Source: Notamacropus eugenii
Lineage: Eukaryota > Chordata > Mammalia > Diprotodontia > Macropodidae
Assembly (NCBI RefSeq): GCF_028372415.1
Contig: NC_092877.1
Coordinates: 247,561,010 to 247,625,009 of the forward strand
Direction of reading: 5' to 3'
Length of the DNA: 64,000 bases
A program made the position numbers and the translations under genes. Of the stretch, positions 1-64,000 are shown piece after piece (within the stretch, counting starts at the first letter, position 1; every line of letters starts with the position of its first letter). A model generated the notes under the pieces. That model had not been told where the DNA came from. It saw only the letters and a list, made by a program, of their open reading frames with translations, and made no database searches.

Positions 1-6
1 CGGAGC

Positions 7-16
7 CAAGATGGCG
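7..16 (+). promoter_or_regulatory. YY1-type motif at element 5' end
   Basis: CAAGATGGCG matches the core of the YY1 site. Human L1 has a YY1 site at the same place, just inside the 5' end, where it sets the transcription start. Here it sits about 10 bases from the inferred element start. Function is inferred from position and from the same motif in other elements of this window. Confidence 0.5.
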
Positions 17-126
17 AAGTAGAAAGACGCACATACACATAGCTCCGAACACACAAACCACAGAACGGCTAGAGGGGACCAACCCAGGGCTAATTCTGCA
101 CCCAGAGACCACGGAATATTGGAGCG

Positions 127-442
127 AGGGAGATTTCTGTTCCGGAGAGACCTGCAAACCTCTCGCGGGGGGACCTTGGCGCCAGGGACTGGGCGCCGGA
201 GGGGGAAGAGGAGAGCAGCCCTGCCGTGGCAGCGACACCATGGGAAAGAGATCCAGCGGCCACGCGGGTTCCCCCACCCACAGAGGGACCTGCAAACCTC
301 TCGCAAAAGGTCTGTTGCGCTGCAGACACGGTGCCCAGCCCTGACCTGCGGCGGCAACGGCGGCCGGGGCTCCGAGAGACAAAGTTCTGAGAGGGATCCG
401 GGGGCGGGATCTTCAGCAGCTGCACGGGCCCCCCACCAACAG
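127..442 (+). repeat. Tandem duplication in HAL1-type 5' leader
   Basis: CCTGCAAACCTCTCGC occurs at 151-166 and again at 289-304, a spacing of 138 bp. The two flanking blocks (about 127-282 and 283-442) share further landmarks: a GC-rich CTGCC/GGCAGC segment, then CCCACCCACAG or CCCACCAACAG. Copy 2 has only one such block, which explains most of its shorter leader (674 versus about 820 bp). Confidence 0.6.
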
Positions 443-820
443 GTGACTGACGGGGATAGGTGAGAGAGTCTCTTTAGCGGGTTGAGAGGGGAGAGTGGTG
501 CACCCATAGCTCGGGCCCCCCCCCCCCCCGGGAGGTGGGGGCTGAGAGGCGGCTGCGGACGGGGAAACGAGTGGGAGCCTGGATCCATTGTGGAAGGTCT
601 GTGTATAAACCCCCTGAGGGAACTGAGCCAGAGAGGCGGCCCTGCCCCTGACCTCAGCACCTGAGCCTAATTTAACACTGAATAACAGCCCTGCCCCCGC
701 CAAAAATCCTAAGGCGGGAAGCAGCATTTGAATCTCAGTCCCCAAACGCTGGCTGGGAGGACCAGGAGGCGAGGTGGATGTGAGGAGAACATTCAGAGGT
801 CAGGCCACTAGGGGGAGACA

Positions 821-1909
821 ATGCCAAGAAAAGGGAAGAGAAATAAAACTATTGAAGGGTACTTTATTGGAGAAAAATCACTTCCTCCCTTCCTTTCTGA
901 TGGGGAGGAACAATGCTTGCCATCAGGCAAAGACACAGAAATCGAGGACTCTGTGCCCCAGCCCACCCAATGGGCTCGGGCCATGGAAGAGCTCAAGAGG
1001 AATTTTGAAAATCAAGTTAGAGAGGTGGAGGAAAGACTGGGAAGGGAAATGAGAGGGATAAGGGAGAAGCATGAAAAACAGATCAGCTCCCTGCTAAAAG
1101 AGAACCAAAAAAATCTTGAAGAAATTGGCACCTTGAGAACTAGCCTAACTCAGCTGGCAAGGGAGGTGCAAGGGGCCAATGAGGAGAAGAATGCTTTCAA
1201 AAGCAGAATTAACCAAATGGAAAAGGATATTCAAAAGCTTACTGAAGAAAATAGATTTCTCAAATCTGGAATGGTACAGATGGAAGCTTTGGACTTTTCG
1301 AGAAAGACAGATATCTCAGAACATACCGCGCAGATTCAAAAAATGGAAGATAATGTGAAATATCTTATTGGAAAAACAACTGACCTGGAAAATAGAATCA
1401 GGAGAGACAATGTAAAAATTCTGGGTCTACCTGAAAACCATGATCAAAAGAAGAGCCTAGACATCATCCTCCACGAAATTATCAAGGAAAACTGCCCTGA
1501 GATTCTAGAACCAGAAGGTAAAATAAACATTCAAGGAATCTGCAGAACACCGCATGAAAGGCATCCAAAAAGAGAAACTCTTAGGAGCATTGCGGCCAAA
1601 TTCCAGAGTTCCCAGGTGAAGGAGAAGATATTGCAAGCAGCTAGAAAGAAACAATTCAAGTATTGTGGAAATACAATCAGGATAGTATAGGATCTGGCAC
1701 CTTCTACATTGAGGGATAGAAGGGAATGGAATAGGATATTCCGGAGGTCAAAGGAACTAGGACTGAAGCCAAGAATCACCTACCCAGCAAAACTGAATAT
1801 AATACTTCAGGAGAAAAAATGGTCTTTCAATGAAATAGAAGACTTTCAAATTTTCCTGATGAAAAGACCAGAGCTGGAAAGAAAATTTGACTTTCTAACA
1901 CAAGAATGA
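821..1909 (+). pseudogene. L1 ORF1 protein gene, single nonsense codon
   Basis: ORF1p is the RNA-binding trimeric chaperone of L1 ribonucleoprotein particles. The frame starts at the ATG at 821 (MPRKGKRNK) and would give 362 residues, the same length as copy 2 with no gaps. It has a basic N-terminus, a long heptad coiled coil (about residues 53-192), an RRM-like domain opening near residue 197 (NVKILGLPE), and a C-terminal domain (RITYPAKL). A TAG at 1688-1690 replaces the Gln found at codon 290 of copy 2. The frame then stays open to the normal stop at 1907-1909. A truncated protein would keep the coiled coil and RRM but lose the C-terminal domain. There is no ORF2 downstream. Confidence 0.85.
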
Positions 1910-2043
1910 AGAGAACCATAGGAAGGCGAACAGCAGAGAGAAATCATAAGGGACTTACTAAAGTTGAACTGTTTACATTCGTACATGGAAAGACAATATT
2001 TATAACTCTTGAAACATTTCAGTATCTGAGCACTGGGTGGGAG

Positions 2044-2098
2044 TACACACACACACACATGCACACACGCACACATACATAGAGACAGAGTGCACAGA
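2044..2098 (+). repeat. CA-rich tract in HAL1-type 3' UTR
   Basis: Imperfect (CA)n followed by AGAGACAGAG. The same position in copies 2, 3 and 4 carries a related but differently sized repeat, so it is part of the element, not a chance microsatellite. Confidence 0.7.
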
Positions 2099-2807
2099 GT
2101 GAATTGAAGAGGATGGGATCATATACTAAAAAAAAAAAATGAAATCAAGCAGTGAGAGAGAAATATTGGGAGGAGAAAGGGAGAAGTTATATGGGGCAAA
2201 TTATCTCTCATAAAAGAGGCAAGCAAATGACTTATTAGTAGTGGGATAAAGAGGGGAGGCAAGAGAAAAACATGAGATCTACTCTCATCACATTCCACTA
2301 AAGGAAAGAATATAATGCACACTCATTCTGATAGGAAAACCTATCTCATAATACAGGAGAGTGGGGGACAGGGGCACAAGCAGGAAGGGGGGGAGGATAG
2401 AGTGGAGGGCATGGGGAGGAGAATGCAATATGAGGTCAACACTCACGGGGAGGGAAAGGAACATAAGAAAATAGAAGTAATGGGGGACAGGACAGGATGG
2501 AGGGAAATATAGTTAGTCTTATACAACACAACTAGTATGGAAATCATTTGCAAAACTAAACAGATATGGCCTATATTGAACTGCCTGTCTTCCAAGGGGA
2601 AGGGGTAGTGAGGGAGGGAGCTAAAGAAGTTGGAACTCAAAGTGTTAGGACCAAATGTAATGTTCTTACCACTGGGTAACAAGAAACACAGGTTAAGGGG
2701 TCAAGAAAGCTATCCGGCCCTACGGGACAAAAGAGAAGACGGAGACAAGGGCAGGGAGGGAGGATAGAGGAGAAAGCAGATAGGTCACAGGGGCAATTAG
2801 AAAACTT

Positions 2808-2840
2808 GGGTCTGGGGGGGGAGGGGGAAAAAAGGGGAGA
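2808..2840 (+). other. G-rich tract before the A-tail
   Basis: Runs of G (GGG, eight G, five G, GGGG) lie just upstream of the A-rich end. L1 3' UTRs of several mammals carry such guanine tracts able to form G-quadruplexes. Here it is seen only as sequence. Confidence 0.5.
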
Positions 2841-2889
2841 AAATTTGTAACCCAAAATTAAAAGTTTAATAAAAAAAATAAAAAAAAAA

Positions 2890-5198
2890 GAATTGCTTTT
2901 GAAATATCCCATAATAATTAGTAGGTTCTCTAATTACTGTCTTTCACTTGATTGAAGTTGTTGATTGTTTTTATTTGTTTTTTTTTTAAAGCACTCATTC
3001 TTTAGGATTAGATTATTTAATTTCCAATTAATTTTTGCTCTGTCTTTCCATGGCCATAACCTCTATTTTATTATGATCTGAGAAGAATGCATTGATTATC
3101 TTTGCCTTTCTGCATTGGATTGTAAGGATTTTATGGCCTAGTTCATGGTCAGATTTTATATACGTGCCATGTTCCGTTGAGATAAAGATATATTCCTTTC
3201 TATTCCCATTCTGTTTTCTCAAGAGATCTATCATATCTGCCTTATCTACAGTTTTATTCACCTCCTTAACTTCTTTCTTATTTATTTTGAGGTTAGATTT
3301 ATCAAGTTTAGAGAGGGGAAGGTTGAGATGCCCCACTGGTATACTTTTGCTGTCTCCTTCTTCCTCTAACTTCATTAACTTCTCTTGTAAGGAATTGGAT
3401 GCTATACCACTTGGAGCATATATGTTTATTAATGAAATTGCTTTGTTGTCTATTGTGCGTGTTAGCAGAATATAGTTTCCTTCCTTATCTCTTTTGATTA
3501 GATCTATTTCTGCTGTTGCTGTGTCTGAGCTTAGGATGGCTACTGCTGATTTTTTTCTTTACAACAGCTGAAGCACAATAAATTCTGCTGCAACCTTTCA
3601 CCTTTACCCTATGTGTATCTCCCCTTTTTAAATATGTTTCCTGTAAATAACATATTGTTGTATTATGATTTTTAATCCATTCTGCTATCCATCTCCCTGT
3701 TTTATGGGAGAGTTCATCCTATTAACATTCACAGTTATGGTTACTGTTTTTGTCTTTCCCTCCATCCCCTTTTCCCTTCTTTATGCTTTTAGTTCTTCCT
3801 TGTCTCTTCCTCTTCCCAAAAGTTTTAATTTTTGACCACTTCCTCCTTTAGTCTTCCCACCCTTCATTGAGCGCTCTTACTTTTAATCCCCTTTTCCCTG
3901 ACTAATTCTTCCCTCCTTTTAACCGACCCTCCCTTTTCTTTCCCCCTTCCCTTCCTATTGTCTACAGAATTAGTAGTATTTCTATACTTAACTGAGTTTG
4001 GTATACTTTCCTTGAATCCAATCAGATGAAAGTACCTCTCAAGCAATACTCATCTCCCTCCTTTCTTTCCCTCTACTATAACATATTTTTCTGCCTCTTC
4101 CTGTGGTGGAATCTATTGCTTTCTGCCTCCTCCTTTTCACATCTCCCATTACAATCCCTTTGCACCCTTGAATCACATTGGTTATCAATACATTATTTAA
4201 TTTATACCCACTCCCTCTATCTATGTATATTCCTTTTACATTTCATAAAAAAAAATATACAATTCTCAAGGTTGACAAGTATCATCTTCCTTTATAGGGA
4301 TGTAAACAGTTTGCCCACATTGTGTAACAATATGCCTCTCTTGAGAACTGCATTTGAAGATCAAATTTTCTGATGAGTTCTGGCCTTTTCATCATGAAGC
4401 TCTGGAAATCCCTTATTTCATTGAATGTTCATATTCTTGCCAGGAACATTATGGTGAACTTTGCTGGGTAATTTATCTTGGTTGTAGTCCTAGCTCTTTT
4501 GCCTCACAAAATATCTTATTCTAGTTCCTTCAAAATTTAATGTAGAAGCTGCAAGGTCCTGTGTGACCCTGGATATTTGTTTCTTTCTAGTTGCTTGCAG
4601 TGTTTTCTCCTGGACTTAATGGCTTTGGAATTTGGCAACGGTATTCCTTGCTGTTTTTTAGTTTGGGGTCCCTTTCAGGAGGTTAATGGTAGATTCTTTT
4701 GATGAAGATTTTGCCCTCTGCATCCAGAACTTGTGGACAGTTTTCCTAGATGATTTCTTGGAGGATATTCTCCAGGCTCTTTTTTTCCCCATAGCTTTAT
4801 GGTAGACAATAATTCTTATGTTTTCTCTCATGGAACTATTTTCCATATCAGTTGCTTTTCCAATTGGATATTTTACTTTTTCTTCTATCTTTTAATTCTT
4901 TAGATTCTCTTTGACTGATTCTTGATGTCTCATAGAGTCAATAGCTTCCTGATTCTAAGTTTTATCAAATTGTTTTCTTCAGTTAACTTTTGCATCTCCT
5001 TTTACATCTGTCCAATTGTTCCTTTTAAGGAGTTATTTTCACCAGTTAGGTTTTTCACTTCCTTTCCCATTTGTCCAATTTTCCTTTTTAAAGGGCTGTT
5101 CTCTTCAGTGAATTCTTTTTTCATATTTTTAAAATAATTGGCCAGTTTTTTTTCTATTTCTCTAATTTGTTTCTTAAAATCCATCAGTTGCTTGTAAG
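2890..5198 (-). mobile_element. Old L1 fragment: ORF1 plus 5' part of ORF2
   Basis: Read on the minus strand, 5244 to about 4040 holds a decayed ORF1 with repeated coiled-coil heptads and a C-terminal domain. About 3750 down to 2890 holds the ORF2 endonuclease half: a start resembling NVNR-NSPIK, then DKEGNYILL, LINIYAP and SDHELGHK. Several frameshifts and stops are present. It continues to the left edge, where HAL1-type copy 1 interrupts it. Confidence 0.75.
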
Positions 5199-6190
5199 TG
5201 GGCCAAACCAATAAGAAAAAAATGACAATTCTACCTAAATTCATTTACTTATTCAGTGCCATGCCAATCAAACTATCAGATAATTATTTTGTAGAGCTAG
5301 AAAAAATAATATCAAAATTCATCTGGAAGAAAAAAAATCAAGAATATCAAGGGAACTAATGAAGAGAAATACTAGGGAAGGTTTTCTAGCTCTATCAGAG
5401 CTCATATTGTATTATAAAGCAGTAATTATCTGCTGGCTCAGCAACAGAAGGGTAGACCAGTGGAATAGGTAAGGTACCCAAGACACAGTAGTCAATGAAT
5501 ATAGCAATCTACTCTTTGATAACCCCATGGATATCAGCTTTTCTGATAAAACTCAGTGTATCCCAAAGAGATCATAAAGATTGGAAAGGTCCCCATATGT
5601 ATAAAAATATTTATAGCAGCTCTCTTTATGGTGGCCAAGCACTGGAAATCAAGGGGATGCCCATCAACTGAGAAATGCAATGGAATACTATTGTTCTATA
5701 AGAAATGATGAACAAGAAGACTTCAGAGAGGCCTGGAAAGACTTATATGAACTGATTCTGAGTTAAAGGAGCAGAGCCAGGAGAACTTTTTACACAGCAA
5801 CAACCACAGTTTTTCTGGTTTACTTAGTCCTTTACAGCAATACAAGAACCTAAAAAATTCCCAAGGGAATTTGGTGGTAAAATGCCTTCCATTTGTAGTG
5901 AAAGAACTATACAATTGGATCTCAGGATGAAGCAGATCATTTTATTTTGTGTAATGTTTTGTTTTGTTTTATGATTTCTCCCATTCATTTTAATTCTTCT
6001 ATTCAACATGGCTATGGTGAAATTGTATTTAATAGGAATGCTAATATATAACGTATATAAGAATGCAAGCCATTTAGGGAAGGGAGTGGGAAGGGAGAGG
6101 GAAAACTAGGAAAAGGGAGGGGCAAAAAATAGATGATATGTGGAAGTGATGATGAAACATTGAAAACAAAATAATTATTAAAAAAAAGAA
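5199..6190 (+). mobile_element. L1 3' end (ORF2 C-terminus, 3' UTR, A-tail)
   Basis: Plus-strand remnant of the last third of ORF2. It begins near [18 protein letters not shown] sequence, has an internal deletion near 5550, then the MPIN--W, CTIRNDEQEDFREAWKDLY segment at about 5650-5750, and a 3' UTR ending in AATAATTATTAAAAAAAAG at about 6190. It abuts the minus-strand L1 part directly. That is the layout produced by twin-primed reverse transcription, or by two independent insertions. Confidence 0.75.
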
Positions 6191-8530
6191 AAAATGCAAG
6201 CAAAAGACTAAAAGAAAAATTAAGAAAGACTTCTCTTAACACACACATAGAGATTTGTCTTATGATGGCAATTCTCGGACCTGTTCTATAATTTAAAAGA
6301 TAAGTAAGACTAAAACTTCTGTTTGTCATAGTAAAGTCTGATCAACCAATGGCATCTATTTGGGCACTTACAGTTTTTATTTCTCAGCCTTAACATATAT
6401 GATCAGCTCATTTTAAACATGTATTTATTATGGAAAGAACTCATTGTTCTTTTCTTCACTCCAACTTTGGATTCATTTTGTATTTACTAAGCAGCCACAA
6501 AGAGATAATTCTGGTGTCATATGGCCTTTCTCCACAACATTACTCTAGATATATTATGGGGGATGGCCACAAAACTTCAATTGACAATTCCAAATATTAA
6601 TTATTAGTGTGACTGTGGTCGTTACAAATAGATTCAATATTATGAAAATTCTTGCCTGAACATTTTTTTTTCCTAATTGGACTTTCTTTAGGTGTGATTG
6701 TAAAATTCAAATGGAGTTTAGTACCAGGCTAGTAATTTATTTTCGCTGTAGCAGGGATAAACACAGAGACAAAAAAACCTCATAAAAACAATTCTTTATT
6801 GATAAATGCCTAAAATCTCCATATTGAAACCATATTTTTCATTTCTCACAGAACTTTAATCTTTTATTTTAAAAAGAATCCAGATTTTAGAAAACCTTAA
6901 ACTTAAAGATAATCTCAGTATATGTGTATTATCCAAAAAAGTTTCCTATAAGATTAGTAAGCACATAGAAAGAGAACTATAGATATACCAACATAGATAC
7001 AGGCACATTATATGTATATCTTTATTTCTATCTGTCTGTCTGTCTATCTATCTATCTATCCTCCCCTGAGGCTGTTTTTCTCTCCTCCATAAAACAGGGA
7101 ACGAAGGATTTAATTTTAAACCATAACATAAAATCTCTGGTGCAAGCTATTTTCATAAAAAAATTAGTTATTTTGTGCTTTTTAAATTATTTAACTGTTA
7201 TATAAAATTATAATCTTATTGAGATTAAAATTTTTTCATGAGTCTCCAAAGGTATAGGCTATGTTCCAGATTCACAACTATTTCTGATAAAAATTCCCTA
7301 CTACATAAGAAAAGATAATAAAACAATGTTATGAATAGAAAGGAATTGTTTTTCCCTATGCATGAGTTTTAAGGATATCATCAGACATTTTTGAAAGCAA
7401 ATTAAACTGCAATACTTCAAGCATCTGGAAGAGGTTTTTTGTTTAATTTTTATAAATTTAAAAATTAAAAGACGGTATGTTTGCGGGTTAGATGACATCC
7501 AGTAGACATTGAACAAAGAAAGAAATGCTATTGTGAACTCTTAAAAGAGTTGTACTTGCATTGTTTTTTTTTTAATTCCTCTTTCTTTGTTTGTCTTATT
7601 TTTGCTAGGTTTGATTTGTTCCTAAGTCTTAACTAATCTCAACCACATGTCAGTGAGTTTGCTGCAACCTCCTTGCCCTCTGCTATACATTACTAATAAT
7701 TTCATCTCTTCATCAGCAGTAGCAGTTCCAATATGTATGTGAATACAACTTTCATTCTTACTTCTTTATGCCACCAAAAATAAATAAGTAAATATATAAT
7801 AAATATCATATAGTTGGTCTCTCATTCAAGATATTTTGGAAGAAGAAGGTAATTGCTGTAACTATATCTCATTCAAGGTTTTTATTAAATGTTAATAAAA
7901 GCAATCTAAAATTATCGTTATCCCACCACTGCTTCCCACTCAATTTTGAATGCACATATGCTGTACTCAAATTATATGTAGATAAGACTTTTGAAAAAAA
8001 AAAGCCTTCCATAAGCATTTATTTTTCAAAAAGCGGCATTGGTCATGAATATGGTGACTTCTCCTCATTATACTTTCATCACTAGTACATGGATCAAGAG
8101 AGATCTGTAAGACAACTTAATAATTTAATCTCAGAAGATAAATTTTTAGTTATGTGCTACAGTATTTCCCACTGTGCATATTTAATTAAAATGCTTTTCA
8201 GTAACTGAGAATTTGTCAAGCTGAACACTCATTAAAAGCTGGGCAGGAGTACCACTGATAGAGAGATTCTTTTTCTTCTTTCTGGCTGCAAATCAAAGGA
8301 AAATATAACTGCCCTCCCCAATTCTATTCTTCATTCGATTAAGATCATGCAGTTTTCTAATTGATTAGACAATTGGCATAACCTAGCTTTGCAGAAAAAT
8401 GTCACAAATTCTCTTCCTCTGAAATACTTGCAAAGTGTTTACCCCTTTCTCTACTTGTTAACAATTTCAATAGTAAGGTGAAAGGAAGACATTATAATAG
8501 ATTTTTAAAATTACCAGGTAGTTACCACAC
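6191..8530. other. Unassigned AT-rich DNA
   Basis: No gene or repeat recognised apart from a short TCTG/TCTA microsatellite. Open frames here are short and AT-driven. Confidence 0.5.
7028..7061. repeat. (TCTG)n(TCTA)n microsatellite
   Basis: Perfect short tetranucleotide tract switching from TCTG to TCTA units. Confidence 0.9.
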
Positions 8531-8534
8531 TTTA

Positions 8535-8690
8535 TCTTATTTAAGCCTCAAAGTAACATCTTTAAAAGGTAAGTAATTTGCAAATAAGTATACCCATTTC
8601 ATAAATGAAATAAGTGAAGGTAAAAAGAAAGATAGAATGACTTGCCCATAGTTTAACTAGTAGCAAGTATTAGAGGGAGGATGCCCATCC
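8535..8690 (-). repeat. MIR-like SINE remnant
   Basis: The reverse complement pattern ACCCATTTCATAAATGA...GACTTGCCCATAGTTTAACTAG follows the MIR consensus region for 'canonical T-rich core plus CTAGCTGTG'. Heavily diverged. Confidence 0.55.
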
Positions 8691-8858
8691 AAGTATTCCA
8701 TTTTAAAAGTCCTGGACACTTCCTGCTATTCCATTATATTTCTCAGAATTCTATCCAGGTAAAAGTAATGTGGTCAGAGAGCAAATGGACAATGTTAAGC
8801 CCAATAAGACAAATCACTAAGATTAATTTCTTTTTCAGTTATAGGATTGAACTATTAT

Positions 8859-8859
<1 letters not shown>

Positions 8860-8921
<62 letters not shown>

Positions 8922-8922
8922 G

Positions 8923-8955
<33 letters not shown>

Positions 8956-8956
8956 G

Positions 8957-9002
<46 letters not shown>

Positions 9003-9006
9003 TCTC
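8860..9006. repeat. (CT)n microsatellite with CTCTGT interruptions
   Basis: About 147 bp of nearly pure CT with regularly spaced CTCTGT variants. The long open frames across it (SLSLSL and ERERER) are artefacts of the repeat. Confidence 0.95.
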
Positions 9007-9096
9007 TTCCTGTCTTTCCATCTCTGTCCCTTTTATTTTGCATCTGAATTCTTCCTTGCTGTTTATTAAAATGCCCCATTCTCTCCTATCAGTAAA

Positions 9097-9097
<1 letters not shown>

Positions 9098-9132
<35 letters not shown>
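9098..9132. repeat. (CA)n microsatellite
   Basis: Uninterrupted CA run of about 35 bp. Confidence 0.95.
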
Positions 9133-9133
<1 letters not shown>

Positions 9134-9239
9134 TCTACCTTGTCTCCTCATACAGTTATACTGGACCTATATTTCACTGTCACACTCCTGAGGGGTTGGG
9201 TGAACAAAACCAAACAGTAACAAATAAACCAAACACCAT

Positions 9240-9690
9240 TATCTACACTCATCATTTCTTCTCCTTTCATTCAGTTCTCAACACTTTACAAGATATATTC
9301 TGATCTCATCACTGAATTGCAACTATATTATCCAAAATAACTAAAGATCTTTTAACTGACCAATCTAGTGGCTATTGTCCACAATATTTGACGTTGTTGA
9401 CGAGTTTCTTCCTTGTTGTTCTCCATTCTCTGAACTTCCATTACATTGGTCATTGTTGGTTCTCTTATCACACTCCCTCTGTATATACCACAAGTCTTCG
9501 CCATTCACTCTTCCTACTTCACACTCATTTCATGAACTCATCATCTCCAATGGGTTTAATTATCATATTTATGTTATTGTTCCCTAGATCTACATAGTTA
9601 GTTCTGGTGCTTATGCTGAGCTCTAGACAGTCATACTTCAAACTACAAATCACATAAAGATTCCAAGCACAATATGTTCAAAGCATAAAT
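9240..9690 (+). mobile_element. L2 (CR1-clade) LINE fragment, RT region
   Basis: Plus-strand match to the L2 reverse-transcriptase region: a segment reading NDLLTDQSSG-like, then FDVVDEF corresponding to the conserved FDTVDH block, then FNYH-YVIVPRST and a CTTCAAACT segment. It has many frameshifts. L2 is an ancient, inactive mammalian LINE. Confidence 0.6.
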
Positions 9691-9853
9691 TCCAATACAA
9701 GATCACAAGTATTTCAATTACTAGTAATATCAGTAGTCACAGAATTTAGCACATTTTTTTGAATAAATGTAGGCTATATTTTTTAATTGAACTTCTTAAA
9801 AAAGGAGATAGCTAGGTAGATAGATGCATAGAAAAATAGTTAGATGGAAAAAC

Positions 9854-9906
9854 AGATGGATGGATGGATGGATGGATGGATGGATGGATGGATGAATGGA
9901 TGGATG
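9854..9906. repeat. (GGAT)n microsatellite
   Basis: Tandem GGAT units with one GAAT interruption. Confidence 0.95.
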
Positions 9907-9971
9907 CACAGACACATATCTAGCTAGCTGCCTAGATAGAGAGCTAGATATTGTCCATCCTTCTATCCATG

Positions 9972-10090
9972 ATTTCTTAGGTGGCATAGTGGATAGAACA
10001 CAGAACTTGGAGTCAGGAAATCTGGATTCAAATCAGCCTCAGAAACATGGAAAGTTTGGTGACCTAGGGGAGGTCACTTAATCATATTTT
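9972..10090 (+). mobile_element. tRNA-derived marsupial-type SINE, 5' part
   Basis: CTTAGGTGGCATAGTGGATAG followed by GGAGTCAGGAAATCTGGATTCAAAT and GGTCACTTAATC. This is the head of the abundant marsupial SINE with tRNA-like A and B boxes. The 3' half is missing. Confidence 0.7.
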
Positions 10091-11255
10091 TAAACACTTT
10101 TCAGACCTAAAGCTTTGGAAAACAAAACAATAAAGGGAAGCAGTATATTCTGGAAGATAGAACTTTCCAAAAAGCCAGGATACACAATAAATCATTCTAA
10201 AATCCCCAGAGTCAGAGCTCTAAGAAATATTTAGGCAAACCCTGAGGAAACAAGGCACCAGTAGCTCCCTTATCAGGCATTCAGAAGACACCAAAACACA
10301 TAGATAAGCAGAACCTTAAGAGTTAAATCCCAGAGGTTTGGGTATGGGGCCAGTAGAGTATGATACTACCCTGAACATGGGGTCCTACGTATGAACTGGT
10401 TTAGAATGAAGTGAGAAAAATTAGGAGAAAGATTTTTATCATAACACCAGTATTGTAAAAACAAGTAATTAGTAAAGATTTAAGAATTTCATCAATGTAA
10501 TAATCATGCATGATACCATACGGGGCCAATGAAGAAAACTGCTACTCATCTCCTGATGGAGAAAAAATAGAACTAATATGAAGAAACTTTTTGCATATGT
10601 CCAATGTGAAATTTGTTTCAAGAGATTACACTTATTTGTTACATAAATTCTAGGTTTATTCTCCAGGACAGAGTAAAGGAATAAAATAGCTACTTGGTAA
10701 TTGAAATAAAAATGACTTTTAAAACTATTTAATAAATTTAGATTAATATGGCTCAAATTATTGACATAAATTCTGCCTCCTATGGACATAAACATAAAGA
10801 GTCAAAGTTCTCTAAGCTTCACATAAGCTTTTCACTTTCCATTATCATGCCAATGAGAGTGCAAGGTAGGATGGGCAAGTGAATAAATGATTTGTCCTTG
10901 CTGAATAATTTTTCCCAAATGATATGGTAAAATCACTTACTTTAAACTGATTATAAAAGGCAGAAGTAGCAATTATGATTTCAGAGAAGATAAGAAAATA
11001 GACAGATAAATGGGAAAACTATATTTTGCTCAAAATTAATTAAAACAAGGAAATAAAACCAATGTTATATATGTGTGTATATATGCACATATAAATATAT
11101 ATATTAAACATACACACATACAGATTGAATGACAAATAAAATTTGAAAGCTTAATTTAAAAGATGAAAATAGAATTGTATTGCTTAAAATAGATTAATAA
11201 TATTCAAATCAAATATTGAATTGATAAGTAAAATTTGAATGTATCTTAAAATAAC
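10091..11255. other. Unassigned AT-rich DNA
   Basis: No coding potential or known repeat recognised. A TATATG/ATATAC-rich patch lies near 11065-11115. Confidence 0.5.
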
Positions 11256-11371
11256 AAGCAATTTTTGAGCATTTGTAAGGTGCCTACTAGATACCAGGAA
11301 CTGTGCGAAGCACTTGTGATGCAAAAGGAGGTCAAATTCAATCACTGCCTTCAAGAAATTAAAACAAAAGA
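11256..11371 (+). repeat. Ancient L2/MIR-type repeat fragment
   Basis: TTTGAGCATTTGTAAGGTGCCTACTAGATACCAGGAACTGTGC is a diverged form of the TGAGCACCTACTATGTGCCAGGCACTGTGC motif common to old mammalian repeat 3' ends. A second copy of the same family lies at 63460-63560. Confidence 0.5.
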
Positions 11372-11885
11372 GACGAACTTACATTCATCTATCACAACTT
11401 GTTCAGCCATTCCCCAATTGATGGGCAATCCTTCAATTTCCAGTTCTTGGTCACCACAGACAAATATTTTAGTACATGTGGGTCCTCTTCCCATGTTTAG
11501 GATCTCTTTAGGATACAGTCCTGTGAGGGATAGGCCTAGTTGAAAGGATATTCACATTTTTGTAGCCATTTGTTCTCTGGATTAGAACACAGCTACGTTA
11601 ACAAGGAATTAGTGTTCCAACTTTCTGACATCTACTCCAAGATTTATCATTTATCATTTGTCATTGTAGTGTTTTGTCAAGTTAGCCAATCTGATAGTTG
11701 TGATGTGGTACTTCAGAGTTGTTTTGATTCACATCACTCTAATAAATAATTATTTAAAATATTATATTCATATGACTATTGATAACTTTAGTTTCTTCCT
11801 CTAAAAACTCCATTTCCTTTGAACACTTATTAATTGGGGAATGACTTGTAAATTTGACTCAGTTTTGTATATATTTTAGAAATGA
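11372..11885 (-). mobile_element. Old L1 (minus), 3' portion of ORF2: outer layer of nest
   Basis: The minus strand encodes the ORF2 C-terminal region (reads back from ...PINWG-AEQVV to LISKIYTKLSQIY). It ends at 11885 in AGAAATGA. The same ORF2 reading resumes at 22441 with the same 8 bases, so this fragment and 22441-28142 were one element before the plus-strand L1 landed. The 3'-most ORF2 and the 3' UTR are not seen. Confidence 0.85.
11878..11885 (+). repeat. Left TSD of nested L1 (AGAAATGA)
   Basis: AGAAATGA at 11878-11885 is repeated at 22441-22448. Removing 11886-22448 restores continuous minus-strand ORF2 sequence (GATAAAACCTCATTTCT then AAAATATATA). Confidence 0.85.
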
Positions 11886-12801
11886 TAAGCATAGCCAAGA
11901 TGTCGGAGTGAGATCAAATGCTCACCTAAGCTCTTAAACAAACTCCTTCTAAAAAAAGAATCTAACCAAATTTTGGAGAATCTAATGGGAGACAGACTGT
12001 GGCAGATTCACAGCCCAGGACAGACAGGAAGGTCGACAGGAAACATCTGTTCCAAGGTAGAGGAGGAGCATAAAGCACACAGGGCAGTGTCCCTGCCATG
12101 ATAAGGCCAAGCAGGAAAGTTCCAGGGGGAGGGGGAGGGGGGGTATGAGGAAGCAGCAGCATGGCAGGATAGTAACTCAGAGTGTAAGTCCAGTGAAGCC
12201 AAGCAAGTGAGAGCCATGGACAGAGCCCCAGATCTCGACAGCTGCTCCTGAGACTTTCAACCCACAGATTAAATGTCTGTAAGTCACCTATTTGAACTTC
12301 CAGGAGTCAAAATTATGGAGTAATCAGCAAATGCTCTCTCCCACTCTCCTTGTAGACCTTGAAAGAACCATAAAATATTTCTCCAGAAAAATCCTGGATC
12401 AGTGGGATCAGCAGAAGGGGCAAACAGTCTCATAGCACCTGAGGCAAAGAAAATAGCTAAAGGGGATTCCTCTTACTATGGTGGAAGACCAGAGCTCCAG
12501 TGGTGTGGAGCCTACCAACCAACACCAGGAACCAGGTGCCTCAGTGCTCCAGAGGAAATGGGAAGACACTCGAGCAGCCCAGGATCACCAAGCCCTGAGA
12601 TTGCCTTTGCTCTAGCTCAGCTGAAGAGATCTCCCATGACCAGATCACCCCTCCACCACACTTAACAAGCTAGTTTGAGGCTAATCTAGAGAAACACAAA
12701 CAGAATTTACTTTTGTTTTCTCATACCAGTCAGCTCAGGACCAGGTTTTGTAGCTTGTAGCTGAAAGAATCAGTGGCCATAACACACAAAGCCTCACCAT
12801 C

Positions 12802-13895
12802 ATGAGGAAGAAGCAAAGGAGGAAGGAAAAGACCACAGAATCTTTCTGTGGGGAGAAGGACTAAAACACGAACACCAAAGAGGTCAGTATTGATACTGTA
12901 TTTCCATATAAAACTTCAGAAGGGGTTATGAACTGCTTGCATGCACAAAAAGCACTCCTGGAACAGCTGAAGAACGAAATAGAAGAAAAAACAACCAATG
13001 ATTTTAAAAGTATGAAAAAAGAATTTACTGAAGAGAACAGCTCTTAAAGAGAAAAATTGTACAAATGGAAAAGGAAGCACAAAACCTAAATGGAAAATTG
13101 AACAAATGGAAAAGGAAGCACAAAACCTAACTGGGAAAATTGGACAAATGGAAAAGAAAGTACAAGACTAACTGGAGAAAATAACTCTACAGATGGAAAA
13201 GGAGATGCAAAAGTTAACTGAAGAAAACAATTTGATGAAAATTAGAATCAGGTTAGTAGAAGCTAATGACTCTATGAGACATCAAGAATCTGTCAAACCA
13301 AATCTAAGAAATTAAAAGATAGAAGAAAATGAAAAATACCTCATTGGCAAAACAACTGACTTGGAAAATAGATTCAGGGGAGAAAATTTAAGAATTATTG
13401 GCCTACCAGTAACCCAGGATGAAAAAAAGAGTCTGTACAATATCTTTCAAGAAATCGTCAAGGAAAACTGCCCAGAAGTGCTAGATCCAGAGGGCAAAAT
13501 CGTCATCTAAATAATCCACTGTGAATTTCCCAAAAGGAATCCCAAACTACAAACATGAAGAAATATTGTTACCAAATTCTGAAACTATCAAGTAAAGGGG
13601 AAAATACTACAGGCAGGTACAAAGAAATCATTCAAATATCAAAGAGCTACAGTCAGGATCATACAGGACCTTGTAGCTTCTGCATTAAATAATTGAAGGA
13701 ATTGGAATACCATGTTCTGCAAGACAAAGTAGCTGACAACAACCAAGGAAAAATTATCCAGCAAAGTTCAACATAACGTTTCAGGCAAGGAGATGACCAT
13801 TCAATGAAATAAGGAATTTCCAGATTTTCCTGATAAAAAGGGCAGAACCCAATGGAAAATTGGATCCTCAAACACAGACCTCAAGAGAGGCATAA
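12802..13895 (+). pseudogene. L1 ORF1 pseudogene
   Basis: Opens with ATG AGG AAG AAG CAA AGG but hits TAA after 20 codons (12862-12864). Further along it shows a coiled coil, then DLENRFRGENLRIIGLPV-like sequence opening the RRM (about 13360-13410). A C-terminal domain ends near 13880. It is unlike the HAL1-type ORF1 at the N-terminus, so it belongs to another L1 lineage. Confidence 0.75.
13062..13225 (+). repeat. About 42-bp repeat coding for coiled-coil heptads
   Basis: ACAAATGGAAAAGGAAGCACAAAACCTAA-type units start at 13062, 13103, 13145 and 13190 (spacings 41, 42, 45). A 42-bp unit equals two heptads, giving QMEKEAQNLTGKI-type repeats. The coil length of L1 ORF1 is known to change by heptad gain and loss. 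Confidence 0.7.
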
Positions 13896-16800
13896 AAAGG
13901 TAAAGAAAGAAAAAGAAAAGTTGTTACTCAGTTTGGGCAAACCCTTTACCTCCCATTAAGGGTAGATGATACTTGTTAACATTGAGAATTGTATATCTAT
14001 TACGAAATGTAAAAGGAATATATAGAGATAGAAAGAAAAGACATAAAGTAAACTATGTGATGATAAAAATGTGATTTAAGCATAAGAAGGAATTGTAACA
14101 GGAGATGTGAAAAGGAGGAAGCAGAAAATGGTTAATTTCATTCACAGAAGTGAATACAAAATTATATTAGAGTAGAGAGAAAGAGAGGAGGGAAATGAAC
14201 ATTGTTTGAGAGGTACTCATCTCATTTGGTTCAGGGAGAGAGCAGCAAACTTAATTAAGTTTATAAATCTAACTAGCTCTTAAGGCAATGGGAGGGGAAG
14301 GGGGAAATAAAGGGAAGGGGAGGCTAAAAGGGAGGGAAATGTAGTAAACTTGAAGAGCATAAAACAGGAGGGGCACTGAACGAATGAAAGTAAGACTGCA
14401 GGAGGTGGTTTTAAAAATTAAAACTCTACTGTGGAGGAGAACGGAGAAGGGAGAATTCAAAGCACAAACGGTGAGAAAGAGGATGGTGGAAAAGACACAG
14501 ATAATAATCATAACTGTGAATGTAAATAGGAGAAATCCTCCCATAAAACGCAGATGGATAGCAGAATAGATTAAAAGCCATAATCCGAAAATATGTTGTT
14601 TAGAAGAAACACATTTGAAATGGGGGGATACACGCAGTGTAAAGGTTAAAGTTTGGGGCAGAATATAGTGTGCTTCATATGATGTAAGAAAAGCAGGGGT
14701 AGCAATCCTAACCTCAGACAAAGCAAAAACAGAAATAGATCTAATTAAAAAAGATAAGGAAGGAAATTATATCCTGCTAAAAGGCACCATAGAAAATGAA
14801 GCAATATCATTGCTAAACATATATGGTTCAAGTGATATAAAATCCAAATTCTTAGAGGAGAACTATATTACAGTAGAACCTCAAATTCCCCTTCCCTGAA
14901 CTTGGTTGGCTTAAAATAAACAAGAAAGAAGATAAGGAGGTGAATAAAATTTGTGGATAAGGTAGGCATGATAGATCTCTGGAGAAAATTGAATAGGGAT
15001 AGAAAGGAATATACCTCTTTCTCAGTGGTATGTGGCACATATACAAAAATTGACCATGTACTAGGGCATAAAAAGGTCACAATCCAATGCATAAAGACAG
15101 AGATAGTCCACGCATCCTTCTCATTTCATAATGCAATAAAAATCATATTGCATAAAAAACCATTGAAAGCTAGAGAAAAAATTAGTTGGAAACTAAATAA
15201 TGTAATCCTAAAGAAAAAGTGAGTCAAGCGGCAAACCACAGGAACAATGAACACTTTCATTCAAGGCAATGATAATAATTAGACAACACACCAAATCTTA
15301 TGGAATAGTGCAAAAGAACTTCTTAGGGGAAGTTTTATATCTTTGAATGCCTACTTCAATAAAATAGAGAAAGAGGAGATCAATAAATAGGGTATGGAGC
15401 TGAAAAAGCTCAATAAACAGCAAATTGAAAATCTCCAAGTAAATTCCAAATTAGAAATATTGAAAACCAAATGAGAGATGAATAAAATTGAAATTAAGAA
15501 AGCTATTGAACTAATAAATAAAACAAAGACCTGGTTTTATGAAAAACCAAAAAAATGATAAAACATTGGTAAATTGAATAAAAAAGAAAGAAAGAAGAAA
15601 ACCAGATCACCAATATTAAATATGAAAGAGGTGAACTCACTTCCAATGTGGAGGAAATTAAAACAATAATTAGAAATTATTTTGTCCAACCTTATGCCCA
15701 TAAATTTGATAATCTAAGTGAGGTGGATGATTATTTTAAAAATAATATGCATTGCCCAGATTAACAGAAGAGGAAGTTGACTACTTAAGCAATACCATCT
15801 CAGAAAAGGTAATTGAACAATGCATCAGTGATCTCCCTAGGAAATAATCTCCTGGGCAGGATGGATTTACAAGTGAATTTTATCAAACATTTAAAGAGCA
15901 GTTAATTGCAATGCTATATAGACTATTTTGGAAAATTGAGAAAGAAAGAATCCTCACAAATTCTTTTTATGATACAAATACCATTTTGATACCTAAACCA
16001 GGAAGAAACAAAACAGAAAAAGAAAATTATAGACCTGTTTCTCTAATGAATATAGATGCAAACATTTTGAACAAGATTTTAGCAAAAATGGTGCAGCGAC
16101 TAACAAAATGAATAAAACATTATGATCAGATTGGATTCATACCATGAATGGAGGGCTGGTTTAATACTAGGAAAACTATTAGCATCATTAATTATATCCA
16201 CAACAAACCTAAAAGAAAACACATGATTACCTCAATACATGCAGAGAAAGTTTTTGACAAAATGCAACACCCATTCCTATTAAAGACACTGGAGAGAATA
16301 GGAATAAAGATGTTTCCATAAAATGATAAGCAGTATCTACCTAAAACCTCCAGCTATCATTATATACAGTGGAGACAAGCTAGATGCATTTCCAATAAGA
16401 TCGGGTGAAACAAGGATGTTCATTATCACCACTGTTATTCCACATGGCAGTAGAAATTTTAGCTGTAACAATTAGAGAAGAAAAAAATTGAAGGAATATA
16501 ATAGGCAAAGAAGAAACTAAGTGAATACTCTTTGCAGATTATATGATGATATATTTAGAGAATCCCAGAGATTCAAGGAAAAAGCTAGTTTATATAATAA
16601 ACAACTTTGGGAAAGTTACAGGTTGCAAAATAAACCCACACAAATCTTTTGCATTTCTATATATTACTAACAAAGTCCAACAGCAAGAGATGGAAAGAGA
16701 AATCCCATTTAAAGCTAGCGTAGGCACTATAAAATATTTTTGAATCTACCTGCAAAAGCAAATCCAAGGACTATATGAACACAATTATAAGACACTTTTC

Positions 16801-17746
16801 ACACAAATAAAGTCAGATCTAAGTAAGGGGAAAAGCATCAGTTGCTAATGGGTGGGCGAACACAATATAATAAAAATGGCAATAGTGCCTAAATTAACTT
16901 ACTTATTTATTGCTATACCATTCGCACTTTCAGATAATTATTTTCTAGAGCTGGAAAAATAATATCAAAATTCATCTGGAAGTACAAAAGGTCCAGAATA
17001 GCAAGGGAACTGATGAAAAGAAATGCTAGGAAAGGTGGCCTAGTTCTACCAGATCTCAAATTGTATTATAAAGCAGCAATTATAAAACCACTTGCTATTG
17101 GCTGAGAAACAGAAGGGGAGACAAGTGGAATAGGTTAGGTATTCAAGACACAGTAGGCAAAGCATATAGCTATCTACTGTTTGATTAATCCAGGGATCCT
17201 GGCTTCTGGAATAAGAAGTCATTGTTTGACAAAAATTGCTGGAAAACTGGATAAAATGGTGGCGGAAGCTAGGCATAGACCAAAGGCTGACACAGTGCAC
17301 AAGAATAGAGTTCAAATGGGTCCATGATTTAGGTGAAAAAAGTGATACTATAAACAAATTAGTGGAGGAAGCAATAGTGTATTTATCAGATTTATGGAGA
17401 AGGGAAGAATTTTTGACCAAAGAAGAGATTGAAAGCATTATGTAGTACAAAATGGATAATTTTGTTTACATCAAACTGAAGAGTATTTGCACAACCAAAT
17501 CTGATGGAACCAAAATTAGGAGAGAAGCAGAAAACTTGTAAAGAATTTTTGCAATTAGTGTCTGTGATAAAGGCCTCATTTCTAAAATATATAGAGAACT
17601 GAGTCAAATGTACAAGAATACAAGTCATTCCTCAACTGATAAATGATCAAAGGATATGAACAGACAGTTTTCAGAGGAAGAAATTAAAACTATCCATAGT
17701 CGTATGAAAAACGCTCTAAATCTCTATAGATTAGAGAGATATAAAT

Positions 17747-17752
17747 CCAAAC
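17747..17752 (+). repeat. ERV-1 left TSD (CCAAAC)
   Basis: CCAAAC immediately before the 5' LTR, and again at 21169-21174 after the 3' LTR. Six base pairs fits betaretrovirus-like integration. Confidence 0.9.
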
Positions 17753-18353
17753 TGTTGGGATTGGAAGCTCAATTCCGTGTGGACAGTCTCGGGCGGGTAA
17801 AGGTGGGAGCTTCTAAATCTTAGAGCTCTCACGAGACCCCCCCAGGAAACGGCAGGGAATCGAGGTGAACCGAGCTATCTCGAGTAATTCCGCCTCTTCC
17901 CGTGAGAAACGTGATGGGAGAGAGATCTCCCCACCCTCGATATTGTCCCGGATCTGGGCACACCTAGTTACCTAACAGCACAGTATTGAGATGCAAACTA
18001 TGCGGCTGAAAGTTCAGTAGGATTGAGGAAGCCTGAAAGCTCTCTTAGCACGTGAGGAGCCAAGAGGACAGTAGGCTCCGCTTTTCTTCTTTCCTCTCTC
18101 CCCTCCCCCTCTCTCCCCGCTTGTACTTCTACTTCCAATCCCTTAAGATCTTAGCCTCCTTAGGAAATCTCCCCCTCTTCCTCCTAAGGAAGATCCCCCT
18201 GCACTTGTAACCGAGACCCCGAAATAAAGCTCAATCCTTGTTCGACTCTGGAACGTCCTTTCTCTCATATGAGCATCTGGTTTTGTCCAACCGAAGACCT
18301 CGGAGGTGAGGTAAGAAGACTCGGGTACCCCCCCCAGGCCTCTAGGCCTGGCA
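17753..18353 (+). repeat. ERV-1 5' LTR
   Basis: 601 bp from TGTTGGGATTGG to GGCCTGGCA. A polyadenylation signal AATAAA lies at 18223-18228. Near the end are a paired splice-donor-like sequence and a short inverted repeat (AGGCCTCTAGGCCT). Confidence 0.92.
18304..18319 (+). promoter_or_regulatory. Candidate splice donor inside LTR U5
   Basis: GAGGTGAGGTAAGAAG contains two overlapping donor consensus sites (AG|GTGAGG and AG|GTAAGA). It is downstream of the AATAAA signal, so it would lie in U5. The 3' LTR has the same sequence. The related solo LTR at 56979-57586 keeps AGGTAAGA. Confidence 0.45.
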
Positions 18354-18355
18354 GT

Positions 18356-18375
18356 TGGCGTCTCCGAACAGGGAC
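18356..18375 (+). other. ERV-1 primer-binding site (tRNA-Lys-like, altered)
   Basis: TGGCGTCTCCGAACAGGGAC begins two bases after the LTR. It equals the tRNA-Lys(UUU) complement TGGCGCCCGAACAGGGAC except for two extra bases and a local change after TGGCG. Confidence 0.6.
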
Positions 18376-18508
18376 AGGAGCACAGATATCCTGGGTGTTT
18401 TTGGGGAACACCCGGAAGGGGCTGTGAAAGAAGCGAGTCCCGAATCCTAGATTCGGAAGGAGAGAAAGAGTGAGAGAAGCTTCCCACACCCATGGGAAAA
18501 GGGCAGAG

Positions 18509-19522
18509 ATGGCGAATCTATTGCCAGTAATAAAGCCAGAGGAACAAGAGGTCTGGGCTGAGAAACTTCACAGGGAATGCAGGAAGGCGGGGGTCACAAT
18601 AGAGTTAGATGACCTCTGAGAATTTTGTAAAAGGATTTGGAAAGTTTCTCCTTGGCTCAAGCAGGCAGGAATATCAAGACAAAAATGGGGAGCGGTTGGA
18701 GAGCAAATGATTGTTTATGAGCAACAATACCCTGGGGAGCTGGAGGATTTAGATTTCCTGATATTTGGTGTAATTAAGAGCCTGCTGGAAGGTCCAGAGA
18801 GGCCAGGGCGGGATTGGAATGAGAGTGGAAGTGGAGAGAGGGGAGGGGAGAACACGGGAGGGACGGAGAGTCCAGGCAAGCAGAAAGTTAAGCGGAAAGT
18901 TAAGGAGCGTAAAGAAAAAATAGACTCGGAGCTTCATCTAGCAGATGGAAAAGGCGAGGCAGGGGAGAATACGCCATGCCTTCCCTCCGCGCCTCCTTAT
19001 AACCTGCTCCATTGGTCAGACAGTTCAGGGCCACAGTCCAGTTTGGAAAAAGGAATAAGAAAGGCTATAGAGAATGGAGAAGATGTAGGGACATTTCCTG
19101 TGCTAGAAATAGCGGACCCCAGTGTCCCCGGTGGCGTTCGAAGGAGCCACATACCCATAGAGTGGAAGAGAGTGGCGACTCTTAAAGAGGCTTGTACCAA
19201 GCATGGCCCTAATTCACCCTTTGTCATAGCCATGCTTGAAACTCTCAGTGGTCAGTTCGTTCTGACTCCTAATGACTGGAAGAGCTTAGCCAGAGCCTGC
19301 CTTACCCCTGGGCAGAATGTGATTTGGGTATCAGAATTTTCTCAGAGGGTAAAGAGCACTACCAGTGGGCTAGGGGCTCAGGCCCCCCAGGCTTATCAGC
19401 AATTTACAGGAACAGGGCAGTTTGAGGCTACAGGAAATCAGTTACAGTACTCAGCCTCCGATTATGTCTTGATTGCCGGAATGGCTATTAGCCGCCTCGG
19501 GATGAGGTTATCAAATTTTTAG
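18509..19522 (+). pseudogene. ERV-1 gag remnant (matrix to capsid N-domain)
   Basis: Gag forms the virion shell. The likely ATG is at 18509 (MANLLPV). The frame hits TGA at 18617-18619 (codon 37) and then stays open from 18620 to 19522. The first part is matrix-like. The middle (about 18790-19000) is acidic and lysine-rich. From about 19130 there is a segment typical of betaretroviral capsid N-domains, with GPNSPFV and LTPNDWKSLARACL. The frame ends just after SDYVLIAGMAISRLG, where capsid C-domain, nucleocapsid and protease are deleted. An alternative ATG at 18492 is out of frame. Confidence 0.8.
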
Positions 19523-20160
19523 TAAGGGCCATTGCTGTTGCTCTGGAGTCCCCACCCTTGAATTGGAAGTCAGACACCCCGATTTGGGTGGAGCAATGGC
19601 CCCTGACTCCAGAAAAACTCCAGGCATTACAAATACTGGTTAAGGAGCAATCAGCACCCTGGAATGCTCCTGTGTTTGTTATAAAGAAAAAATCCGTAAA
19701 GTTCAGGTTCCTTACAGATGTTAATCAAGCATTTGTAAGTACCTGGCAGCAGCTATACCAAAATAAACAGCCACTATGCATTCTTATCAATTTTACCTTA
19801 AAGGCGATTCTCGCTAAACAAAGAAGGGGAGATAGAGATCGCCTAATACAATCAGAGCTTGATACAGCTGTCTCAAGGAACTCACATACTACTCCAGCTA
19901 TGAGACATTTTAAGATACTAATATGGAGTCGAGGGTATGTTTGTGTCTCCATAGGAAAAGGTCATGCGTGGATTCCCATTAGAAGGATCCGTAGGTGGGA
20001 ACCAATGTCGGAGACGGCGGAGACGCAGGAGGCGGAGACCCCGGAGAGCCCGGAGACCCCGGAGAAGGATCATGCACCACCTGAGTCTGCTGCTGACAGC
20101 TTTAACTTTACTGCCCAGAGAGAAAGCAGCCCTCGTCACAACTGCAGACACTGCCGCTGA
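19510..20160 (+). pseudogene. ERV-1 pol remnant: RT start fused to integrase end
   Basis: Pol supplies reverse transcriptase and integrase. In the frame of the ATG at 19558 the sequence begins with the RT N-terminus (WVEQWPLT, APVFVIKKKS, LTDV). It has a short gap before SAPWN, then jumps at about 19735 to the integrase C-terminal domain (KQRRGDRDR, then WSRGYVCVS and AWIPIRRIRRW). All RT catalytic residues, RNase H and the integrase core are missing, yet the frame is open for 200 codons. The tail (20009-20070) is rich in E, T and P. It is coded by a GGAGAC-type repeat that overlaps the env-frame arginine block. Confidence 0.75.
19817..19833 (+). other. Internal copy of the polypurine tract
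   Basis: AACAAAGAAGGGGAGAT is identical over 17 bases to the 3' polypurine tract at 20551-20567. It lies inside the integrase coding region (coding KQRRGD), the place where lentiviruses carry a central polypurine tract. Confidence 0.55.
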
Positions 20161-20197
20161 CAGCCTTCAATCTAGGCATCCTTTTTACGCCAGCTGA
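19964..20197 (+). pseudogene. ERV-1 env-frame start with arginine-rich block
   Basis: The +2 frame, overlapping the end of pol, gives a run of arginines (about 20000-20068) followed by MHHLSLLLTALTLL, a signal-peptide-like hydrophobic stretch. It then ends at 20197. In betaretroviruses the env leader often begins with an arginine-rich segment that also makes a Rec/Rem-type RNA-export protein, so this may be the remnant of such a leader. The rest of env is deleted. The ATG at 19964 lies in pol and would not be the natural start without splicing. Confidence 0.5.
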
Positions 20198-20550
20198 ATG
20201 AGGACTTTGATATCACAGACTCAGACACTTGGGGGGGGGGAGGAGGTGACCAATTTTCCACCTGTATAGATCCATTTGCAAGATTAAGGGGGGTGGTGAC
20301 GTGTAAGGCGCCAGCACCAGCTGCTCCTCTTAAAAAATGCTTTGGGACCAGTTGATTGCACTTCCCCTGCTGTAACTCAGCCATTTAGTTTCATCTTTGT
20401 TTTATTTGATGCCTCCCTTTGTCAGTTGTGCTAGCTGCAGATTTCTGTGTGAATGAAGTCTTGTTGTAGGGTACTCATATGCTAAAGGCCTTCCTAATCC
20501 ACTCAGCCTCCAGCCACTGTTTGCTCTAGAGCCAGGTGCGCTCCGCACAT
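20198..20550 (+). other. ERV-1 3' internal region, non-coding remnant
   Basis: Contains a G-rich run near 20230 and no open frame of note. It probably joins env sequence to the 3' leader after deletion. No domain recognised. Confidence 0.5.
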
Positions 20551-20566
20551 AACAAAGAAGGGGAGA
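20551..20566 (+). other. ERV-1 3' polypurine tract
   Basis: AACAAAGAAGGGGAGA directly precedes the 3' LTR TGTTGGG, the expected plus-strand primer site. Confidence 0.9.
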
Positions 20567-21168
20567 TGTTGGGATTGGAAGCTCAATTCCGTGTGGACAG
20601 TCTCGGGCGGGTAAAGGTGGGAGCTTCTAAATCTTAGAGCTCTCATGAGACCCCCCCCCGGAAATGGCAGGGAATCGAGGTGAACTGAGCTATCTCGAGT
20701 AATTCCACCTCTTCCCGTGAGAAACGTGATGGGAGAGAGATCTCCCCGCCCTCGAGATTGTCCCGGATCTGGGCACACCTAGTTACCTAACAGCACGGTA
20801 TTCAGATGCAAACTATGCGGCTGAAGGTTAAGTAAGATTGAGGAAGCCTGAAAGCTCTCTTAGCACGTGAGGAGCCAAGAGGACAGTAGGCTCCGCGTTT
20901 CTTCTTTCCTCTCTCCCCTCCCCCTCTCTCCCCGCTTGTACTTCTACTTCCAATCCCTTAAGATCTTAGCCTCCTTAGGAAATCTCCCCCTCTTCCTCCT
21001 AAGGAAGATCCCCCTGCACTTGTAACCGAGACCCCGAAATAAAGCTCAACCCTTGTTAGACTCTGGAACGTCCTTTCTCTCATATGAGCATCTGATTTTG
21101 GCCAACCGAAGACCTCGGAGGTGAGGTAAGAAGACTCGGGTAGCCCACACAGGCCTCTAGGCCTGGCA
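20567..21168 (+). repeat. ERV-1 3' LTR
   Basis: 602 bp, colinear with the 5' LTR. About 20 substitutions and one single-base length change are seen by eye. AATAAA at 21038-21043. Ends GGCCTGGCA followed by CCAAAC. Confidence 0.92.
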
Positions 21169-21174
21169 CCAAAC

Positions 21175-21534
21175 CACTCTGAGATACTACTTCACATCTA
21201 TCAGATTGGCTATCATGATAAAACAGGATGATGAGAAATGTTGGAGAAGATATGGGAGAGATGGAACATTAATTCATTGCTGGTGGAGCTGTGAGTTGAT
21301 CCAGACGTTCTGGAGAGCAATTTGGAACTATATCCAAAGGGCTACAAAGTTGTGCATACCCTTAGACCCAGCATTACTGCTTCTAGGACTATATTCCCAA
21401 GAGATGAAAAAAATGGGAAAGGGTCTCACATGTAAAAAAATATTTATAACAACACTCTTTATGGTGGTCAAAAACTGATAATCAAGTGGATGCCCATCAA
21501 CTGGGGAATGCCTGAATAAATTATGGTATATGAA
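21175..21534 (+). mobile_element. Nested L1, ORF2 C-terminal part after ERV-1
   Basis: Resumes the L1 ORF2 reading interrupted at 17752 (CTCTGAGATACTACTTCACA, then the GTLIHCWWSCELIQTFWRAIW and LLLGLYSQE blocks). It runs into the solo LTR at TATGAA (21529-21534). Confidence 0.88.
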
Positions 21535-21902
21535 TGAATGGGTTTAGGTCCGGCGCCCCCATGCCAACAGGTCTTACTCTGACCAGCAGTACCCATCAGC
21601 CTTGGCGGAGCAAACTGTGAGCAATGAATGAGGCAGGAGACTGAGATGGTGAACAACTCTGTTTATTCCAGCTAGTTCATGCACTTTTATGGCCTTAGTT
21701 ACGTAAACAGCTCGAGCAAATTTTATTCCAATTTAAGCAAGTTTTTACTCCTACTTTCCAGGAAGTATCTTTTAATAAACAGGGGCGAAACCCTTCCTCC
21801 CAGCGCCATCTTGTTCATGCCTTACCAGTCTTCCCTCAGTTTACCTGAGCTGTGACTAGTGAACGCCATCCAAGAGGGCTGGGGGTTGGCAATTCCTTTA
21901 CA
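21535..21902 (-). mobile_element. Solo LTR (minus) inside L1
   Basis: A 368-bp block flanked by TATGAA at 21529-21534 and 21903-21908. On the minus strand it reads TGTAAAGGAATTGCC ... CCATAAAAG ... GGAATAAACAG ... CCCATTCA, so it has TG/CA ends, a TATA-like box and a polyadenylation signal in LTR order. It is unrelated to the ERV-1 LTR. It carries CGCCATCTTG (YY1-type motif, minus) at 21804-21813. Confidence 0.75.
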
Positions 21903-22440
21903 TATGAATGCAATGGATTACCAATGCACTATAAGAAATGATGAACAGGAAGACTTCAGAGAGGGGTGGAAAGACATACCATCTGTTGCTGAAAGAAAGG
22001 AGCAGAACCAGGAGAAATTTGTACGCAGCAATAACAACACAGTGAGAAGACAACTTCTGGTAGTTTTAGAACTTCATTGAAATGGAATGATTGAAAAAAT
22101 CCTCAATGATCTGTTCAGGCAAAAAACTTTCCACATCTACAGAGAGAATTATGGAATTAAATCACAGATTGTGGCAGATTATTTTCTTTTGTGTTATGCT
22201 TTGGTTTTGTTATATGATTTCTCTCATTAGTTTTAATTCTTCTATACAACTTGATTATGGTGAAATGTATTTAATAGGAATGTATGTGTAGAACCCATAT
22301 AAAATTGTATGCTATGTTGGGTAGATCAGGATGATTTGGGGGGGATGGAGGGGTAGGGAGAGAAAGAAAAATCTAGGTTGTATGGTAGTGAATGTGAAAT
22401 TCTGAAAATACACAATAAAGAAAAATTAAAATAAAAATAA
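21903..22440 (+). mobile_element. Nested L1, ORF2 end, 3' UTR and A-tail
   Basis: ORF2 C-terminus (CTIRNDEQEDFREGWKD) with a stop at about 22078-22080. The 3' UTR follows, with a GGGGGGGATGG tract and an A-rich tail ending at 22440, then the right TSD at 22441. Confidence 0.88.
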
Positions 22441-24629
22441 AGAAATGAGGTTTTATCGGAGACACTACTTGTAAATGTTCTTTCCTCATCTTGCTTTCCT
22501 CCTAATTTGGTTACTTTGGTTTTGTTTATGCACAAACTTTGAATAACACTGGTGACAATACCCATCCTTGTTTCAAGCCTTATTTATTGGAAGTGAATCT
22601 TGCTTGTCAACACTACATATAGTGCTTGCTAATGGTTTTAGGTACATGTTACTTAGTTTAAGTAAGGATCCATTTATTCCTATATCCTCTGATGTCTTCA
22701 GTAGTAATGGGTATTGTATTTTGCTAAACGCTTTTTCTGTATCTGTTGATAAAATCATATGGTTTCTGTAAGGTTTGTGGTTGATATGATCAGTTATGCT
22801 GATAGTTTTTCTAAGATTGTACCAGTTCTGCATTCCTAGTATAAATCCTACCTGATCGAGGTTTGTTATTCTTGTGATAAGCTGTTGAAATTTTTTTATT
22901 AATATTTCATTGAAATTGCTTGTATCTATATTAATTAGGGAAATTGATTTATAATTTTCTTTCTCTATTTTGGCTCTTCTTGTTTTAAGTAACAGTACCA
23001 TATTTGTACCACAAAAATTATTTGGTAGGATTCCTTCACCAATTTTCCGAAAAGCCTATATAGTATTAGAATTAATTGTTCTTTAAATATTTGATAGGAT
23101 TTACTTATAAATTCATAGTTTCTTGGGAATTTTTGCCAGAGAGATCATTGGTGGTTGGTTCAATTTATTTTTGTGAGATAGGGTTATTTAAGTATTTTAC
23201 TTTTTCTTCTGTAAGTCAGAGAATTTTCTATATTTTTTAAAAATTTTCATCTATTTCATTAGGATTGTCACATTTATGGGCATATGATTAGGCAATATAA
23301 TTCCTAATTACTGTTTTAATTTCCTCTTCTTTGGAAGTGAATGTACCCATTTCTTTTTTGATCTTGGTAATTGGACTTTTTTTCTTTTTTTAATCAAATG
23401 GCCAATGATTTATCAAATTTATTGTTTTGTTTTTATGAATCCAGCCCTTAGCTTTATTTATTAGTTAAATAGCTTTATTAGTGTCAATTTTATTAATATT
23501 TCCTTTGGTTTTTAGTATTTGTAATTTAGTATTCACTTTGGGATTTTCAATTTGTTCTTTTTCTAGCTTTTTCAGTTGCCTACCCAAGTCATTGACCTTG
23601 TCTTTCTCAATTTTATTCATGTAAGCATGGAGTGATATAAAACTTCTTCTAAGAACCACTTTGGCTACATCCCATAAGTTTTGGAGTGTTGTCATGTAAT
23701 AGACCCATGTGATTTGCTTAAATCACAAGAAAGCCTAATTCAGATATGTTGAGAGGAGCTTGCTGAAAGGGTAAAAAGAGAAGGGTGGAGCAGGACTGGG
23801 AGGAAGTTGGTGAGAGCAGTTAAGTTGGAGAAAACACTCAGCACTGCTAGTTTCTTAAATGTTTCTTAGTGAGAAGACTCCAGGAACAGGGTGGACTGGA
23901 AGGATATTTGGAAATGGTTTTGTCCCTCTCTTTCTTAATGTATATTGACTTCTTGATTACTATAATGGATATCTTTCTTGTTTTGGAATTTGACTTCCTG
24001 GTGTCTGAATAAATATTTTTCTTTGGTCTTCCATATGAAAAGTCTGTTATACTTTGCCATTCAGAAATATGCCAGTACATACAAAGTCTCAGTAGGGGTG
24101 TGAATATTGCCTTTGCAGTACGTGTCTCATTATTGTCATTCTCTTGAATGATGTTCTTAATCATCATTATGATTTGTATTTTTTTTTAACCAACTCATTC
24201 TTGAGGATTACATTATTTAGCTTCCAATTAATTTTTAAGCTATTTTTCATAGTCTGTTATTACATATAATATGTATTGCATCATAAACTGAAAAGTATGC
24301 ATTTAAAACTTCTGCTTTCTGCACTAGAATGTCATATTTTTATGCCCCATTAATTTGTGTGTATGTACCATGTTCCACTGAGAAAAGGATAAATTTTTTT
24401 ATATCCCCATTCAATTTTCTCCACAGGTCTATGATACCTATCTTTTCTAATATTCTATTCACCTCCATAATTTATTTATTTATTTTTTACTTTGAGGCTA
24501 TATCTTCAACTTCAAAGATGGAGAAGTTGAGGTCCCCCACCAGTATAGTTTTGCTATCTATTTCTTCCTATAATTCCCTTATGTTCTCCTCTAAGAATAT
24601 GGATGCTACACCACTTGGTGTGAACGTAT

Positions 24630-24633
24630 ATAA

Positions 24634-24714
<81 letters not shown>

Positions 24715-24816
24715 TAGATATAGATATAGATATATAGATATAGATATAGATATATAGATATATAGATATATAGATATATAGGTATAGATAGATAGATATA
24801 GAGAGAGGTATAGATG

Positions 24817-24870
<54 letters not shown>

Positions 24871-24999
24871 CTGATAGACAGATAGATCCACACCACTTGG
24901 TGTGTATGTATATAGATATAGATAGATATAGATACAGATATCTATCTTTCTATCTATCTATTTATCTATCATCTATCTATCTATCTATCTATATGTGTG

Positions 25000-25058
<59 letters not shown>
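24630..25058. repeat. Compound (TA)n/(GATA)n/(GT)n microsatellite in L1 ORF2
   Basis: TATA tract, GATA and GATATA arrays to about 24882, a copy of CACCACTTGGTGTG, a second TAGATA/CTAT block, then (GT)n at about 25011-25058. The L1-derived CACCACTTGGTGTG occurs at both 24610-24623 and 24890-24903, so the array grew together with a duplicated piece of ORF2. Confidence 0.9.
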
Positions 25059-25061
<3 letters not shown>

Positions 25062-28000
25062 GTAATGATACCACTTCATTGTCTATGGTGCCTTTTAGCA
25101 GGATATAGTTTCCTTCCTTATCTTTTTTGCTTAGATATATTTTTTGCTTTTGCTTTGTCTGAGATGAAGATTGCTACCCCTATTAATTTTTTTTTACTTC
25201 AAGTCAAGCATAATATATTGTACTTGGCTTTTTGTCATTCCACTGTGCGTATGCCCCTGTCTCAAATGTGTTTCTTTTAAACAATATATTTTAGGATTGT
25301 GACTTTAAACCCATTCTGTTCTCTGCATATGTTTTATGGGAGAGTTCGTTACATTCACACTCATAGTTATGACTACTATTTGGGTCTTTCTTGTCATCCT
25401 ATTTCCTTCCATTTTTTCCCTTTTATTTGTCCTTTTCCCCTTCCCTTCCTTAAAACAGTTTTGCTTTTGACCACTGCTTCTTTCAATTTTCCCTCCCTTT
25501 TATGACTCTTCCCTTTTCTTTTCCTTTTACCTTACTACTTCTTCCCTCCTTTCTAATCACTCTCTCTTTTCCCCCTTTCTCCTCCTACTGCCTGCTGTAG
25601 GGCAAGTTATATTTCTATACTTATCAGAGTATGTTATTCCTTCCTTGAACCAAATCTAATGAGAATAAAGCACAAACTATGCTTATCTTCCTCCTTCTTT
25701 CCCTCGACTATAATTGCTTTTGAGTCTCTTTATATGATGGAATTTACCTCTTTCTGCCTCCTCCTATCCTCCTCTCTCATTACAATCCCTTTTCACCACT
25801 TACCTAGCTTTTATATCACCACATCAGTTAATTTATAGCCATACTCTCTGTCTACGTATATCCATTGTAAATGTTGTGATAAATACACCATTTTCAAGAT
25901 GAACAAGGATTATCCTCCCATGTAGGAATGTAAACAGTTTGCCCTCATTGAATAACAAAGTATTTTTTTTCTTATATTCCCCCTTTTAACCTTTCTATTA
26001 CTGTCTTGAGTCTTCTATTTGCAGATTAAATTTTCCATTGAGCACTGTCCTTTTCATCAGGAATGTCTGGAAGTCGCTTATCTCATTGAATGTCCATCTC
26101 CTTACCTGAGAGATTATGCTAAACATTGCTGAGTAGTTGATCCTTGGTTGTAGTCCAAGTTCCTTTGCCTTACAGGATATCATATTCCAATCCCTTCGAT
26201 CTTTTAATATAGAAGTGATACCATCAGTAGTTTCTCAGTATTTGAGTTGTTTCTTTATGATTGCTTGCAGTATTTTCTCCTTGACCTGAAAATTTTGGAA
26301 TTTGCTTACAATATTCCTTGGAGTTTTCAATTTGGGAACTTTTTCAGGAGTTGAACTGTGGATTCTTTCAATGACTCTTTTTACTTCTTTTTCCAGGAAC
26401 TTGGGGTAATTTTCTTATATGATTTCTTGGAAGATATTGTCCAGGCTCTTTTTTTCATCATGACTTTCTTGGTATACCAATAATTCTAAGATTATCTCTC
26501 CTGGATCTATTTTCCTAGTCAGCTTTTTTCCCAGTAAGATATTTCACATTTTCTTCTATTTTTTCATTTTTTTAATCTTGTTTGGCTGATTCTTGAGGCC
26601 TTATACAATCATTAGCATGTACTTTCCCAGTTCTAATTTTTAACAAATTGTTTCCTTCATTTTGCTCGTGTACCTCCTTTTCTATTTAGCCAATTTGCTG
26701 TTCAAGGAGTTGTTTTTTTATTCTTAGGTTTTCTACTTCTGTATCCATTTGGCCAACTTTACTTTTTAAAAAAAAAATTTTCCCCTTCAGTGATTAATTT
26801 TTGCATTTTGTTGACTGCATTTTTAAAATAGTCAATTTTTCTTCTGCCTCGCCCAAATGACTTTGAAAATGCTCCAATAATTCTTCCAAGAATACTTTTT
26901 TGCCTTGAGACAAGTTCATATTTCCTTTAGAGGTTTCAGATGTGAGTATAGTGCTAACGCTCTCTCCCTTTGAAGTCATATTTTGATCTTCCATGTCCTC
27001 ATAGTAAGACTTATTGGTCTTTATCTTTCTAATTTGTTTTTTACCCATGCTGATTGTCCTTTTTCCAGCTTTTAAAGTCAATCTCTGCTTCTGATTCCCA
27101 GGGGCCTCAGTCCCAAGCTTCTTCTTCTAGGAGTTAGGGGCCTGGTTACTGGCTTTTTGTGCTATGACCTCTGATTCTGTCTGCTAGAAGCTATATAATG
27201 CTGCTGCTCACCTGGTGCTGAGCTGGAGCTGGCTGGTGTGTCCAAGGTCAAAGCCAGGTGTAGTCTTTCTGAGTTTCCCTGTGGTTACACTAAAGCTCAG
27301 AACATGAGGTTTGGGGAAGGGGTGGTATGGCTGCTGGAAGTCTTCTCCTACACTAGGGTTTTGCTAGATCACAGGTATACTCAGCCAGTGGTGGACACCT
27401 GTCTACACTGGTGTGTGCCAATTTCCCTGGTTGTATAAAGGCACGTCTGGTAACCTGGTATAGGTTGTTGATAGTTCCATCCCCCTTAGGCTCAAGATTT
27501 CCTGCTGGTCTGCTGAGGTGGGCCTGGGTACATGCCTCTCAGCCTGATCTGATCCTCTTCATCCACAGCAAGGGATACCTTTCCTGGTGATCTCCTTATC
27601 TTCTTGATCTAAAAGACTGCAGGAACATTTCTGCTGGCTCTACTATTTCAGGATTTTTCCTGAGGCAATCTTCTCTGGGCTTTTCAAGGTCAATAAAGGG
27701 GAGATGAGAGCACTTAAGGATGCTTCTCCATCTTAACTCTTGGAAATTCAAGTAGGTGACTTTCAAAGATTAATCTTTTAGTTGATAGCTCCAGGAGTAG
27801 CTGCTGCCACTTCCATAGGCCCTGAACTTCTGTATCACTGAGCTCTGACAGAACCCATCCTGTGTTGAGAGGTTTGAGAACCACCACTGCCAGGGAAGCT
27901 CACTGTAGCTCCATTATGGTGGGCTGTAGACTCTCATTCTCTGTGTACTCCCAGACAAGTGCAACAGACCCTTCACATTGACCTTCCATACTCTTCTGTG

Positions 28001-28122
28001 ATAGAAATCTGCCACATTCTGTCTCCTAATGGGTTCTGCCACTCTCAAATTTGTTTAGATTCACTTTTCAAAGTATCTGTAGGAATTTGTGAGAGTGCTC
28101 CTTTGAGTCCCTGCTTTCACTC

Positions 28123-28132
28123 TGCCATCTTG
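28123..28132 (-). promoter_or_regulatory. YY1-type motif at L1 5' end
   Basis: TGCCATCTTG (minus strand CAAGATGGCA), about 10 bases inside the inferred element start, as in the HAL1-type copies. Confidence 0.45.
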
Positions 28133-28142
28133 GCTCCACCCC

Positions 28143-28515
28143 TGCCTCCAGTCTCCTTGCATTTTATTCTCCAACTTTTAAAAATATTCATGTTGCAAGC
28201 GTTTTATCTGATTATCTCCCGTATGTGGAATGCAGTCCCTTCTTTGCTCTATCTACCGACCTCCCTGTCTTCCTTTAAGTCGCAATTAAAATCTCACCTT
28301 CTACAGCAAGCCTTCTCAAATCCATCTTAAATCCACTTACCTCCTATTTATCCTCTATACAGCTTTCTCTGTCTATCTCTGTTTGCCTATTGTCTTCCCC
28401 ATCAGATTGTGAGATTCTTGAGGACATGGACCATATTTTGTCTTTTTGTATCCCCAGCACCAAACAAAGTGATTGGTACATAATAGATACTTAATAAATA
28501 CTTATTGTTTGACTG
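28143..28515 (+). mobile_element. L2 LINE 3' end
   Basis: Colinear with the L2 3' end: TGGAATGCAGTCCCTTC, CTTCAAGTCGCAATTAAAATCTCACC-like, AGATTGTGAGATTCTTGAGGACATGGACC, TACTTAATAAATACTTATTG. Confidence 0.8.
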
Positions 28516-29388
28516 ATTACTAATAAAATTAGGTTGTTGTGGATGTATTCCGGTGATGGCCTACAGAGGTGAATCTACATATGGACACATAAAATAATTG
28601 TTTCTTGAATACATTATGTTTAGTCATCCTTTGAGTATAAGATTGATCACTGAATTATATTTTGTTTATTAGTATTTCAGTTTTTGTCTGTTTTACCTAC
28701 CTAATTAATCAGGCTTGATGTGCTGAAGTCAAGGAAGGGAAAAAATGTTTGGAAAAAAGTCTTTATGTTGCTTTTAGTGATTTACTATTTTATTTCCAAG
28801 AATATGAGAGATCTTTTCTGATTTTATGTAGCAAAATTCCTAAAGGATGAGTTACTTAACTAACACCTTAGAAGAAATGGCAATAAATATAAAGTCATAT
28901 CCTAAGAAAATTCCTTATTACTGGGTAGTTTAGTGCCCAAATAAGAAAAATAATTTTGAAATTTAAAGGTTGTTTTATCTTATTTAATTTAATGTGAGCA
29001 TTAAATGACTATAGTACGTGAGAAATAAAATGAACACCTTTTAAATAGAGTTACAAGGTAAGGATAATTTATTAATGAAGATTCTAATTCAATTATCAAT
29101 ATTGAAACAAGGTTAGCTGATGGAGCTGGTGTTTGCTTAGGACTATACAAAAGCTATTAAATTAGACTGATGAGTATTGCAAAAGATGACATTTTAAGTA
29201 TTCATATATATACATATATATTACTTCATTCAAATTTGTGATTTGCTTTTTTTTCTACTTCTACACTGATATTCTATACAAGCTAATATAGCTTCCAAAG
29301 CTTAATGAGAGAGTCAGTTTAATGTTCTAGACAGAGTGGTGGACTACAATTAAGGAAGCTTAGATTTTAAATCACACCAAACACATTT
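28516..29388. other. Unassigned AT-rich DNA
   Basis: Nothing recognised beyond low-complexity AT stretches. Confidence 0.5.
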
Positions 29389-29660
29389 GGGCAGCTAGGT
29401 GGCTCAACAGATAGATTTCTTCGTCTGAAGGCACGTACACTTGAATTCAAATCTGACCTAAGATCTGTTTTAGCTGTGTGATCCTAGGCAAGTTACTTTA
29501 TCTCTATTACATTCAGTTTTCTCACCTATACAATAAAGTAGCAACAATCTCTACCTTCTAGGGTTGTTGTGATGATCAAATGTGGTATAAATTGTACATC
29601 ACTCAGCATAGTGCTTGGTATAAAGTAGATGCTGTGTAAAGATTAGCTATTATAATTATC
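29389..29660 (+). mobile_element. Marsupial-type SINE, near full length
   Basis: Starts GGGCAGCTAGGTGGCTCAACAGATAG (tRNA-like head), continues with GAATTCAAATCTGACCT and TGTGTGATCCTAGGCAAGTTAC. It ends with a MIR-like 3' part (GGGTTGTTGTGATGATCAAATG ... TTAGCTATTATAATT). Confidence 0.8.
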
Positions 29661-29661
29661 T

Positions 29662-29830
29662 ACGAGGGGTTTGAACAATGCAAGTCACTGAACCTCTCTG
29701 GTCCTCAGTTTTCTTATCAATAAAATGGACATAATGATAGAGGTGGACACTTGAGATGGTTCAAATAACTGAATGAGATATACACAAGCATTTTAAAATA
29801 GTGAAATGTGAACAATTTTTAAGTTATGAA
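29662..29830 (+). repeat. SINE/MIR 3' fragment
   Basis: CAAGTCACTGAACCTCTCTGGTCCTCAGTTTTCTTATC follows the core of MIR-type SINEs. Confidence 0.55.
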
Positions 29831-32800
29831 GATACTGATTAGTTATATTTTTGTCTAGCTAACTGTATTTAGAAAAGCAAGTCCAAAGAAAGTTAGGAAC
29901 TAGATATTTTATCTGGTCCTCATGATCTCTCAAATCTCTTCAAAAAAGAAATTACACAGCAAAGGTAAAATAATTTTAGCTACCTCCATAATCTAGGATA
30001 TTTACAAGCCATGAATTGACACTCACTGACTCTGAGCCCACTCAGCACTTTTTCCCTACCTCCCATGCTAGTAGCACTGAGCTGCCCCAGCAGACCCAAG
30101 TACCTGACATAGGCTTACAACAAAACCCACCCACATGCTCTGGTTTCCTTACCTTCTTTCCACTGCCATAGACACCTCAACTCTAGAAAATGGTGCAATA
30201 CTTATTGGTGCAAAGCTCTGGAATGCCAATGCCAAGGCAGACAACCCCATTGTATCAGAATGATAGGTCTCTAAACAGCTATCACCAGACCAGAGTAGTA
30301 CAAAGTAGTATAAATGAAAGCACGCTGTGTAGGTATGTGGTGGTGTTGGGGAAATGTAGCATTCTAGTTAATATGAACTAAAGAGCACAACATCTAGCTG
30401 AGATCAGTTCTGAAAACAGAAAATTGGTTAGGGCAGAGACATAGCCTGGTCAATCATGTTCAGCATAAGACCAGCCTGAGATGCTCTGAAGTCTAGTCTC
30501 CAAAGAAACCACCATAAGGGAAAAGCGAGTCGGAAAGTAAATAGGGAAAAGTGGGGAAGAAATGGATATAGGGAGAAATCCTGAAATACTAAAGTTTTCA
30601 GGAAGGAGAAAATTCCAACTCTTTGAATGAAAACAGATAAAAAGCAACAGGAAAAACAATAACAAGTGAAGGAAATGTGGTCTCCAGGATTAGTAAATGA
30701 GTTCAGGAATCTATAAATAAAAACTGCAAAACAAAAGAATATGATCCAGTACTTGATGAAACAGCATATTTGAGGGTAATGTCATAAAATAATATGGTTG
30801 TTTAAAAAAGAAATGAGAATTAAGAAAGCAGAATTCATGACTAGAACAGCAAAATAATGGGTAGAATAGAAAAACCGGAATTTGTGGTGTACAATCTCAC
30901 CAAAGAAATAAAAGAGAGAGAAAAAAAAAGATTGGTAATTCAAATAAATTGAAATGAAAGGCAATCTAAAAGAAGAAAAGCAAAAAGCAGTAAGGTTAAA
31001 AGAAGCTATAGTAACCAGGCAAACAAAACATACTGATCTTGAAAATGGGATGTGTAGAGACAACTGAAGAGTCACAGGTCTTTGTACAGAACTTAACAAG
31101 GCAAAAAAAAACCTCAGCATTCAAATGTAGGAAACAATAGATGAAAACTGCCCAGAATGAAATAACATGCAAAAGAATCCATAGATTACCTCCAGGAAAA
31201 TACACTTCCACTCCCCATCCCACTCCCCGCCGACACACTTGCAAGTGCTAAGAATTGCACTGGTTCAATTTAAAATTTTAATTCAGAAACAAATTCTGTA
31301 AATGACCAGGCTAAAAACCTTCAAATACAAAGGAAGAAAATTCAAATAATTCAAGAATGTTCTCTACCCACAAGAAAATGTATCAAGGACAATGAAACTC
31401 AGATTAAAATGCATAGTGACAGACCATAACATATGAACTTAACCATACATTTAGACAGTCAGACATTTAATAATAAAAAGACACTTGAAACATTTTTTAG
31501 AAAGAAAACCTGAATTGAAGAGAATTTTTTTACTTTTTATATGCTTTAAACAACAGAAATTCAGGAATGAATAAATGCAGCAGCAAGGGATAGTAGCAGC
31601 AACTGACTGACGACAAAGAGCCCAGTAAGATCTTTCTAAATATAAATGAGAAATAGATGAAAGCAAAAGTGTGGTAGAAGTAATAATGAATAGGTAGTCA
31701 TGGGGCATTGTGGGGCATAGTTCATACCATTCCTGGAGGGGAGGTTTTCTTTTTTCTTTTTGTTTCTTTTTGTGGTGGGAAATTATTTCAACATGAGAGG
31801 TTGGATAAAAGGGGGAATAGAAAGGAAGTATGGAGATGAAGAAGACTATATGATGTGGTCAGGTCCAACAGAGACCAAGTAATGAGAAGAAGACTACTGT
31901 GGTCTCAGAGAAATATAACCCTGTAGAGAATGGGTGAGGAGAAGGGAAGTAGGATTGAATAGAAGAGAAAGTAGGGAGGCCTTGCTTTGTGATATGAGTG
32001 TGTTCCACTGATACATGCTCCTATAGATGAAAAGAGATAATGTGGCCTGTGAGGGAGGAAGTTAGAGTTCCTAAGTCCAACTGACACTGGGAAAGAACAG
32101 GAAAGCATGGATCCAGGTTAAAGATTTTGAGTCAAATGGGGAAAGAAAAGTAACCAGTAGACAGCATGGACAAATTATAGATCTCAAAATTAGGCATGAT
32201 TTGAGGCAGGATCCCTACCAGATGACAGTGTTCTCTCTGACATACATAACAGTTGTCAATTCTCTTACAGTAAGACAAAATCGAAAAGAGAAAAATGGGA
32301 AAAGCTTGAAAAGATTTTGGCAGAAACTTCCTAGAGGGTAGAGTCTAGAATGCCTAATGTAGAACCTTTGATTGCATGAGGAATACAAAGAAAAAAGAGA
32401 CAAGATAATTATAGCGGTAATAAATCATAGAATGAGGCTCTAGATTAGATTGAAAGAGTGGATGGAACATCAAGGGAGTGATGAAAATTATTTCTTAAAG
32501 GGGCAGAAATAAAATGTTTTAGAAATATAAACAAGTAATGAATAATACTAGTTGAAGTGAAAAGGAGCAAGTGGAAAATTATTTGACTAATTGAGAGGAA
32601 ATAAGGGGGAGAAAAAATAAATAACCTGATGAAATTGGGGGAAGGGGAAGGAGCTAATAACTGATAACAAATGGAAAGGGATAACAAATGAAATGAAATG
32701 ATCAGGGGTGAGGAGAAGTCATATGGGGCAAGGCCACCTTAGAAAAACTAAAGAGAAGTAACAGAAGATTAATTATACAGTGTACAAAAAACATGAAAAA

Positions 32801-33040
32801 ATTTTAACTTGAAAAAATATATATATTAGTGGCAGAAGAAAAAGCAACCCTAACTTTTAACTTTAAATACGAATGAATTAAACTATCCAATAAAATGGAA
32901 AACAGCAAAGATTAGAAAGGAAAGAAATTCTATGATTTTTTTTTTCTGACAGGAAACATAATAAAACATTTTCACACACACACATACACAAAAGGCTGAG
33001 GATATGCAAAAAAATACTATATATAAAGTGTATCAGGAAA
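29831..33040. other. Unassigned, A/G-rich on plus strand
   Basis: About 3.2 kb without a recognised gene. The plus strand of 30500-32800 is purine-rich and lysine/glutamate-rich when translated but full of stops. It could be a very old LINE ORF1 and 3' UTR, but I cannot align it with confidence. A short SINE or L1 origin is not proved. Confidence 0.35.
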
Positions 33041-33340
33041 GCTGGCAATGTAATCATGCTATCTGAAAAACAAAACATTCAAAAATAAAAACTGATTAAA
33101 AAAGAAGTTATATTATGCAGAAAGGAGCCATAGACAACCAACAAAGATCGGTGATAAACATACACTACAATTGCCTTAACATCCAAATTCATAATTAAAA
33201 AAACCAAAGACAATAATACAACAATGACAGAATGAGTCATTGTTCAATAAATAATTGATCACAATATATAAACAGGCAGTTTTCAGATGGAGAAATAAAA
33301 ACTATAATTTTATAAGAAAAATATTCATCCCTTTAGCTCA
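33041..33340 (+). repeat. Possible ancient L1 ORF2 fragment
   Basis: Translation gives a VIMLSEKQNIQ-like stretch and later a YKQAVFR/EEIK-like stretch, resembling endonuclease and C-terminal L1 ORF2 pieces brought together by deletion. Confidence 0.35.
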
Positions 33341-33402
33341 TGTGACATGATGAAGCAATTGGATTGTTTACTGGTTCCCATTATCATTTCCAGGATCTCC
33401 TT

Positions 33403-33417
33403 CCATTGCACTTTCTT
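33403..33417 (+). repeat. HAL1-type copy 2 left TSD
   Basis: CCATTGCACTTTCTT, repeated exactly at 36188-36202. Confidence 0.93.
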
Positions 33418-34242
33418 TTTTTTTTTTAATTTTTAATTAATTAAATTTATTTATTTAAGTTTTAACATTCATTTTCAAAAATTTTGGGTTACAAATTTTC
33501 TCACCTTTTATCACCTCTCCCCCCAAACATCAAGCATTCTAATTGCCCCTATGACCAATCTGCTCTCTCTTCTATCATCCCTCTCTGCCCTTGTCTCCAT
33601 CTTCTCTTTTGTCCTGTAGGGCTAGATAGCATTCTATACCCCTTTACCTGTATTTCTTATTTCCTAGTGGCAAGAACATTACTCGACAGGTGATCCTAAC
33701 ACTTTGAGTTTCAACTTTTTTACCTCCCTCCCTCTCCACCCCTTCCCTTTTGAAGGCAAGCAATTTGATATAGGCCAAATATGTGTAGTTTTGCAAATGA
33801 CTTCCATAATAGTTGTGTTGTATAAGACTAACTATATTTCCCTCCATCCTATCCTGTCCCCCATTACTTCTATTCTCTTTTGATCCTATCCCTCCCCATG
33901 AGTGTCGACCTCAAATTGCACCCTCCTCCCCATGCCCTCCCTTCTATCATCCCCCCACCCTGCTTATCCCCTTATCCCCCACTTTCCTGTATTGTAAGAT
34001 AGGTTTTCATACCAAAATGAGTGTGCATTTTATTCTTTCCTTTAGTGGAATGTGATGAGAGCAGACTTCAAGTTTTTCTCTCACCTGCCCTCTTTATCCC
34101 TCCACTAATGAGTCTTTTGCTTGCCTCTTTTATGAGAGATAATTTGCCCCATTCAATTTCTCCCTTTCTCCTCCCAATATATTTCTCTCTCACTTCTTGA
34201 TTTCATTTTTTTTTAAGATATGATCCCATCCTCTTCAATTCA

Positions 34243-34297
34243 CTCTGTGCACTCTGTCTCTATGTGTGTGTGCGCATGTGTGTGTGTGTAATCCCAC
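34243..34297 (-). repeat. CA-rich tract in copy 2 3' UTR
   Basis: Minus-strand ACACACACACATGCGCACACACACATAG, at the same place as in copies 1, 3 and 4. Confidence 0.7.
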
Positions 34298-34424
34298 CCA
34301 GTACCCAGATCCTGAAATGTTTCAAGAGTTACAAATATTGTCTTTCCATGTAGGAATGTAAACAGTTCAACTTTAGTAAGTCCCTTATGACTTCTATTTG
34401 CTGTTCACCTTTTCATGCTTCTCT

Positions 34425-35513
34425 TCATTCTTGTGTTTGAAAGTCAAATTTTCTTTTCAGCTCTGGTCTTTTCATCAAGAATGCTTGAAAATCCTCTATT
34501 TCATTGAAATACCATTTATTCCCCTGAAGTATTATACTCAGTTTTGCTGGATAGGTGATTCTTGGTTTTAGTCCTAGTTCCTTTGACTTCTGGAATATCC
34601 TATTCCATGCCCTTCGATCCCTTAATATAGAGGCTGCTAGATCTTGTGTTATCCTGATTGTATTTTCACAATACTTGAATTGTTTCTTTATAGCTGCTTG
34701 CAATATTTTCACCTTGACCTGGGAACTCTGGAATTTGGCCACAATGTTTCTAGGAGTTTCTCTTTTTGGATCTCTTTCAGGCGGTGTTCTGTGTATTCCT
34801 TGAATATGTATTTTGCCCTTTGGTTCTAGGATCTCAGGGCAGTTTTCCTTGATAATTTCATGAAAGATGATGTCTAGGCTCTTTTTTTGATCATGGCTTT
34901 CAGGTAGTCCCATAATTTTTAAATTGTCTCTCCTGCATCTATTTTCCAGGTCAGTTGTTTTTCCAATGAGATATTTCACATTATCTTCCATTTTTCCATT
35001 CTTTTGGTTTTGTTTTGTGATTTCTTGCTTTCTCATAAAGTCATTAGCCTCCATCTGTGCCATTCTAATTTTGAAAGAACTATTTTCTTCAGTGAGCTTT
35101 TGAATCTCCTTTTCCATTTGGCTAATTCTGCTTTTGAAAGCATTCTTCTCCTCATTGGCTTTTTGAACCTCTTTTGCCAATTGAGTTAGGCTAGTTTTCA
35201 AGGTGTTATTTTCTTCAACATTTTTTTGGGTCTCCTTTAGCAGGATGCTGACCTGCTGTTCATGCTTTGACTTCATGTCTCTCATTTCTCTTCCCAGCTT
35301 TTCCTCCACCTCTCTAACTTGATTTTCAAAATTCTTTTTGAGCTCTTCCATAGCCTGAGCCCATTGGGTGGGCTGGGACACAGAAACCTTTGCTTCTGTG
35401 TCTTTCCCTGATGGTAAGCATTGTTCTTCCTCATCAGAAAGGAAGGGAGGAAATGCCTGTTCACCAAGAAAGTAACCTTCTCTAGTCTTATTTCTTTTCC
35501 TTTTTCTGGGCAT
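34425..35513 (-). CDS. L1-type ORF1 protein, intact, 362 aa
   Basis: Encodes the L1 RNA-binding protein, a trimeric coiled-coil chaperone that coats its own RNA in cytoplasmic particles. The start MPRKRKRNK matches copy 1. Residues 1-50 are basic then acidic. 53-192 form a heptad coiled coil (LTQLAKEVQ, SQMEKEIQKLTEEN). About 193-290 form the RRM-like domain, with first strand NLKIMGLPE (197-205) and FQSSQVK (261-267). 291-362 form the C-terminal domain, with RITYPAKLS (318-326) and a DFQAFLMKRP end. No stop or frameshift occurs. By eye about five in six residues match copy 1, with no gaps. There is no partner ORF2, so movement would need RT from another L1. Expression is not shown. Confidence 0.85.
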   Translation of the reverse strand: MPRKRKRNKTREGYFLGEQAFPPFLSDEEEQCLPSGKDTEAKVSVSQPTQWAQAMEELKKNFENQVREVEEKLGREMRDMKSKHEQQVSILLKETQKNVEENNTLKTSLTQLAKEVQKANEEKNAFKSRISQMEKEIQKLTEENSSFKIRMAQMEANDFMRKQEITKQNQKNGKMEDNVKYLIGKTTDLENRCRRDNLKIMGLPESHDQKKSLDIIFHEIIKENCPEILEPKGKIHIQGIHRTPPERDPKRETPRNIVAKFQSSQVKVKILQAAIKKQFKYCENTIRITQDLAASILRDRRAWNRIFQKSKELGLKPRITYPAKLSIILQGNKWYFNEIEDFQAFLMKRPELKRKFDFQTQE

Positions 35514-36165
35514 TTTCCCAGCCAGTGACTTGACCTCTGAATATTCTCCTCACACCCACCTTGCCTCCTGATCCTCCCAGCCAGCATTTGAGGTCTGAGA
35601 TTCAAATGCTGCTTCCAGCCTCAGGGCTTTTGGAGGGGGCAGGGCTGCTATTCAGTGTGAGATTAAGTTCAGGTGCTCAGGTCAGGGCAGGGCCGCCTCT
35701 CAGGCTCAGTTCCCTCAGGGAGTTTATGCACAGACCTTCAACAATGGATCCAGGCTCCTGCCTGCTTGGGGAGACCTGGTCTGCTGCTGCCCCTCAGCTT
35801 CTGCCTCCCAAGGGAGCCCGAGCCATGGGGGCACCCCACTACCCCCTCGACCTGCCAAAGAGACTCTCTCACAGACCCCTGTCACCTGTGGGTGGAGGGA
35901 GTTGTGCGGCCCCTGGAGATCCCGTCCCTGAAGCCTGCTCGGATCTGTTTATCGTGGTGCTGCCGCCGCGGCAGGTCTGGGCTGGGCTCCGTGTCTGCAG
36001 CGCGATGGACCTTTTGCAAGAGGTTTGCAGGTCCCTCTGGAACAGAAATCTCCTTCGCTCTACTGTTCTGTGACCTCACTGCTCCAGAATTCCCCATGAG
36101 TTACTTTATACAGATGTTCTATGGGTTGTGGGTTCGGAGCTATGTGTATTTGTGTCTTTCTACTC

Positions 36166-36175
36166 CGCCATCTTG
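36166..36175 (-). promoter_or_regulatory. YY1-type motif at copy 2 5' end
   Basis: CGCCATCTTG (minus strand CAAGATGGCG), about 12 bases inside the element. Confidence 0.5.
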
Positions 36176-36202
36176 GCTCCGACTCCCCCATTGCACTTTC
36201 TT

Positions 36203-37920
36203 ACTAATCTCTCCTTCCTTCACAGTTTATTAAATCCATATTTACCAATTATATCAAAATTTTTGAGATTGTTTTCTCCGGATCTGAACATCCAAGACCC
36301 TTTCCTTTAAAATTCCTCAATGACTTTAGTTACTTTATTCTCCACAGCCTTTGTTCCCCCTCCTCAATCCTATTGCTATACTAGAGCAAGGAAACATACA
36401 TACTGACACTCTCATAAATAATCTCATCTCCTTATTCCTGTCGTTGCTCATTTCCCATTACTTACTCCTCTGTTTAACCATAGCTACACACAAACATGAT
36501 CTTATAATAGATCTTTCCATCACTCACATTGTTTCAGCTCCATTTTCATGAAGTTGGAAATCCACTTATTTTATTACAATCTCTTGTAATTTTACTCCTA
36601 CATATTCCCTGAAATTGAAAACTTTGTTCTTGTGCTTATTTCAGTTTCCAATATTTCTATTCCTGTGTTGTTGTTTTTTCCTCTTAGGCAATCGTCCCTG
36701 TAGTGTCTTCACTCTATTCCCTTCCCCATCCTGATGCCTCAGTAAACCATTTCAAATAAACGCTTGAGTTTTTCGCCCTTTAATCCTATCACTTAACATT
36801 GTTCTTGCCCTCTTAAACCCTAGCCTTGAATTATTCTGATCATATCCAGTTTTTACTTGTACAAATTTGTTTGTTGGACAAAGTTGGAGAAAATTATGAA
36901 AATGTGCTTACTAGGTCCGCTATAATTTTATGTTACATAAACTTAACTCAGCCTTTATTGAGACATTATATTTCAGATTTTCCAAATCGCTTCACCACCT
37001 TACCCTCTCCAGGAGATTTTCATACCTTTTTCATCTTTCTTCAAATCTCATAGCTTCCTTTTGTTGAGATTTTCCTTTATATTTCATTGAAAAAAGTTGA
37101 GGCCATTCTCAGAGAACTCCCACTTTTTCCCTACTCTTCAACTCGTACCATGCAAATGTCTTCTCTCTTCCTTTATTCCTATTTTACATGTTGATGTGAT
37201 GTTTCTTTTTATTAAGAAACATCACGTGAAAGCAATTCTACCATTTTTTCAAATGCAAATTTTCCTTTCTAATTTCCTTTCCCTCTCAGTAATTGCTAAT
37301 TACCACCAGTGTAATGGCTGCATTTCTACTGCTTACAAATTTCCTTATTTCTCCCTCAATTTCAAAGTATTCTCACAAGATTCAACAATCTCTACAAGCT
37401 TACATCTTACACCAGTATTTAGTTTGGTAATTAAGTTCTTTGAGAAGATCATAGAGTATAGACACCTCAGTTGCTTTTTTCGCAAATTCTTCTTAATTCT
37501 CCAAATACTTGGCATCCAATTTCATCATTCAATTGAAACTATACTCTCTCAAGTTGCAAATTTTCTCTTATTTTACAAATATAATGGCCTTTTTTTCAAT
37601 CCTCATCTTTCTTGGCTTCTCTGTAGCCTCTGACAGTGAAACATCCCCTTCTCTTTCATATTCTAGTCTCTTTAGGGTTTTTTAAATTTTTTATTTTTTG
37701 GGGGGGGGATTATCCTTTCCTGGTTCCCTTCATACATGTCTAAAACTTTTTCTCTGTCACCTTTCCTATGTCTTCACCAACATCATGAATTTTAATCATG
37801 GGTGCTCCCCAGTGTTTGGTAAAGGTCCTCTTTACCCTATAGTATTTGTCTTGGTGACTTTATCAGCCATTCCTCCTTTTCCTGTGTCCTGATACTTTAT
37901 CCCACTACCTGGATAAACCC
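36203..37920 (+). mobile_element. Pyrimidine-rich segment with L2 reverse-transcriptase remnant
   Basis: The recognisable L2 RT part is in the frame 37097-37633: FEKIIEYRHL, then LQILGIQFHHSIETILSQV, which parallels the L2 block LQSGFRPHHSTETALTKV. It continues with NGLFF and, after a frameshift, VASDSETSPSL and a GCSPVFGKGPL block corresponding to the conserved GVPQGSVLGPLLF. Before about 37000 the assignment to L2 is uncertain. Ancient and inactive. Confidence 0.6.
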
Positions 37921-38244
37921 TAGAATCCATTTTCTTTAGCTTCCTTGTTGTTGCTTGTTCATTTTTCTTTCCTTCTTTTGATTCTAAGAGAAATTATTTA
38001 TTTTCCAAAGAAGCTTAATAGGCATACTAGAAACCCGTAAGTGATGATTCAACGTTATTGTGAATTCAGAAACTGATATTTAGGAGTTATTGGAAGAGAT
38101 ACAAACTGTAAATTAGGAAGTTGTTTCACAGGTAGGATATTGAAAAGTAGGCACATTGAGATGAAGAGTATGAAAAGGTGGAGTAATTTAAAATCATATT
38201 AGGAAAATATTTCTACCTTTCTTTCCTTCATTTTTATTTCATTT
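37921..38244. other. Unassigned DNA
   Basis: No feature recognised. Confidence 0.5.
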
Positions 38245-38721
38245 TCTTTTCTCTTTTTTATTTTATTTTTTCCAATTACATGCAATGATAGTTTTCAATA
38301 TTCATTATTGCAAGATTTTGAGTTCCAAGTTTTCTTCCTTCTCTTCCACCTCCCCAAGGTAGAAGGTCATCTGACACAACTTATACATATAAATCATGCT
38401 ATAAAGATTTCTATATTAGTCATGTTATAAAAAAAAAATCAAAACATAAGGGGAAAATTACAAGAATGAAAAAATTAAAATTATGGGATTTGTTCTTCAT
38501 TCAGACTCTGTATTTCTTTCTCTGGATGTGGCTAGCATTGTCTATTGTAAGTGTTTTGTAATTGTCTTAGATCATTGTTGCTGAGAAGAATTAAGTCTAT
38601 CAAAGTCAATCATTGCACAATGTCCCCATTACTGTATTTAATGTTCACCTGTTTCTGCTCACTGCACTCAAAATCAGTTTATATAAGTCTTTTCAGGTTT
38701 TCCTGAAATCTGCCTGATTAA
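38245..38721 (-). mobile_element. Old L1 (minus) 3' UTR, left half of a split element
   Basis: T-rich start then the marsupial L1 3' UTR in reverse (TTCATTCAGACTCTG..., CTGTTTCTGCTCACTGCACTCA..., GTCTTTTCAGGTTTTCCTGAAATCTGCCTG). The reading continues at 41811 after HAL1-type copy 3. Confidence 0.65.
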
Positions 38722-39629
38722 GGGGTTAGAGCCAAGGTAGCAGAGTAGAAACAGAGTTCTGCTTGAACTCTCCCCCAAAACCCCACAAAATACCTGCAAA
38801 AAATGACTCTAAACAAATTCTAGAGCAGTAGAAGCCACAAAGTAACTGAGTGAAACAGGTTTCCATTCCAAGACAATCTTTAAGGCTGATAGGAAGGGTC
38901 TATTACACTGTGCTCAGAGCAAAGCACAGATCAGCACGGACTGGGACAGCACAGACAGGACTGGAGTAAGACTCAGAGCACTGAATCATTAGTAGCTGAG
39001 GTAGTTTCCAAAATTCTCAACCCCAAAACGCCAAAGACAGTTTCACAGTACAGTGGGAAAGCTCTCTAAGTGAGGAAGGAACGTGATCCAGCCCTTGCCC
39101 CCCGCCCAGACACAGGGCAGTGGCAGCCATTGCTTCTGAAGCTTGAATTTTCATCCTTCAGATGGTAGGGGAATCAAGCTGCTGATCTAAGTCTCAATCC
39201 TGGGTGGTGGTTCTGGTGCAAGGAAGACCACTAGCATGCCAGAGGTGGTTGCAGTTGTGGAGAGAGAATCCTACTCACAATTCCATGGCAGAAAAGAGTG
39301 CTTGTGTTTGTTCACAGACAAGAGAGCAGGCCATGAGAGGAGTAAACGCCTTTCCTTTGAATGCACCACTGTGGAAGAACCGAGAATTTAAAGGAACCCA
39401 GAGATATCTCTCTAAACAGTTGCAAAACAAACCCCTGAAAGTTGGGTCAGCACACTCTTCACTTAACAAACAGCTCAAAAGTCAAGTACTTGGTTGGGAA
39501 AATGACCAAACAGTGGGAAAATAAGACTCTGGAATGCTACTTTCTTAGCAAAAAAGGATTTCCTTACGTCCATAGGAACAAGTATGATCAAAACACAAAC
39601 CACAGCAACATGAAAGCATAGAAGCAGAA

Positions 39630-40602
39630 GAAGACAAAAAGGTCAAGGCTCCTATAATGAAGGCCTCCAAAAAAAAAAAAAATGAAATGGTCTCATGAAA
39701 TGAAAGAGCTCCAAAAAATCAACTAAGAGAAGTAGAGGAAAACTTGGGAAGAGAAATGAGAGCAACACAAAAATATTGTGGGGAACAAGTCAATAATTTG
39801 CTAAATGAAACCAAAAACAATGCTGAACAATATAACACCTTTAAAAATAGACTGATTCAAATAGCAAAAGAGGTCCAAAAAGTCAATGAAAGCAATGCCT
39901 TGAAAAACAGAATGGGCCAAATGGAAAAGGAGGTCCAAAAGCTCACTGAAAATACTAATTCCTTAAAAATTAGAATGGAAAAAATGGAAGGTTATGACTT
40001 TTTGATAAAGTAAGTGGAAAGCAAAACCAAAAGAATGAAAAAAATAGAAGATAATGTGAAATATCTCATTGAATATACCAATGACCTTGAAAATATATTG
40101 AGGAGGCATAATTCAAAAACTGTTGGTGTACATAAAAATCATGGTCAAAAATAGTGCCTAAACATCATCTTTCAAGAAATCATCAATGGAAACTGCCCTG
40201 ATATTTTAGAACCAGAGGGTAAGATAGAAATGGAGATAATCCACTAATAACCTCCTGAAAGAGATTACAAAAGGAAACTCCTGGAAATTTTGTAGCTGAA
40301 TTCCAGAGTTCCAATTTAAAGGAGAAAATATTACAATCCACCAGAAAGCAACAGTTTAATAATTATGGAAATACAATCAGAATAACATAGAATTTAACAG
40401 CTTCTACACTAGGAGCTAGGAGGGCTTGAAATATAATATTCCAGAGGTGAAAGGAGGTAGGACTAAAACCAATAGTCACCTACCCTGAAAGACTGAATAT
40501 AATACTTCATGAAAAATCTGGAATTTCAATGAAATAGAGTACTTCCAAACATTCATCTTGAAAAGACCAGAGCTGAATAGAAAATTTGGCTTTCAAACAT
40601 GA
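39630..40602 (+). pseudogene. ORF1 pseudogene of HAL1-type copy 3
   Basis: The coiled-coil part is open at 39744-40013 (GREMRATQKYCGEQ, MGQMEKEVQKLTENTNSLK). Then stops and frameshifts interrupt EDNVKYLIEYTNDLEN, the RRM start and the C-terminal domain ending with KRPELNRKFGFQT near 40600. Confidence 0.75.
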
Positions 40603-40739
40603 GAGTTAAGAGAAACAGGAAAGATAAACAGGAAAGAGAAGCCATAAGAGACTCATTAAAGTGTCACTGTTTAGATTTCTACATGGAAAGATGAAATTTA
40701 TAACTCCTGAAGCCTTTTTCAGTATTAGGGGAGTTAGAG

Positions 40740-40980
40740 AGAATACACACACACTCACACATATATGTACATGTACACATACATGCATACACATACACAT
40801 GCTTATATATAAAGATATATACACATACATGTGTTTGAATATATGTGTATGTGCATGTACATTTATGTGTGTATGTGTGTGTGTGCATATATACATATGT
40901 ATACATATACACAGAGAGAGAGAGAGAGACCGACAGAGACAGAGAGACAGAGAGACCGACAGAGACAGACAGAGTCAGAT
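40740..40980. repeat. Expanded CA/TG/GA repeat in copy 3 3' UTR
   Basis: About 240 bp of ACAC, ATACATGTAC, GTGTGT, GAGAGA and GACAGA units where copies 1 and 2 have about 55 bp. Confidence 0.85.
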
Positions 40981-41810
40981 GGCACAGGATGAGCTGAATA
41001 TGAAGGGAGGATACTTAAAAATTAAAATTAACTTTTGAGAGGGATGCATTAGGAGAAAGAGAAAGGGAGAAGTAGAAAGTAGTAAATCATCTCACATAAA
41101 AGAGGCAAGAAAGAGCTTTTAAATTGGAGGGGGAAAAGGGAGAAGTGAGAGGGAATAAGTGAGCCTTACTCTTATCAGATTTGGTTTAAGGAGGGAATAA
41201 CACACTCAATTGGGTGTGGAATTCTTTCTTTCCCTGCAGAAAGGCAGGTAGAAATGGTATAGGACAGGGAAGATAATAGAAGGCAAGGCAGATTAGGAGA
41301 AGGCGTAATCAGAAGGAAACACAATTTTAGGAGCTCCTCAAGTTAGAAAACAGAATGCAGTGCAGGACAGCAACAATAGAAATGTCTTTATTCTTTCACA
41401 AAGTGACTGTTATGGAAGTGTTTTGCATCGCTGCGCATGCATGACCTATATCAAAATTCTTATGTTCTCAAAGAAAGTGGGTGGGGTGAGAGGAACAGAG
41501 AGAACATGTAACTCAAAGCTTTAAAAATGTTTTGTAAATTTTTTTTTTGCTTGCAAATGGGAAATGACATGTACAGACAATAGGGTATAGACATCTATCT
41601 CTCCCTGCAGGAAAATAGAGCGGATAGTGTTTGTTGAAGGGGAATTGATAGAAGGGAGGGCACATTGAAGGAAGGGGTGTTTGGAATACTTGCTGTCCTG
41701 GTGTGAGGGAGGGGAGAGATGGGGAGAAACTTTGAAATTCTAAATCTTGTGGAAGTGATTGTTGATAACTAAAAATAAATAAATTATTTAAAAAGACAAA
41801 ATAAGGTAAA

Positions 41811-42165
41811 TCTTACTGATAATTATTTTTTATAGCAATTCCATGACATTCATACACTGCAACTTGTTCAGCTATCAACCAAATTATGGGCATCAACTCA
41901 GTTTCTAATTCTTTGACACCACAAAATGAGCTAATATAAATATTTTTCCACTTGAAGGTCCTTTTCTCTTTTTATGATCTCATTGGGATAAATGGCCTTG
42001 TAAGGACATCACTGGATCAAAGGTATCAAAAGGATCAAAGGATTTAAGGATATGCACAGTGTGGTTGACCTTTTCACATAGTTCCAAATTACTATCGAAA
42101 ATGATCGTATCAGTTCACAACTATCAGAGCATCTCTCTAAGAGCTGATCCTCATCTAGTCATGGT
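41811..42165 (-). mobile_element. Old L1 (minus) ORF2 C-terminus, right half of split element
   Basis: Reverse of the ORF2 end: CATTCATACACTGCAACTTGTTCAGC, TATGGGCATCAACTCAGTTTCTAATTCTTTG, ATGATCTCATTGGGATA, GGATATGCACAGTGTGGTTGACC. These are the next blocks expected after the 3' UTR at 38245-38721. Confidence 0.7.
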
Positions 42166-42405
42166 CTTCTAGACATGATCTGCACTGGACTGTACTTCCC
42201 TTTGACCCAAGGGAGACTGACCTTTCCTCAAGTCCTTCTAAATTATCTGAAAATAGAAAATTCTTTTCCTCCATTGCTTTGTAAGTTCTATCTCTCCAGA
42301 ATCCTTTTAGAGACTTGATTTAACATTGTTTCTGAGGGAAACTGGGAAAAGTTCAGGCAACTTTATGGCTTCTTTTTGACATCTTGTCTCTACCCCCATT
42401 GTTTC
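42166..42405. other. Unassigned DNA
   Basis: No feature recognised. Confidence 0.45.
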
Positions 42406-42595
42406 TCTTTCTTACAAAATACCTCATAGTCCAATTCTGAGCAAATTCACTTGCTGTTCCCCATTTCGGGAACACTCTTAGTGTTCATCTTTGTGTCATA
42501 GGTTCCTCCTTCTTTCAAGTTTCAATAAAATTCCCACCCTCTTCAAGAACCTTTTTCTAATCTTTCTTAATCACATAGAAGTTGTAATAGAGGGA
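42406..42595 (+). repeat. L2/CR1-type fragment
   Basis: CTTGCTGTTCCCCATTTCGGGAACACTC ... CTTTCAAGTTTCAATAAAATTCCCACC ... AAGAACCTTTTTCTAATC follows the L2 3' region in order. Confidence 0.55.
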
Positions 42596-43165
42596 AAGGA
42601 GGAAGAAAGGAAGGTGATTTAAATAAATGAAACAAATAATGTGAATAGGAGATGTAAAAGTGGAAGCAATGGATGCATGGATAGCTTTTCCCCCTCCTTA
42701 AGAGATTAACTGTTGAATAAAGCAGAGAAAGACCGTGATAGCTTGATTCATAGAGTTAAATGAAATATTTACTAAAGATGATCTGTAGCTAGGCAAAAAG
42801 AAAAAGAAAATAAAGGAAGATTTAAAATCAGGTACCAAAAATGAAAGATAGAAGAGGAAAATCCCCATCAAAATTGAAGTTAATAGAAACAGGTAACAAT
42901 TAAAGGTACTTCTCCCTCTAAGACAAAAAAAACAGGAGAAGCAAGTGCAATATGATGCTGGAAACCATGCAACAAATATGCATCAGAGACAAAATTTAGC
43001 AACAGGACTTCTTCCAAGTCTAATATTCTATATAGTAAGGTGAACAACTGCTTGGAAACTGGTACAGCTAGCTTTACCAACTAAGGCTTTATACAGGAAT
43101 TAAAACAAATTTCTATGACTTGCCCTCAAATAAGAACTACTCACATATTAAAATTATATCATATT
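42596..43165. other. Unassigned DNA
   Basis: No feature recognised. Confidence 0.45.
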
Positions 43166-43390
43166 TATGTAGCAGTTTACAATTTACATGGCACACTTTG
43201 CAATAATTTTGTGTGGCAAGTAATATAAACATTAATAATTCCACTTTTCAGATGAGAAAGCTGAAACTAAGATAGGTTAAATAACTTGTTCAAGGTCACA
43301 TGTCTTGTAATTACAGATTATAATTTGAATTCAGGTACTGACTCTAACTTTGATATCTTTTCTCTCCAGCTCCACTCTTCCATAGAGGAG
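43166..43390 (-). repeat. MIR SINE (reverse)
   Basis: CCACTTTTCAGATGAGAAAGCTGAAACTAAGATAGGTTAAATAACTTGTTCAAGGTCACATG is the MIR core in reverse orientation. Confidence 0.75.
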
Positions 43391-44725
43391 TATAAATGGA
43401 ATATTTCTAATTTTTTAAGTCAACAGGGGATTCAAATAGACACACATATGTAGATACAGGTATGTGTACATATATAGATATATCTTGTATATATGTTTCA
43501 CAACCATTTCATCTTTTAATTATAAAGTACTTTTAACTATGTAATTGCAAAAGGAACAGCTCTTAGAAAGTATGATTAACACTATTTTACACATATAAAT
43601 CTGGAAAAAAATCACTTTCTCTAGCAGGTCATTCAAATTTAAAGCATTAGTTTGCTTTATTCTTACAAATATTTTAATTAAGTTACAAATCACCAAATTT
43701 TTATTTCAGTTTTGTTATACATTTTAGAGCAACTACCACTTCAAAATACTTAATTTTTCCCCAGAAGTTTGTCAAATTTGTAGCACCCATGATAATGTCT
43801 TGACTGTAGCATTTGTCACCATAAGAGCATGCATGATATGTCTATTTTGTGTTGTATCCAAGGAAGGTTCAATTGCATGCAGTAGTATAATTTGTTAAAA
43901 GGTGCTCCTCAAGGCAAACATTCTTTAATAAATTGCCTTATTTTTTAGTTTTTGAACACAAAATAGTCTGTTTTTCATGCACAAAGATGTCCGTCCTTAT
44001 ATATCATAGGTAAAAAGTCCAGTCACACACGTTTTGTACGTGCTTAATTGTTCTGCTAAGGTGAACTTCATCAGTCACTCAATTTTTTCAAAATGATTTT
44101 TTATGAATGACAGTCCAGAGTGGGGTCTTGCCTGACATATTTGTACAATGTTCCACACCAGCTTATTAGGAGTGATTGTGCAATCCAAATGACATTCAAT
44201 GTGTTAATAAAGAGAACTGCACTAATCAAATATATATTTGTATAGGTCTACATATTAGGAATGCATAGAACGAATCAATGGATGAATGAATGAATAAATG
44301 AATGATTTAAAATGCATTTATGAAATGGTTACAATATGGCCAGGGTTATGAAAGGGAAGTGAGAGAAGAGAGGAAAGCAATATGATATGAAGTTAGTCAG
44401 GAAGCCACATGCAGTGCCTGTCAGGTTAGGTATGACAAATTTACCAATCAGAAACTGGAGTGTAGAGGGCAGGAAAATTACATAGACATATCTGGGTAAA
44501 TATTTTATAAAAAAAAGAATTATGCTGTGAACAGAAATATAAGATCTTTCTTAGGTGTTAATTATCTGATGAAGACAAAATAATAATAACTGACATGCAT
44601 AAAAACTTTTAAAGTTAGTGTGTGAAAATATATATTTGAACATGTATGTATACATATACATGTTTTATATATATATATATGCACACATAACATATACATA
44701 CGCATACATATACACACATATGGAC
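43391..44725. other. Unassigned AT-rich DNA
   Basis: Holds short AATG (44280-44305) and ATATAC (44640-44715) low-complexity patches; otherwise nothing recognised. Confidence 0.45.
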
Positions 44726-44727
44726 TA

Positions 44728-44960
44728 GTAAGTTCATGAACTGCACAAAGCACCAGTGCTGGAGTCAGCTGGAACTATTTTCAAATGTGGTCACAGACAC
44801 TTGCTAATTGGGTGATTCTGGGCACGTCCCTTAACCTTGTTTACTTCAGTTCTTCATCTGTAAAATTAGGTGAAGTAAATCACAAACCATCCCAGTAACT
44901 TTGCCAAGTAAACTTCAAATGGGGTCATAAAGAATCAGATAAGATTGAAGTGGTTCCATA
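44728..44960 (+). mobile_element. Marsupial-type SINE
   Basis: CAAAGCACCAGTGCTGGAGTCAGCTGG, TTCAGTTCTTCATCTGTAAAATTAGG and the tail CCAGTAACTTTGCCAAGTAAACTTCAAATGGGGTCATAAAGAATCAGA are in SINE order. Confidence 0.75.
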
Positions 44961-45059
44961 GAAACAGTATGTGTGTGGGTGTCTATACATATGTACATAC
45001 CAATATGTGTATATGTACATAAATATAAACACCTACACACCTTGGAGGAGTCTTACAAG

Positions 45060-45205
45060 AACCAGGTGAAGTAAATGATAGTAGATACTCTATAGATAAA
45101 GAAATTGAGGCAGAGAAAATTTAAGTGGCATGGAGAGGGTCACACAGCTAGTAAATGCTTGAGGTAGGATTCAACGTCAGTTCCTTACGTGAACAGTTCT
45201 CTCTG
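45060..45205 (-). repeat. SINE/MIR fragment (reverse)
   Basis: TAGATAAAGAAATTGAGGCAGAGAAAATTTAAGTGGC...GGGTCACACAGCTAGTAAATGCTTGAGGTAGGATTCAA. Confidence 0.7.
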
Positions 45206-46410
45206 AAGGGAAAATAAATCAAAACTTTAGGTTGAATGCATTTTAAAAATAAACCCATTTACTTCTTTCCTTGACAAATAAGTATGACTGAATTAGAAAA
45301 CTTCAGAAATATAATTTGTTCACCGTTGGTGGTTTTTTCCTTGACTTAGATTGTTCCCACTCTATAAATTGTTGTGGCAAAAAAAAAAAAAATCACTTTG
45401 AGCTACCTTTCTGCTTGTCCGAATTTAGACTCGTCATAAAACTTTCTTTGTTTATTTGTCTCCATCTCTCTGTCTCTCTAAGTTTCTCCATCACTGTCTT
45501 TCTCGGTCTCACCCTCTCTCATTTCTCATCCCACTCATTCATTTTATCTGCTACAGCTGCATCACATTATTTCCTCATTTCCAAGTCCAAATAACCTCCA
45601 ATTGCTCTGTGACACTGTTTTAGGGTAATGTTGAATATTTCTTTCATGATGCACTATAGTAAAAGAAATCGTTATGAATAAACAATCCCTCTGTTTCTAA
45701 TAGGTGAATAAGAGCGTAATTGAAATGGTTTCAGTCAAGAATGTGTTCCTACAGCTCTACATAATACAATATCATCAGAGATTTGATGTATTTGTCATTA
45801 AAGATATTACCTGAGACCATGCTCCTTGTCATTTAAGTAGGGCACATTTTTATAACTTGAATTCTAAATTCTTTAACCTGGCTAAAAATCTTTTCAGATT
45901 TGACCATTAAAAGTTCATTTGGAATTGTTTTCAGCCCTACTTTGGAAATTTAAGATTTCACCTGATTTAGTATATGTCAAAATATTTTTATTCTTTAATA
46001 TTTGAGGGGGTGGAAATTTATTGACAGTAGCAACGTGTCAGTTTGGAAAGTCTGTACAGTATGGAATGCTTCTTGAACAAAGGTAAGTAGAAAAAAATGG
46101 AACAAAAGTGATGAAATTTAGTTATCTTCATACTGAAAATTTTCTGAACCTAAAACACAATTCTTTTTTTAATGTTTATCAAAACACCACTCTTAATATC
46201 TTGCAGAAAAAATAAGTTTTCACAGAAGATGATTTGGGAAATTCTACACAGCCATCATCAAACAGTCCTTACATCAAAGTGCCCCTATCCTGTGTAGCAT
46301 CAAATCTCTTCTATATAGCTATATTTAAACTTCAAACAATGTTTAAAAATGTGCAAAAAGCTACTGAAAATACCACTCTTGATGATTCCTAATTCCAACA
46401 TTTCGAGAGG
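45206..46410. other. Unassigned AT-rich DNA
   Basis: A (T/C)-rich stretch at 45450-45530 gives a 92-codon open frame without recognisable features. Nothing else seen. Confidence 0.45.
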
Positions 46411-46411
46411 G

Positions 46412-46560
46412 TAAGTGACATAGAGTGAATTAATTCAACTGGGAGTCAAAAGTCCAGATTTCTATTCTCACTTTTGTCACTCTCTTGGACTTTGTCCTTG
46501 GGAAAATTACTTTGTCTTTATGTCTGTATGTGCCTTCATAAGGTAAATGGGCACAATAAT
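46412..46560 (+). repeat. SINE/MIR fragment
   Basis: CATAGAGTGAATTAATTCAACTGGGAGTCAAAAGTCCAGATTTC ... GGGAAAATTACTTTGTC ... GGTAAATGGGCACAATAATGC. Confidence 0.55.
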
Positions 46561-47755
46561 GCATCCTTTCTTCCATAAATAGAGGTTTTCTCTATGATAC
46601 TAAGCAAGAATTGATTTTTTTGTTGTTCTGTAGTCTTCAAACACTTATCAGTAAACTTGGTATCAAATATTAACTGGTTGTAAATTAAATGTTTTTAGAG
46701 TTCTCAATAAGATGAAATTTATTTAAATTTGAAAATAATTCAGAACTGCTGTTTCATTTTAAGAGGTATTTTGGTCAAGCTTCCATATTAAGGTACTGAA
46801 GATTTTTGTCTCCTCCTGATAAAATCTATTATATTTGTATTTCACTTTCTCTATTTTTCATTTCACTTACTCAATTTTAGGTCAGCTAGACATTTAGAGA
46901 AACTCTAAGTCTAGGATTATTAATTCTCCTATCAAATCTCAAATTTATGCTCCTATTACAAAAAAGGTATTTCTAATTTTTTAAAGAAGTTCATTCATAC
47001 TTAAAAAAAAATAACCACATAGGTTTACATTCCCACATCCACATTTCCTAGTATGAGCCTGGGGACAATTATTTAACTTTTCTGAGTTTAATTAATTCAT
47101 CTGTACATTAGTAGCAATAACATTTTTGTTACCTAACTCAAAAACTAATTCTAAGTGCTCTGAAAACGTCAGAGTGCCACACATTAGTAACTGAGTATTC
47201 TTAGTAGGGAGATATTTAAGGTTCAGATCTTTTCTCTACTCTTTCTACTCTGAATTCAGTGACAACTCCATTAATTTTTTTCCATAGATCTTTGTCTGGG
47301 TCTTTCCTTTGAATTCATCTCCCTTTCCCCTATATCGTACTATCCTAAAGTTGGAGATAGAATAAAACTTAGAAATCATGTAGTCCAACCCCTACATTTA
47401 CAGATCACATGGGTAATAAGTGTCGGAGATGCAATTTAAACCCATGTGTTTTGATTGGAAATCCCTCATTATTTCAACCATATCATACACCTACTACTTT
47501 AATGTTAATAGTTCCTCCACAATTATAGGGTAATGTGTTTAGAAATAAGTCTTCTGTTGTAGCTATATTGCTATGCCCAGTGTTTAGCAGAGATTATATA
47601 TACAGATAAAAGGAAACACTATTTTAGAACTTTTCCCTTTTCCCAGTCGTGCAATCTGAGTAGTTGCCATAGAGAGAAGTAAGGTATCTTGGCCAATCAG
47701 CATACCTAGTAGATGTGAGAAAAAATTTAAACCTAGATCTATCTGAATCATCTTT
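46561..47755. other. Mostly unassigned, with MIR-like patches
   Basis: Weak MIR-like pieces at about 47040-47160 (GAGCCTGGGGACAATTATTTAACTTTTCTGAG) and 47345-47450 (TTAGAAATCATGTAGTCCAACCCC, reverse). No gene. Confidence 0.4.
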
Positions 47756-47757
47756 AA

Positions 47758-48085
47758 TACTATAATCAATTCTGGGCACCATAAGTTAAGGATGTGGAGG
47801 GTTTTTAGAGAAGAGGACGGAAATCAGGATGATGAAGAACCTTGAGTGCCTTGCATATGAAGACTGATTGAAGGAATGAAGTGTGTTTAGCATGAAAATG
47901 ACCCAGGTTAAGGATGGACAAAATGTGGAAAAAAACAGGAGTTTTCAAGAGTTATTCAGTTTCATCCCACTGGACTGTGCCAGGAGAAATAGATAGAAGT
48001 AGTAGAGAGGCAAATTGGACCTCAGTGTCAGGAAAATCCTCCTAATATTTAGGACAAAAATTATTTTATGGGCTGCCTTGAGAAA
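47758..48085 (+). mobile_element. CR1/L3-type LINE 3' fragment
   Basis: In order: TCTGGGCACCATAAGTTAAGGATG, GATGATGAAGAACCTTGAGTGCC, GAAGACTGATTGAAGGAATG, TGTGTTTAGCATGAAAATGACCC, AGAGGCAAATTGGACCTCAGTGTCAGGAAAATCCTCC, GGGCTGCCTTGAGAAAT. This is the ORF2 end and 3' UTR layout of CR1 elements. Confidence 0.6.
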
Positions 48086-48086
48086 T

Positions 48087-48089
48087 TAT

Positions 48090-48116
<27 letters not shown>
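48087..48116. repeat. (CA)n microsatellite
   Basis: About 30 bp CA run. Confidence 0.9.
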
Positions 48117-48121
<5 letters not shown>

Positions 48122-48207
48122 GTTTTCCTTACTTAAACTTATTAGACAGATTATATGTGACCACATGTCAGGCATAGTATAATGGTGATTTCTTTTAATG
48201 CAGGTTA

Positions 48208-48630
48208 TGTTGAAGAAAGAGATGGGAGAGCTGGTTCAAAATGTGAATGAATTTTCTTAGAATTTTTGTGTCACCTTTGGGACCTTTAATGATACAAAAG
48301 CAGGGGCTCTGAGATTTAACAAGGGGCTAAACAAAAACAATGATATAGGAGATGGGTCAAACTTATGTAGGATGATTTTAGGGTTTTCTTGTGGGATTTG
48401 GAGATGTAGGGTAAATTTTGCAAGATAAAGAAGCCTTGCTAGATAAAGGCACAGGGTAAGGACTATGGGTGCCACAAGGTAAGTAAACCCCATGACTAGG
48501 ATGAAGGGTGGGTACAGGCAATTTTAAGGTTCAGGATAAGGGGAAGTTGTGGTAAGGGGAGACTTTAGGGCACCAAGAGCTTCACAAAATCAGTCCTTTT
48601 AACTCTTGGGCACTGTTTCTATCCAAATCA
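48208..48630 (-). repeat. ERV-2 3' LTR
   Basis: Same order of blocks as the right copy: GAGATGGGAGAGCTGGTT, GGGTCAAACTTATG, GCAAGATAAAGAAGCC, GGGGAAGTTGTGGTAAGGGG, GGGCACCAAGAGCTTCACAAA. Confidence 0.8.
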
Positions 48631-48745
48631 TTGCTCCACTCAGCCACTAGGTAGGAGAATTCTTTAGGGGCGGGAGAGAGCGGCAATGATCATTGTCTTC
48701 AGTAGCTGCTTCCTGATGAACAGGAGGAAAGAGTCCCCTTCAGGG

Positions 48746-49666
48746 TCAGGGAATAGGTTGATGAGGCATAGTAAGGGTGCAAAATTCAGTGCCATCTGAG
48801 TCCAGAGTAGAGAGAGGCAAACCACTTAGGGTCATCAAGGGAAGGCAATGGTACACTAAAAGTTGCTGGGAGTGAGAACACACAAATCGAACCAGGAATT
48901 TAAACAGTACAGACAAAGTATATATAAGAACAAGTAAAATGACCAATAACAGGATCACAATGAGGGGAAAGAAGGGAGAGAAACCACAAGCCCCAGGAGG
49001 GGGTGATGGGGGAAGATATAAGACTTTAATGGATGTCTTGCATGGAAGAAACTTTGAGTGCTGAAAGGAAAATTTCCATGCAAGGTCTTCAGGGAATAGG
49101 GGAAGATCTATGGGTAGTAAGCTAGTATCCTAGGCATGATGTTGACACACCCAACAATCACGTATTCTGCCTACCCGACAGAGTTTCCTATTTGAGTTAG
49201 ACTTCCAATCCTGAGGAAACAGGCCTAACCCTTGATATAGGGTGGGAATCAGGAATCAGGTAGGCTAGAAACAGAATAGGTTCAAGGTGGGGCCCAGAAC
49301 ACAAGTCCCCAAGATGAGGGGTTTCAATGCGTAGTCTTTTCTGCCTCATGAAGCCCCACTTCTTATCTCACATCTCACATCCTGCCTCCTGCTTGCTTCT
49401 GTGCCTCAGCACTGCTATTTGCTTCACCATCCACCCAAATGCTTTTGGGAGAGGGACAAAGGCACAGATCCTTCTTGAATGGGGGTGAGTAGGGGAGTAA
49501 AATGAGACTGATGCAGTGTCCAGGGGATGAGGAGAGTATAAAATAGGTATCCTGGTTGCATGACCATCTGTAGGTGGACAGTATAGTCTAGTAGACACAA
49601 ATCTGACAAACACAAATTCAATATGCAGGCCACAAATAGAAGCATCATTAAAAGTGATGTCAGCAA
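48746..49666 (-). pseudogene. ERV-2 env remnant
   Basis: Env is the surface glycoprotein. In one minus-strand reading frame, broken by stops, there is first a signal-peptide-like hydrophobic start (49666-49600: MLTSLLMMLLFVACIL). Next comes a CWVC motif at 49145-49156, matching the CWxC motif of gammaretrovirus-like surface subunits. Last is a long hydrophobic membrane-anchor-like stretch (48958 to about 48890: ILLLVILLVLIY). The span is only about 307 codons, so most of the surface/transmembrane junction is deleted. All three parts share one frame, which argues against chance. Confidence 0.55.
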
Positions 49667-49699
49667 AAAGAAAAAATAAGGAAAGAAACCAAGAGTAGC

Positions 49700-52218
49700 A
49701 TGATATTATTTACTTATGAATAGAAGATTTTCCGATCTTGTTATTTTCTCAAAGGTTTCCACTCTCATTCCAATTCCTTTAGGAGGATCAGATGCTATTG
49801 AAGATCCAACTCTATACGTGAGAATGTAAGTAATAATACTTTGCACATGCAAACTTTCTACCGTTGAGCTTAATAGTTATACAGATGAATTTAATTAAGA
49901 GACTCACTTTTACTCCAGTTATCATAAAAGACTTAGGGGGATACAAAAGTAATCAATTCCAAAATAATGCATAGCAATAAACTGGTTATAATAAAACATG
50001 TTTGTACCACAGAACATACAGCATAACAAACTCTGAATGAAGCTGACTTTTCCATTAATACAAAAATATTCCATGTTACCTCCCTCTAAGAAAATTACGC
50101 TGAATTTCTTTTCCTCAACCTGAAGATGTTTCTGACCTAGTTTCAGTAATTAATAGAATAGCAGGTAGATCCCTCAATCAATTGTACCAATACTCAATTA
50201 TTTTAATATCATTTAAAAACATTTAAGGATCTACTTTCATACAGACATAGATCTAATAGCAGCCAGATGACTAGGTCAAATACCCATTTACTAAGTTGTT
50301 TAACATATGAAAAGGAATATAATCTTAGCCTGAATAGCTCACATCTTAAACACACACTTAAATGTAGTAGCACAGATGTATCCCAGACTTAGTCTATGAG
50401 AAAATAATTCAACATTGTTTGTAAATTTGTTTCACAAAATTCTTTTTCCTTTGTCGAACTATTTCCATATCATTCAGAACGAATGTTCTTTTACAAGGAT
50501 TTAATCTTTCACATGGCTATGAAGAAGTACTAATTCACCCAACTGCGGTATAGAATAACACCTATTCATATAGACAACTTGCCTTAATTACAGAAATTTG
50601 CCATAAAAAGGAAAAGCAAAGACATGATTGGATAAAACATAAGTTTTGCAAGCATTGTATCATTTCCATTTCATAGCCACACTCATTAATATTCAGGTGG
50701 GAAACATTCCTTTTCAAAAGAGTGCAATGGGGAAACTGAGCGAGGAGAATCCCATCCTAGACAGAGGCTAGAAATGTCTTCTCAGCTATTGTAGAGGAAG
50801 ATGTCCACCTGCATAATAGTCAAATTTTCTCTGAGTAGCTTGTGGCATTTCTCTCAGATGGTGGATTATTGACTGTTGATGGATTTTTATGATCTATCAG
50901 ATAACACAAAACATAGTTCGTTATAGACTCAAGAAATTTTACCTCAGATGGCAAGCTTCACTACTCAAAAATTTACCAGAACTCACATCTCAAATTTTAA
51001 ATTAGTCCTGGTGCAAAAGCTCATCATTGTATATGTATTTCCAAATTCTCACCAAAACAAGTTCCTTCTTTGAGAACTCCATGACTACTCAGTTGGAATT
51101 CTGCTACACAGAAGACTATACAGGCTTGATAAGAATTTATGATTAGATGTTAGAAAATTCTTGTACTTTACAACCTCATAATCTGATAATAATCTAACAA
51201 CATTTAGATTATAAGAGAAATTGCTTTTCTAACAACATATGCAATACAAAATTACACAATAAGAAATATAACCATACCACAAGTATCTATTTAAAACTTG
51301 GAGCAGGACCAATTAATTATCAATCAAGTGACTGTAACTTAGTAGAATGAGCAAATCAAATGTGGATTTTATAATCACAAGTGGTAACTTTTTAATTTCT
51401 AAGGCTCAATATTCTTACCATTTTAAAAGAAAAGGTTATTATCCACAAATTCACGGTTTTGTTAACCTAGGAGCAACTCTCAAGGAAGTGCTGCTGAGTC
51501 CAGCTGCAAGGATTTGGTGGTCAAAAGGCCAGGAGAAATGGCCAATCCTGTAGGCATGGGCATGGGGACAGGAAATATTGAGGTGCGAAGGAAAAGGAGC
51601 ACCTGCAATTTTCCCAATTCCCTAGTGATGAGAGAAATGAGAGAATTGGACTTACCCTTCCAGATAGGACTTCAGAAGGTGTGACCAGGTTCATGACCTC
51701 CAACTTCTGGACCCAGAGCTTTCCAGTCTTTTCTGGAGAGGAGCTGTAGGTCCTTGACTATTTTACCTTTGAGGCTTAGCAGACTAGAAAATTCATATCC
51801 CCCAGGGAGGGGAAGCAAAGTGTAGGCATATAGAGAGAGAGAGAAGGTTTATATCTAGTCAGTTTTTCCAGGCTTGGGGGCCCACCAATCCACCTCCTCC
51901 AAATTCTACCAGTAACGGGAAACACATGCCACAGACACAATGAAACTGGTATGCAGGGACCCTCAAAGAAAACCAGGCACAGAGACCCACAGGGCACAGA
52001 GTTCCTGAAACTGGGGCACAGGGACCTCCAAAGAAAACCAGGTGCAGAAGCCCACCTACTCACCTCCCCAACATCTCACAGTGAAGGGGAAGGAAAAATA
52101 CAGGGTAAACCAGGGTGCAGGGAGAACAAGACACTGTAAAAAATCTGCTCAAGCAGAGCAAGATACCACTTTTTTAAAATTTTTGGAAACCAAATTTCTT
52201 ACTAAGCTTGTTGTGTTT
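49700..52218. other. ERV-2 interior, unrecognised
   Basis: Where pol and gag would be. I see no RT or integrase motif in any frame. 51900-52060 has a diverged tandem pair (AGAAAACCAGGCACAGAGACCCA and AGAAAACCAGGTGCAGAAGCCCA, about 65 bp apart). Other insertions may be hidden here. Confidence 0.4.
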
Positions 52219-52232
52219 AGAAATACCCTTCA
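52219..52232 (+). repeat. AURKA pseudogene left TSD
   Basis: AGAAATACCCTTCA; right copy AGAAATATCCTTCA at 54179-54192 (13 of 14 identical). Confidence 0.8.
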
Positions 52233-54178
52233 TGGTAGAAATTGTCTTATTTCTCTTCCAGAAACCTCCTGAGGAGATCTGAGTTGAGGCTGGAGAGAGG
52301 TTTGTGACCTCCAGAAGTTTAATCTTTCCTCGGAAAAGTACTAGAAGATGCAACATGGAGAAATCTAAAGAAAACAGTGTTTCAGTATCTAGCAACAAGA
52401 TGATGACTCCACTTGGGGAAGGTTCAAAATGTATACCTGTGACTCAGCATATTTCTTCTCAGAACTGGTTACCTACAACGAGTGGGAAAGCTCAGTGAGT
52501 CCTATGTTCATCAAATATTCTTATAGTTTCTTCCCAGGCAAAATAGAATATCCCTAGTCATAAAGCAATTCACACTTAACAGCCGCAGAAGTCACAACCA
52601 GCACCTGTAATTCACCCTGCATCAAGACCACCAAATAGTATCCTAAACACTGAGCAGTTGCAGACACCAGAGTCGGTAAACACTCTCAGAGAAGGAGAAC
52701 CACCAAGGCAGAAAAACGAGGAAACAAAAAAAAAAGGCAGTGGGCTTTGGATGACTTTGAAATTGTTAGCCCTTTGGGAAAAGGAAAGTTTGAAAGTGTC
52801 TACTTGGCACAAGAGAAACAAAGCAATTTATCGTGGCACTTAAAGTAATTTTTTAAGTCCCATTTGGAACAAGCAGGAGTTGAACATCAGCTGAGTGGAA
52901 AAGTAGAAATACAATCTCATCTTAGGCATCCTAATATTCTGAGATTATATGGTTATTTTCATGATGTCACAAGAGTTTACCTAATTCTAGAATAAGCTCC
53001 TCATGGAGAAGTCTATAGAGAGCTTCAAAAGTTTTCAAAGTTGGATGAACAAAGAACAACTACTTATATCACAGAACTGGCAGATGCCTTATCATACTGC
53101 CACTCAAAAAAGGTGATTCATGGAGATATTAAGCCAGAGAACTTACTACTTGGATCAGATGGAGAGCTGAAGATTGCAGATTTTGACTGATCAGTTCATG
53201 CCTCATCTACTAGGATGACAACTCGTTGTCACACACTTGACTATTTGCCTCCTGAGATCATTGAAGGCAAGATGCATGATGAAAAAGTGGATCTTTGGAG
53301 TCTTGGAGTTCTGTGCTATGAATTTCTAGTTGGAAAACCTCCTTTTGAGGGAGAAACTTCGCAAGAAACTTTAGAAGCATTTCAAAGGTTGAATATAAAT
53401 TCCCTGACTTTGTAACAGAAGGGGCTAGAGATCTCATTTCAAGGATTTTGAAATATAATCCTTACCAAAGGCTGACATTGAAGGAGCTCCTTGAACATCC
53501 TTGGACCATAGTAAATTCTTCAAAATCACCAAGCAGACAAAAAACAAAGAATCAAAGTGAAAAATCTTAACATTCTTGCCTTCTAGGAAACTCGAGCCAA
53601 GATTACTATGTTGCCATACAAGAAATGCTTCTGAAGTGGGATATAGCTTTGGAAAATTGCCTTCTGTCTGGGCTGTTGAAGGGGGGAAAATTAATTTGAA
53701 TGGTCAATACCTTAACTTGCACTAGCTCTAATCTTCAATACTGTGAAGTAAGTGAGAAAATGCAACTATACTTAAAACATCATTCTGAAGTAAGATAGTT
53801 GAAGGAATAAAAGCAAGCACAAAGTTGGTTATTGACTCAGTCCTCTGAGGCAGGTTTAAACAGAAGAGCTGCCAAAGAACCTGTGTTAAGATGCCCTAGA
53901 CACAGAATGTTGAAAATCCTGAGAAAGTTGGACTAAATGAGGACAGTAGTTTTCTTAATCTTGGTGTCTTTTTAAGGATAATGCAATAGCTTCCCAATAA
54001 CTCTAAGTGTTGTTTTTTAATTTATTGGGCAGATAAGGCTTTTGTCATGTAGTCTCAATCTGAACAAAACTGGTAAATTCCTATGAACACTGATTTTATT
54101 TTCTATACTGTTTGAATATTGACTGTTCTACCAATTTACTAAATAAAAACTTGCTTAAAAGTAAAAAAAAAAAAAAAA
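52233..54178 (+). pseudogene. AURKA: Processed pseudogene of Aurora kinase A
   Basis: Retrocopy of the mRNA for the centrosome/spindle serine-threonine kinase. The coding part opens at 52355 (MEKSKENSVS). It includes [10 protein letters not shown], the kinase domain ([29 protein letters not shown], then DKPEN-region and the 53215-53415 stretch [39 protein letters not shown]), and a C-terminal EHPW region. It is intronless, with a 3' UTR and AATAAA followed by a 17-base A-run at about 54163-54179. Damage: HRD reads HGD, DFGW reads DFD then TGA at 53188-53190, a stop after ILE in the kinase N-lobe region, and several frameshifts. It lies opposite to ERV-2 within its leader region. Confidence 0.93.
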
Positions 54179-54192
54179 AGAAATATCCTTCA

Positions 54193-54579
54193 CATATTAC
54201 TTTTCTAGATTATATTGAGGTCAGACTGTGTTATAATGGAACACTAGTTGTTTTTCTTTAAGTTTTCCTCCCAGAATTTCCTCCCAGAAGTCTCCAAGCA
54301 GCCTCTCACCACTTTTCTCAGCGTCCCAGGAAGAGGGGAGAACAAATGTGAGCAACTCAGAGAAAGGGCCTCCCCTTATATGAGGCTCCACAGTCCTATT
54401 GACTGACCAGAAGACAGTGGAGCTATAGATGCTGCTATTAGTGTCTGGACACTCCAGGGGTCACACTGCTACGGTGAAGTAGGAGCAAAAATGTCTGGGG
54501 AAGACAACAAAGAAAAGGGGGCTTACCTCTTATCTCGGTGGATAGGAGAAGATCATAGGAGTCCAATTAATATTTGAAC
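54193..54579 (-). other. ERV-2 leader region
   Basis: Non-coding sequence between the primer site and the AURKA insertion. No gag motif seen. Confidence 0.4.
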
Positions 54580-54597
54580 TCCTGGATTTCAGTACCA
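54580..54597 (-). other. ERV-2 primer-binding site (tRNA-Phe-like)
   Basis: The minus strand reads TGGTACTGAAATCCAGGA, three bases from the LTR end. Against the tRNA-Phe complement TGGTGCCGAAACCCGGGA it differs at four sites, all transitions. Confidence 0.7.
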
Positions 54598-54600
54598 AAA

Positions 54601-55023
54601 TGCTCACGAGAGAGATAGGAGAGCTGGTTTAAAATATGATAGAATTCACTTACACCTTTTCTGTAGTCATTGGGAATTTTGTTGACGCAAAAGCAGTGGA
54701 TGTGAGATTTATCAAGGAGTTAAAACAAAGGCAGTACTATAGGAAAAGGGTCAAACTTATAGAGGGTGATTTTAGGGTTTCTGTGGAGAGCTAGGGTAAG
54801 TTTTGCAAGATAAAGAAGTCTGGCAAAGTAAAGATAAAGGCACAGGGTGTGGACTATGAATATCACAAAATAAGAAATCCCATTCACCAGGATGAGGGGG
54901 GGGGGGCAAGGAATTTTATGGTCCAGGACAAGGGGAAGTTGTGGTAAGGGGACACTTTAGGGCACCAAAGGCTTCACAAAGTCAATTATTTTAACTCTTA
55001 GGACATTGTATCTATCCATATCA
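54601..55023 (-). repeat. ERV-2 5' LTR
   Basis: 423 bp, starting TGATATGGATAG and ending CTCGTGAGCA on the minus strand. A TATAAG box lies at 54756-54761 (minus). Confidence 0.8.
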
Positions 55024-55829
55024 GTTGTATTAGATAAACAGTAACCAAGGTCATTTGAACTCTCAAAATCAAGGATTCCAGTAAATTATTCCCAGAATTC
55101 TATTCCCTAGATACTACTGTCTTTCTGTGTGTGTGTGTGTGTGCATGTATGGGTGCATGCATGTATGTATGTGTAAGAATGTGTGTATACATACTGAGAC
55201 ATATGCATACGTGTCTTATATACATACCTATACACATGGCTGTATATATAGAGGATTTCAAATTTTTTATGCTTATTTAGAATTTTCATGATATTACTTA
55301 AAGGCTAAACAGAACCCTGACCTATAAAGAAACATGTAATGGAAAAATACAGAAGCACAAATTATATGTTTTATGAATAGTAAAAAGTAACAAAAAATCA
55401 ATATGTAAAATACAGAATAAAATATATGAATTATTGAAACCAAAGAAATTCTGGTGCACTTAAGTCGTACAAAAACACATACATACACACAGACACCCCC
55501 TCCCCCAAATATTGATGTTTTGCTGTATTCATTTGAACCTCTGTGATTCTCATATTCCTCCCATTCTATAAGCATTATTTGTGTAATTTTTCTTACTCTT
55601 GTTTTCATCTAGTTTCCCAGGAGGTAAATGAGCTTGTTCTTCCTCCATGCCTTCCCCATAGAGATATTGAATGTTAATAGTTACAGTTTCTTTTAGAAAC
55701 AGCAACCCTAAGGATCCTGCCCCTACCAGCATGATTTTTCTATTTGTTTTCTTTTCTATTAAAGGAGCCATAGTCCTGACTACTTTTTAAAGAGCACGAT
55801 TCACTGAATGGGCACTACCTCATTTTAAG
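55024..55829. other. Unassigned DNA with a (GT)n tract
   Basis: Microsatellite GT run at about 55123-55145; otherwise nothing recognised. Confidence 0.45.
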
Positions 55830-56062
55830 TAAGTATCAGAAAAGGCCTTAGCCTACAAGGCCAAGATCTCCCATTACACCCAGGACCTTTTCCAGTCATT
55901 TGAAGAATATCTGGTCACTGAATCCACGTGGCTCAGGAGGAGAAAATGAAGTGTATTATCTTGCACTGTTCTCCCTCACTCAAAACAAAGTCAAGTGCAA
56001 GTCATGTCATCATTTCTCTGATGTCATGGTCCTCTTCAAAAGAAAGGATGAACACCACTTGT
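55830..56062 (+). repeat. SINE-like repeat
   Basis: AGCCTACAAGGCCAAGATCTCCCATTACACCCAGG ... GAATATCTGGTCACTGAATCC ... AAGTCAAGTGCAAGTCATGTCATCATTTCTCTGATGTCATGGTCCTCTTC. I recognise this as a repeat pattern of marsupial genomes but cannot name the family. Confidence 0.45.
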
Positions 56063-56125
56063 GAGTAGACTGAGCTTCCTTCCCCTCCTTCTCCTCTCCT
56101 TCTCTGCTCCCCTCCCTTCCCCTTC

Positions 56126-56978
56126 TTGTTGAAAAGACTAGAACTGAATAGAAAATTTGACTTTCGAATACAAGAATCAAGAGAAACATTAAGAGATAAA
56201 CAGGAAAGAGAAACCTTAAGGAATTCATTAAATTTGAACTGTTTAGATTCCTACATGGAAAGATGTTATTTGAAACTCATTAGCCCTTTTTCAGTATTAG
56301 GGTAGTATATGTGTGTATGTATATAGACAGAGGACACAGGGACACAAGGTGAGTTGAATATGAAGGGAGAATATCTACAAGAAATAAAATTCACTGTTGA
56401 ATGGAATGTGTTAGAAGTAAGACAGAGGCAGAAGTAGAATGTAGCAGATCATCTCACATACAAGAGGGAAGAAAAAGCTTTTACAATGAACAGGAGGAAG
56501 GGGGAGATGGAAGGAAAATGAGCTTTACTCTCATGGGATTTGGCTTGAGGAAGGAATAACACGCACTCAATTAGATAAGGAAATCTATTTTATCCTGCAG
56601 GAAGGCAAGGATGATAAGGTTAGGAGAGGGAAGTTAATAGGAGGGACAGAAAATTGGGGAAAGGGATAATCAGAAGCAAACACTATTGTCTGAGGACAGA
56701 TCAAGGGAGAGAATGGAATAAATGAAGGGCAGGATAGGACAGAGGGAAGTGTGGTTAGTCTTTACAACATAAATATTGTGGAAGTACTTTGCATTGTTAC
56801 ACATATATTACCTATATTGAATTGCTTGATTTCTCGGGTGGGGAGGGAGAAAATGTGAAATTCAAAGCTTTAAGAATAAATCCTAAAAATTGTTCTAGCA
56901 TACTACTGGAAATTAAGCTTTACAGGCAATGGAATATAGAAATCTATTTTGCTCTTCAGGAAAATACAAGGCAAAGGA
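56126..56978 (+). mobile_element. HAL1-type element, copy 4 (5'-truncated), left part
   Basis: Begins in the last codons of ORF1 (KRLELNRKFDF-like, 56130-56165) and passes straight into the HAL1-type 3' UTR without ORF2. Interrupted at 56978 by a solo LTR. Confidence 0.75.
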
Positions 56979-57586
56979 TGTTGGGACTGGAAGCTCAATT
57001 CCGTGTGGACAGTCTCGGGCAGGTAAAAGTGGGACTTCTAAATCTTAGAGTCTTACGAGGCCCTCCATGAACAGCGGGGGTTCGAGACGGTCAGACCGAG
57101 CTAGCTCGGCTAGCTCGGGTATTTCCGCCTCTCCCCCGGAGATACCTGATGGGTGGAGTCTCCCTGCCCTCGAGGTCGTCCCGGATTGGAGCACACCTAG
57201 TTACCTAACAGCACGGTATTGAGATGCAAACTGTGTGGCTGAAGATTGAGTAGGATTGAGGAAGCCTAAAAGCGCTCTTAGCACGTGTGGAGCAAAAGAG
57301 AAAAGTAGGGCTCCGCTTCTTTTCTTTCCTCTCTCCTCTCCCCCTCTCTCCCCCGCTTGTACTTCTATTTCCATTCCCTTAAGCTTAGCCTTCTTAGGAA
57401 ATCTCCCCCTCTTCGTCCTAAGAAAGAAGACCCCCTGCACTTGTAACCGAAACCCTGTAATAAAGCTCAACCCCTGTTTGACTCTGGAACGTCCTTTCTC
57501 TCATACGTGCATCCGGCGTGGCCAGCCGAAGACCTGGACAGGTAAGAAAGACTCGGGTAGCCCAATACAGGCCTCTAGGCTTGGCA
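56979..57586 (+). mobile_element. Solo LTR of the ERV-1 family
   Basis: 608 bp, TGTTGGGACTGG to GCTTGGCA, flanked by AAAGGA at 56973-56978 and 57587-57592. Same layout as the ERV-1 LTRs but clearly more diverged, with an extra AGCTAGCTCGGCTAGCTCGGG repeat near 57100. Formed by recombination between two LTRs. A 118-codon open frame across it is not thought to be a gene. Confidence 0.92.
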
Positions 57587-57592
57587 AAAGGA

Positions 57593-57775
57593 TACGGACA
57601 AAGGGTGGGTAATAGAAGGGAGGACAGACTGGAGAAAGGAGTAGATGGGGTTCATGCTGTCTTGGGGTGGGGGTGGGACAAGATGGGGAGAAAATTTCCA
57701 ATTCAAATTTTTGTGGAAGTAAAAGTGAAGAACTGAAAATAAATAAATTATATATTTATAAAAATAAAAAATAAA
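57593..57775 (+). mobile_element. HAL1-type copy 4, right part and A-tail
   Basis: GATACGGACAAAGGGTGGGTAATAG ... GGGGTGGGGGTGGGACAAGATGGGGAGAAAATTTCC ... GAACTGAAAATAAATAAATTATATATTTATAAAAAT, the end of the HAL1-type 3' UTR. Confidence 0.75.
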
Positions 57776-58285
57776 ATAGCATACAGAGAAATACTATTTT
57801 TTTTTTTTGCCACTGATTACCCAGGTGAAATTCACCTCATTACCAATTCCTGGATCTGAGGTTGCTGCTTCTAAAAGTGCCATCTTACTCTGCTTTGTAT
57901 CACACAGTGCTGGAGAAATCTTGAATAAGTCATGCACAAAACTTTTTTTTTTAATTTTACATATAATATTTTTGATGCTTTATTTTTTTCATGTAGGGAG
58001 CATCAGGACCACCCCATATGACTGTGAGTGCTCTCTGTCTGCAGTCCATGGGCTGACATTGTGCTGAATTTAATTCCTTTTTTTTTTTTTTGACTAGACT
58101 TCTGTGAGGTGTGTGTTGGGTTTGTATTATTCAACTTCCTTGTTTAAATATCCTCTTCTTTGGTGACATCTGTTTGGGAGCCTACCTAGAAAAAGAGCAA
58201 ACAATAGGGCAAGTGTTTTGATGCTGAAAATTAACAAAGTGTCTTTTGAAATAAAGAAAGAATCCCTCCATAAAAAAAAAAAAAA
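57776..58285. other. Unassigned DNA
   Basis: Several T-runs; no gene or repeat recognised. Confidence 0.45.
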
Positions 58286-58480
58286 AAAAGATACTGGAGT
58301 GCTTTGCCATTTCCTTTTCCAGCTCATTTAATAGATGAGAAAACTGAAGCAACCAAAGTTTCATGACTTGCCTAGGGTCACACAGATATGAAGTGTTGAG
58401 CCTGGATTTGAACTCAGATGTCATTGACTCCAGTTATGGCCCTCTATCCACCACACTATGTAATTGCCATAAAACGATTT
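58286..58480 (-). mobile_element. Marsupial-type SINE (reverse)
   Basis: GATACTGGAGTGCTTTGCCATTTCCTTTTCCAGCTCATTTAATAGATGAG ... GACTTGCCTAGGGTCACACAG ... TGGCCCTCTATCCACCACACTATGTAATTGCC, the reverse of the SINE at 29389. Confidence 0.8.
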
Positions 58481-58899
58481 TATTTTTATATTTTTTCTAA
58501 TATCGCTTAAACTTCTTCCTCTGTTTTACACTCTCTGTTCTCAGAGAGCCACACAACAAAACAAAGAATATTTTTAAAGAAATATATCTATATCTAGATA
58601 GATAATACAATCAGCAAAATACACTAGTAAATTAAAAACAATCTGGAAATATGTGAGATATTCCAGAGGGAAACTACCAACTATCTCTACAAAGCACTGG
58701 GAAAATTATGCATTTTTTCTTTATGACTTGCTTGCTCTTTATTATTTTCCAAAATATGATTTTAATTTTTTTGTGTGTTTCTTGTTGTACTTATTTTATG
58801 GAGTCATTTTGCATGTGTGTTCCATGTGCATACTTATTTCACTTTGCATCAGTTCATGAAAGATTTTCTATAACTTCTATAATTCTCTGTTCATTCTAT
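58481..58899. other. Unassigned DNA
   Basis: No feature recognised. Confidence 0.45.
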
Positions 58900-59470
58900 T
58901 CCCTCTCCAGTCCACTCTATTCTCTATTCAACTCTTAAACTGATCTTCCTGAAGCACAAATCTGACCATATCACCTGTCTTCTCCACCTTAATAAATGGC
59001 TTACCATTCCCTCCAGAACTGAATGTAAAATCTTTTTACTTATTACTTCCTCATGACTCGCCCCCTGTCTCCAGACATTTCCTATCTTCTTCAGCCTTAC
59101 TTAGCAACACATCCTTTGTGATATGGAGACACTGCCTTTGTTTCTATTCCTGGCGTAATAAGAAACTGAATCTCCCAAATCAGTGCATATTAATTGGCTG
59201 TACCCTTATGTCTGGATTTCTTTCCCTCCTCATCACTTTCTTCATTTTGTTTAAGGCACTGTTAAAATCATACCTTTACCAGAAGGATTCCCTGATAACT
59301 AGTGCCTTCCCTCATATTCAGTCTTATTAGCACATAGCCATCTACATGTTGTCCCCTTCCTTTAGACTGTGAGATTTTTGAGGCAGATAAACAATTTATT
59401 TTTTTGTCTTCTCAGCACATGCGATTGTGCTAGACACAAAGTAGATATTTAATAAATGCTTGTTGACTTC
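58900..59470 (+). mobile_element. L2 LINE 3' end
   Basis: CTGATCTTCCTGAAGCACAAATCTGACCATATCACC, CTGAATGTAAAATC, TTTAGACTGTGAGATTTTTGAGG, TTGTGCTAGACACAAAGTAGATATTTAATAAATGCTTGTTGAC, in L2 order. Confidence 0.8.
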
Positions 59471-60149
59471 ACTTGGGATTTCTTACATCAGAAGAATATT
59501 CCAAAAAATAAATTTACCACAATTTGTTCACCTGTTCCCTAATACTCTAAGAGACAATCAATACAAAGTAGCCCCTTAGAGTCCAGTTATTTCACACACA
59601 CACACGCACACACACACACATGCACACACACACACATGCACACACATGCACCCTCTTACATCCCCCTTTCAGGATGAGGAAATGTGTTTTCTGACTTTTG
59701 TTCCCTTCCTCTTAACAACATCTCACATCTTTTCTTGCCTTCATATTCAGTTTTATATATGTAGTCAACCCTTCTTTTAACTAGTTAGAATACAACAATT
59801 ACAAAAACAAAAACAAAAAAAAACAAAACCCAGCATGTTCTACCTGTATTTTGTTCCTTTTCATAACGTTTTTCATTACCTCCCTCCTTTTCTTTTCTTT
59901 TCTTCTTTTTTGTTTTCTTTTCTTTTCTCAAACCCTTGGAGCATAATCAATTTCTGCCCATCACAGAAAACTATGGCAGTTTTATTTGGCAAGTATTCTC
60001 AATATTCTTTGAAAATATGAAAGTTTGAAAGGGACTCTTGTTTCTTTTCGTCCTATTATAATGTTAAAATTATATCACAATAATTCCTTCCAATTACTCA
60101 TACTTTATTTTTCCTTTTTTTAGATTTGTCTGGAATCCAGTGTTTAAAT
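59471..60149. other. Unassigned DNA with a (CA)n tract
   Basis: Interrupted CA microsatellite at about 59593-59652. 59860-59930 is a CTTTT-rich patch. It may be the 3' UTR of the ORF1-bearing element to the right, but this is not shown. Confidence 0.4.
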
Positions 60150-60330
60150 TTCATATTTCTTATTCAGGTTTAGTCTTTTCATCAGAAATGCTTGTAAATC
60201 CTCTGTTAATTAAAAAGTGATTTTTCTCCCCAGAGGACTGTATTCATCTCTGCAGTGTAGTTATTTTTGGTAGTGAGCAAGTAGGTTTAACTTATTTGAT
60301 TTTCCTTGTGAAATATGATATTATGAGATC
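60150..60330 (-). mobile_element. Old L1/HAL1-type ORF1 C-terminus, left half of split element
   Basis: GTCTTTTCATCAGAAATGCTTGTAAATCCTCTG ... TTTCTCCCCAGAGGACTGTATTCATC is the reverse of the ORF1 C-terminal domain (FLMKR... region). The reading resumes at 62689. Confidence 0.6.
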
Positions 60331-60344
60331 ACATCTCATTTTTA
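60331..60344 (+). repeat. Left TSD of L1 60345-62674
   Basis: ACATCTCATTTTTA, matched by ACGTCTCATTTTTA at 62675-62688. Confidence 0.75.
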
Positions 60345-62674
60345 TTATTTTTTATTTTTTTAACTGTTTTCCTTTTCAGTTTATTTCTTTACATTTTTTT
60401 AAATTTTTTAACTTTATTTATTTTTTTACTATTCTGCAATTACTACCACAAAGCTTAGATTTTTACCACCCCACACCTACCCCGCTCCCTCCCCAAGATG
60501 CCATATGATTCTATATAGGATCTACATATACTTTCCTATTGAATACATTTTCACTACAGTCATGCCATGTAGATGAACTAAAATTAATGGAAGAAATCAT
60601 ATAACAAATCAAATAATACACACATGCACACACACACGCACACACACAGAAACATGATCTGCAGCATTCTGCAAATGAATTCCATAGTTTTTGCTCTGTG
60701 TGGAAGGAATTTTGCCTTAGAAAACCCATTGGGAATTTTTTTTTTAAGTTCTTGCGTTATTATGAAGTTCCAAGTCCAGAAAAAATTCTCGCAGACTGTG
60801 ATCGTTGCTGTGCACAAAGTTCTCCTGATTCTGCTCCTTTCACTCAGCATCAGATCATATAAGTCCTTCCAGGCCTCCCTCAAGTCTTCTTGTTCATCAT
60901 TTCTTATGGTGCAATAGTACTCCATTACATTCATATACCATAATTTATTCAGCCATTCCCCAAATAACAGGCATCCCCTTGACTTCCAGTTTTTGACAAC
61001 CACAAAGAGTGCTGCTATAAATATTGTTTTGTACATGTGGGACCATTTCCCACTTTTATGATCTCTTGGGGATACAGTCCTAGTAGCGATATTGCTGGGT
61101 CAAAGGGTATGCACATTTTTGTAGCCCTTTGGGCATAGTTCCAAACCATTCTCCAGAATGGTTGGATGAGCTCACAGCTCCAACAACAACAAATTAGTGT
61201 TCCAACTCTCCCACATCCTCTCCAATATTTGTCATTTTCTTGTTCTGTCATGTTTGCCAATTTTAGATTTAGAGCATTTTTTCATATGATTATAGATATC
61301 TTTAATTTCTTCCTCTGAAAATTGCCTGTTCATATCCTTTGACCATTTATCAATTGGAGAGTGACTTATATAGTCATACATTTGAGCCAATTCTCTATAT
61401 AGTCTAGAAATGAGGCCTTTATCCCCGAGATTAGCTGTAAAAATTCTTTCCCAATTGACTACATCCCTCCAAATTTTGGTTGCATTGGTTTTGGTTGTGC
61501 AAAAACTTTTTAGTTTAATGTAATCAAAATTACCCATCTTGCATTTCATAATGCTTTTTATCTCTTCTTTAGTAAAAAATTCTTCTCTTCTCTATAAATC
61601 TGATAAATACACTATTCCTTGCTCCTCCAGTTTGTCCATAGTATCAATCTTTATACCTTGATCGTGTACCCATTTGGACTTTATTTTTGTATACGGTGTC
61701 AGGCATGGGTCTATGCCTAGTTTCTGACACATTGCTATTCAGGTTTCCCAGTAATTTTTGTTGGACACTGAGTTCTTATCCCAGAAGCTGGGGTTCTTGG
61801 GTTTATCAAACAGCAGGTTGCTATATTCCTTGCCTACTCTGTCTTGAGTGCCAGTTCTACTCCACTTGTCTACCCTTCTGTTTCTTAGCCAGTACCAAGT
61901 GGTTTTGATACTTGCTGCTTTATGGTACAATTTGAGATCTGGTAGTGCTAGGCTACCTTCCCTATCATTTCCTTTCATTAGTCCCTTTGATATTCTGGAC
62001 CTTTTGTTCTTCCAAATGAATTTTGATGTTATTTTTATCCAGCTCTAGAAAATTGTTATCTCTTAGTTTAATTGATATGGCACTAAATAAGTAAATTAAT
62101 TTAGGTAGAATTGTCATTTTTATTGTATTATCTCGACTCACCCATGAGCAACTGATGTTTTTCCACTTACTTAAATCTGACTTTATTTGTGCAAAAAGTG
62201 TCTTGTAATTGTGTTCATATAGTCCCTTGGTTTGTCTTGGCAGGTAAACTCCCAAGTATTTTATAGTGTCTTCCCTAGCTTTAAATGGAATTTCTCTTTC
62301 TATCTCTTGCTATTGGACTTTTTGCTAATATAGAGGAATGCAGAAGATTTGTGCGGGTTTATTTTGTAACCTGCAATTTTGTCAAATTTGTTTATTATTT
62401 CAAGCAGTTTTTTACTTGAATCTCTGGGATTTTCTAAGTATATCATCTAGTACCATACTGAATAATAGTGGTGATAATGGACATCCTTGTTTCACCCCTG
62501 ATCTCGTTGGAAATGCATCTAGCTTATCCCCATTGCATATAATGCTTGCTGAAGGTTTTAGGTAGATACTGCTTATTATTTTATGGAAAGTTCCCTTTAT
62601 TCCTATGTCCTCCAGTGTTTTTAATAGCAATGGGTGTTGTATTTTGCGTAAAGCATTTTCTCCATATATTGAGA
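60345..62674 (-). mobile_element. L1 (minus), 5'-truncated, ORF2 RT to 3' end
   Basis: T-rich left end (A-tail), 3' UTR to about 60730, then ORF2 in reverse: CTIRNDEQEDLREAWKDLYDL (60860-60920), GTLICCWSCELIQPFW, SEEEIKDIYNHMKKC, an R-IFTANLGDKGLIS block, then RT (QGCPLSPLLFSMVL near 62490-62450). An in-frame loss joins SMVL to the sequence after the FADD catalytic motif. 5' truncated at 62674. Confidence 0.82.
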
Positions 62675-62688
62675 ACGTCTCATTTTTA

Positions 62689-62930
62689 GTGATAGCTACC
62701 AAGTGTTGTGAGAGATCCTGATGATAGTCCCATGATACATGAACTGTTTCTTTCTACTTACAGTATTTTCTTTAACATGAGAGCTCTGGTTTTTACCTGT
62801 GGCATTTCTGTGATATTTTCTTGCATAGCTTAACTCAGAAATTGACTGGCAGATTCTTTCCCTTTTGATTTTGGTTCTAATAGTGTTGATCAGATGTCTC
62901 ATGATATTTCAAAAATATGTTGTTCATGAT
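62689..62930 (-). mobile_element. Old L1/HAL1-type ORF1 RRM part, right half of split element
   Basis: The minus strand gives GKNQSSHVKENTVSRKKQF-YHGTIIRIS, parallel to AKFQSSQVKVKILQAAIKKQFKYCENTIRIT of the intact ORF1. It is the block expected just before the C-terminal domain at 60150-60330. Confidence 0.65.
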
Positions 62931-63104
<174 letters not shown>

Positions 63105-63455
63105 GGAGACACAGTTTTCACGGAGCCCAATGATGCTTAAGCCACCCTTCCTTGACCTTTATATTTGCAGTTCTATCTGTGTTGAAAGAATATGACACAG
63201 CTTTTTCAGTCTTTGGAATTCATTTTAGTTTTTGTTGCTGAATAGCATGAATTATTCATTTCCATTTTATCTAGTTTACAACCTTCATTTCTTCTAAGTA
63301 TTCATACAATCTTTGTGAAAAATTTATTTTCCTCCTTGAGTCATTGCTTTTAGTTGTTGCAGCAAAATTCTCTCATTTTCGAGGTATCTGCGTCCTTTTC
63401 AGGCAGCAATTTGGACCGTAATCTTATATTAATTATTGATTTGCTAATTTTTTTT
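63105..63455. other. Unassigned DNA
   Basis: No feature recognised. Confidence 0.45.
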
Positions 63456-63700
63456 TTGTAATATGTCAGGAACTATTCTACGTTGAGAAGATATAAAAAC
63501 TAAAGATAAACAGTTCCTGCACCCAAAATACTTAAATTACATTGTTGGGGGAAGCATGTACACCCAGAAAAATAAATGTAAACGTCTGTACTAAGTACCT
63601 ACAAAGTAATGTCATGGGACAATGCACTAACAACAGAGGAATAAGAAAATTAGAAATTTCTATAACAAATACTTGCGATGAAATTTGGGGGAAAAAAAGC
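63456..63700 (+). repeat. Ancient L2/MIR-type repeat
   Basis: ATATGTCAGGAACTATTCTACGTTGAG ... AACAGTTCCTGCACCC ... AAGCATGTACACCCAGAAAAATAAATG ... TACAAAGTAATG follows the same old repeat as 11256-11371, further toward its 3' side. Confidence 0.5.
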
Positions 63701-64000
63701 TATATATCCTAAGAGTTGCAGATGAAAGTTGGATCTATTCTAGACATTAGAAGCAGGGGAGTAATGTATAATAATCCTATAGTCAGATTGAAGCCTGATT
63801 GAAAAGAGATTTCTATGTCAAATATTCCTTGTCAAATCTCTTCAAGGAAATTCAATACAGGTACCAAAATACTAAGGAAAAACTCTGCAATAATTCAGTA
63901 TATTCATTGTGTACTCTGCATATGTTGTCTGCTCTTTGAGATCTTTGTCCCATTAGTTCAAATACTTTTTCTTTGAGGTTTTTGACCAGAAACAGGACTG
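63701..64000. other. Unassigned DNA to window end
   Basis: No feature recognised. Confidence 0.45.

Follow-up and report, generated by a model that had tools for sequence, protein, structure and literature searches.

An ORF1-only L1 derivative of the HAL1 kind and its apparently young family in the wallaby Notamacropus eugenii

The minus-strand element at 33418-36187 of the window, by which we mean the whole stretch of 64,000 nucleotides of Notamacropus eugenii DNA analysed here, is very probably a full-length HAL1, that is, an L1-derived, non-autonomous element with ORF1 only, which would descend from an old ORF2 deletion and receive ORF2p in trans. The original prediction had also read it as HAL1, and this reading holds: ORF2 is present in 0 of 24 and 0 of 12 genomic copies picked in two ways, and the ends are related to L1.

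Results

Structure of the element and of its relatives in the window

The element, here called copy A, has the predicted layout of a full 5' end, an intact ORF1 of 362 codons, an A-tail and no ORF2 (Table 1). No ORF2-like frame of at least 90 codons was found between ORF1 and the tail, and no ORF2 with endonuclease and reverse transcriptase, the mark of an autonomous L1, lies within 33418-36187. The perfect target-site duplication that had been claimed is 15 bp long and identical on both sides; the window contains its sequence, CCATTGCACTTTCTT, at just two places, 33403-33417 and 36188-36202, which bracket the element. A chance origin of this layout is excluded because the same structure is found at many genomic sites.

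The first 29 nt of copy A (..GGAGCCAAGATGGCGGAGT..) presumably resemble the YY1 site of human L1, and over this stretch the genomic HAL1 copy L021 and the genomic L1 copy L037 match at 93%. In the leaders of young HAL1 copies (e.g., L021), an antisense open frame extends across almost the whole leader and off the 5' end. This frame has 220 codons in most young copies, a length that shuffling over six frames reached 5 times in 1000, is broken in copy A, L004, L024, and L026, and is reminiscent of ORF0 of primate L1. A stretch of the leader is apparently duplicated in copy B (window 1-280), L024, and L026 relative to copy A, and is perhaps a variable promoter repeat.

In the other HAL1 copies of the window, B, C, and D, ORF1 is followed by a 3' region of the same type, again with no ORF2. 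The ORF1 of copy B has one in-frame stop, and the ORF1 part of copy C is ~73% identical to that of copy A. The window also holds L1 copies, which were aligned to L037: x and y retain ORF1, endonuclease, and reverse transcriptase (RT) parts, z retains ORF1, endonuclease, and the last part of ORF2, and w retains the later half of ORF2.

Several features of these L1 copies and their surroundings were recorded in passing. In z (2888-6184), the 5' part (minus strand) and the 3' part (plus strand) stand head to head and the middle is missing, like a twin-priming inversion. A short piece resembling the end of ORF1 (60306-60093) lies just downstream of the 3' end of w and is probably a separate fragment. 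Copy x is seemingly nested in y, whose pieces lie at 22539-26760 and ~11379-11885 on the minus strand, and x itself contains an endogenous retrovirus remnant (17753-21168) with a gag p24 frame (18707-19522) and LTR-like ends (17753-18353 and 20567-21168) that are 96.5% identical. The solo LTR-like stretch in copy D (56977-57586) matches this remnant at ~83%.

Table 1. Coordinates in the window of HAL1 copy A, its parts, and the other HAL1 copies
Feature	Position	Strand	Basis or remark
Full-length HAL1 copy A (2770 bp)	33418..36187	-	flanked by the exact 15-bp duplication; structure recurs at many genomic sites
Target-site duplication, 5'-end side of copy A	36188..36202	.	exact match
Target-site duplication, 3'-end side of copy A	33403..33417	.	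exact match
First 29 nt of copy A (..GGAGCCAAGATGGCGGAGT..), same as start of genomic L1 L037	36159..36187	-	via L021
5' leader, 674 bp, putative internal promoter	35514..36187	-	position between 5' end and ORF1 ATG
ORF1, 362 codons, intact	34425..35513	-	frame, domains, and structure match
L1 RBD-like domain, ORF1 residues 195-290	34644..34931	-	PF02994, E = 1.7e-11
L1 dsRBD-like domain, ORF1 residues 295-354	34452..34631	-	PF17490, E = 1.6e-10
3' region, first part, homologous to L1 ORF1-ORF2 spacer	33920..34424	-	HAL1 profile and L037
Zone with deletion join, exact base not fixed	33829..33919	-	between last spacer match and first L1 3'-UTR match
3' region, last part, L1 3' UTR-like	33430..33828	-	tail profile against L1 3' ends
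A-tail of copy A, inner limit approximate	33418..33430	-	sequence
HAL1 copy B, ~84-85% identical to A, no ORF2	1..2895	+	5' end at window edge
HAL1 copy C, older, no ORF2, inside old L1	38722..41806	+	ends and eroded duplication by eye
HAL1 copy D, 5'-truncated, begins at ORF1 end	56123..57776	+	broken by solo LTR-like stretch ~56977-57586

A composite 3' region and descent from L1

The region behind ORF1 had been described as a 1-kb 3' UTR, which is right as to its length and wrong as to its nature, as it is a composite in which ~500 bp of L1 inter-ORF spacer precede an end resembling the L1 3' UTR. Positions 63-507 of a post-ORF1 profile of copies A-D match the spacers of the L1s y, z, and x (E = 4.5e-24, 6.9e-17, and 1.1e-7, respectively). 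The HAL1 tail profile was compared with four L1 3' ends, and for each of them none of 250 dinucleotide shuffles scored as high. In the reverse test, the score was reached by 1 of 250 shuffles for copy A, 2 of 250 for B, and 0 of 250 each for C and D; for copies A and B alone, the apparent likeness of the tail to the L1 3' UTR is weak. Across the join zone, copies A-D align with no large gap.

The genomic copy L037 is an L1 of full length; it has a 14-bp duplication, and its ORF2 frame (3734-7627) is open over 1298 codons. Its ORF1 frame is open as well and lacks the initiator methionine that the protein P0012 has. L021 aligns with L037 from within ORF1 up to HAL1 position 2270, short of ORF2, at 68.6% identity, and again over about the last 60 bases at 74.6%. 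The ORF1 stop of L037 at 3211 and its ORF2 frame from 3734 give a wallaby L1 spacer of ~520 bp; the spacer between ORF1 and ORF2 of human L1 is far shorter. A 3' region unrelated to L1 is ruled out by the spacer profile, the tail shuffles, and the L037 match.

HAL1 has lost ORF2 and has its first 29 nt, spacer, and 3' end in common with L037, and would hence be an L1 from which a segment starting at the spacer's end and reaching into the 3' UTR has been lost. The lineage was probably founded by one old ORF2 deletion, which is the simplest account because copies A-D have the same join. It is extremely improbable that every ORF1-only copy came separately from a full L1 by a one-off deletion: repeated origins of HAL1s among mammals are reported (excerpts of PMC5753468), but A, B, C, and D align through one join, and the genomic copies have one structure and ORF1s that form a clade apart from the window L1s, all of which contradicts such an origin.

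The ORF1 protein

The protein encoded by ORF1 is of the L1 type, as it has both domains known from PF02994 and PF17490 and matches human L1 ORF1p structures, residues 146-354 of copy A aligning with 2yko at E = 2.7e-28. The proteins closest to it come from Notamacropus eugenii; two of these, P0001 and P0002, have 100% matches in the genome that contains the window. In a tree of 26 protein rows, for which 20 of the 73 protein hits were used, A, B, and C share a branch (support 96/95) with four proteins of N. eugenii, one wombat protein that may or may not derive from HAL1, and an ENA fragment, and x, y, and z fall outside this branch. With ORF1 as the query, viral_contigs yielded no relative. 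P0014, an L1 ORF1 protein labelled as belonging to a Bacteroidales metagenome-assembled genome (2533-base contig), groups with marsupial L1 ORF1s and is probably host contamination.

The family across the wallaby genome

Genome searches with three ORF1s gave at least 113 scored places each (from ~300,000 first-look candidates each), and at least 111, 93, and 92 of them had no internal stop; the three lists partly overlap and all these counts are lower bounds. One intact ORF1 with RNA-binding domains is what a domesticated gene like L1TD1, or a retrogene, would also present, but this number of dispersed places, with duplications and tails, contradicts such an origin. L1TD1 is also reported absent from marsupials (excerpts of PMC4161310), and we find a domesticated gene hardly conceivable.

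An ORF2 between ORF1 and the 3' region, named beforehand as the observation that would speak against HAL1, was found in none of the 24 distinct ORF1-picked loci besides A and in none of the 12 tail-picked copies, 36 sampled copies overall, so that the lack of ORF2 is a property of the family. This count covers the copies of the first ORF1 search and of the tail search, with the other two ORF1 searches outside it. The 24 loci exclude L001 (copy A itself) and L002, L003, and L006 (the same places as L009, L010, and L011). The tail-picked copies, drawn from 40 scored tail hits (924 candidates) at places absent from the first ORF1 list, serve as a check on the bias of the ORF1-picked sample towards conserved proteins.

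The alignment is unbroken from ORF1 to the tail in 23 of the 24 ORF1-picked loci; for L017, the 5' side is missing from the retrieved stretch, and L016 stops within the 3' region, at the start of its duplication. L016, a tailless or internally primed copy, ends where an A-rich stretch finishes, and its closing duplication measures 16 bp. All 12 tail-picked copies run into ORF1 and are 96.9-99.4% identical to L021; their ORF1s are free of stops in every case and of indels in 11, the remaining one having a 1-base insertion.

Compared with the majority sequence, 20 of the 24 ORF1-picked copies are 99.0-99.8% identical, four are 95.0-96.2% identical, and copy A is 94.8% identical. A DNA tree of 38 ORF1s, which leaves out C, x, y, and z, is ladder-like with a median end branch of 0.19%, and only 5 of its 32 inner branches are well supported. 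L018, L020, and L022 have identical ORF1s at different sites with different duplications, whereas copy A pairs with L004 and has an end branch of 2%. The join common to A-D, the ORF1 clade, and the ladder-like tree indicate that the copies spread as a family. This family seems to have moved very recently, because its copies are near-identical and have duplications and an L1-like cut motif. The recent mobility that had been proposed is thus borne out for the lineage, by the short end branches and the identical ORF1s, and not by the argument from copy A's own ORF; copy A is older, so its intact ORF says less than was held.

Over ORF1 and its immediate flanks, copies A and C are ~27% different. 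If substitutions are assumed to accumulate at 2-4e-9 per site per year, the two copies would have separated tens of millions of years ago, and from the shared join we infer what share of this time was run as HAL1. At G000:C2:278052704, 278060433, and 278068162, three intact HAL1-type ORF1s lie on the same strand with a spacing of exactly 7729 bp, which suggests a tandem array.

Insertion sites and possible L1 enzyme donors

Copy A and 21 of the 24 ORF1-picked loci have an A-tail and target-site duplications, the latter with a median of 16 bp; that of L011 is only 11 bp and that of L028 is repeat-like. At 22 sites including that of copy A, the cut motif is TT|AARAA, with T at -1 in 17 and A at +1, +2, +4, and +5 in 19, 20, 19, and 17, respectively, where the maximal-match placing of the duplications favours A at their start and so helps the motif. 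The duplications and the motif point to target-primed reverse transcription of the L1 type.

Among 150 scored RT hits, the open RT-bearing frame has at least 1260 codons in 29 and exactly 1298 in 16. The L1 copies used for comparison were L037 and L038, L029-L036 being left out; they are 99.2% identical over 4.3 kb, indicating that L1 is young too. L1s with open 1298-codon ORF2s are possible enzyme donors. Mobilisation by another reverse transcriptase, for example that of an RTE element, is highly improbable: the L1 ancestry of ORF1 and of both ends, the A-tails, the duplications of median 16 bp, the TT|AARAA motif, and the young L1s whose ORF2 is open all stand against it, even though RTE is reported to have been recently active in marsupials (excerpts of PMC5322556).

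With L1 as the donor, a promoter in the 5' leader would give rise to a polyadenylated HAL1 RNA, from which HAL1 would make its own ORF1p, most likely coating that RNA in cis. Target cleavage and reverse transcription would then be carried out in trans by ORF2p of co-resident L1s, as suggested by the cut motif and by the open ORF2s in the genome. ORF2p prefers its own RNA. It is plausible that HAL1 ORF1p packages its own RNA or competes with L1 ORF1p. In culture, pol II transcripts needed ORF1p besides ORF2p, according to excerpts of PMC2666806, which would be a reason for HAL1 to carry ORF1.

Probable selection on ORF1

The ORF1s of copies A and B (1089 bp) differ by 0 indels, against 10.4 expected from the noncoding parts, and by 1 stop, against 6.1 expected; at most one stop was seen in 1 of 500 simulations. 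Their omega is 0.41 (bootstrap 0.30-0.64), whereas a neutral simulation gave a mean of 0.72 (95% 0.46-1.06). For L022 and L051, a young A-type and a B-type copy, omega is 0.48 (0.28-0.77), and 75 and 99 of 1000 neutral simulations were as low. The fixed differences between B and all others give 0.58, and seven young tail-picked copies give 0.56, as expected from decay after insertion. In the A-B pair, the RNA-binding half of ORF1 has a lower value than the rest (0.30 vs 0.50); in L022-L051, the two barely differ (0.44 vs 0.48). Fixed subfamily differences, synonymous to nonsynonymous, are 1/0 (old vs rest) and 2/2 (mid vs young), too few to decide, and the within-group omegas of ORF1-picked copies (0.16-0.22) were set aside, as that sample is biased towards conserved proteins.

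Judged from these alignments, the conservation of the ORF1 frame is strong, while a dN/dS of 0.41-0.48 is only suggestive as a sign of selection. The original prediction had held that a dN/dS near 1 on internal branches would tell against it; the observed values lie away from 1, yet do not strongly depart from neutrality, and the internal-branch counts are too few. ORF1 may instead be a passenger, with the promoter, poly(A), and L1 proteins alone driving the jumping, ORF1 intact from youth, and its product dispensable in cis. Such a passenger would agree with the L022-L051 omega, which neutral simulations reach too often (75 and 99 of 1000) for it to stand clearly below them, and with the omega of ~0.56 within the seven young tail-picked copies, but it fits poorly with the A-B pair, where indels and stops are so few and omega falls below the simulated 95% range, and with the intact ORF1s of 11 of the 12 tail-picked copies. 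The need of pol II transcripts for ORF1p in culture (excerpts of PMC2666806) also counts against it, though L1 could supply that protein, and we consider a passenger ORF1 unlikely. ORF1 was most likely under selection while the lineage ran.

Discussion

As described in excerpts of PMC5322556 and PMC5753468, mammalian HAL1s have the L1-type ORF1, the lack of ORF2, the A-tail, the duplications, and the presumed dependence on L1 ORF2p that we find here; the wallaby family differs in being very young, with many intact copies. HAL1 also became active in rat, according to excerpts of a review (PMC8535693). With the wallaby L1s (L037, L038; x, y, z, and w), the family shares the ORF1 fold, the spacer, the first 29 nt, and the 3' terminal stretch, whereas L1 has an ORF2 frame of ~1298 codons, the stretch from ORF1 to spacer is only ~69% identical (L037), and, at the sensitivity used, the leaders of HAL1 and L037 have only their first 29 nt in common. 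SVA/LAVA and other L1-dependent pol II elements are non-autonomous like HAL1 and are thought to use L1 proteins in trans, but to our knowledge they carry no ORF1, unlike HAL1.

The wallaby has been screened by RepeatMasker for full-length L1 and HAL1 (excerpts of PMC5322556), so some wallaby HAL1 annotation exists. In the available part of the main text of the wallaby genome paper, the word HAL1 is absent and four tammar-specific LINEs are mentioned (PMC3277949). Among the best-ranked literature matches, a scope outside which the primary HAL1 paper of Bao and Jurka lies, no title naming a wallaby HAL1 family was found, which does not amount to its absence. HAL1 as a kind is already known; the wallaby family is unusually fresh and abundant, and may already have a Repbase or Dfam name.

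HAL1s keep ORF1 though L1 could supply ORF1p, and ORF2p must be obtained. Tentatively, and with more doubt than confidence, we suggest that one ORF2 deletion gave rise to a long-lived lineage beside the L1s, with an ORF1p and a leader of its own and with the start, spacer, and 3' end of L1 kept, whose ORF1p may draw ORF2p off L1 RNA; HAL1 would then be a stable parasite of L1 that may still be jumping, as opposed to a transient by-product. The many intact, near-identical HAL1s beside a young L1 make the cis role of HAL1 ORF1p testable, and the same HAL1-L1 pair lets one ask how a foreign RNA captures ORF2p and whether HAL1 slows L1.
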